NCBI GenBank assembly: GCA_022826185.1
Contig: JAJDVH010000258.1
Location: forward strand, 1 to 32,228
Source: Alphaproteobacteria bacterium
GTDB lineage: Bacteria > Pseudomonadota > Alphaproteobacteria > Bin95
Direction of reading: 5' to 3'
Length of the DNA stretch: 32,228 nt
Positions 1 through 32,228 of this stretch are shown here, piece after piece. Numbering within the stretch: position 1 is the stretch's first letter; each line of letters starts with the position of its first letter. The notes under the pieces were generated by a model. That model was given only the letters and a program-made list of their open reading frames with translations. It did not search any database and was not told the DNA's origin. The translations under genes and the position numbers were made by a program.

Positions 1-117
1 CGTGCAAATCGCATCGGGGTCAGGTTACACTCTGTACGCATCGGGGCGCTCCTCTGCAACAGGACAAGTCTTTGAAGCAGAAGTACTTTCTCACATGCAG
101 AGCCCCGATGCACCTAC

Positions 118-137
118 ACCCGGTGAGAAATCCGGGT
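118..137. repeat. Small inverted repeat upstream of the first gene
   Basis: A 6-bp perfect stem (ACCCGG at 118-123 and CCGGGT at 132-137) encloses the 8-nt loop TGAGAAAT. It has no T-run, so it is not a clear intrinsic terminator. Bases 1-140 are less GC-rich than the rest, and I see no gene in them. A looser inverted match (GCATCGGGGC near 38 and GCCCCGATGC near 103) also lies here. This could be the edge of a dispersed repeat or an insertion-sequence remnant, but nothing in the window confirms that. Confidence 0.35.
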
Positions 138-173
138 TAGATGCCGGCAGCCGCAGAAGACGAGGAAAGCCCG

Positions 174-1142
174 ATGCCGAGCTTTACCGTGGAACTGGAA
201 GCCCCCGATATCGCTCCCTACAGGGCCGGCAATACGGGTATCGACTATGTCCACCGCCTGGACAGCGGCGTTCCGGGCCCGCATGTGCTCGTCAACGCCG
301 TCACCCACGGCAATGAGATCTGCGGCGCCATCGCGCTCGATTTCCTGTTCCGGCAGGGCATCCGGCCGCGCCGGGGCGTGCTGACGCTCTGCTTTGCGAA
401 TATCGCCGCCTATGAGCGCTTCGATCCGGGGAATCCCGGCGCCTCGCGCTTCGTGGACGAGGACTTCAACCGGGTGTGGACGCTGGAAACCCTGGACGGT
501 CCGCGCCGGAGCGTCGAGCTGGAGCGCGCCCGCGAGTTGCGGCCGGTTTTCGAGCAGGCGGATTTCCTGCTCGACGTCCATTCGATGAGCACCGCCTCGG
601 TTCCCCTGATGCTCTGCCACGGCCTGGAGAAGGAGCGCGCCTTCGCCCTGAAGGTCGGCTACCCCGGAACGGTCGTCTGCGGGCCGGGCCATGTCGAAGG
701 GCTGAGGATGATCGAGCACAAGCCCTTCAACGACCCGGCGAACCCGCAGGTCGCCCTTCTCGTGGAAGCGGGCGAGCACTGGGCGGCTGCAACGGCCGCA
801 CATGCGCTCGACACGGTCCTGCGTTTCATCGCGGCCGCCGGAAGCCTCGACTTCGCCGATGTCGAAGCCCATATCGCCGACAGGGCGCCGGCCCGGCCGC
901 GCCTGCTGGAGGTGACCGATGGTATCGTCGCCCGGACCGACCGGTTCCGCTTCGCCGCGCCCTATATCGGCTGCGAGGTGTTCGAGCGGGCCGGCACGGT
1001 CATCGCCCATGACGGCGACCGCGAGATCGCGACGCCCTACGACGGAGCGATCCTGATCATGCCGAACCATTCCGGCCCCGGACCGGGCCGCAAGGGGCGC
1101 ATCTGCCGCCCGATCGACGAAGGGAGCGCGGATGGCGCGTAA
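174..1142 (+). CDS. Succinylglutamate desuccinylase/aspartoacylase family protein (zinc amidohydrolase, M14-like)
   Basis: This protein of 322 aa belongs to the AstE/AspA zinc carboxypeptidase-like superfamily, cytosolic enzymes that hydrolyse N-acyl amino acids or related amides. Visible residues: the HGNE zinc motif (H45, E48), the NR pair in the DEDFNRVW stretch (N99, R100) typical of aspartoacylases, the third zinc ligand in DVHS (H136), and a VEAGEH segment carrying the likely general-base Glu. No signal peptide is seen. I chose the ATG at 174 because AGGAAAG precedes it. An in-frame ATG at 141 would add 11 residues and lacks a clear Shine-Dalgarno sequence. The stop overlaps the DUF502 start by 11 bp, so the first three genes look co-transcribed. 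The substrate cannot be told from sequence: members act on acetyl-aspartate, succinyl-glutamate or ectoine-type compounds. Confidence 0.85.
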   Translation: MPSFTVELEAPDIAPYRAGNTGIDYVHRLDSGVPGPHVLVNAVTHGNEICGAIALDFLFRQGIRPRRGVLTLCFANIAAYERFDPGNPGASRFVDEDFNRVWTLETLDGPRRSVELERARELRPVFEQADFLLDVHSMSTASVPLMLCHGLEKERAFALKVGYPGTVVCGPGHVEGLRMIEHKPFNDPANPQVALLVEAGEHWAAATAAHALDTVLRFIAAAGSLDFADVEAHIADRAPARPRLLEVTDGIVARTDRFRFAAPYIGCEVFERAGTVIAHDGDREIATPYDGAILIMPNHSGPGPGRKGRICRPIDEGSADGA

Positions 1143-1857
1143 GGCACCGCGGAGACGGGGCAGGAGAACGCGCGTGCGGGCGGCGCGCTTCGGGCGCAGC
1201 CTGCCGCTGCGCTTCCGCAACTATGTGATCGCGGGCGTCCTCGTCACGGCTCCCATCGGCATCACCGCCTGGCTGGCCTGGCAGATCATCCAGTTCTTCG
1301 ATTCCAGGATCCGGGCCATCATCCCGGAAGGCTACAACCCGGAACAGTATCTGCCCTTCTCGATACCGGGCATCGGCCTGGTCATGTTCGTCATCGCGCT
1401 CTCGCTGGTCGGCTACCTGGCCGCCGGCCTGATGGGCCGGACGCTGATCCGGGCCGGCGAGCGCCTGTTGAACCGCATGCCCGTCGTGCGCACCGTCTAT
1501 GGCGCGCTCAAGCAGATTTTCGAAACCGTTCTGGCGCACAGATCGACCGCCTTCCGGCAGGTCGTGCTGGTGGAATATCCCCGGCGCGGCCTCTGGTGCC
1601 TGGCCTTCGTCTCTGGCAAGACCGAGGGCGAAGTCCAGAACCTGACGGAAGACGAACTGGTGAACATCTTCCTGCCGACGACACCCAACCCCACCTCCGG
1701 CTTCCTGCTGTTCGTGCCGAGGCGGGACCTGACGCCGCTTTCCATGACCGTCGAGGAGGGCATCAAGATGGTGGTCTCCGGCGGCATCGTGACGCCGCCC
1801 GACCGGCGCCCGGAGGAAGAGCGCAGCATCCCGAAGATTCCGGCCGAATCGACGTGA
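1132..1857 (+). CDS. DUF502 family membrane protein
   Basis: A 241-aa inner-membrane protein of the DUF502 family, whose biochemical role is not known to me. A basic N-terminus (rich in Arg, residues 1-25) is followed by two hydrophobic segments (about residues 28-48 and 82-104) and a soluble C-terminal domain with the family-typical TTPNPTSGF stretch and a later MVVSGG motif. The ATG at 1132 has AGGGAG at 1121-1126, five bases upstream. It overlaps the preceding amidohydrolase by 11 bp, and its TGA overlaps the GTG of the next gene, giving translational coupling on both sides. The last 20 or so residues are charged and look disordered. The family assignment is secure; the function is not. 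Confidence 0.85.
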   Translation: MARKAPRRRGRRTRVRAARFGRSLPLRFRNYVIAGVLVTAPIGITAWLAWQIIQFFDSRIRAIIPEGYNPEQYLPFSIPGIGLVMFVIALSLVGYLAAGLMGRTLIRAGERLLNRMPVVRTVYGALKQIFETVLAHRSTAFRQVVLVEYPRRGLWCLAFVSGKTEGEVQNLTEDELVNIFLPTTPNPTSGFLLFVPRRDLTPLSMTVEEGIKMVVSGGIVTPPDRRPEEERSIPKIPAEST

Positions 1858-2669
1858 AGGTGGACCTCGACAGGGTTGCGTCGGTCATCAGAGAGACCGC
1901 CGCAGCCGAGATGGTGCGGCAATTCACCGACCTCGACCCCGGCGATATCGGCGAGAAGTCGCCCAACGATTTCGTCACCGCCGTCGATCTGGCGATGGAG
2001 GCGCGTTTCGCCAGGCGGCTGCCGGACCTTCTGCCGGGCTCGGTGCTGTTGGGCGAGGAAGCGGCGGCGGCCGATCCCGGCGTTCTCGACCTGCTGGCGG
2101 GAGACCGTCCCGTCTGGGTCGTCGATCCGCTGGACGGGACGGCGAATTTCGCTTCCGGCTACCCGCTGTTCTGCACCATCGTCGCGCTCGTCACCGGCGG
2201 CGAGACGGTCGCCGGCTGGATCTACGACCCCTTCTCCGAGCGCATGGCGGCGGCAGAACGGGGCGGCGGCGCCTTCATGGGCGAACGCAGGCTCAGGGTC
2301 GTGCGGCCCGCCGACCTCCGCGACATGAACGGCGCGATCTACGGCTACAAGTTCCGCACGAGCGACGCCTACCGCGAAATCTGGGGGCGCGGGCGGGGCC
2401 GCCTCGGCCACTGCTTCAACACGCGCTGCGTCGGGCAGGAATATCTGGCGCGCCTCATCGGGCGGGCGCATTTCGGCCTCTACACCCGGCTCAATCCCTG
2501 GGACCATGCCGCGGGCTGCCTGCTGCACGAGGAAGCCGGCGGCGCGGCGGCCCTGCACGGCGGCCAGCCCTACCGGCCGCTGGGCCCGCGCCACGGCCTG
2601 CTGGTCGCGCCCGACTGGGACATCTGGCGCCGGATCGAGGCTGACCTCATCCGCCGCGTCCCGCTATGA
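1854..2669 (+). CDS. Inositol monophosphatase family protein
   Basis: This 271-aa Mg2+-dependent phosphatase of the IMPase/FBPase/CysQ superfamily is cytosolic. The three metal-site motifs are present: GEE (residues 67-69), DPLDGT (91-96) and WDHAAG (216-221). Its length matches the family norm. Translation probably begins at GTG 1854 inside a GTGA overlap with the DUF502 stop. No better start lies nearby, and the reading frame continues upstream without a good ribosome site. Superfamily members hydrolyse myo-inositol phosphate, PAP or histidinol phosphate, and these motifs do not decide between them. The sequence around YGYKFRT and the C-terminal half are typical of uncharacterised alphaproteobacterial paralogues. 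Confidence 0.87.
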   Translation: MKVDLDRVASVIRETAAAEMVRQFTDLDPGDIGEKSPNDFVTAVDLAMEARFARRLPDLLPGSVLLGEEAAAADPGVLDLLAGDRPVWVVDPLDGTANFASGYPLFCTIVALVTGGETVAGWIYDPFSERMAAAERGGGAFMGERRLRVVRPADLRDMNGAIYGYKFRTSDAYREIWGRGRGRLGHCFNTRCVGQEYLARLIGRAHFGLYTRLNPWDHAAGCLLHEEAGGAAALHGGQPYRPLGPRHGLLVAPDWDIWRRIEADLIRRVPL

Positions 2670-2703
2670 TGACGGCGGTTCCCGGAATGCGGATTTCACC
2701 ACC

Positions 2704-3579
2704 ATGAACACAGCTTCGCTTGCATTTGTCGGCCTGGGCGTCATGGGCTTCCCGATGGCGGGGCATCTCGCCGCCGCCGGCCACAAGGTCACCGTCTATA
2801 ACCGCACCGGCGAGAAAGCCGAGGCCTGGACCGCCGCCCACGGAGGCGGCACGGCCGCCACGCCCCGGGAGGCGGCGGCGGGCGCGGACATCGTGTTCTC
2901 CTGCGTCGGCAATGACGACGATGTGCGCAGCGTCGTTTACGGCGATGACGGCATCTTCGCCGGCATCCGGCCGGGCTCGGTCTATGTGGACCACACCACC
3001 GCTTCGGCCGACCTCGCCCGCGAGCTTTACGCGGAAGGCGGGGAGCGCGGCGTCGCCTGCATCGATGCGCCCGTCTCCGGCGGCCAGGCCGGCGCGGAGA
3101 ACGGCGTGCTCACCGTGATGTGCGGCGGCGACAGCGAGCCCTTCGAGCGCGCCCGGCCGGCCATGACCTGCTACGGGCGCGCGGTCACGCTGCTGGGCGC
3201 GCCCGGCAACGGGCAGCTCACCAAGATGGTGAACCAGATCGCGATCGCCGGCCTGCTGCAGGGGCTTTCGGAAGCGCTGAACATGGGCCTCAAGGCCGGG
3301 CTCGACATGCCGCTCGTGCTGGAGGTCATTTCCAAGGGCGCGGCGGGGTCCTGGCAGATGGACAATCGCGGCCAGACCATGATCGATGACAAGTTCGATT
3401 TCGGCTTCGCCGTGGACTGGATGCGCAAGGACCTCGCCATCTGCCTGGCCGAGGCGGAGCGCAACGGCGCGCGCCTGCCGATGACCGCCGCCATCGACCA
3501 GTTCTACAAGCATGTCCAGCAGGAGGGCGGCGGCCGCTGGGACACCTCCGCCCTCATCCACCTGTTGCGGAATACCTAG
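2704..3579 (+). CDS. NAD(P)-dependent oxidoreductase, beta-hydroxyacid dehydrogenase family
   Basis: A 291-aa enzyme of the 3-hydroxyisobutyrate / tartronate-semialdehyde / glyoxylate reductase family. The N-terminal Rossmann motif GLGVMG (residues 10-15) is followed by the substrate-site motif DAPVSGG (121-127) and the catalytic Lys in KMVNQ (K174). The C-terminal helical domain is complete, so the protein is full length. The family oxidises beta-hydroxyacids with NAD(P)+, or runs in reverse, in the cytosol. An Arg after the second strand (VYNRTG) suggests NADP(H) preference, which is an inference. The gene follows the IMPase gene by 34 bp in the same direction. Its 3' end faces tenA with only 4 bp between stops. 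The exact substrate is open. Confidence 0.88.
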   Translation: MNTASLAFVGLGVMGFPMAGHLAAAGHKVTVYNRTGEKAEAWTAAHGGGTAATPREAAAGADIVFSCVGNDDDVRSVVYGDDGIFAGIRPGSVYVDHTTASADLARELYAEGGERGVACIDAPVSGGQAGAENGVLTVMCGGDSEPFERARPAMTCYGRAVTLLGAPGNGQLTKMVNQIAIAGLLQGLSEALNMGLKAGLDMPLVLEVISKGAAGSWQMDNRGQTMIDDKFDFGFAVDWMRKDLAICLAEAERNGARLPMTAAIDQFYKHVQQEGGGRWDTSALIHLLRNT

Positions 3580-3583
3580 CCCG

Positions 3584-4237
3584 TCAGGCGTTCGGCGACA
3601 GGCCCATCTGCCAGAAGTCGATCTCCAGCCGGGTGGCGTCGCCGAAGATGCGTTCGAGGCCCGGCAGCCGCGCCGGGCCGCCGCGCCGCTCGAACAGCTC
3701 GTCGAGCCGGGCGATCGCCGCCGCCGCGGTCTCCTGATACTCACGGCCCGCATACATCTCGATCCAGGCGCCGTAGGGGTTGCCCCGCGCGGAGCCGGCG
3801 AGCGCGCTGCCGATCTCGGCATAGCCGACGATGCAGGGCGCGAGCGCGACATGCAGGTCCAGCAGGTCGCCGGCGAGCCCGCGCTCCAGCACATAGCGCG
3901 TATAGGCCATCGTCGCCGGGGCTTCCGGCAGGGCGGCCATGTCGGCCTCCTCCAGCCCCCATCCCTTGCAGAAGGCGACATGCAGGCGCATTTCCGTGTC
4001 GGCGATGGCGAGCGCGGTTTCCGCGCCGTGGCGGATGTCGGCGAGCGTATCGCCCTTGAACGCCGCCAGCGCGTAGGCGCGCGCGAAATGGACCAGGAAA
4101 AGGTAGTCCTGCTCCAGATAGTGGCGGAAACAGGCCTCGGGCAGGCTGCCGTCGCCGACGGCGCGCACGAAGGGATGGTCGATATAGGCCCGCCAGTCCG
4201 CGGCGGCGGCCTCTTTCAGCCGCTCGAACAGGCCCAT
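3584..4237 (-). CDS. tenA: TenA family protein (thiaminase II / aminopyrimidine aminohydrolase)
   Basis: The 217-aa protein matches TenA, which hydrolyses 4-amino-5-aminomethyl-2-methylpyrimidine to the hydroxymethyl form in thiamine salvage. Residues known from Bacillus subtilis TenA fall at matching positions: D44 in QDY, C135 in APCIVGY (the catalytic nucleophile), Y139, and E205 near the C-terminus. This is therefore the Cys-containing TenA_C type. The all-helical domain is complete and there is no signal peptide. The ATG at 4237 shares one base with the stop of the ferredoxin gene (TGATG), which implies translational coupling. No other thiamine gene is visible in the window, so the partnership with an iron-sulfur ferredoxin rather than a thi operon is unusual. 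Confidence 0.9.
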   Translation of the reverse strand: MGLFERLKEAAAADWRAYIDHPFVRAVGDGSLPEACFRHYLEQDYLFLVHFARAYALAAFKGDTLADIRHGAETALAIADTEMRLHVAFCKGWGLEEADMAALPEAPATMAYTRYVLERGLAGDLLDLHVALAPCIVGYAEIGSALAGSARGNPYGAWIEMYAGREYQETAAAAIARLDELFERRGGPARLPGLERIFGDATRLEIDFWQMGLSPNA

Positions 4238-4563
4238 CAGAGCAGCGACCGGGTTTCTTCGGGGAGCGTGACGCGGATCCCGTCCAGCTCGTCCGTCACC
4301 TCGATCTGGCAGCCGAGCCGGGAGGTCGGCGTCAGGCCGAAGGCGAGGTCGAGCATGTCCTCCTCGTCCTCGTCGGGCTCCGCCAGCCTCCCGTACCAGT
4401 CCTCATCGACGATCACATGGCAGGTCGAGCAGGCGAGCGAGCCCTCGCAGGCGCCCTCGATGTCGATATCGTATTTGCGCGAGATTTCCAGAATCGTCAG
4501 GCCCGCCGGAGGCTCGACGGTCTGCTCGCTTCCGTCCGGGCTGACAAAGGTGATCTTCGGCAT
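4237..4563 (-). CDS. [2Fe-2S] ferredoxin, ISC/adrenodoxin type
   Basis: A 108-aa electron-transfer protein with the cluster ligands C39, C45, C48 and C85 in the C-x5-C-x2-C-x36-C pattern of ISC-type (adrenodoxin-like) ferredoxins. These supply electrons to Fe-S cluster assembly or to P450 enzymes. The acidic stretch around residues 62-72 is the usual partner-docking surface. I chose the ATG at 4563, which has AGGA nine bases upstream. A TTG nine bases earlier would add three residues and places that same AGGA immediately against the start. The gene lies 27 bp downstream of a cysteine desulfurase gene and overlaps tenA by one base, so the three genes probably form one transcript. Confidence 0.92.
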
Positions 4564-4590
4564 CCGACCCAATCCTGTGAGCCGCGCCTT

Positions 4591-5625
4591 CTACCCCCTT
4601 CGCAACCTTGCCGCAAGGCGGTTCCAGGCCTCCGCAAAGGCGTCGATATCGGCTGCCGCCAAGCCCGGTCCGAGGCTGACGCGGATGGCCTCGCCCGCCG
4701 CCGTTTCATTCACGCCCATCGCCAGCAGGACATGCGACGCGCCCACCTTCCCGGACGAGCAGGCGGCGCCCGCGCTCACCGCGAATCCTTCGAGGTCGAA
4801 GGCCATCACCTGGGTCTCGCCCGAGACGCCGGGCATGCCGATGCAGCTCGTGTTCCCGAGGCGCGGCCCGTCGCGGCCGTAGAACACCGCGCCTTCGAGG
4901 CGGGCTTCCATGCGGTCGCGGAGCGCCTTGACGTCGGCCAGCGCGCATGCCGCCGCGCCGAAGCCGGCAATGCCGACGACATTCTCCGTGCCGCCGCGCC
5001 GGCGGCGCTCCTGCGCCCCCCGGATCGGGCCGTCGAGCGCGCGTTCACGTCTCAGCACCAGCGCGCCGACGCCCATCGGGCCGCCCAGCTTGTGCGCCGA
5101 GAGCGCCAGCGAATCGGCGTCTATCGCGGCAAGGTCGAGGCGTCCGGCCGCCTGGACGGCGTCGCAATGCCAGAGGCCGCCCGTCTCCCGCACCCGGCGC
5201 CCGATCTCCGCCAGCGGGTGGACCGCTCCGGTTTCGTTGTTGGCGGCCATGAGCGCGACGGCCGCGCCCGGCGGAATCGCGTCCGGGCAGACGCGCCCGC
5301 CGCCGTCCACCGCCAGGCGGGGGCCGTGCGCATGGTCCAGCACGGAGACATGCTCGCTCGCGCCCGCCAGCCATTCGCGCCCCGCCAGCGCGAGCGCGTT
5401 CGCTTCCGTGCCGCCGGAGGTGAACACGACCTGCTCCGGGGCCGCGCCGGCAAAGGCGGCAACCCGCGCCCGCGCGTCCTCGACGAGGCGGCGCGCGGCG
5501 CGCCCCTCGCCATGCACGGAGGAGGGATTGCCGAGCATGGCCATCGCAGCCGTCATGGCGTCCCGCGCGGCCGGAGCCAGCGGCGCGGTGGCGTTCCAAT
5601 CCATGTAAATGCGGCGTTTTGCCAT
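4591..5625 (-). CDS. Cysteine desulfurase (NifS/IscS-like, class V aminotransferase)
   Basis: The 344-aa PLP enzyme would convert cysteine to alanine and pass the sulfane sulfur to Fe-S scaffolds or tRNA thiolation. The Schiff-base lysine is K179 in SAHKLGGP, and the persulfide-forming cysteine is C289 in GAACSSG, with the short SSGK loop following. The N-terminal DWNATAP and SGGTEAN motifs are typical. It is about 60 residues shorter than E. coli IscS and closer in size to compact NifS-like group I enzymes. The ATG at 5625 has AGAGG eight bases upstream. It is divergent from the hydrolase at 5744 with a 118-bp shared upstream region, and it leads the ferredoxin-tenA operon. Confidence 0.92.
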   Translation of the reverse strand: MAKRRIYMDWNATAPLAPAARDAMTAAMAMLGNPSSVHGEGRAARRLVEDARARVAAFAGAAPEQVVFTSGGTEANALALAGREWLAGASEHVSVLDHAHGPRLAVDGGGRVCPDAIPPGAAVALMAANNETGAVHPLAEIGRRVRETGGLWHCDAVQAAGRLDLAAIDADSLALSAHKLGGPMGVGALVLRRERALDGPIRGAQERRRRGGTENVVGIAGFGAAACALADVKALRDRMEARLEGAVFYGRDGPRLGNTSCIGMPGVSGETQVMAFDLEGFAVSAGAACSSGKVGASHVLLAMGVNETAAGEAIRVSLGPGLAAADIDAFAEAWNRLAARLRRG

Positions 5626-5743
5626 GATGCGGCCTCTTGACGGCCCTCGCCGCCCGAACCAGTTAGGTTCCTGCTACCCTCGGAAAATTCGCCTTGCGGC
5701 GGCAGGCTCGCCGCCCGGAACGAAGGAGCGGGATTCCAGGCCC

Positions 5744-6391
5744 ATGCCCGACGTTATCGTGAACGGTCCCGAGGGCCGGCTGGAAGCGCGCTACCATCAT
5801 GTCGACGACCAGGCGGCGCCCATCGCGCTGATGCTGCATCCGCATCCGCAGCATGGCGGCACGATGCACAACAAGGTCGTCTACAACCTGTTTCACTGCT
5901 TCGTCCGGCGCGGGTTCTCGGTCATGCGCTTCAACTTCCGCGGCGTCGGGCGCTCGCAGGGCGAATACGGGCGCGGGGAAGGCGAGCTCGCCGATGCGGC
6001 GGCCATTCTCGACCACATGCAAAGCCTCAGGAAGGACCCCGTCAAGGTCTGGATCGCGGGCTTTTCCTTCGGCGCCTGGATCGGCATGCAATTGCTGATG
6101 CGCCGGCCGGAAATCTCGGGCTTCATCTCCATCGCCCCGCCGGCCAACATGTACGACTTCTCCTTCCTGGCGCCCTGCCCGTCCTCGGGCCTGATCGTCA
6201 ACGGCACGCGGGACGAGATCGTGACGACGGACTCGGTGGAGAAGCTGGTCGAGAAGCTGCGCACCCAGCGCGGCATCGTCATCGACCACAAGGTCATTCC
6301 CGGCGCCAACCACCTGTTCACGCGCCATCTCGAACAGCTGAACAACGCGGTCGAGGCCTATCTGGACCGCCGCCTCGCCACCGGCGGCTAA
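5744..6391 (+). CDS. Alpha/beta hydrolase, copy 1 (cytosolic)
   Basis: This 215-aa serine hydrolase has the small dienelactone-hydrolase-like alpha/beta fold of widely conserved proteobacterial proteins of unknown substrate. The nucleophile elbow is GFSFG (S108), the likely acid is D157 in NGTRDEIV, and the histidine is H190 in GANH. An N-terminal LHPHPQHGG stretch forms the oxyanion region. No signal peptide is present: the in-frame sequence upstream of ATG 5744 has no leader character, though it resembles the linker of copy 2. A near-identical second copy lies at 16811-17461. The gene is divergent from the cysteine desulfurase, and its stop is 8 bp before a palindromic repeat element. The physiological substrate is unknown. 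Confidence 0.88.
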   Translation: MPDVIVNGPEGRLEARYHHVDDQAAPIALMLHPHPQHGGTMHNKVVYNLFHCFVRRGFSVMRFNFRGVGRSQGEYGRGEGELADAAAILDHMQSLRKDPVKVWIAGFSFGAWIGMQLLMRRPEISGFISIAPPANMYDFSFLAPCPSSGLIVNGTRDEIVTTDSVEKLVEKLRTQRGIVIDHKVIPGANHLFTRHLEQLNNAVEAYLDRRLATGG

Positions 6392-6399
6392 TAGACGGC

Positions 6400-6620
6400 T
6401 AGAGCACGATCCATTCCTACTGAAACGACGGCCTCTGTGGGGCGGCGTTCGGCATTGACCTAATTCGTCGCCCCGGACCCCGATCCGGGGCCCAGCCTCG
6501 ACCGGTCCAGCCTGGCGCGCAGGCCGGGAGATGGCCCCCGGATCTCCGCTCCGCTCCGTCCGGGGTGACGGTTGAGGCTATAGGGGCGAGGCCGTTTCAA
6601 CCGGAGCGGATCGTGCACTA
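6400..6620. mobile_element. Palindromic MITE-like repeat element
   Basis: The whole interval between the hydrolase and the polyprenyl synthase is an imperfect palindrome of about 221 bp. Its left end reads TAGAGCACGATCC, then TGAAACGACGGCCTC (6400-6434). The reverse complement of its right end reads TAGTGCACGATCC, then TGAAACGGCCTC (6620-6588). The centre holds a GC-rich palindrome (6466-6498) that recurs inverted at 9277-9309. It carries no ORF or transposase, so it would be non-autonomous. The outermost TAG of the right end is the stop codon of the polyprenyl synthase on the minus strand. It may also act as a bidirectional terminator between the convergent genes, which is an inference. Confidence 0.65.
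6466..6498 (+). repeat. 33-bp GC-rich palindromic repeat, copy A
   Basis: Around the core CCCCGGACCCCGATCCGGGG, a 33-bp stretch is identical to the reverse complement of 9277-9309. It is nested inside the larger element at 6400-6620. Repeats of this kind are dispersed in many alphaproteobacterial genomes. Confidence 0.8.
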
Positions 6621-7625
6621 ATACACGCGGTCGACGCAGAAATCGGCGATATCGGCCAGCACGGCCCGCACCGGGCTGTCCCCGAAGGACCGCAGCGCCC
6701 GCTTGGCGTCTTCGGCGTGCGAGCGCGCCCGGTCCAGCGTCTCCGCCAGCGTGTCATGGCGCCGCAACAGGGCGAGCGCCTTGCGGAAATCACCGGCCTC
6801 GCGCCCGTCCTGGCCCAGGACCCGCTGCCAGAAGGCGCGCTCCTCCCCGTTGCCCCGTTCGAAGGCCAGGATGACCGGGAGCGTGACCTTGCCCTCGGCG
6901 AAATCGTCGCCCACGGTCTTGCCGAGGTCCGCCTGCCGGGCCGAATAGTCGAGAACGTCGTCGGCAAGCTGGAAGGCGATGCCGAGGTTCATGCCGTAGG
7001 TCTCCAGCGCGTCGGCCTCGGCGCGCGGCCGGTCCGCAATGACGGCGCCGATGCGGCAGGCGGCGGCGAACAGCGCGGCGGTCTTGCCCTCGACGACCTT
7101 CAGATAGTCGGCGATCCCGGTCTCGGGCCGGCTGACGGTCGCAAGCTGGCGCACCTCGCCCTCGGCGATCGTCGCGGAGGCATTGGCGAGGATGCCCAGC
7201 ACCTCCAGCGACCCGACATCGACCATGAGCTGGAACGAGCGGCTGAAGAGAAAATCCCCGACCAGCACGCTCGCCTGGTTTCCCCACACGGCGTTGGCCG
7301 TCTCCGTGCCGCGCCGCAGCATGCTCTCGTCCACGACATCGTCGTGCAGCAGGGTGGCCGTGTGGATGAACTCGACGCAGGCCGCCAGGTCGACATGGCG
7401 CCGCCCCTCATAGCCGCAGAGGCGCGCGGACGCGAGCGTGAGCATGGGGCGCAGCCGCTTGCCCCCCGATGCGACGATATGGCCGGCCAGTTGCGGGATC
7501 AGCGCGACCTCGTTCTGCATCCGCTCCAGGATCAGGGCGTTGACGCGCGCCATGTCCGCCCCGACAAGCGCCTGCAACGCGGCCAGCGGCTCGGCAGCCG
7601 GCGGGGATGTTGCCGCTAGTGTCAC
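6618..7625 (-). CDS. ispB: Polyprenyl diphosphate synthase (octaprenyl/decaprenyl type)
   Basis: A 335-aa trans-prenyltransferase that elongates farnesyl diphosphate with isopentenyl diphosphate to make the long ubiquinone side chain. Both aspartate-rich motifs are intact: DDVVD at 95-99 and DDVLD at 222-226, with GGKRLRP (54-60) upstream. Length and composition match IspB-type synthases. The chain length (C40 or C50) cannot be read reliably from sequence. I chose GTG 7625, which has GAAGG 11 bases upstream; the upstream extension of the frame runs into the divergent DUF2007 gene. The stop codon TAG (6620-6618) is formed by the end of the palindromic element at 6400-6620. The gene order (synthase divergent from DUF2007 and a methyltransferase) is, from memory, common in Rhodospirillales. 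Confidence 0.92.
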   Translation of the reverse strand: MTLAATSPPAAEPLAALQALVGADMARVNALILERMQNEVALIPQLAGHIVASGGKRLRPMLTLASARLCGYEGRRHVDLAACVEFIHTATLLHDDVVDESMLRRGTETANAVWGNQASVLVGDFLFSRSFQLMVDVGSLEVLGILANASATIAEGEVRQLATVSRPETGIADYLKVVEGKTAALFAAACRIGAVIADRPRAEADALETYGMNLGIAFQLADDVLDYSARQADLGKTVGDDFAEGKVTLPVILAFERGNGEERAFWQRVLGQDGREAGDFRKALALLRRHDTLAETLDRARSHAEDAKRALRSFGDSPVRAVLADIADFCVDRVY

Positions 7626-7701
7626 GGGAGGTTTGACCTTCAGGCGGGGGAGAGGCGAGCATAGGCTCGGCGGAAAGCCGGTCAAGCGCCGGGGAGGCAG
7701 G

Positions 7702-7920
7702 ATGAAGGCCGTATTGAAGACCACCGACCCCGTCGCGATCTCCTGGCTGACCGCCGAGCTCGCGGCGCGCGGCATCGAAGCCGTGGTGCTGGACAGCCAT
7801 GCCAGCATCGTCGAGGGCAGCATCGGCATTCTGCCCCGGCGCGTGATGGTCGCGGACGAAGACTATGACGAGGCGCGCCGCCTGCTGGAGACCGCGCGGC
7901 AGGATCTGGGGGGACTGTGA
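7702..7920 (+). CDS. DUF2007 domain-containing small protein
   Basis: A 72-aa protein of the DUF2007 family (putative prokaryotic signal-transducing protein). It has a compact ferredoxin-like fold built around an N-terminal strand (MKAVLKTTD), a helix, and a C-terminal ARRLLE helix. A strong Shine-Dalgarno sequence (GGGGAGG at 7691-7697) lies four bases before ATG 7702. Its TGA overlaps the GTG of the following methyltransferase (GTGA), so the two are translationally coupled. It starts 76 bp from the divergently transcribed polyprenyl synthase. The family is usually described as a possible signalling module, and no molecular partner is known to me. Confidence 0.85.
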   Translation: MKAVLKTTDPVAISWLTAELAARGIEAVVLDSHASIVEGSIGILPRRVMVADEDYDEARRLLETARQDLGGL

Positions 7921-8678
7921 ACGAGGCTGTCAGCGAAGACACGCTGCTCGGCGGCAGGGTCCGGCTGCGCCAGCCCGTGGACGGCTACCGGGTCGCGATC
8001 GACCCCGTGCTGCTGGCGGCTTCCGTGCCCGCCGGGCCGGGCGAGCGCGTGTTGGAGATCGGGGCGGGCAGCGGCGCTGCGGCCCTGTGTCTCGCCAGCC
8101 GCGTCGAAGGCTGCCTCATCACCGGCCTCGAGAACGACGCGGACCTCGCCGCGCTCTGCCGCCGGAATGTCGAGGCGAACGGCCTCGACCGGACGGTGGA
8201 CGTCATCGTCGGCGACCTGCGCGCCCCGCCGGCCCGCCTCGGACCCGCCAGCTTCGACCATGCGATGGCCAACCCGCCCTGGAATTCCGACGGGGCCGGC
8301 CCTCCGCCCCGCAACGAGCAGCGTGCGAAAGCGCATGTCGAGCAGGGCGCGGACCTCGTGCACTGGGTGCGGTTCGCGGCCACCATGCTGCGCCGCGGCG
8401 GCACGCTGACGACGATCCTGACGGCCGAGCGCCTGGACGAGCATCTCGGGGCCTATACCGCTTCCGGGATCGGCGAGACGGTCGTCGTCCCCCTCTGGTC
8501 GAAGGATGACGGCCGCCCGGCCCACCGGGTCATCCTGCGCGGCCGCAAGGACATCCGGGCGCCGGTTTCCCTGCTCCCCGGATTCGTCTTGCATGTCAAC
8601 AACGGCAGCTACGCGCCTGAAATAGAACGCATATTGCGACACGGCGCGGCGCTGGACTTTACATGGCGGCGCCGATAG
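7917..8678 (+). CDS. SAM-dependent N6-adenine methyltransferase, TrmN6-like
   Basis: This 253-aa Rossmann-fold methyltransferase has the SAM-binding motif VLEIGAGSGAAA (residues 45-56) and the catalytic NPPW motif (119-122) that marks enzymes methylating exocyclic amines of adenine. The N-terminal LLGGRVRLRQP stretch is typical of the tRNA1(Val) A37 N6-methyltransferase family (TrmN6/YfiC), and its size matches. Translation starts at GTG 7917, four bases overlapping DUF2007. RidA follows after 55 bp. The target tRNA is inferred from family only; a relative with another nucleic-acid or protein substrate cannot be excluded. Confidence 0.85.
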   Translation: MNEAVSEDTLLGGRVRLRQPVDGYRVAIDPVLLAASVPAGPGERVLEIGAGSGAAALCLASRVEGCLITGLENDADLAALCRRNVEANGLDRTVDVIVGDLRAPPARLGPASFDHAMANPPWNSDGAGPPPRNEQRAKAHVEQGADLVHWVRFAATMLRRGGTLTTILTAERLDEHLGAYTASGIGETVVVPLWSKDDGRPAHRVILRGRKDIRAPVSLLPGFVLHVNNGSYAPEIERILRHGAALDFTWRRR

Positions 8679-8733
8679 CCGAAAGCTTCGCCACCCAAAC
8701 GAAACGCGCACCGCGAAACGGGAGAGAAACCCC

Positions 8734-9093
8734 ATGAGCATCGAACGATTCGACCGCACCAGCCCGCCGGGCCCGATGATGAGCCGCTGTGTCGTCCGGG
8801 GCGACATGGTCTATCTGGCGGGCCTCGTGGCGCGCGACACGAGCGGCGGTGTGGAAGCCCAGACCGCGGACATCGTCGAACAGATCGACGGCTATCTGGA
8901 GCGCGCCGGCACCTCGAAATCCAACCTGCTGACGGCCAATCTCTGGATCACCGACATGGCGAATTTCGCGGCCATGAACAAGGTCTGGAACGGTTGGGTC
9001 GATCCCGAGAATCCCCCGGCCCGCGCCTGCGTGAAGGCGGATCTGGCGCGGCCCGACATTCTGGTCGAGATCATGGTGACCGCGGCGCGGTAA
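8734..9093 (+). CDS. RidA family protein
   Basis: A 119-aa YjgF/YER057c/UK114 family protein. Canonical RidA trimers hydrolyse reactive 2-aminoacrylate and other enamine/imine intermediates of PLP enzymes. The key arginine is present as R97 in PPARACV, and the partner glutamate is E112 in ILVEIMV, so the deaminase-competent residues are retained. The central VEAQTADIVEQI helix and the NLLTANLWITDM strand are standard. GGGAGAG lies eight bases before ATG 8734. Subfamily assignment (RidA or Rid1-7) needs a phylogeny. It closes the run that begins with DUF2007 and is followed by a long repeat-containing spacer. Confidence 0.88.
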   Translation: MSIERFDRTSPPGPMMSRCVVRGDMVYLAGLVARDTSGGVEAQTADIVEQIDGYLERAGTSKSNLLTANLWITDMANFAAMNKVWNGWVDPENPPARACVKADLARPDILVEIMVTAAR

Positions 9094-9454
9094 CACGCGA
9101 TTCGACCTGAATGAATCGACCGGCAGTCGTCAGCCGGCCACCGACGTCGCAGTCGGTTTGTTGCCCCGGCACCCCTTTCGTCACCCCGGCCCTCGAGCCG
9201 GGGTCCATCCATGGCTCGCGTAGCCGCCGCAGCCGGTGGGGAGCAGGCTCAACCGCTGAAACTGCTGCCAGAACCAAGGCTGGGCCCCGGATCGGGGTCC
9301 GGGGCGACGGTTGGGGAGTATGCAACGCCAAGCCAACAGTCGCAGATGTGTGAATCCGACAGGGCTCAGGGCCGGGGTGACGGTTGCGCCCCGGTTCGCA
9401 AGGCAACGCCGTCGGTTTCCGCGCCAGCGTCGCATGAGACGGGGGAGCGGCCCG
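9094..9454. repeat. Intergenic region filled with dispersed GC-rich palindromes
   Basis: No gene is supported in these 361 bases. The content in order is: a short hairpin with CGATTC and GAATCG arms (9098-9118); a palindrome CCCCGGccctcgagCCGGGG near 9184; the 33-bp inverted copy of the 6466-6498 repeat (9277-9309); and a further GGGCCGGGGTGACGG fragment near 9375. These pieces follow the pattern of alphaproteobacterial interspersed palindromic repeats. A ribosome site GGGGGAG at 9441-9447 belongs to the next gene. Open frames through this region encode low-complexity Arg-rich peptides and are not real. Confidence 0.6.
9277..9309 (-). repeat. 33-bp GC-rich palindromic repeat, copy B (inverted)
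   Basis: This is an exact reverse-complement match to 6466-6498, reading from AGGCTGGGCCCCGG to TCCGGGGCGACG. The two copies are about 2.8 kb apart, in opposite orientation. Confidence 0.8.
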
Positions 9455-10423
9455 GTGAGTGAAGCGGGGTCGCCCGCCCCCGTCTGGGCGTTGACGACGG
9501 GCGAGGCCGGGGCCGCCGGGCAGGCCGAGGGGCTGGCGGCGGCTGTCGGACGGCCCTACGAGGTCAGGACCGTCCGGTTGCGCCGCCCCTGGTCCTGGCT
9601 GCCGGCGCACCGGCAGGCGCCGGGCCTGCTGCAATACGGACTGGATGAACGCCTCGGCCCGCCCTGGCCGGAACTGCTGATAACCTGCGGCCGGAAGAGC
9701 GCGTCGGTCTCCGTCGCCGTCCGGCGCGCGGCGGGCGGACGGTGCTTCACCGTCCATATCCAGAATCCGCGCGTCCCCCTCCGCCATTTCGACCTGGTCG
9801 TCCCGCCGCGCCATGACGGCGTCTCCGGGCCCAATGTCGTGGCGACGCGGGTGGCGCTCCACCGCCTGACGCCGGAGGCGCTCGCCGCCGCCGGCGAGAC
9901 ATGGCGAAGCCGGTTCGCGGATTTGAACGTCGCCGTGCTGCTGGGCGGGCGAAGCCGGTCCCACCGTTTCACGCCGGAAACCCTGGAGGTGCTGGCGGAC
10001 GGCCTCGCAAGGCTCGAAGGGCCGGTCGCGGTCACCGCCTCACGGCGCACGGAGCCGGCCGTCATTGCCGAACTCAAGGCCCGGTTGCCGGAAGCCTGGT
10101 TCTGGGACGGAACCGGCTGCAACCCCTATCCCGGTATGCTGGCGCTCGCCCGGCATATCGTGGTCACGGAAGACTCGGTCTCTATGACCAGCGAGGCGGT
10201 ATCGACCGGCAAGCCCGTCTATGCAGCGCGCATGGCGGGCGGCAACCCGCGGCTGGCGCGCTTCCAGACCGCTCTGCGGGAGGAAGGAATCCTCCGCCCG
10301 TTCGAGGGCCGGCTGGCGGAATGGCAGTACGAACCCGTCAACGAGGTGCCGCGCGTCGCCGCCGAATTGCTCCGGCGCATGGAGGCCAGGAGTTTGCAGG
10401 CGGAGCGTTTGCGGGGAGAATAG
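9455..10423 (+). CDS. Mitochondrial fission ELM1-like family protein (DUF1022)
   Basis: The 322-aa protein matches the bacterial ELM1-like family, named after a plant mitochondrial fission factor. The bacterial members look like GT-B-fold glycosyltransferase relatives. Supporting segments are the N-terminal WALTTGEAG, the PPWPELLITCGRKSA block, VHIQNPR, the LLGGRSRSHRF stretch, and the C-terminal VTEDSVSMTSEA motif, which resembles a nucleotide-sugar binding site. I chose GTG 9455 because GGGGGAG (9441-9447) sits seven bases upstream. The upstream frame runs through repeats. The function in bacteria is not established; envelope glycan or lipid work is a reasonable guess from the fold. TauD follows after 26 bp. 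Confidence 0.82.
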   Translation: MSEAGSPAPVWALTTGEAGAAGQAEGLAAAVGRPYEVRTVRLRRPWSWLPAHRQAPGLLQYGLDERLGPPWPELLITCGRKSASVSVAVRRAAGGRCFTVHIQNPRVPLRHFDLVVPPRHDGVSGPNVVATRVALHRLTPEALAAAGETWRSRFADLNVAVLLGGRSRSHRFTPETLEVLADGLARLEGPVAVTASRRTEPAVIAELKARLPEAWFWDGTGCNPYPGMLALARHIVVTEDSVSMTSEAVSTGKPVYAARMAGGNPRLARFQTALREEGILRPFEGRLAEWQYEPVNEVPRVAAELLRRMEARSLQAERLRGE

Positions 10424-10449
10424 CGGCGGTTCGTCTCGGGAGGCTTGCG

Positions 10450-11310
10450 ATGAGTGCCGACAACCCCGGTCTGGAAATCCGTCCGAGCGACGCGCCGGTC
10501 GGGGCCGAAGTGTTCGGCGCGGACCTCTCGGCTCCGCTGTCCGATGAAGTCTTCGCGGCGTGCGAAGCGGCCTTCGACCGCTACAGCGTGCTGTGTTTCC
10601 GGGGCCAGTCGCTGACGCCGGAAGCGCTGCTCGCCTTCTCCCGCAGGCTGGGCGAGATCAAGGTCAACGCCTTCGACCAGCATGCGCTGGAAGGGTTCCC
10701 GGAGGTGCTCAAGGTCTCGAACCTGCAGGACGAGGGAGGACGCGCGCTCGGCTATGCCGATGCCGGCAGCCACTGGCACACCGACATGTCCTACACCGCC
10801 GAACCGCCGCGCCGGACCTTGCTCTATGCGCTTGAGGTCCCTCATGACGATTCGGGCGAGCCCCTCGGCCCCACCCTGTTCGCCAGCGCCGCGGCGGCCT
10901 ATGACGCGCTCGACGAGGAAACCCGCGAGCGCATCGAGACCCTGCAGGCGGTCCACCGCTTCGCCGCCAAGGAGCGCGGCGTGAAAAAGCCGGTTGCGGT
11001 CACCCGCGAACAGATCGAGAAGAACCCGGACGCCCGCCATCCGGTCGCGCGGCCGCACCCGAAGACCGGCCGCAAGGCGCTCTATGTGCGCAAGGGCGAG
11101 TGCATCGGCATAGACGGCATGGACGACGCCGAGGCGCTTCCGCTGATCGACCGGCTCTCCGACCTCATCGTCGAAGACCGCTTCATCTACCGCCACCGCT
11201 GGGCCGTCGGCGACCTGCTGATGTGGGACAACCCCGCCGTCCAGCATGTCGCCATCCGCGACTATGAATGGCCCCAGCGCCGCGCCATGTGGCGCACGAC
11301 GGTCAGGTAA
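10450..11310 (+). CDS. TauD/TfdA family Fe(II)/2-oxoglutarate dioxygenase
   Basis: This 286-aa non-heme iron oxygenase has the facial triad H110-x-D112 (in HWHTDMSY) and H266 (in NPAVQHVA), with the 2-oxoglutarate-binding arginine at R278 or R282 near the C-terminus. The block HPVARPHPKTGRKALY is highly typical of TauD/TfdA. The family hydroxylates substrates such as taurine or aryloxyacetates, or catalyses related oxidations, coupled to 2-oxoglutarate decarboxylation. No sulfonate transport genes are nearby, so taurine should not be assumed. GGGAGG precedes ATG 10450 by six bases. The TAA stop directly abuts the left end of the palindromic element at 11310. Confidence 0.9.
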   Translation: MSADNPGLEIRPSDAPVGAEVFGADLSAPLSDEVFAACEAAFDRYSVLCFRGQSLTPEALLAFSRRLGEIKVNAFDQHALEGFPEVLKVSNLQDEGGRALGYADAGSHWHTDMSYTAEPPRRTLLYALEVPHDDSGEPLGPTLFASAAAAYDALDEETRERIETLQAVHRFAAKERGVKKPVAVTREQIEKNPDARHPVARPHPKTGRKALYVRKGECIGIDGMDDAEALPLIDRLSDLIVEDRFIYRHRWAVGDLLMWDNPAVQHVAIRDYEWPQRRAMWRTTVR

Positions 11311-11505
11311 TACCAGCGGCATCGACTTGGGACTCATGTCTTCTTCTCGTCATGCCCGGACTTGTTCCGGGCATCTCCCTCAACCGTTTCCGTCCGGCCA
11401 AGCGACCGCATGGATGCCCGGAACAAGTCCGGGCATGACGGAAGGGGGAGATCGGGCGGCGGGCGTCGAATCTGTCATGGGTTCCGGTCAACGACCGCGG
11501 GTATA
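11310..11505. mobile_element. Palindromic MITE-like repeat element, second family
   Basis: The ends are inverted: left ATACCAGCGGC (from 11310), then GGGACTCATG; right, on the other strand, ATACCCGCGG, then GGAACCCATGAC. Subterminal arms repeat CATGCCCGGAC/TTGTTCCGGGCAT near 11351-11374 and again near 11411-11437. There is no transposase. A half copy lies at 24581. Small open frames here give peptides containing RHARTCSGHP and MPGTSPGMT, which recur as false genes in many alphaproteobacteria. The right end overlaps the last nine codons and stop of the minus-strand ATPase gene. Confidence 0.72.
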
Positions 11506-14180
11506 ACAGGGATCGGATCGGCCCGGCGGCAGTCCGCCAGCCGGATTGTCTTTGCGCCCAGCGTCTCGTAGCGGGCTTCGTGGCAGGTCAGGACCACGAT
11601 CTGGAGCGAGGCCGCCGCTTTCCTGAGCGCGAGTTCCATACGGCGGAAGCGCTCGTCGTCGCTGTTGACCAGCGGGTCGTCCAGGATCAGCGCGACCGGC
11701 CTGCCCTTCTCGCGCAACAGATCGGCCAGCGCCAGGCGGGTCAGCACGGCGACCTGCTCGCGCGCGCCGATGCTGAGCGTGGCGAAGGGTTCCTCGACCC
11801 CGTCCCGCCGAAGCGAGACGATTTCCAGGTCGTCCTCGCTCAGCCGCAACTCCGTCTCGGGGAAGAGCATGCGCAGATAAGGCTGCAAGCGCTCCCGCAC
11901 CGGCCCGAGGAAGGTCTCCTTCGCCTCCCGCTCCGCTTCGCGCAACGTCTCCAGCAACAGCTTCCACGCCTTGGCGTCCGCCTCGATCCGCGCCAGTTCG
12001 CCGCGGGCGATGTCGAGTTCGCCTCTCTTTTGCCCGAGTTCCTCCGCGAGGCCCCGCTGGCCGAGGGTGTGCAGTTCGACGGCGAGGTCGCGCTCGGCGC
12101 GCGCGCTGTCCCCGATCCGGGCTTGCAGCCGGTCGAGAGCCTCTTCCGCGCGCTGGCGTTCGATCCGCAACGCTTCCGGATTCATGGCGTCCCGCTCCGC
12201 GAGCACCGCTTCGTGCTCCGAGCGGCGTTTCGCCGCCTCGTTCGCCGCCGCCGCGGCCTGCTCGGCCAACGCCTCATCCGACGCGGCGCGGCGCGCTTCT
12301 TCCAGCGCGGCCCGGCGCCCTTCCGCCGCTTCCGCCCTCTGCCTGTGCTCCGCGTCCGCCTCTATGCGCCCTTCCCGCAGCCGATCATGCAGTTTGCGCG
12401 CCTCGTCCCGCCCCGATACCGCCTGCCCGGCCGCGCGTTCCGCCTCGTCCCGCTCCGCTAGCGCCGTCCGCTCGGCGGCCTGCGCGGTTTCGACATCGGG
12501 CGGTTCGCCCGCATCCGGCCCCGCCAGCGCGGACAGGCGGGCCCGCCGCTCCCGCACCGAGTCCCGAAGGGTATCGAGTCCTTCCGGCGCAAGGCCACGG
12601 AGTTCGCCCTTCAGGGTTTCCATTTCCGCCTGCGAGGCCTGTCTGGCGCGCAGGGCCGCCTCCGCGTCCGCCAGGTCTGTCCGGCCCAGGCGGCGCAGAT
12701 CCTCGCCCATCCGGTCTTCCAGGTCGGACAGGTCGGCCCGCAGCCGCGCCAGGTCCCGGCCGCCGGGAACGACCTCCAGCGCGCCGAAATCCTGAAGATG
12801 GAAAGTGCTGCGTTCGGTGACACGCAGGGCCTCGCCGGTATCGACGGGCTGCCCGTCCCGCGACACGCTCCGTCCGCCTTCCGGGGAAAAGGCGAGTGTA
12901 GCCGCGGCCGCCTCAAGCGCAGCTTCCAGCCTTATCTGCTCCTCGCGCAGCTTCTGCAGCCCGGAGACAATGTCCTCGTTCACCGGATTGGCGGCGAGCG
13001 CCTGCTCCCCGTGCTCGATCCGCTCCTCCAGCGCTTCGGCCTGCTTCAGCCGCTCGTCGAGCGTCTGCAAGCCTGCCGCGATCTCCGCCCGTTCGAGGGT
13101 TCGGCGCGCCGCCTCCCAGTCTGCGTTCGCCTCTCTCCGCCGGCTGTTGCAGGAGGCAAGAGCTTCCTCCGCTTCCGCCAGCCTCCGCCCGGCGTCGAGA
13201 TAGTCGGGCTCCAGTTCCTTCAGCGCCGCCTCCGCCTCGCCGGTCTGCCGGACAGTCGCCTCGACCTCTTCGACCAGCGCCAGCCGCATCTTCCGGGCGC
13301 CCTCGGCCGCCTCTCCGGCGCTTCGGGCCTGCTCCATTCGCGCCTCTGCGGTTTCGAGCCGGCCCTCCACCGCTTCAAGCCTGCGAAGAGCGGCCTCGGC
13401 CCCCTCGGCCTCCTCCTGCGCCCTCGCGAGCGCGCCGTCTCGCTCATAGCGCGCAAGGCTTTCCCGCAGCTTCCCGAGCCGCTCCACCTGCTCGTCATAG
13501 CCGCGGAGATCGGCTTCCAGCGCCTTGCACGCCTCCTCAAGCGCCTCCGCGTCCCTGCGGGGACCGCTCAACGCATCGCGTTCGCGGCCGGTCCGGGTGT
13601 AGTAGTCGCCGGCGCGCGCCTCCACGAGGTCCAGCAGCCGGCGGCCGCGCTCCCCGCCGAGCACCTGCCCGACTTCGCCTTCTATGGCTTGCCTCAGGAC
13701 CGCCTGGCTGTCCTCGTTCATGCCGAGCGGCTGGAAGGCGCGCCCCTGCTCCACCCAGAGCAGCCCGGCAAGGCCCCTGTGCTCCTCGCCGGCGGCGCCG
13801 CGCCCCGGCCGGGAGAAGCCGAGCAACTCCCGCAACCGGTCTTCCGCGGCCTCTCCCTCCCACCGGCCGCCGCCGCCTTCGACCAGCGCCGCCGGACCCC
13901 GGCCGAACGCCTTTTCCAGGCGGTAATCGGTCCCTGCGAGTTCGAAACCGACCTCGATCCACGGGCGCACGCCCCGCGCGCCGAACGGCATCATCTGCTC
14001 GACGCCCTGCCCGGTCAGGTTGTGCCGGTCGAAGAATGCGCTCTGGAGCGCCCTCAGCAGGGTGGACTTGCCCTCCTCATTGTCGCCGACGATGACGGTG
14101 ATGCCGGGGTCCAGGCCCTCGACCGCCACGCCCCGGGCGAGCTTGCGGAAGTTGCGAACGGCGAACCGGTCTATCCGCAT
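11475..14180 (-). CDS. SbcC/Rad50/YhaN-like AAA ATPase with long coiled coil
   Basis: A 901-aa SMC-family ATPase, the likely partner of the nuclease encoded just upstream in DNA double-strand-end processing. It has an N-terminal Walker A GDNEEGKST (32-40), long Ala/Glu/Arg-rich coiled-coil arms, a short beta-rich hinge-like insert in the middle (around SVSRDGQPVDTGE), a C-terminal signature LSIGAREQ and Walker B LILDD (831-835). No CxxC zinc hook is visible at the apex, unlike Rad50/SbcC, so it is closer to Bacillus YhaN. I chose ATG 14180, seven bases after GGGGGAG and four bases after the nuclease stop. The last residues (IPAVVDRNP) and the TGA are encoded by the palindromic element at 11310-11505. 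Confidence 0.85.
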   Translation of the reverse strand: MRIDRFAVRNFRKLARGVAVEGLDPGITVIVGDNEEGKSTLLRALQSAFFDRHNLTGQGVEQMMPFGARGVRPWIEVGFELAGTDYRLEKAFGRGPAALVEGGGGRWEGEAAEDRLRELLGFSRPGRGAAGEEHRGLAGLLWVEQGRAFQPLGMNEDSQAVLRQAIEGEVGQVLGGERGRRLLDLVEARAGDYYTRTGRERDALSGPRRDAEALEEACKALEADLRGYDEQVERLGKLRESLARYERDGALARAQEEAEGAEAALRRLEAVEGRLETAEARMEQARSAGEAAEGARKMRLALVEEVEATVRQTGEAEAALKELEPDYLDAGRRLAEAEEALASCNSRRREANADWEAARRTLERAEIAAGLQTLDERLKQAEALEERIEHGEQALAANPVNEDIVSGLQKLREEQIRLEAALEAAAATLAFSPEGGRSVSRDGQPVDTGEALRVTERSTFHLQDFGALEVVPGGRDLARLRADLSDLEDRMGEDLRRLGRTDLADAEAALRARQASQAEMETLKGELRGLAPEGLDTLRDSVRERRARLSALAGPDAGEPPDVETAQAAERTALAERDEAERAAGQAVSGRDEARKLHDRLREGRIEADAEHRQRAEAAEGRRAALEEARRAASDEALAEQAAAAANEAAKRRSEHEAVLAERDAMNPEALRIERQRAEEALDRLQARIGDSARAERDLAVELHTLGQRGLAEELGQKRGELDIARGELARIEADAKAWKLLLETLREAEREAKETFLGPVRERLQPYLRMLFPETELRLSEDDLEIVSLRRDGVEEPFATLSIGAREQVAVLTRLALADLLREKGRPVALILDDPLVNSDDERFRRMELALRKAAASLQIVVLTCHEARYETLGAKTIRLADCRRADPIPVIPAVVDRNP

Positions 14181-14184
14181 CGCC

Positions 14185-15315
14185 CTACTCCCCCGTTCCG
14201 ACATGGGTTTCGTAGAGCCGCACCAGCGCCATGGCGGCAACGGCCCGGTCGGGGTCGGCCTCGTCGCCCGCCCGGCTGCGCAGGCGCTCCACGGCCGTGC
14301 GCACGAACCCGCCCCTGTCTATGCGGTCCAGGTCGTCGTCGCTGGGCTCGTCCAGCAAGCCGTCTTCGCGGACATCCAGGTGGTGGAGCACGGCGTCCCA
14401 ATGTTCGAGGCGTTCGCGGAGCCTCGCGCGGGTCGCCAGGTCGATGGCTCCGGAGAGCGTCAACCGGAGAAGGCAGGTCCCCGGCTCCGGAGCCAGTCCG
14501 GCAATCTCCCGGTCGAGCGCGTCGATGTCGTCGGCATTGCGGACCGCCGCGGCCTTGGACCGCCAGGCAAAGCGGCCCGTCGGGACTTTCTCCACCTCGG
14601 GCGGCGCGCCCGGCTCGGAGATCGTCACGACCAGCGCATTTCCGGGGTCGGCAGAAGAGAAGCTGTCGGTTTCCGGCGTGCCGGAATACCAGGTGCGGTC
14701 ATTGACCCTCAGCGTCCCGTGCCAGTCTCCCAGCGCCAGGTAATCCAGCAGCGCGGCCTCGGCGCGGCCGGCGGCCACGGGGTTCGGAGCGCCGGAGGAG
14801 TCGCGAAGAAACTCGGGCACCGACCCGTGCGCCAGACCGATTCGCATGGCGCCCTCCGGCGTCTCCGCGCGGTCGAACCATGCCGTGAGATCTTCGATTT
14901 CGTGGCGGCGCCGCAGCACGGCCGGCAACACGGCGGCCCGGCCGTCGGCGAGCAACAGCGGCGTTTCCGGTTCGAGAGCCAGATGCACATTGGCGGGCGG
15001 CTCCCGGCGCCGCAGGCGCGTCCAGACCGAATCGGCGAGCGCCGCATCGTGATTGCCCGGGATGAACACCCAGTCGCCGGGAAACTGCTTCAGCGCCTCC
15101 AGCATCCGGATCAGCGTGCGCTCGGCCACGGCATTGGCGTCGAAGACATCGCCGGCCACCAGCACCGCGTCCGCGCCCCGCTCCGCCGCCAGCCTGCCCA
15201 CCGCCTTCACCGTCTCGATGCGGCTGTCCCGCAGCGCCGCGCCGGCATCGCCCGGGATGTTGGCGAAGCGCTTGCCGAGTTGCCAGTCGGCCGTGTGCAC
15301 GAATCGGAAGGTCAT
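14185..15315 (-). CDS. SbcD/Mre11/YhaO-like metallophosphoesterase DNA repair nuclease
   Basis: This 376-aa calcineurin-like phosphoesterase should bind two Mn2+ ions and cut DNA ends together with the downstream ATPase. Motifs in order are HTADWQLG (7-14), GDVFD (55-59), GNHD (87-90), AHGS with H163, and GDWHG (196-200). Motif I reads D-x-Q where classical Mre11/SbcD has D-x-H, and the last motif reads GDWHG where Mre11 has GHxH. I recall DWQ-type motifs in YhaO-like relatives, so this marks a subfamily rather than a dead enzyme. A C-terminal capping region follows residue 260. It is the first gene of a two-gene operon, with a 4-bp gap to the ATPase. Confidence 0.87.
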   Translation of the reverse strand: MTFRFVHTADWQLGKRFANIPGDAGAALRDSRIETVKAVGRLAAERGADAVLVAGDVFDANAVAERTLIRMLEALKQFPGDWVFIPGNHDAALADSVWTRLRRREPPANVHLALEPETPLLLADGRAAVLPAVLRRRHEIEDLTAWFDRAETPEGAMRIGLAHGSVPEFLRDSSGAPNPVAAGRAEAALLDYLALGDWHGTLRVNDRTWYSGTPETDSFSSADPGNALVVTISEPGAPPEVEKVPTGRFAWRSKAAAVRNADDIDALDREIAGLAPEPGTCLLRLTLSGAIDLATRARLRERLEHWDAVLHHLDVREDGLLDEPSDDDLDRIDRGGFVRTAVERLRSRAGDEADPDRAVAAMALVRLYETHVGTGE

Positions 15316-15342
15316 TTCTGAATACCTGTATGCCGTCGCGGA

Positions 15343-16128
15343 TCAAATTAGCCCGGCGGCGCGGACTTCCGGAAGGTAGGTGCGGCTGACGGGGACCTTG
15401 TGGCCGCCGGTGAGGCAAAGCGCCGGGCGGCCGTTTTCGCGCGTCGAGCCCGTGACATGCGCGCGGGACACCCAGTAGGAGCGGTGGACGCGCATGCCGT
15501 CGGCGGCCTCCAGCTCCGCGATGGCGTCCGCAAAGCGCATCAGCACGAGGTCGGAACCTTCCGTGGTGAAGGCCTCGACATAGTGGTCCGCCATCCGGAG
15601 ACAGACGAGGTCGCGGCCGATCCCGTGCGGCAGGCGGTCCAGGAAACGGGGCCGCGCGACGGCGGGCACATGCTCCCCCTGCTCTTGCGGGGCGGGCCGG
15701 CTGCGAATGACATGCACGACCGAGCTGATGACCAGCCCGATGATCGCAACGCCGAAATAGATCTCCGGCAGCCGGACAAGGCCGACATAGCCCGGCCGGA
15801 ACAGGGTTTCGGCGGCAAAGACGATCGCGGTTCCGGGCACGGCCACGAGAACCGCCACCGCCGCCACCGCCACCGCCTGCCGGCGGAGCGGCCGCTCCTG
15901 CGTCAGGTGCATCGCCAGGAGGTAGGCGCCTGCCCAGAGGCCCCAATTGCCGCTCATCGCCAGCGCCCAGTAGCCGGAGCGGGCCAGAGGCCCCATCGTG
16001 TCGTATGTGCCGAAAGGGCCGATGAAGGCGAACAGCACGACGACTCCCGCCAGCGCCGCCGCATGGCCGGCGACCTGCCTGCGTAATCCGCGAAGCGTGA
16101 ACTGCATATTCTGCAAACCGCGAAACAT
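15343..16128 (-). CDS. Membrane-anchored LytTR-domain DNA-binding regulator
   Basis: The 261-aa protein has four predicted membrane helices (about residues 22-38, 52-73, 84-106, 122-142), followed by a cytoplasmic LytTR DNA-binding domain (about 160-258) with the typical MADHYVEAF, FADAIAEL and RVHRSYWVSRAHV segments. No receiver or kinase domain is present, so this is a one-component membrane regulator. I preferred ATG 16128, with GGAAAGG six bases upstream, over the ATG at 16146. It is transcribed away from the DUF2141 gene with a 102-bp gap, so it may control itself and the DUF2141/hydrolase/carotenoid oxygenase genes. No LytTR binding repeat could be confirmed by eye. Confidence 0.87.
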   Translation of the reverse strand: MFRGLQNMQFTLRGLRRQVAGHAAALAGVVVLFAFIGPFGTYDTMGPLARSGYWALAMSGNWGLWAGAYLLAMHLTQERPLRRQAVAVAAVAVLVAVPGTAIVFAAETLFRPGYVGLVRLPEIYFGVAIIGLVISSVVHVIRSRPAPQEQGEHVPAVARPRFLDRLPHGIGRDLVCLRMADHYVEAFTTEGSDLVLMRFADAIAELEAADGMRVHRSYWVSRAHVTGSTRENGRPALCLTGGHKVPVSRTYLPEVRAAGLI

Positions 16129-16182
16129 CCGTTGCCTTTCCCGCATCGAAGCATGACTCCGGCTGCAGCCCCGTCAACATCT

Positions 16183-16221
16183 CCGGCGCGGCGCACCCGC
16201 CGCCCACACTGCAAACCGGAG
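16183..16221 (+). repeat. DUF2141 leader repeat, copy A
   Basis: The untranslated leader of the DUF2141 gene, from CCGGCGCGGCGCA to CCGGAG, recurs with few changes and a 5-bp insertion at 17533-17576 upstream of the carotenoid oxygenase. Confidence 0.75.
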
Positions 16222-16230
16222 AACGGAACG

Positions 16231-16692
16231 ATGAATGCACTCCCCGCAAGAAAGCTGGCAACGCTCGCCGCCGCCGCGCTGGCGCTGCTGGCGCCCGCCT
16301 TCGCGTCTGCCGCCGACCTGACCGTCCGTATCGAGGGCGTGCGCTCGGCCGACGGCGATATCCGCGTCGCCCTCCACCGCCGCGCCGACGGCGTGGACTT
16401 CCCCGATTCGGCCGGAATCGTGAAGGCGGCCATGCGCCCGGCAGCGAAGGCCGGCGACCTGGTGTTCGCCGGCCTGGCGCCCGGCGACTACGCCATCGCC
16501 GCCTTCCACGACGAGGACCGCGACGGCGACCTCGACACCAACCTGCTCGGCATCCCGACCGAGGGCTACGGCTTCTCCAACGAAGCGCGCGGCACTTTCG
16601 GGCCGCCCGACTTCGATGCCGCCGCCTTCACGATAAGGGCGGGCGAGGAGCGCCCTGCCGTCACGGTCAAGCTCGGCTACCCGGAGTCCTGA
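16231..16692 (+). CDS. DUF2141 domain-containing exported protein
   Basis: A 153-aa secreted protein. Residues 1-27 form a Sec signal peptide: a Lys/Arg n-region, an Ala/Leu core, and a cleavage site after AFASA. The mature domain is a DUF2141 beta-sandwich with the conserved segments GDIRVALH, GLAPGDYAIAAFHDEDRDGDLDTN and PTEGYGFSN. The acidic DEDRDGDLDTN loop looks metal- or calcium-binding. The family has no established function, although members are, from memory, sometimes found near carotenoid genes. GGAG lies nine bases before ATG 16231. The stop lies inside the 70-bp repeat shared with the carotenoid oxygenase leader, four bases before the start of the next gene. Confidence 0.87.
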   Translation: MNALPARKLATLAAAALALLAPAFASAADLTVRIEGVRSADGDIRVALHRRADGVDFPDSAGIVKAAMRPAAKAGDLVFAGLAPGDYAIAAFHDEDRDGDLDTNLLGIPTEGYGFSNEARGTFGPPDFDAAAFTIRAGEERPAVTVKLGYPES

Positions 16693-16750
16693 AGCCATGA
16701 AACCGCAGATTTCCCGCAGAGACGCGCTCCGCGCCGCCGGAAGCCTGCCC
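16681..16750 (+). repeat. 70-bp direct repeat, copy A (Tat leader of hydrolase copy 2)
   Basis: These bases are identical to 17571-17640. They cover the last codons and stop of the DUF2141 gene, the ribosome site GGAG, and the first 18 codons of a Tat signal peptide. Confidence 0.95.
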
Positions 16751-17461
16751 TTGCTGCTTGCCGCCGAGGCGGCAGGGGCGGCCGGACCGAAGGAACGGGA
16801 CTCCACGCCCATGCCCGACGTTTTCGTGAACGGCCCCGAGGGCCGGCTCGAAGCGCGCTACCATCATGTCGACGACGCCGCAGCCCCGATCGCGCTGATA
16901 CTGCACCCCCATCCGCAGCATGGCGGCACGATGCACAACAAGGTCGTCTACAACCTGTTTCACTGCTTCGTCCGGCGCGGGTTCTCGGTCATGCGCTTCA
17001 ACTTCCGCGGCGTCGGGCGCTCGCAGGGCGAATACGGGCGCGGAGAAGGCGAGCTCGCCGATGCGGCGGCCATTCTCGACCACATGCAAAGCCTCAGGAA
17101 GGACCCCGTCAAGGTCTGGATCGCGGGCTTTTCCTTCGGCGCCTGGATCGGCATGCAATTGCTGATGCGCCCGCCCGGGATTTCCGGCTTCATCTTCGTC
17201 GCTCCGCCGGCGAACATGTACGACTTCACTTTCCTCGCGCCCTGCCCGTCGTCCGGCCTGATCGTCAACGGCACGCGGGACGAGATCGTGACGACGGACT
17301 CGGTGGAGAAGCTGGTCGAGAAGCTGCGCACCCAGTGCGGCATCGTCATCGACCACAAGGTCATTCCCGGCGCCAACCATTTCTTCACCCGGCATCTCGA
17401 ACAGCTGAACGGTGCGGTCGAAGCCTATCTGCACAGGCGCCTCGCAGCCGACAAGCGCTGA
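16697..17461 (+). CDS. Alpha/beta hydrolase, copy 2, fused to a Tat signal peptide
   Basis: This frame of 254 aa joins a twin-arginine leader (ISRRDALRAAGSLPLLLAA, then an Ala-rich c-region, residues 1-31) to a paralogue of the hydrolase at 5744, which begins at residue 39 (an ATG at 16811). The catalytic Ser (GFSFG), Asp (TRDEIV) and His (GANH) are retained. The leader is identical to that of the downstream carotenoid oxygenase over 70 bp. If translated from 16697 the enzyme would be exported folded to the periplasm. Starting at 16811 would keep it in the cytosol, but no good ribosome site is seen there. GGAG lies ten bases before ATG 16697. It follows DUF2141 by 4 bp and probably shares its transcript. 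Confidence 0.83.
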   Translation: MKPQISRRDALRAAGSLPLLLAAEAAGAAGPKERDSTPMPDVFVNGPEGRLEARYHHVDDAAAPIALILHPHPQHGGTMHNKVVYNLFHCFVRRGFSVMRFNFRGVGRSQGEYGRGEGELADAAAILDHMQSLRKDPVKVWIAGFSFGAWIGMQLLMRPPGISGFIFVAPPANMYDFTFLAPCPSSGLIVNGTRDEIVTTDSVEKLVEKLRTQCGIVIDHKVIPGANHFFTRHLEQLNGAVEAYLHRRLAADKR

Positions 17462-17532
17462 CCCGGGTTTTCCTCCGGCGTCATGAGCCCGGCGGCGGCG
17501 CAGGCCGTGACATCGGCCAGACTTCCGCGCTC

Positions 17533-17576
17533 CCGGCGCGGCGCATCCGCCCCCCCCCCCACACTGCTAACCGGAG
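17533..17576 (+). repeat. DUF2141 leader repeat, copy B, with 11-C tract
   Basis: A diverged copy of 16183-16221. A homopolymer of 11 C residues (17550-17560) replaces the mixed CGC sequence of copy A. It then joins, at CCGGAG, to what is the 3' end of the DUF2141 gene in copy A (TCCTGA). This junction looks like a deletion scar. Confidence 0.75.
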
Positions 17577-17640
17577 TCCTGAAGCCATGAAACCGCAGAT
17601 TTCCCGCAGAGACGCGCTCCGCGCCGCCGGAAGCCTGCCC
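17571..17640 (+). repeat. 70-bp direct repeat, copy B (Tat leader of carotenoid oxygenase)
   Basis: Identical to 16681-16750, at a distance of 890 bp. It contains the ribosome site and the first 18 codons of the carotenoid oxygenase. Confidence 0.95.
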
Positions 17641-19071
17641 CTGCTGCTCGCCGCAGGGGCTGTGAGGGCGTCCGGCGCTGCCGGCGAAGACGAGGCGCTC
17701 GCCTTCGCCACCGCACAGGCGGAGCGGTTGTCCGCGCCGTTGCAAACCCTGCGAGGCAGGCTCCCCGCCGGACTCGTCGGCACCCTCTGGCGGAACGGCC
17801 CGGCCGAGCATGACCGCTTCGGTCATCGCTACGGACACTGGTTCGACGGCGACGGCATGATCCAGGCCTTCCGGTTCGACGGCGCGGGCGTCACCCACCG
17901 GGCGCGTATCCTGGACACGCCCAAACGCCGCCGCGAAGCGCAAGCCGGGCGGCGCATGCTGCCCGCTTTCGGCTCGATGCCGCCCGACCCGGCGGAAACC
18001 CGGCGCCCCGACGACATGAACGCCGCCAACACCTCCATGGTCGTCCATGCCGGACGCCATATGGCGCTCTGGGAAGGCGGGTCGGCGCTGGAATTCGATC
18101 CCGGGACGCTGGACGCCGGCGGCTTCGTGGAATGGCGCAAGGACATCGCCGGCGCGCCCTTCTCCGCCCATCCGAAGGTCGAGGCCGACGGCACGATGTG
18201 GAATATCGGCTACCTGCCGGTGCCGCGCCCGATGCTGATCTTCTACCGCATCGACCCGGCGGGGCGGCTCGCGAAGGTGAATGTGTTGCCGATGGCGCCG
18301 CTCGGCCTCACCCACGATTTCGTGGTGACGGAGCGGCGGCTGGTCGTGCTGCTGACCCCCTTCGTGCTGGACCGGGACAGGTTCGCCTCCGGCCACACGC
18401 CCATCCTCGACGCCCATGTCTGGCGGCCGGAGCTGGGCGTGCGCGCGCTGGTCGTCGACAAGGACAGCCTGGAGGTCGAGCGCCGCCACGAGCTGCCGCC
18501 CGGCTTCCATTTCCATCACGGCAATGGCTGGGAGGAGGCGGACGGCACGATCCGGCTCGATCTCTGCCAGGCACCGGACCCGGCCTTCGTCACCCGCGAG
18601 TTCCGCGATGTCATGCGGGGCGACACCCGCTTCCGCTCGCAGCACCCGGTCTATCGGCGGGCCGTCCTCCGCCCGGACGGGAGCGCCGAGTACGAGCATG
18701 GCGGGACGGTCGCCGCCGACTTCCCGCGCATCGACCCCCGCCGCCTCGGCCGGCGCCACGACATGACCTTCGCGCTGGCGGGCGTGGACGAGCCCATTGG
18801 CTGGCCGCTCCGGCGCGTTTCGCGGTTCGCGCCCGGCGAGGCGGACGGTTGGACCTGGCCCCGGCACCGGATACCGGAGGAGCATGTATTCGTGCCCCGC
18901 GGCCCCGGCGAGGGCGAAGGCTGGCTGCTCGGCCCGTTCCTGGACCTCCGGCGGCGCGCCTCGGGCCTCGCCGTCTTCGAGGCAGAGCGCCTCGCCGACG
19001 GCCCGGTCTGGGAAGGCATTCTCCCCTACCCCCTGCCGCTCGCCCTGCACGGCACCTTCGCCCCGGCGTGA
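17587..19071 (+). CDS. Carotenoid oxygenase family protein with Tat signal
   Basis: A 494-aa member of the RPE65/carotenoid cleavage dioxygenase family, seven-bladed beta-propellers that bind Fe(II) through four histidines and split carotenoid or stilbenoid double bonds. Candidate ligands are H195 (SAHPKVEADG), H243 (LTHDFVV), H310 (FHHGNGWE) and H488 (LHGTF). The family hallmark GHWFDGDGMIQAF is at 83-95. Residues 1-33 form a Tat signal peptide with ISRRDALR, so export of the folded iron enzyme is expected. Its leader duplicates that of the hydrolase upstream. No carotenoid biosynthesis gene is in the window, so the substrate is open. It is probably coexpressed with DUF2141. Confidence 0.9.
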   Translation: MKPQISRRDALRAAGSLPLLLAAGAVRASGAAGEDEALAFATAQAERLSAPLQTLRGRLPAGLVGTLWRNGPAEHDRFGHRYGHWFDGDGMIQAFRFDGAGVTHRARILDTPKRRREAQAGRRMLPAFGSMPPDPAETRRPDDMNAANTSMVVHAGRHMALWEGGSALEFDPGTLDAGGFVEWRKDIAGAPFSAHPKVEADGTMWNIGYLPVPRPMLIFYRIDPAGRLAKVNVLPMAPLGLTHDFVVTERRLVVLLTPFVLDRDRFASGHTPILDAHVWRPELGVRALVVDKDSLEVERRHELPPGFHFHHGNGWEEADGTIRLDLCQAPDPAFVTREFRDVMRGDTRFRSQHPVYRRAVLRPDGSAEYEHGGTVAADFPRIDPRRLGRRHDMTFALAGVDEPIGWPLRRVSRFAPGEADGWTWPRHRIPEEHVFVPRGPGEGEGWLLGPFLDLRRRASGLAVFEAERLADGPVWEGILPYPLPLALHGTFAPA

Positions 19072-19131
19072 AGGCAGCCGGGCGTGAGCGCACCGGCGGG
19101 CGCGCGTTGACTTCCGGCCCTGCTTGCCGTC

Positions 19132-19368
19132 ATGCTCGCCTCCATGGCGCAGGCATTCGACACACTGGCGGCGGCCAAGCGGCTGCGGGACGCCGGTATG
19201 AATCAGGAGCAGGCTGAAGCCGTTGCCGCCGCCGTGCGCGAGGGGCAGGGCGATCTTGTCACGAAGGCCGACCTTCGGGCGGAACTCGCCGGGTTGGAGC
19301 GCCGGATGATCCTGTTTGCGCTTGCCCTCGTCGGCGCGTTGTTCGCGGCGATCAAACTCGTTCCGTAA
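19132..19368 (+). CDS. Small coiled-coil protein with C-terminal membrane anchor (DUF1640-like)
   Basis: This 78-aa protein resembles the short bacterial relatives of the DUF1640/CCDC90 family. It has an N-terminal AFDTLAAAKRLRDAG helix, a QAEAVAAAV segment, LVTKADLRAELAGLERRM forming a coiled coil, and one membrane helix (about residues 58-77). The family is linked in mitochondria to membrane complexes; the bacterial role is unknown. The start could be ATG 19132 or ATG 19144 (MAQAFDT), and neither has a clear ribosome site. Its TAA overlaps the ATG of a second, shortened copy (TAATG). A stub of the same gene start recurs at 19584. Confidence 0.75.
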   Translation: MLASMAQAFDTLAAAKRLRDAGMNQEQAEAVAAAVREGQGDLVTKADLRAELAGLERRMILFALALVGALFAAIKLVP

Positions 19369-19505
19369 TGTCCGGGGCAGGCCGCGACGGGCTGGCGACC
19401 AAGGCGGACCTTGCGGCGCTGGAGGCACGCATGACCTGGCGCATTATCGGCATTGTAATCGCCGCGAACGCGCTACTGCTCGCTGCCTTCAAACTGATTC
19501 CGTAA
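19368..19505 (+). CDS. Shortened tandem copy of the small membrane coiled-coil protein
   Basis: A 45-aa frame starts at the ATG that overlaps the previous stop (TAATG). It encodes only the second half of the 78-aa protein: LATKADLAALEARM followed by one membrane helix ending in FKLIP, compared with IKLVP in the neighbour. The coiled-coil and anchor pattern is conserved while the bases have diverged, and the frame is open with a start suited to re-initiation. This favours a translated micro-gene, although it could be debris from a tandem duplication. It is too short to be recognised by standard length cut-offs. Confidence 0.5.
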   Translation: MSGAGRDGLATKADLAALEARMTWRIIGIVIAANALLLAAFKLIP

Positions 19506-19583
19506 CACCCGCCATCCGCTGACCGTCCCGCTGAGGCAAGACCCCGGCCCGGCGCTCGTTGACGCCCGGACGGGGTTGCCGTC

Positions 19584-19628
19584 ATGCTTGCCTCCGGGAC
19601 GCAGGCATTCGACATACTGGCGGCCTGA
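19584..19628 (+). pseudogene. Stub of a third copy of the small coiled-coil gene
   Basis: The 14 codons from ATG 19584 to TGA 19628 read MLASGTQAFDILAA, against MLASMAQAFDTLAA at 19132. Similarity extends upstream across GTTGAC and TTGCCGTC, and briefly downstream (CGGCTGCG), then ends. The coding part beyond residue 14 is lost. It is a remnant of duplication rather than a working gene. Confidence 0.7.
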
Positions 19629-19704
19629 CGGCTGCGTTCGGCTCGGCACTCACACAGGTCGGGTCCGGGCATGTCCGGTCGTTTTCGGAGCCAGGACAAT
19701 TTCG

Positions 19705-20202
19705 ATGATCCGGACATCGATCAAAGGGATCGCAGGACTCGGCGTCGTCGCCGTCATTGCGTTGATCCTCCTTGGCGAGAAGACATTTCACGTAGAGGCG
19801 ACCATTCCCGCTCCGCCTTCCGCCGTGTGGGAAGTGTTGATGGACACGGCCAGGTACCCGGAATGGAATCCTGTCTTTGTGAGCGTCAGCGGCCCCTATG
19901 AACAAGGCGGTGAAATTCTGAACGAGGTGCGCGATCCGAAGGGCAAAATCCTGGAGATGACGGCAACGGTCGCCGAACTCGTCCCCGAACGGAAGTTGCG
20001 TCAGAAGGGCGGCGTGACCGGCGTCATCACATTCGATCATCAATGGCTTCTCGAACCCGTTGACGGTGGAACCAGGGTCATCCAGCACGAGGTGGACCGC
20101 GGCCTTTACCTGTGGTTCTGGGATTCGAGCTGGATCGAGCCTGCCTATCGCAGAACGAACGAAGCGCTCCAGGCTCGCGTCATGTCGCTCGGCAGCCGAT
20201 AA
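19705..20202 (+). CDS. SRPBCC family protein with N-terminal membrane anchor
   Basis: A 165-aa protein with one N-terminal hydrophobic helix (about residues 7-25), followed by a START/Bet v1-like SRPBCC domain. The domain shows the polyketide-cyclase-type opening VEATIPAPPSAVWEVLMD, then YPEWNPVF, and ends with a long amphipathic helix. Such domains bind hydrophobic ligands, and the ligand here is unknown. The anchor suggests it faces the periplasm or the inner membrane surface. AGGA lies nine bases before ATG 19705. The carboxy end EPAYRRTNEALQAR is typical. The transaminase begins about 100 bp downstream, with no sign of coupling. Confidence 0.82.
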   Translation: MIRTSIKGIAGLGVVAVIALILLGEKTFHVEATIPAPPSAVWEVLMDTARYPEWNPVFVSVSGPYEQGGEILNEVRDPKGKILEMTATVAELVPERKLRQKGGVTGVITFDHQWLLEPVDGGTRVIQHEVDRGLYLWFWDSSWIEPAYRRTNEALQARVMSLGSR

Positions 20203-20306
20203 GCCGCCATGTAGTGCTGGAGAGCGTTCAGCAGGGCGACGGCGTGCAGCGGGCGGCGGCCGTCTGCTATGGTGCGGGCGAAACAATGCAGGGAGCTTCG
20301 TCCGCC

Positions 20307-21644
20307 ATGCCGACCGCCGCTTCGCTCGCCCACGCAGACACCAACAATCTCGAACCGTTCTTCATGCCGTTCACGGCGAACCGGAGCTTCAAGGCGGACC
20401 CGCGCCTGATCGTCGGCGCCGAAGGCGTTCACTACATCGCCCGCGACGGACGGCGCGTGTTCGACGCTTCCGCCGGGCTGTGGTGCGTCAATGCCGGCCA
20501 TTGCCGCAAGCCCATCGTGGAGGCCGTGCAGCGGCAGGTGGAGACGATGGATTTCGCCCCCACCTTCCAGATGGGGCATCCGGCGGCGTTCGAGCTGGCG
20601 TCCCGCATCATGCAGATCGCGCCGCCCGGCATGGACTCCGTTTTCTTCGCCAATTCCGGCTCCGAGGCGGTGGACACGGCCCTCAAGATCGCCATCGCCT
20701 GGCACCGGGCGCGCGGCGAGGGGCAGCGCACCCGCCTCATCGGGCGCGAGCGCGGCTATCACGGCGTCGGCTTCGGCGGCACCTCGGTCGGCGGCATCAA
20801 GAACAACCGCAAGGCGTTCGGCATGCTGCTGCCCGGCGTGGACCACCTGCCGCACACGCTGGACCTCGCGGACAACGCCTTCAGCCGGGGCGAGCCGGAG
20901 CACGGCGTCCACCTGGCCGACCAGCTCGAGCGGATCGTCGATCTGCACGACGCCTCCACCATCGCGGCCGTCATCGTCGAGCCGGTCGCCGGGTCCATCG
21001 GCGTCTATCCGCCGCCGAAGGGCTACCTGAAGCGGCTGCGCGAAATCTGCGACCGGCACGGCATCCTGCTGATCTTCGACGAGGTGATTACCGGCTTCGG
21101 GCGCGTGGGCGCAGCCTTCGCCTCGGAGCGCTTCGGCGTCACGCCCGACATGATGACGACCGCCAAGGGCCTCACCAACGGCACCGTGCCGGCATCGGCC
21201 GTGGTCATGCAGAAGGAGATCTACGACACCTTCATGACCGGCCCCGACTGGATGGTGGAACTCACCCACGGCTACACCTATTCCGCCCATCCGCTCGCGG
21301 TCGCGGCCGGCCTCGCGACCCTCGACCTCTACCGGGACGAGGGGCTGTTCGAGCGTTCGGCCGCCCTCTCGCCCGTCTTCGAGGACGCCGTCCACAGCCT
21401 GAAAGGGCTGCCGAACGTCATCGACGTGCGCAATATCGGCATGATGGGCGCGGTCGAGTTCGCGCCCCGCGGCGGCGAGCCCGGGCGGCGCGGCTACGAC
21501 GTCTTCCTCGACTGCTGGCAGTCGGGCGTCTATTGCCGCCAGGCGGGCGACACGCTGGCCTTCTCGCCGCCCTTCATCATCGAGGAAGGCGAGATCGGGC
21601 AGATATTCGAAATCGTCGCCGACGCCATCCGGCGGACGGACTGA
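20307..21644 (+). CDS. Class III aminotransferase, beta-alanine/omega-amino acid:pyruvate type
   Basis: The 445-aa PLP enzyme matches omega-amino acid:pyruvate transaminases, which pass the amino group of beta-alanine or related omega-amines to pyruvate. It has the family-typical MPFTANRSFKADPRL near the N-terminus, GLWCVNAGH, the PLP-aspartate D258 in FDEVITGFGR, and the Schiff-base lysine K287 in TTAKGLTNG. It is full length and cytosolic. I chose ATG 20307, with GGGAG 11 bases upstream; an ATG at 20286 would add seven residues. Its stop faces that of the ABC exporter with 5 bp between them. The substrate range is inferred from family. Confidence 0.9.
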   Translation: MPTAASLAHADTNNLEPFFMPFTANRSFKADPRLIVGAEGVHYIARDGRRVFDASAGLWCVNAGHCRKPIVEAVQRQVETMDFAPTFQMGHPAAFELASRIMQIAPPGMDSVFFANSGSEAVDTALKIAIAWHRARGEGQRTRLIGRERGYHGVGFGGTSVGGIKNNRKAFGMLLPGVDHLPHTLDLADNAFSRGEPEHGVHLADQLERIVDLHDASTIAAVIVEPVAGSIGVYPPPKGYLKRLREICDRHGILLIFDEVITGFGRVGAAFASERFGVTPDMMTTAKGLTNGTVPASAVVMQKEIYDTFMTGPDWMVELTHGYTYSAHPLAVAAGLATLDLYRDEGLFERSAALSPVFEDAVHSLKGLPNVIDVRNIGMMGAVEFAPRGGEPGRRGYDVFLDCWQSGVYCRQAGDTLAFSPPFIIEEGEIGQIFEIVADAIRRTD

Positions 21645-21649
21645 CGGGC

Positions 21650-23503
21650 TCAACCCCGGGACGCGACGGGAAATTCGCGCCGGACATCGCGGGCGGGCAT
21701 TGAGGCCGGCGCCGCGCCGTTGCCCCCGGCAGTGAACTGGAGGTCCGCGAGGCGCGCGTAGAGGCCGCCCGCCGCCAGTAATTCCTCGTGCGTGCCGGTG
21801 GCGACGGCCCGTCCCCGGTCCAGCACCACGATGCGGTCCGCGTTCATCACCGTCGCAAGGCGGTGCGCGATGACGATGGTGGTGCGACCCCGCGACAGGC
21901 GGGCGAGCGCGTCCTGGATCAGCCGCTCGTTTTCCGAATCGAGCGCGCTCGTCGCCTCGTCCAGCAGCAGCACCGCCGGGTCGCGGAGGATGGCGCGAGC
22001 GATGGCGAGGCGCTGGCGCTGGCCGGCGGAGAGGCGCACGCCGCGCTCGCCCAGATAGCTGTCATAGCCCTCGGGCAGGGCGCGGAGGAATTCGTCGGCC
22101 GCGGCGGCCTTCGCGGCCTCGACGATCTCGGCGCTGCTCGCATCCGGGCGCCCATAGGCGATGTTCTCCCGCGCCGTGGTCGAGAACATGACCGGCTCCT
22201 GGGGCACGAGGCCGAAGCGCGCGCGCACCGCCGCCGGCGCCGCACGGCAGATATCGACGCCGTCGAGCGTTATCCGCCCCCCGGTCGGGTCGTAGAAGCG
22301 CAGCAGCAGGTTGAAGAGCGTGGACTTGCCCGCTCCCGACGGCCCGACCACGGCGACCCTTTCGCCCGGCGCTATGTCGAGGTCGAATTCGCCGAGCACA
22401 GGCCTGTCCGGCGCGGAGGGATAGGCGAAGGTCGCCGCCTCGAACGCCACAGCGCCGCGCGACGGCTCGGGCAGCGCTGCCGGACTGGCGGGCGCGGCGA
22501 TTTCCGGGCGCGCCGCCAGCAGGTCCAGCAACCGCTCGGTGGCCCCCGCCGCGCGCTGGAGGTCGCCCACCACCTCGCTGAGCGCGCCGAGCGCAGCGGC
22601 CGCCACGACCGCGTAGAAAACGAAGGCCGAGAGGTCGCCCGCCGACATCGTGCCGGCCATCACGTCGCGCCCGCCGAGCCAGAGGATGGTGCAGACCGCG
22701 CCAAGCGCCAGCACGATCACGATCACGGCGAGCGCGGAGCGCACGCGGGTCCGCCAGATGGCCGTGCGGAACGCCTCCTCCACGCGCATGGAGAAGTCCA
22801 CGATATCCAGGGCTTCGTGGCCGAACGCCTGCACCGTGCGCACCGCCGAGATCGATTCCTCGACATGCGCGCCGACATCCGCCACCCGGTCCTGCGCCGC
22901 GCGGGACAGGCGGCGCACCCGCCGCCCCAGCAACAGGATCGGCAGCAGCACCAGCGGAATGACCAGCACCACCAGCCCGGTAAGGCGCGGGCTCGTGACC
23001 AGTAGCAGGGCCGCGGCGCCGGCGAACAGCAGCAGGTTCCTGAGCGCCATCGAGACCGTCGAGCCGACGACGGTCTGGATCAGCGTGGTGTCGGTCGTCA
23101 GCCGGGACAGGATTTCGCCCGTCTTCGTGACCTCGAAGAAGCTCGGGCTGAGCTTCAGGATGTGGGCGAACACGTCGCGGCGCAGGTCCGCCACCACCCG
23201 CTCGCCGACCCAGGCGACCAGATAGGACCGGCAATAGGTGGCGGCAGCGAGCACGACGATGACGCCGAGCAGGATGACGAGCGCCGCGTCCAGCACGGCG
23301 GGATCGTTGCCGGCGATGCCGTTGTCGACGAGGTGGCGCAGCCCCATGCCGATGCCGAGCACCGTGCCCGCCGCGACCATGAGCGCGACGGACGCGCCGG
23401 CGGCCTGCCGCCAGTAGGGGGCTAGATAACCCGCCAGCGCGCGCAGGGGGCGCAGGTTGCGCGAGGCCTCTCGGGCTGACATGGCCGGGTTCGGTCGTCG
23501 CAT
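21650..23503 (-). CDS. MsbA-like ABC exporter (fused permease and ATPase)
   Basis: A 617-aa half-transporter that would work as a homodimer. The membrane domain has six helices (about 35-55, 72-92, 152-170, 175-193, 257-277, 292-312). The nucleotide-binding domain has Walker [11 protein letters not shown] (386-395), signature LSAGQ (491-495), Walker B VLLLDE (511-516) and the switch His in IAHRLA. The sequence fits the lipid/multidrug exporter group that includes MsbA. The substrate cannot be deduced, though lipid-linked cargo is plausible. I chose ATG 23503; an internal ATG at 23482 also fits. A C-terminal tail after the ATPase is probably flexible. Confidence 0.9.
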
Positions 23504-23853
23504 CGCCTGTCTTCGTTCGCCGCAGCGCAACGGGTAATAGCCGCCGCGCGGCCCCGCGCATAGTGCTGGCGGCCCGGTTGGCGCGACACAGGCTTCAAAG
23601 GCGTTCCGACAGCCGGCGTATCGGCCTATGCCGCGCTTGCACTGATCTTTCCCAGAACGCAGACTGACTCCGCCATCAACAACGAGGCATCCCGCTCCGT
23701 CGGGTCGCCCGCTGAATAGAACAGCCTGAACCCGGCACGGGGTAGCTCCCTGCGCCTGGCGAATAGGTGGGGTCTCTCACGATAGCCTCGTGTGTTGATG
23801 GCAACGGCCCGACACCAGCGTCGGGCCTTGCGAGGTCTGCCGTGTCGAGCGCA
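23504..23853. other. Intergenic stretch with a possible gene remnant
   Basis: This 350-bp spacer lies between two divergent genes. It holds the promoter regions for both, which I cannot resolve by eye, and on the minus strand an open segment (23626-23803) described separately. No repeat element or RNA gene is seen here. Confidence 0.5.
23626..23803 (-). pseudogene. Possible truncated C-terminal gene fragment
   Basis: An open minus-strand segment of about 58 codons ends in TAG and reads like the end of a real protein. It includes NTRGYRERPHLFAR, AGFRLFYSAGDPTERDA and LLMAESVCVLGKI, a mixed hydrophobic and charged composition unlike the Arg/Ala-rich shadows elsewhere. By my count about 17 of 58 third positions are A or T, more than in core genes, similar to the nearby FkbM gene. 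No start or ribosome site is evident, and its 5' side is occupied by the opposite-strand glycosyltransferase. I do not recognise the family. It could be a remnant left when the cassette arrived, or chance. Confidence 0.3.
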
Positions 23854-24573
23854 ATGCCGCCCATCTTCGTCATCTCCCTCGCTCGGGACGTCGAGCGCCG
23901 CGCGGCCATGCGGCAGGAGCTTGCCGGATTCGACTTCGAATTCTTCGACGCCGTGGACGGGAACGCACTGGACGAGAGCGCATACCGGCGCCGCATGCAG
24001 ACGGACTGGTGGCGCATCATGCGGGGCCGCGAACTGGCTCCGGGCCAGATCGGCTGCCTGCTGTCGAACTGGCTCATCTGGCAGCGCATGGTCGAGGCCG
24101 GGACGCCCTGCGCCATCGTGCTGCAGGACGATGCGCGGCTGGAAGACGGGTTCGCCGTCATCATCGAGGAGATCATGAAGGCCGATGTCGAGTGGGACAT
24201 CGTGAACCTCGCGCCGAAGCGGCAATACCGCATCGACCGGATGCTGGCCGTGCTGGACGGCGTTCGCTGGCTTGTCCGCTACCGCCGCCGCTTCGGCGGC
24301 GCCGTCGGCTACCTCATCCGGCTGGAGGCGGCCGAGGCGCTGCTTCACTACTGCTGGCGCATCCGCGCGCCGATAGACTGGCTCTATGCGGAATGGTGGC
24401 AGAACGGGCTGACCTTCCTCGCCGTCGATCCCGCAATCGTCCGACATGCGGGCGTGCCGCCCACCATCACGACGCGGCCGAAGGCAAAGCGGACTGTTTT
24501 GGAGCACGCGGCCGCGGCCAGCTACCGTCTGGCGGACTGGTTGCGCCGTTGCCAGGCGCGCAAGTCGTCATGA
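23854..24573 (+). CDS. Glycosyltransferase family 25 protein
   Basis: This 239-aa protein fits GT25, enzymes that add galactose or glucose to lipooligosaccharide cores from UDP-sugars in the cytosol. Evidence: the opening IFVISLARDVERR, the conserved LAPGQIGCLLSNWLIW block (61-76) and the metal/sugar-binding LQDDARLEDGF (90-100), whose DD corresponds to the DxD-like site. The C-terminal part is Arg/Lys-rich, as expected for membrane-surface binding. ATG 23854 is used; a GTG at 23842 with GAGG upstream would add four residues. It forms a small surface-glycan cassette with the FkbM methyltransferase downstream, separated by a partial palindromic repeat. Confidence 0.82.
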   Translation: MPPIFVISLARDVERRAAMRQELAGFDFEFFDAVDGNALDESAYRRRMQTDWWRIMRGRELAPGQIGCLLSNWLIWQRMVEAGTPCAIVLQDDARLEDGFAVIIEEIMKADVEWDIVNLAPKRQYRIDRMLAVLDGVRWLVRYRRRFGGAVGYLIRLEAAEALLHYCWRIRAPIDWLYAEWWQNGLTFLAVDPAIVRHAGVPPTITTRPKAKRTVLEHAAAASYRLADWLRRCQARKSS

Positions 24574-24580
24574 CAGGCCC

Positions 24581-24687
24581 ATACCAGCGGCCGTTGACAG
24601 GAACCCATGACGGTTTCGACGCCCACTACCCCGATCGCTCCTCGTCCACAGGCTCTTCCGTCATGCCCGGAACAAGTCCACGGCTGT
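24581..24687 (+). repeat. Half copy of the palindromic element found at 11310-11505
   Basis: It starts with ATACCAGCGGCCGTTGAC and continues through GGAACCCATGACGG, TTCGACGCCC and CCGTCATGCCCGGAAC. This follows the reverse complement of 11505-11410 in order with scattered changes. The second arm is absent. It begins 7 bp after the glycosyltransferase stop. Confidence 0.7.
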
Positions 24688-24804
24688 CCGGTTCAGCCAT
24701 TGGGCGAAGCCGGGCGATACGGGTGGTTAACTCGCCTGTATAGGTGAACACGAAGCATAAATCCGGCCCGGATGTCCGGAAAGTCGAATTGAGGAGTGTT
24801 GACG

Positions 24805-25635
24805 ATGAGTCGGATTCTGGCCTGGATAATTTATGTCATTGCCCATGCCATCACCTGTCCTTTTGGCAGTAAACGCAGGCTCAAGGCATTGTATCGCGCT
24901 CATTCAATCCTGCTGCAAAGGAGATTCTTTATTTCCGACACATGCCGGGGCGCGCTGCAATTCGGCTCGGAGAGCGGCGTACGGTTCTCGCAGCTTGAGC
25001 GTTCCGAGCCCGATACCATCGAGTGGCTCGATAATTTCCCGGGTGAACCTGTAATATTCTGGGACATAGGCGCTAATGTGGGAGTGTATAGTCTTTATGC
25101 CGCCTTGCGCCCGAATGTGCAGGTGCTCGCTTTCGAGCCCGGCGCAGCTTCCTACAGGGCGCTCAACAGGAATATAGAGCTGAACGGCATGGACGACCGG
25201 ATAACGGCGTTGCCTGTCGCCTTTTGCGCCAATACGAAAATCGACATGCTGAACATGGACAACACGGAACCGGGCGGCTCGAAACACGGTTTCGGCGCCG
25301 AAGTCGACCAGCTCAACAATGCCATCGACGTCAGGTTCCGCCAGGGCGCCGTCGGGTTTTCCATAGATGATTTCGTCGGGCTGTTTTCGCCGCCGCTTCC
25401 GACCCACCTGAAGATAGATGTGGACGGCCTGGAGCCCGATATTCTCCGCGGCGGGCGAAATACGCTTTCGGCCCCGACCGTCAGATCCGTCATTGTCGAG
25501 GTCGAGGGTAGCGAGGCGAGGGCGCGCAGGCTTGTCGCGTTGATGGCCGATGCCGGTTTCGTTCCGAGGTCGAGGCCCGGGGATTCGCCGGCTTGCCGCA
25601 ATGTTGTCTTTGACAGGCTGCGGGAAGGCGCTTGA
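24805..25635 (+). CDS. FkbM family SAM-dependent methyltransferase
   Basis: A 276-aa methyltransferase of the FkbM family, which O-methylates sugars or polyketides. The SAM motif is [11 protein letters not shown] (86-96), followed by AFEP (109-112) and the catalytic-region [15 protein letters not shown] (203-217). A hydrophobic N-terminus (residues 5-18) may bind the membrane. GAGGAG at 24791-24796 is eight bases before ATG 24805. Its base composition is visibly lower in GC than the neighbours, with many A/T third positions, which suggests horizontal transfer. With the GT25 gene it probably decorates a surface glycan, but the acceptor is unknown. Confidence 0.87.
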
Positions 25636-25693
25636 GCGCCGGGCCGGCCTTCGCTATACAGGCGCGCCTTGCCCTGTTGGGAGTGCCGCCCCG

Positions 25694-25915
25694 ATGAAAG
25701 CCGACATCCACCCCGACTATCACGAAATCAATGTCGTGATGACGGACGGGACCGAATTCAAGACGCGCTCCACCTGGGGCAGCGAGGGCGACACGCTCAG
25801 GCTCGATATCGACCCGTTGTCCCATCCGGCGTGGATCGGCGGCAATCAGCGACTCGTCGATACAGGCGGCCAGGTCGCGCGCTTCAACAAGCGCTTCAAG
25901 AATTTCGGGATCTAG
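25694..25915 (+). CDS. rpmE: 50S ribosomal protein L31, zinc-free type
   Basis: A 73-aa ribosomal protein L31. It opens with [19 protein letters not shown] and continues with [16 protein letters not shown], both characteristic of alphaproteobacterial L31. The four zinc-binding cysteines of the C+ form are absent, so this is the C- form that does not depend on zinc. The ATG at 25694 gives the normal length. The N-formylglutamate amidohydrolase gene begins 15 bp after its stop, so rpmE may supply the promoter for the following trehalose operon. Confidence 0.95.
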
Positions 25916-25930
25916 CCGCCGCGCCCGCTT

Positions 25931-26842
25931 ATGGACGGCGAGACGCTCTCGCCTGCCGCGATCCGGCCCGCACCGGCGGCGCCCTGCAACGGCGCAGCGC
26001 ATGAGGTGCAGCGGCCGGAAGAGCAATTGCTCCCCATCGTCGTCGCAAGCCCGCACAGCGGCGCGGTCTATCCGCGCGCCTTCCTGGACGCCTCCCCGCT
26101 CGACCTGGACCTGCTGCGCCGCAACGAGGACTGCCATGTGGACCGGCTGGGAGCCGGCGCGGTCTCGATAGGGGCGCCGCTGCTACGCGCGCATTTCCCC
26201 CGCGCCTTCCTGGACGTCAATCGCGAGCCCTGGGAGCTGGACCCGGCGATGTTCGCGGAGCCGCTGCCGGGCTATGTGAAAACCAGGACGCCGCGCATCG
26301 CCGCCGGGCTCGGCACGATTCCGCGCTCTGTCGGCATCGGGCTCGAGATCTATCGCGGCAAACTGACCTTCCGGGAAGCCCGGCAGCGGGTCGAGCGGCT
26401 GCACACGCCCTACCATGCGGCGTTGACGGGGCTGGTCGAGGAGACGCGCCGGCAATTCGGGAAAGCGCTCCTCATCGACCTGCATTCGATGCCGTCGGCA
26501 AGCTGGGGCGGGCGATGGGCGGAAGGCGCGCGAGGCGCGGACATCGTGCTGGGCGACCGCTACGGCACGGCCTGCTCGCGTGACATCATCGCCGCGGCCG
26601 ACGCGCATCTGAAGGACCGGGGCTACAGCGTCGTGCGCAACGACCCCTATTCCGGCGGATACACGACGCGGCGCTACGGCCGGCCCGACAAGGGCCGCCA
26701 CGCGCTCCAGGTCGAGATCAACCGGGCGCTCTACATGGACGAGGCGACGCTGGCGCCCGGACCCGGATTCGCCAGTCTGGCCCGCGACCTCACGGCCCTG
26801 TTCGAATGCCTCGGGGCCGCCCTGCAACCGCAACCGGCATGA
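25931..26842 (+). CDS. N-formylglutamate amidohydrolase family protein
   Basis: The 303-aa protein belongs to the HutG-type N-formylglutamate amidohydrolase family, zinc enzymes that split N-formylglutamate at the end of one histidine degradation route. Visible motifs are SPHSG (40-44), RNEDCHVD (64-71), FPRAFLDVNREPWELD (89-104), LIDLHSMPS (181-189) and the C-terminal LQVEINRALYM. The first 30 residues are a Pro/Ala-rich extension that may not be translated, since the ATG at 25931 lacks a clear ribosome site. No other hut gene is here. Its TGA overlaps the otsB start (ATGA). The actual substrate may be another formyl or acyl amino acid. Confidence 0.85.
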   Translation: MDGETLSPAAIRPAPAAPCNGAAHEVQRPEEQLLPIVVASPHSGAVYPRAFLDASPLDLDLLRRNEDCHVDRLGAGAVSIGAPLLRAHFPRAFLDVNREPWELDPAMFAEPLPGYVKTRTPRIAAGLGTIPRSVGIGLEIYRGKLTFREARQRVERLHTPYHAALTGLVEETRRQFGKALLIDLHSMPSASWGGRWAEGARGADIVLGDRYGTACSRDIIAAADAHLKDRGYSVVRNDPYSGGYTTRRYGRPDKGRHALQVEINRALYMDEATLAPGPGFASLARDLTALFECLGAALQPQPA

Positions 26843-27564
26843 AGCCGCCCCGCGTCACCGCCGGCGACGCCCTGTTCCTCGACCTCGACGGGACGCTGAT
26901 CGAAATCGCGCCCGCCCCGGACGCCGTGCGGCCCGCGCGCGGCCTGCCGGCGCTGCTCGAAACCCTGTCGCGGCGCAGCGGGTCGGCGCTTGCGATCGTC
27001 AGCGGCCGGCGCGTTTCCGAAATTGACCGGATCCTGGCGCCGTTGACCCTGCCCGCCGCCGGCCTGCACGGTCTCGAACGGCGCTCCGCGGGCGGAGCTT
27101 TCCACCCGCCCCCTGCCCTGCCCCGCCATGACGAGCTCCGGGCCGCGCTGCGGGACTTCGCGGCCGGCCATCCGGGCCTCCTGCTGGAAGACAAGGGCGC
27201 GGCGCTCGCCGTGCATTACCGCGCGCGGCCCGACCTCTGCGCGTCGGTAGCTGCTACCGTAGAGGCGGCGCTGGGCGGCGCCCGGCGGGGAATCGCCGTC
27301 CAGCGCGGAAAGGCGGTGATCGAACTCCGTCCCGAGGGGGCGGACAAGGGCACGGCCGTAACGGCGTTCATGTCCGAACCGCCATTCGCCGGCCGCCGCC
27401 CGGTGTTTGCCGGCGACGACTTAACCGACGAAGCTGCCTTCCGCGCCGTGCGTGCGAAGGGCGGCGTGACCGTACGCGTCGGCGGCGACGGCGCAACCGA
27501 CGCCGAGTGGCGCCTCGCGGATGTCGCGGCGGTCCATGCCTGGCTGGCTGCAATGGAGGGATGA
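26839..27564 (+). CDS. otsB: Trehalose-6-phosphate phosphatase
   Basis: This 241-aa HAD-superfamily phosphatase converts trehalose 6-phosphate to trehalose in the cytosol. The nucleophile motif is DLDGT (15-19), motif II is IVSGR (53-57), K170 precedes the third motif, and the metal-binding motif is GDDLTDE (192-198), characteristic of OtsB. Length is normal. The start ATG overlaps the upstream amidohydrolase stop, and the GH15 gene begins one base after its stop, so it is tightly coupled on both sides. Together with otsA two genes later it completes the OtsAB pathway. Confidence 0.93.
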   Translation: MKPPRVTAGDALFLDLDGTLIEIAPAPDAVRPARGLPALLETLSRRSGSALAIVSGRRVSEIDRILAPLTLPAAGLHGLERRSAGGAFHPPPALPRHDELRAALRDFAAGHPGLLLEDKGAALAVHYRARPDLCASVAATVEAALGGARRGIAVQRGKAVIELRPEGADKGTAVTAFMSEPPFAGRRPVFAGDDLTDEAAFRAVRAKGGVTVRVGGDGATDAEWRLADVAAVHAWLAAMEG

Positions 27565-27565
27565 G

Positions 27566-29344
27566 ATGCGCTCGCTCGAACTCAGCATGATCGGCAACAG
27601 CAGCTACGCCGCACTGATGGACCCGCGCGCGCGCATCGTATGGGCCTGCATGCCGCGCTTCGACGGCAACCCCGTATTCTGCGACCTGCTGGAGCCGGAG
27701 ACGGAAATCGGGTTCTACGAGATCGAGATCGAAGGTTTCCAGCGCAGCGAGCAGACATACCGGCCCAACTCGGCCATCGTCGAAACCTGCCTGTTCGCGG
27801 AAAACGGCGCCGCCATCGAGATCCTGGACTTCGCGCCCCGGTTCAAGCAGTTCGGGCGGCTCTTCCGGCCGTTGAGCCTCGTGCGGCGCATCCGCCGGCT
27901 GGGGGGCGCGCCGCGCATCCGCATAAGACTGCGCCCCGCCAGCAATTATGGCGCCGAACCCGCCCAGGTGACGCGCGGCAGCAATCACATCCGCTATATC
28001 CTGCCGGACCATGTCCTGCGCCTGACCACGGAAGTGCCGGTCTCCTTCGTGTATGACGAGACGTCGTTCCTCCTGGACAAGCCTGTCGATCTCATCCTGA
28101 CGCAGGATGAGGCGCTGACGCGGCCGGTGCATGAGGTCGCGCGCGAGTTCGAGGAGCGGACCGACGAGTACTGGCGCGAATGGGCGCGCTACCTGGCCGT
28201 GCCGTTCGAGTGGCAGGACGCCGTCATACGCGCGGCGATCACGCTCAAGCTCTGTTCGGTCGAGGACAGCGGCGCCATCGTCGCGGCCGTCACCACCTCG
28301 GTGCCGGAGGCCGCGGGCACGGAGCGCAACTGGGACTACCGCTTCTGCTGGTTGCGCGACGCCTATTTCACCATCCGCGCGCTCAATCGCCTCGGCGCGA
28401 CGCGCACGATGGAAGAGTTCCTCCGCTACATTCTCAATATCGTCGCCTCAAGCCCGGACGGCCGCCTGCAGCCCGTGTTCGGCGTCCAGATGGAGACGAC
28501 GCTCTCGGAGTCCTCCGTCGAAACGCTGGCCGGCTATCGCGGCCACAGCCCCGTGCGCGTCGGCAACCTCGCCTATGTGCAGACCCAGCACGATGTTTAC
28601 GGCGCCGTCGTGCTCGCCTGCGCGCAGGCCTTTTTCGACCGGCGCATCGACCTGCATGGCGACGACCGGCTGTTCGAGACCCTGGAGCGCATCGGCGAGA
28701 CGGCGGCGCGCATGTTCGACCAGCCCGATGCCGGCCTCTGGGAGCTGCGCGGGCGCGAGCGCCCCCACACCTTCTCGGCGCTGATGTGCTGGGCCGCCTG
28801 CGATCGCCTGGCCCGGATCGCCATGCAGCTCGACCATCCGGACCGCGCATCCGTGTGGAACGGGCACGCCCGGACGATCCGCGCCCGGATCGAACGCGAC
28901 GGCTGGAACGAGGAGAAGCAGGCCTATGTCAGCGCGTTCGGCGGCACGGAGGTGGATGCCGCCCTGCTGCTGATGCACGAACTCTCGTTCTGCGAGGCCG
29001 ACGATCCCCGGTTCCTCGGCACCATCGCCGCCGTGGAACGCGAGCTGCGCCGCGGCGACCATGTGTTCCGCTATGTCGAGGAGGACGATTTCGGGACGCC
29101 GCACAACGCATTCAATGTCTGCACTTTCTGGTATATCGATGCGCTGGCGGCGGTCGGCCGCCGGGACGAGGCGCGGCGGCTGTTCGAGAACATGCTCGCC
29201 TGCCGGAACCGGGCGGGGCTGCTGTCGGAAGACCTGGACACCAGGACGAACGAATTGTGGGGCAACATTCCCCAGACCTACAGCATGGTCGGCCTGATCG
29301 TGTCGGCGCTGCGGCTTTCCAGGTCCTGGGAGGAAGCGTTCTGA
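27566..29344 (+). CDS. Glycoside hydrolase family 15 protein (probable trehalase)
   Basis: A 592-aa GH15 enzyme. The N-terminal beta-sandwich (about 1-200) leads to the (alpha/alpha)6 barrel with RNWDYRFCWLRDAYF (254-268), the proposed acid E393 in GLWELRGRE, and the proposed base E555 in LLSEDLD, followed by NELWGNIPQTYS. No signal peptide is present, so it acts in the cytosol. GH15 includes glucoamylases and also mycobacterial-type trehalases. The position between otsB and otsA makes trehalose the likeliest substrate, which is inference from context. GGAGGG precedes ATG 27566. The otsA start follows its stop by 13 bp. Confidence 0.9.
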   Translation: MRSLELSMIGNSSYAALMDPRARIVWACMPRFDGNPVFCDLLEPETEIGFYEIEIEGFQRSEQTYRPNSAIVETCLFAENGAAIEILDFAPRFKQFGRLFRPLSLVRRIRRLGGAPRIRIRLRPASNYGAEPAQVTRGSNHIRYILPDHVLRLTTEVPVSFVYDETSFLLDKPVDLILTQDEALTRPVHEVAREFEERTDEYWREWARYLAVPFEWQDAVIRAAITLKLCSVEDSGAIVAAVTTSVPEAAGTERNWDYRFCWLRDAYFTIRALNRLGATRTMEEFLRYILNIVASSPDGRLQPVFGVQMETTLSESSVETLAGYRGHSPVRVGNLAYVQTQHDVYGAVVLACAQAFFDRRIDLHGDDRLFETLERIGETAARMFDQPDAGLWELRGRERPHTFSALMCWAACDRLARIAMQLDHPDRASVWNGHARTIRARIERDGWNEEKQAYVSAFGGTEVDAALLLMHELSFCEADDPRFLGTIAAVERELRRGDHVFRYVEEDDFGTPHNAFNVCTFWYIDALAAVGRRDEARRLFENMLACRNRAGLLSEDLDTRTNELWGNIPQTYSMVGLIVSALRLSRSWEEAF

Positions 29345-29357
29345 GGAGGCTGCACCC

Positions 29358-30737
29358 GTGAGCCGGCTGGTCGTCGTTTCCAACCGCGTGGCGCCGGTCG
29401 ACGAAACCAAGCCGACTTCCGGAGGACTGGCGGTCGCCGTCCTGGCTGCGCTGAAACGCTCCGGGGGCATATGGTTCGGATGGAGCGGCGACGTTTCCGA
29501 CGTGCCCGACGAAGCCGTGAACAAGGTCCGGTCCGGCAGACTGACCTACGCGACCTTCGATCTGTCCACCCGCGACCATGACGAGTACTACAACGGCTTC
29601 GCCAACAGCACGCTCTGGCCGCTGTTCCACTACCGGCTGGACCTCGCGAATTTCAGCCGCCGCAACTATACGGGCTACCGGCGCGTCAACGCCTATTTCG
29701 CCCGCAAGCTGATCGACCTGATCGAGCCGGACGACATCATCTGGGTTCACGACTACCACCTGATCCCGATGGCGGAGGAGCTCCGCCGCGCCGGCGTTTC
29801 CAACCGTATCGGTTTCTTCCTGCACACGCCGCTGCCGCCACTGGAGCTGCTGCTCGCACTGCCGGAACACCAGGAACTGATGCGCTCGTTCTTCGCCTAC
29901 GACCTGATCGGCTTCCAGACCGCGGCCGACCGGCGCAGCCTGCTCGACTACGCCATCCAGGAGGCCGGCGGCGAGATGGCCGGGGAAACGATCTTCCGGG
30001 CGCTCGGCCGCACGGCCTCGGCGGAAGTCCATCCCATCGGGGTGGATACGGACAATATCGAGCGGATGGCGGCCGGCGCCGCCGCGGCCCGCTACGGCGC
30101 GCGCCTGCGCACCAGTCTCGGCGGGCGCCGGCTCATCGTCGGCGTGGACCGGCTGGACTATTCGAAGGGCCTGCCGGAGCGTTTCATGTCCTTCGGCCAC
30201 CTGCTGAACGCATATCCGGCCAACCGGAACCGGGTGAGCCTGATGCAGATTGCAACGCCCACCCGGACAGGGGTTCCCGAATATGTGGAGATTCGCCGGA
30301 CGCTCGAGACGCTGGCCGGCCACATCAACGGCGAGTTCGCGGACTTCGACTGGGTTCCCATCCGCTACCTCAACAAGAGTTTCGCCCGGCGCACGCTGTT
30401 CGGCCTGTTGCGCACCGCGCAGGTCGGGCTCATTACCCCGCTACGCGACGGCATGAACCTCGTCGCCATGGAATATGTGGCATCGCAGCCGCCGTCGGAC
30501 CCGGGCGTTCTGGTGCTGTCGCGCTTCGCCGGCGCAGCGCATTCGATCCCGGGCGCCATAGCCGTCAATCCCTACGACACGGAAGGCGTGGCGGAGGCCG
30601 TCCAACTGGCGCTGGACATGCCGCGGGAAGAACGTGTCGCACGCTGGCAGTCGAATATGGAGGCGCTGCGCCGCAACGACGTCAACAGTTGGCGCGAAAC
30701 CTTTGTCAGCCGCCTTGCGGAGGCGCCGTTCGCGTGA
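29358..30737 (+). CDS. otsA: Alpha,alpha-trehalose-phosphate synthase (UDP-forming)
   Basis: The 459-aa GT20 enzyme makes trehalose 6-phosphate from UDP-glucose and glucose 6-phosphate. Signature segments are LVVVSNRVAP (4-13) with R10, the TSGGLAVAV nucleotide loop (20-28), IWVHDYHL, VGVDRLDYSKGLPERF and, near the C-terminus, LRDGMNLVAMEYVA with the UDP-sugar glutamate. GTG 29358 is the start, with AGGAGG about eight bases upstream. Its TGA overlaps the GTG of glucokinase. Synthase and phosphatase are separate genes here, with the GH15 hydrolase between them. Confidence 0.94.
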   Translation: MSRLVVVSNRVAPVDETKPTSGGLAVAVLAALKRSGGIWFGWSGDVSDVPDEAVNKVRSGRLTYATFDLSTRDHDEYYNGFANSTLWPLFHYRLDLANFSRRNYTGYRRVNAYFARKLIDLIEPDDIIWVHDYHLIPMAEELRRAGVSNRIGFFLHTPLPPLELLLALPEHQELMRSFFAYDLIGFQTAADRRSLLDYAIQEAGGEMAGETIFRALGRTASAEVHPIGVDTDNIERMAAGAAAARYGARLRTSLGGRRLIVGVDRLDYSKGLPERFMSFGHLLNAYPANRNRVSLMQIATPTRTGVPEYVEIRRTLETLAGHINGEFADFDWVPIRYLNKSFARRTLFGLLRTAQVGLITPLRDGMNLVAMEYVASQPPSDPGVLVLSRFAGAAHSIPGAIAVNPYDTEGVAEAVQLALDMPREERVARWQSNMEALRRNDVNSWRETFVSRLAEAPFA

Positions 30738-31681
30738 CCCTGGCGCTGCTTTCCGACCTCGGCGGCACGAATATCCGTTTCGCCCTGAGCCGGGACGGCG
30801 GACCGCCCGAAGCTCCGGACGCGCTTGCGGCAGACGATCATCCATCGTTCGAGGACGCCGCGCGGCGCTATCTCGGCGAAACCCCGGTCAACCTTGCGGC
30901 GGTCGCGGTGGCCGGGCCGGTGGCGGACGGCCGCGCCGTGATGACCAACCGCGACTGGACCATAGACGCGGCCTCCATCGCCGACGCCCTCGGGGTCGAA
31001 CGGGTCCGCCTCGTGAACGATTTCGAAGCCCAGGCGCTGTCCCTGCCATGTCTCACGGAAAGCGACCTTTCGCCAGTAAGCAACGGCTTTGCGCCCGATG
31101 CGCTCGCTCCCAAGGTCGTGCTCGGTCCCGGCACCGGGTTCGGCGCCGCCGCCCTGCTGCCCGAACCGGGCGGCGGCTGGCGGGCCGTCTGCGGCGAAGC
31201 CGGACACATGACGCTCGCGGCGGCGAACGAAACCGAGACGATGCTGCTGGCGGAACTTCGCCAGGAGTTCGGCCATGTTTCGGTCGAACGGCTTGTGTCC
31301 GGCTCGGGGCTGGCGCTGCTTTACCGCGTCCTTTCCGGAAAGCGCAGTCCCGCGCCCGCGCCCGAAGAGGTTACCGCGCGCGCCGCGGCCGGCGAGCCGC
31401 TCGCCATGGCGGCCATCGGCCATTTCAGCCGCTTTCTCGCGACGGCGGCCTCCGACCTCGCGCTCGTCTTCGCCGCGAGCGGAGGCGTGTACCTCTCCGG
31501 CGGGATCCTGCCCCGCCTCGGCGCGTGTTTCGACCGCGCAGCCTATATGGCCCGCTTCACGGACAAGGGCCGGTTCCGGGACTTTCTCCGCGCCATACCG
31601 AGCGCATTGGTGACACACCCCGCGCCGGCCCTGGTCGGGCTGGCCGCGGCCGCCTTCCAGCGGCCGGGACCAGGCCCGTAA
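30734..31681 (+). CDS. glk: Glucokinase (Glk family)
   Basis: This 315-aa bacterial glucokinase of the PF02685 type phosphorylates glucose with ATP. It has SDLGGTNIRFAL at 7-18 (phosphate 1), the catalytic Asp in NDFEAQA (D96), GPGTGFG (131-137) and GEAGHMTLA (154-162), with the C-terminal SGGVYLSGGILPRL adenosine motif. GTG 30734 overlaps the otsA stop by four bases. An upstream in-frame ATG at 30689 lies inside otsA and is less likely. In this operon it would recapture the glucose released by GH15 as glucose 6-phosphate, the acceptor used by OtsA. Confidence 0.93.
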   Translation: MTLALLSDLGGTNIRFALSRDGGPPEAPDALAADDHPSFEDAARRYLGETPVNLAAVAVAGPVADGRAVMTNRDWTIDAASIADALGVERVRLVNDFEAQALSLPCLTESDLSPVSNGFAPDALAPKVVLGPGTGFGAAALLPEPGGGWRAVCGEAGHMTLAAANETETMLLAELRQEFGHVSVERLVSGSGLALLYRVLSGKRSPAPAPEEVTARAAAGEPLAMAAIGHFSRFLATAASDLALVFAASGGVYLSGGILPRLGACFDRAAYMARFTDKGRFRDFLRAIPSALVTHPAPALVGLAAAAFQRPGPGP

Positions 31682-31687
31682 ATCCGG

Positions 31688-32228
31688 TCAGATCGGGTCC
31701 CAGTTGAAGACGTCGCCCGAACGCTCGTTGGGCGTGAACGCCGCCGCGAGCGCCGGCATGGCGTGTTCGTGGATATCGGCCGGCGACCAGCCCTCGCTGC
31801 GGTGCACGGAGCGAACCGGGCGGTTCTGGTTGAACAGGATCTGCTCGTTCATGCGGCTGCCGAAGATCTGGCCGGTGACGCCGCTTGCAAGGTCGGAGAG
31901 CAGATAGACCACCATCGGCGCAATCTGCGCGGGCGTCATCTGCTTGATCTTGGCGAGCCGCGCCTCCTGCTCCGGCGTATTCGACGGGATCGTCCCGATC
32001 ATGCGCGTCCAGGCGAAAGGCGACATGCAGTTGGAGCGCACATTGAAGCGCTGCATGTCGAGCGCGATCGACTTCGACAGCCCCACGATCCCCATCTTCG
32101 CCGCCGCATAGTTCGCCTGGCCGAAATTGCCGATCAGCCCCGAGGTCGAGGTGAAATGCACCATCGCCCCCGATTCCTGCGCCCGGAAATGGTCCGCCGC
32201 ATTGCGCGCCACATTGAACGAGCCCTTG
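31688..32228 (-). CDS. SDR family oxidoreductase (5' end outside the window)
   Basis: A partial short-chain dehydrogenase/reductase. About 180 C-terminal residues are visible and the N-terminal Rossmann glycine motif is beyond the window edge. The catalytic Ser lies in FTSTSGLIG, followed by Y-x-x-x-K in NYAAAKMG. After that come RSNCMSPFAWTRM and VVYLLSDLASGVTGQIFG, typical of the 3-oxoacyl/3-hydroxyacyl dehydrogenase-like branch (HSD17B4-like). The C-terminal extension after the SDR core, ending VFNWDPI, is also found in that branch. It converges on glk with 6 bp between stops. The substrate is probably an acyl-CoA, which is an inference. Confidence 0.87.
   Translation of the reverse strand, partial: KGSFNVARNAADHFRAQESGAMVHFTSTSGLIGNFGQANYAAAKMGIVGLSKSIALDMQRFNVRSNCMSPFAWTRMIGTIPSNTPEQEARLAKIKQMTPAQIAPMVVYLLSDLASGVTGQIFGSRMNEQILFNQNRPVRSVHRSEGWSPADIHEHAMPALAAAFTPNERSGDVFNWDPI

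Follow-up and report, generated by a model that had tools for sequence, protein, structure and literature searches.

Elements of the IS630 family duplicate the dinucleotide TA, not TNA, and in IS870 and similar IS630 elements it is the target that completes the stop codon of the element's gene. The element described here is related in character to both: its ends resemble IS630 ends, its proposed mover would belong to that family, and, as in IS870, the target triplet is a stop codon. It differs from the family in its 3-bp TNA duplication, and from IS870, where the host supplies the stop of the element's gene, in that here the host gene retains its own stop.

Bacterial MITEs such as Correia/NEMIS, RUP and MITEAba12 are described in the available parts of three papers (PMC2229807, PMC6382973, PMC10969869) as short, multi-copy sequences without a transposase gene, which carry terminal inverted repeats, duplicate their target and share their ends with IS elements. 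Measured against these partial descriptions, the repeat in our window (the whole stretch of DNA analysed, 32,228 nucleotides) agrees in size class, copies, inverted repeats, duplication and IS-shared ends, but its TNA duplication coincides with stop codons and about half of its duplication-flanked copies lie on one. Rickettsia palindromic elements (RPE), repeats of ~100-150 bp, add residues to host proteins (excerpts of PMC2229807 and PMC10969869), and here, too, a palindromic repeat contributes host-protein residues. Unlike RPE, which insert in frame inside ORFs, the present element brings the ORF to an end with a few added residues, and for the majority of docked genes there is no gain at all; with the empty sites rebuilt, none of the 39 copies in the genome of the window (G000) lies within a called gene. 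Searches of a library of open-licence papers brought up nothing recognisable as docking of a MITE on stop codons, nor did passages of PMC2229807, PMC7031236, PMC3119063, PMC6382973 and PMC10969869.

Our reading, with a probability of roughly 0.8, is that a MITE moved by an IS630-family transposase entered the TAA stop codon of a TauD gene, that the target duplication restored this stop while an opposing ATPase gene received a new tail, and that survival of such insertions explains the enrichment of the family at stop codons.

A MITE in the stop codon of a TauD gene

The features of the locus, together with a second copy of the element, are listed by their positions in the window:

9901-11310, plus strand: TauD-family dioxygenase ORF (gene caller's start at 10450), C-terminus unaltered by the insertion
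11303-11305, minus strand: probable former stop codon TGA of the ATPase, now severed from the ORF by the element (deduced from L058, which lacks the element, and from the site as rebuilt without it)
11308-11310, plus strand: left target-duplication copy TAA, the stop codon of the TauD gene (empty site in L058)
11311-11503, no strand assigned: MITE of subfamily A, 193 bp (copies of 193-194 bp elsewhere in G000 and in G003, 93-98% identical)
11311-11338, plus strand: L end, 28 bp, of the TACCA..CGG..GACTCATG type, resembling the left end of IS630-type elements
11348-11440, no strand assigned: core palindrome with arms 11348-11375 and 11413-11440 (28 nt, 100% complementary)
11475-11504, minus strand: final nine codons and stop of the ATPase (IPAVVDRNP), supplied by the element except for one base from the target duplication
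11476-11503, minus strand: R end, 28 bp, of the TACC..GCGG..GGAACCCATG type, resembling the right end of IS630-type elements
11504-11506, plus strand: right target-duplication copy TAA
11475-14240, minus strand: SbcC-like ATPase ORF, 921 aa, start uncertain (PF13476 above cut-off)
24582-24700, plus strand: second, one-ended copy, comprising an R end and a decayed interior (extent judged by eye), flank not TNA

The MITE at 11311-11503 contains no transposase gene and is bracketed by an exact 3-bp TAA duplication. An earlier note on this DNA had placed its left end directly beside the TauD stop; the adjacency is correct, but the relation is closer, the stop codon itself being one copy of the duplication. 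The flanks could also be read as a 1-bp duplication within a TNA target, with element ends ATACC, which leaves the outcome for the stop codon unchanged. An Rfam search of the window gave no match, and a search of six plasmid records returned matches to the core palindrome only and no whole element.

On the minus strand, positions 11504 to 11475 read ATA CCC GCG GTC GTT GAC CGG AAC CCA TGA in the frame of the ATPase, whose ORF (adjoined by a metallophosphoesterase gene at 14185-15315) ends directly with IPAVVDRNP and a stop, just as the note had described. The homology that it saw between this arm and the copy at 24581 is likewise found: 11454-11504 is 84% complementary to 24581-24631 over 51 nt.

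An orthologous locus without the element, L058 (JAJEAZ010000010.1; the same contig as G003:C732), is 96% identical in DNA and aligns contiguously in two abutting blocks (window 9801-11309 = 1693-3201; window 11504-13686 = 3200-5382). The TauD protein ends ...WRTTVR in both, with the stop codon TAA in the window and TAG in L058, while in L058 the last residues of the ATPase are ...RADPSPAT and its stop codon, TGA, falls in an overlap with the end of TauD; relative to it, the ATPase of the window has lost one residue and gained nine. Four of six orthologous loci are informative about the ATPase end (that of L062 is unreadable and L063 comprises the N-terminus only), the other three ending in DCRTGG (L059 and L061) and DCQIED (L060). 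All four stop before IPAVVDRNP, which bears out the proposal that repeat DNA extended the ATPase C-terminus; no orthologue was encountered that has these residues without the repeat, and the two compared as DNA lack the element. That IPAVVDRNP should instead be the ancestral C-terminus, the repeat being derived from or converged on coding sequence, has next to no probability: we found no support for it, the four orthologue ends refute it, the arm belongs to a repeat whose ends have ~100 or more matches in the genome, and an unrelated protein at another copy (L026) ends in the same nine residues. The tail lies beyond the region conserved among ATPase orthologues; probably the protein tolerates it and draws no benefit from it.

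The course of events was probably as follows. The TauD and ATPase genes would formerly have been convergent and overlapped by 8 bp. A transposase of the IS630 family (IS630/Tc1/mariner) would have moved the MITE into the TAA stop of the TauD gene, duplicating the target triplet TNA. Since any TNA triplet, read on one or the other strand, spells a stop (TAA or TGA), an insertion at such a codon rewrites it and leaves the protein on that side unchanged. Because of the convergent overlap, the insertion would at the same time have separated the ATPase ORF from its own TGA, the break falling immediately ahead of that codon; the reading frame would then continue for 29 nt into the R end and stop there, its last residue swapped for IPAVVDRNP.

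The repeat family and its flanks

Searching the genome of the window with the element gave 96 matches, many of them a single copy found on both strands. A pattern of the R end produced 139 hits (at most two mismatches) against 30 for the reversed control, and one of the L end 92 hits (at most three mismatches) against none for the control. The first 99 loci include 48 two-ended copies, whose flanking triplets are identical in 37 cases, differ in one base in eight and in more in three. TNA accounts for 91 of the 96 flanking triplets of two-ended copies, far more than chance would give (2.2%, the share of such positions over 396 kb of this genome), and it also flanks 61 of 70 unpaired ends; in the symmetrised target of 43 copies there is no strong preference beyond TNA, with some bias towards G/C in the adjacent positions. 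The 43 distinct duplication-flanked copies measure 143-339 bp, with main classes of 193 and 222 bp, and an alignment of 49 copies (39 from G000, ten from G003) displays one set of 28-bp ends around differing interiors, mainly those of subfamily A (~193 bp) and subfamily B (~222 bp). The assignment as a MITE is based on these properties: the family is short, multi-copy and without a transposase gene, it has imperfect 28-bp terminal inverted repeats of R and L type, and its target duplication is confirmed by empty sites (the window and L026). The one-ended copy at 24582-24700 starts a few bases past the stop of a GT25 gene. In 20 loci selected for their similarity from G004, G005 and G007, the core was matched and no duplication-flanked copy was found by our test; another locus of G004, L269, shows both ends.

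A second repeat of the window, at 6398-6623 (the 6400-6620 element of the earlier note), has TAGnGCACGATCC ends and nine strong matches in the genome, and the stop codon TAG of a minus-strand polyprenyl synthetase gene lies inside its right end. It had been considered unrelated to the MITE, which is not wholly the case: the core of subfamily B (17 of 19 B copies) is the core palindrome of this repeat (window 6471). A stand-alone exact inverted copy of the same core (33 nt) is located at 9277-9309, implying that cores travel alone or with different ends.

Other repeated stretches in the window are 5712-6011 and 16779-17078, 94% identical over 300 nt and situated inside alpha/beta-hydrolase genes (5609-6391 and 16751-17461), a likeness that is due to recent duplication or gene conversion, and a direct repeat of 110 nt (16676-16785 and 17566-17675; 91% identical, 890 nt apart).

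Docking on stop codons

Genes were called with a home-made codon-model caller, seeded with seven Pfam-supported genes and trained on G000; an earlier caller, trained on the longest ORFs, was dropped as it called the antisense strand of TauD. In G000, the duplication is positioned exactly at the stop of a called gene, in the right sense, in 20 of the 39 duplication-flanked copies, and with 20 further loci included 21 of 43 distinct copies are docked in this manner. Pfam matches exist for 20 of the 21 docked genes, for example IF-1, ribonucleotide reductase, LptD and a penicillin-binding protein. In the 396 kb of background, picked away from known copies, stops make up 13.75% of the TNA triplets outside coding interiors, or 22.8% if those in the 60 bp ahead of a gene start are disregarded; the binomial p for 21 of 43 is 3.9e-8 under the former null (0.1375) and 1.6e-4 under the latter (0.228). 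In convergent gaps 12 of 17 are docked (15% expected, p 4e-7). The enrichment is weaker under a local null, in which every insertion may move only inside the gap where it lies: 13.2 of 37 would then be docked, and 19 are (p 0.001). G003 alone, with three of ten docked, is not significant; one of these ten touches a gene start. The stop is faced by the L end in 11 cases and by the R end in nine, and the docked fractions of subfamilies A (7/19) and B (11/19) do not differ significantly (p 0.33). The earlier suggestion that repeats habitually dock at gene 3' ends in this genome thus holds for the MITE family but not for the repeat at 6398-6623, for which three two-ended loci revealed no general docking.

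States before and after insertion were also compared at other sites. In L026, a second and independent case, the element is inserted in the TAA stop of an IF-1 gene (PF01176), and the opposing gene, which has a weak HAD-like match below the cut-off, ends ...SLGLIPAVVDRNP and a stop, the tail being IPAVVDRNP. In all seven congeneric genomes the IF-1 gene at this site ends ...RITFRHK and the opposing gene TCGGT or TCGGR; G003 has the exact empty site, identical and with a single TAA. A third site, L105, is the TGA stop of a transglycosylase/transpeptidase gene; it is filled in G003 as well, whereas G005 and G002 align across it without a break and have no element there (alignments of G007, G004 and G001 are interrupted and were not counted). 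At L099 a further gene reads into the element, via the L end, whereas L032, a weak gene call running off the contig, was excluded from the read-in cases. The three frames entered from the R end yield IPAVVDRNP and a stop, a five-residue tail and a frame open through the element, respectively; the three closed read-in cases all terminate inside the element.

IS630-type elements as candidate mover

IS630-type transposase genes were found with ends of this type in four congeneric genomes, the family assignment coming from NCBIfam NF033545 and PF13358. In G003 (L286), G006 (L287), G002 (L292) and G001 (L291) the gene runs to its stop within a TACC end, beside which lie the triplets TCA, TAA, TAA and TTA, respectively, and in all four the transposase stop lies inside the terminal repeat, exactly 16 nt from its outer end. 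G001 has four left-type ends flanked by TCA, TCA, TAG and TCA, one of which is adjoined by an IS630-type N-terminus. NF033545, applied to two of these four genes, gives 149 and 146 bits for two C-terminal parts (cut-off 100); the N-terminal part scores 48, which is below the cut-off. The MITE ends match like IS ends in 16-22 of 28 positions (R) and 18-19 of 28 (L), against ~7 for shuffles, but identity to the opposite type is almost as high (16-20 of 28), so that the end-by-end pairing of R with R and L with L is no more than suggestive. TNA flanks seven of eight IS ends picked blind to their flank, no copy with both ends being among them. None of the genomes searched yielded an autonomous element that is intact and has both ends, and G000 yielded none with these ends. 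Judged by matching ends and flanks, an IS630 transposase is the likely mover.

The TNA duplication had at one stage prompted us to consider an IS5-family mover. G000 has one PF01609 match and G007 none, none of 30 scanned PF01609 loci has a matching end pair, and the candidate was dropped after the IS630 genes with such ends had been found. At L155/L262 (G001:C207) an IS5-type transposase gene is situated directly inside an IS630-type left end, resembling an element-in-element insertion.

Survival, targeting or function

The excess at stop codons could arise if the transposase, or its cofactors, sought out stop codons, docking then being a targeting property which protects the host. The 21 docked copies, the 12 of 17 in convergent gaps and the excess that remains even under the local null are what would be expected from such targeting, which we nevertheless regard as unlikely. 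G003 has only three docked copies of ten, and the symmetrised target offers no strong preference past TNA apart from its G/C bias. G004 contains a near-identical IS630-type burst, with a left end that recurs dozens of times, for the most part at ~110 nt from the end of a contig; the first 100 bp are identical in 18 of 20 such left ends (L301-L320), which represent a recent burst collapsed in the assembly. None of these 20, taken from hits that are TNA-flanked by the search pattern, is docked, where half the docking rate of the MITE would predict ~5, though the gene caller, trained on G000, may have lower power in G004. Among the copies of G000, those on stops show greater divergence from the most similar other copy (Mann-Whitney p 0.034); an age split at a nearest-copy identity of 0.90 is not significant (Fisher p 0.16). 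Nearest-copy divergence dates insertions poorly: for the copy in L026 it amounts to 8% (92% identity), yet the adjoining gene is protein-identical in G003. Survival is favoured over targeting because none of the burst ends is docked and docked copies are more diverged; the best reading is that the element targets TNA, that the duplication restores the stop and that insertions at other places are lost, and we infer that the enrichment is caused by the survival of harmless insertions. It would be a doubtful extension to suppose that this branch of IS630 recognises gene ends or terminating ribosomes besides TNA, so that stop codons would be a genuine refuge where MITEs colonise the ends of essential genes and, in tail-to-tail overlaps, add one and the same peptide again and again to unrelated proteins.

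Less probable still, the element might be kept at gene ends since its hairpin acts as a bidirectional terminator or 3'-end stabiliser. On both strands the palindrome of the MITE is predicted to form a long hairpin of high stability (z -8.4 and -9.8), which makes an effect on mRNA 3' ends possible, and the excess in convergent gaps would suit such a role. However, the same sites are empty in close relatives, the stop is faced by either end, and both subfamilies dock in spite of their different cores. In our assessment the element is mobile DNA and, at the sites it occupies, does little harm for the most part.

Implications

If the target triplet of a transposon is a stop codon on either strand, insertion at a gene end is silent, a rule which can be tested in any genome and which would explain how small transposons can persist in gene-dense DNA. 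In overlapping genes, the same process is a repeatable route to new C-terminal residues, with the states before and after insertion available in close relatives. For annotators it carries a warning: where unrelated proteins share one and the same tail, a transposon may have supplied it.

Follow-up and report, generated by a model that had tools for sequence, protein, structure and literature searches.

Chimeric genes made by short-junction (SJ) tandem duplications are known from laboratory selection, where they are quick to revert; in Staphylococcus aureus, duplications of this type, with 7-8 bp repeats and units of 1.2-1.9 kb, create the chimeras nusG'-'sigH and rplK'-'sigH (PMC3486894). Gene fusions born of deletions have also been described in bacteria, as new genes arising from fragments of existing genes through structural change (PMC12803068, a preprint). 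In Salmonella cultures, spontaneous short-homology duplications and deletions are frequent in growing cells (PMC3411829), so the steps proposed below for the present locus would be ordinary ones; the Salmonella rearrangements were spontaneous in culture and not fixed, unlike those described here.

We analysed a stretch of 32,228 nucleotides (the window), contig 39 of a 4.5-Mb alphaproteobacterial genome (G000), and compared it with seven other genomes of the same genus (G001-G007). The close relatives are catalogued as Alphaproteobacteria metagenome-assembled genomes in the genome collection and, judging from their names, several are probably sponge-associated. The locus of interest (Table 1) fits a chimeric gene born at a rearrangement join, a known kind, the duplicated block of which would since have been trimmed away, unlike an unaltered SJ duplication. 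The proposed origin resembles that of the S. aureus sigH chimeras in its tandem duplication, perhaps its short-homology join, the in-frame connection of the 5′ part of a downstream gene to an upstream gene, the translation start supplied by that downstream gene, and the survival of both parents intact (PMC3486894). The sigH duplications were laboratory-selected and reversible and had units of the size given above, whereas the present structure is fixed in two species, appears trimmed of redundant DNA and has acquired a Tat signal. It also differs from the fusions of PMC12803068, which are made by deletions; here a duplication (or a template switch) would have made the fusion, with deletions only trimming it.

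Table 1. Features of the rearranged locus and of the hydrolase gene upstream of it (window coordinates; SD, Shine-Dalgarno sequence).
Feature	Position	Strand	Remarks
Original (donor-type) alpha/beta hydrolase	5744-6391	+	Upstream of the locus, same strand
Original DUF2141 leader	16147-16230	+	Source of the copy, 16183-16221; SD CCGGAG at 16216-16221; conserved in six other genomes of the genus
DUF2141 gene (PF09912)	16231-16692	+	3′ end with CCGGAG at 16681-16686, the ancestral oxygenase SD
Chimeric gene: oxygenase Tat signal (about the first 30 codons) in frame with second alpha/beta hydrolase copy	16697-17461	+	Same fusion in G005
Join 1: oxygenase Tat region to hydrolase 5′ flank	16768-16785	+	GGCGGCAGG at 16768-16776
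3′ flank of hydrolase copy	17462-17530	+	92% identical to 3′ flank of the single G007 hydrolase; -35-like GTGACA at 17507-17512
Join 2: hydrolase 3′ flank to DUF2141 leader copy	17530-17533	+	
DUF2141 leader copy, now the oxygenase leader	17533-17576	+	
C11 run within leader copy	17550-17560	+	Absent from G005
Join 3: CCGGAG, where DUF2141 leader meets DUF2141 3′ end	17571-17576	+	Proposed site of the lost second DUF2141; placed as oxygenase SD
Intact carotenoid oxygenase (PF03055)	17587-19071	+	Own Tat signal

Ancestral gene order and the repeated leader

In five of the seven other genomes (G001, G002, G003, G004 and G007) the DUF2141 gene is followed directly by the oxygenase, the ATG of which lies 3-4 nt past the DUF2141 stop; there is no leader between the two genes, and each genome has one close hydrolase gene, located elsewhere. 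G005 carries the arrangement of the window, join for join, at all three joins, while G006 (75% complete) gave no match to DUF2141 or to the oxygenase. Among 80 wider relatives of the oxygenase, a DUF2141 gene lies upstream in 77, and a hydrolase of this kind stands between the two in none. These comparisons support DUF2141 directly before the oxygenase as the ancestral order. The preliminary description of this DNA had suggested looking for that order in relatives without the hydrolase copy, and the five genomes of the genus provide it; no relative was found in which the leader precedes the oxygenase and the DUF2141 gene is missing.

The region in front of the intact oxygenase repeats two parts of the locus. 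Read directly from the window, 17571-17640 matches 16681-16750, where the DUF2141 gene ends and the oxygenase starts, at every one of its 70 bases, and a 110-nt repeat with 91% identity extends over 16676-16785 and 17566-17675. The preceding bases, 17533-17570, can be aligned with 16183-16215 with a single gap, which is located at the C tract; the alignment of the leader copy with the DUF2141 leader scores 37, above all of 2000 dinucleotide shuffles (mean 18, maximum 35). The oxygenase leader of G005, which is without the C tract, agrees with the DUF2141 leader of the window at 32 of 34 aligned bases with one 1-nt gap (local score 52). CCGGAG occurs at the three places given in Table 1, each time at the Shine-Dalgarno position, 9-10 nt 5′ of an ATG. 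What the preliminary description had read here, namely a copy of the DUF2141 leader running into a copy of the DUF2141 end and oxygenase start, with CCGGAG both in that leader and at the DUF2141 3′ end, is borne out by these alignments. They support an oxygenase leader composed of the final ~40 nt from the leader of DUF2141 and the DUF2141 end/oxygenase start, apparently fused at CCGGAG. The T at 17568 agrees with the DUF2141 end (GGCTAC) and not with the leader (TGCAAA); the switch at join 3 may lie a few bases before CCGGAG, or 17568 may have mutated.

An assembly error was considered as the origin of the rearrangement and ruled out, because the structure recurs in a second species, G005, on a 234-kb contig of its own. 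No plasmid record covered 80% of the locus, partial matches being to separate genes only, at 60-80% identity. Elsewhere in the window, downstream of the oxygenase, there is a 74-nt repeat with 84% identity (19099-19172 and 19551-19624).

The fusion gene and its joins

The hydrolase part of the chimeric gene is a second copy of the upstream hydrolase, with 94% amino acid identity. The fusion encodes 254 residues and is intact in both species (G000 and G005), with the oxygenase Tat codons in frame with the hydrolase in each; the hydrolase copies of the two form a single clade (support 0.98). Between G000 and G005, the hydrolase part of the fusion has accumulated 22 synonymous and 6 non-synonymous changes (dN/dS 0.078). 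By this measure the fusion is a maintained gene under purifying selection, since the ratio is low, like that of the original genes.

Both fusions contain MKPQISRRDALRAAGSLPLLLAAEAAGAAG, and their N termini have a twin-arginine motif (SRRDALR), a hydrophobic stretch and an A-x-A site. From these features, which were judged by eye, the fused hydrolase is probably exported via the Tat pathway. The native hydrolase start (ATG 16811) and the AAGGAA upstream of it are both still present in the fusion gene, so that a cytoplasmic form could also be produced. The hydrolase matches PF12146 above the family cut-off (alpha/beta hydrolase fold, Hydrolase_4 and related; E 4e-14), and the catalytic motif GFSFG (GxSxG) is kept in all copies. 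Its closest PDB relative, Atu1826 (2i3d; E 6e-87), is a relative of the whole hydrolase domain and aligns only from approximately the native start; nothing in it corresponds to the Tat part of the fusion.

At join 1, the oxygenase Tat region continues in frame into the hydrolase, entering at the hydrolase 5′ flank. Four genomes (G000, G003, G005 and G007) have GGCGGCAGG in the hydrolase 5′ flank and two (G002 and G004) have it in the oxygenase; join 1 falls a few bases beyond it and is not clean microhomology. The hydrolase copy is followed by ~70 bases that match the sequence after the single G007 hydrolase (92% identity), and the match stops where the leader copy starts (17530/17531). Almost no sequence is shared at this second join; no oxygenase remnant follows the hydrolase copy, the 3′ flank of which passes straight into the leader copy. 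A cysteine desulfurase next to the G007 hydrolase identifies this as the original locus. As sources of 17462-17530, the hydrolase 3′ flanks of G000, G005, G003, G006 and G002 were also tried and rejected, their local alignments being no better than chance; the source was the G007-type flank. In both G000 and G005 the sequence that now follows the upstream hydrolase differs from the copied one, so a G007-like hydrolase locus must have served as donor.

Proposed origin of the locus

With moderate confidence, we propose that a tandem duplication followed by two deletions, the simplest history, explains the locus. In the ancestor, the hydrolase, several genes, the leader, DUF2141 and the oxygenase would have lain in this order on a single strand. 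A short-junction tandem duplication of ~6-8 kb would have joined the Tat-signal region of the oxygenase to the 5′ flank of the upstream hydrolase, yielding the Tat-hydrolase fusion at the join and leaving an intact oxygenase at the right end. A later deletion, running between the 3′ flank of the hydrolase and the second leader, would have produced join 2, and another, in which the second DUF2141 was lost between its two CCGGAG Shine-Dalgarno sites, would have produced join 3. The oxygenase would be left with its own Shine-Dalgarno sequence, preceded by the terminal part of the DUF2141 leader. We infer that the duplication and the deletions were separate steps, and that they took place in this order.

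Several features of the chromosome are consistent with this proposal. The copied pieces (hydrolase, leader, DUF2141 end and oxygenase) are colinear with the chromosome in both order and orientation. On the strand that carries DUF2141, the hydrolase is found 10.5 kb upstream of it in G000, 6 kb in G005 and 7.5 kb in G004, and in G000 and G005 both parents are intact on one strand, with the hydrolase upstream and the oxygenase downstream. The lack of an oxygenase remnant after the hydrolase would follow from the duplication having begun at the hydrolase. Against the duplication count the position of the hydrolase on the opposite strand in the outgroup, G001, the near lack of shared sequence at join 2, the absence of a clean microhomology at join 1 and the need for a G007-like donor. 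None of the genes that separate the hydrolase from the leader recurs after the hydrolase copy; because the duplicated segment is no longer whole, the model needs the two later deletions, and the locus would be derived from an SJ duplication and not be an unaltered one. An intermediate, with either two DUF2141 genes or a whole duplicated block, was not found among the genomes examined, which also speaks against the proposal.

The main rival is a single replication-based event that would yield the same three joins through three template switches. Replication would have jumped back from the oxygenase start to the hydrolase upstream, then forward from the 3′ flank of that gene into the DUF2141 leader, and finally, at CCGGAG, out of the leader into the DUF2141 end, continuing through the oxygenase; in that case a second DUF2141 never existed. 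Such an event requires no intermediate, in keeping with none having been found, and the short or little homology at joins 2 and 3 suits it; it gives no reason for the pieces to have kept their chromosomal order and orientation, as they must after duplication and deletion. This last point has modest weight, and we consider template switching possible, if rather unlikely.

A third history, that of the preliminary description, begins with tandem duplication of DUF2141 and the oxygenase start; the second DUF2141 is then deleted, and a hydrolase copy inserts into the first of the two oxygenase copies. Both the leader copy and the CCGGAG join are explained in this way, and that part stands, as the DUF2141 leader is joined to the DUF2141 end in just the way that a deleted second DUF2141 would leave. 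The insertion is not supported: the rest of the first oxygenase copy should follow the hydrolase, and in its place the 3′ flank abuts the leader copy at 17530/17531, so that the hydrolase would have had to insert exactly on the duplication junction, which makes this order of events highly improbable. That the oxygenase leader is original, with DUF2141 and the hydrolase added later, can be dismissed almost entirely, since nothing but the repeat itself speaks for it and it is refuted by the five genomes of the genus that have the oxygenase without the hydrolase copy, and DUF2141 directly before it without a leader, the wider relatives likewise having DUF2141 upstream.

Expression and distribution in the genus

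The oxygenase leader had been described as promoter-like, which was not confirmed: no sigma-70-type site was found in 16000-17700. Because the leader was kept only in its final ~40 bases, as far as the Shine-Dalgarno sequence, the retained part would mainly be a translation-initiation region. The GTGACA in the hydrolase 3′ flank is followed in its G007 counterpart, after 18 bases, by TAGGCT, in place of which the window has TCCCGG owing to join 2; this element, if a promoter, has probably lost its -10 element in the window. Similar elements (GCAGGCCGTGACAT..., then TAG or TAC) precede other genes in the genus. A dispersed promoter-like element of the form GCAGGCCGTGACAT(C/T)GG..GAGAAATCCGGGCTA precedes two or more further gene families of the genus (17499-17530 in the window; loci L197, L199, L200, L201, L203 and L205), with a version in the G007 hydrolase 3′ flank. 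The oxygenase may be transcribed together with DUF2141 and the fusion gene.

The predicted RNA fold of the oxygenase leader is no more stable than those of shuffles (z 0.49), and that of the DUF2141 leader is weakly more stable (z -1.24). In the DUF2141 leader (16180-16221), a CTCCGG could pair with the Shine-Dalgarno CCGGAG around a small hairpin and so might sequester it; the core CCGG is kept in most relatives. The C11 run lies ~10 bases 5′ of the oxygenase Shine-Dalgarno sequence, where G005 has CCGCCCG. It is the sole single-base run of at least 8 in the window, and one of eight C or G runs of at least 9 in the 4.5-Mb genome; it could reflect slippage affecting expression, or an assembly error.

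Three genes (the ABC transporter, the original hydrolase and the gene at 27521-29341) place G000 as sister to G003, a genome without the rearrangement; the last of the three also places G005 as sister to G007, which is likewise without it. The identity of G000 to G003 is 95-98% at 15.1-15.6 kb and 96-99% at 18.0-18.7 kb, and only 82-93% over the intervening windows (16.2-17.8 kb). The structure was either brought into one lineage by homologous recombination or lost from others; given the strong mosaicism of this locus across the genus, neither is firmly preferred here.

Further variation was seen to the left of the locus. The membrane part of a LytTR-domain protein (15570-15960) is ~20% different from that of G003, next to the right-hand gene end at 15070-15570, which is 95-98% identical; 15570-15960 is likely a recombination tract. 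SbcC- and SbcD-like genes (11475-15315) are present in G000 and, at least partly, in G003; they do not lie between the same neighbours in G005, G004 and G007, and a search for SbcC gave no match in these three.

Taken as a whole, the locus appears to be a stable natural end product of rearrangement, in which each of the three joins can still be read, while sister species retain the ancestral state and selection acts on the new gene. We tentatively suggest, while regarding it as somewhat doubtful, that one duplication join turned a cytoplasmic enzyme into an exported one, that trimming of the redundant DNA stabilised the gene, and that the resulting cassette spread here between species of the genus by homologous recombination. 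On the history proposed above, the locus provides a worked example of a cytoplasmic enzyme gaining an export signal, with the leftover duplicated DNA cut to a 44-base leader.
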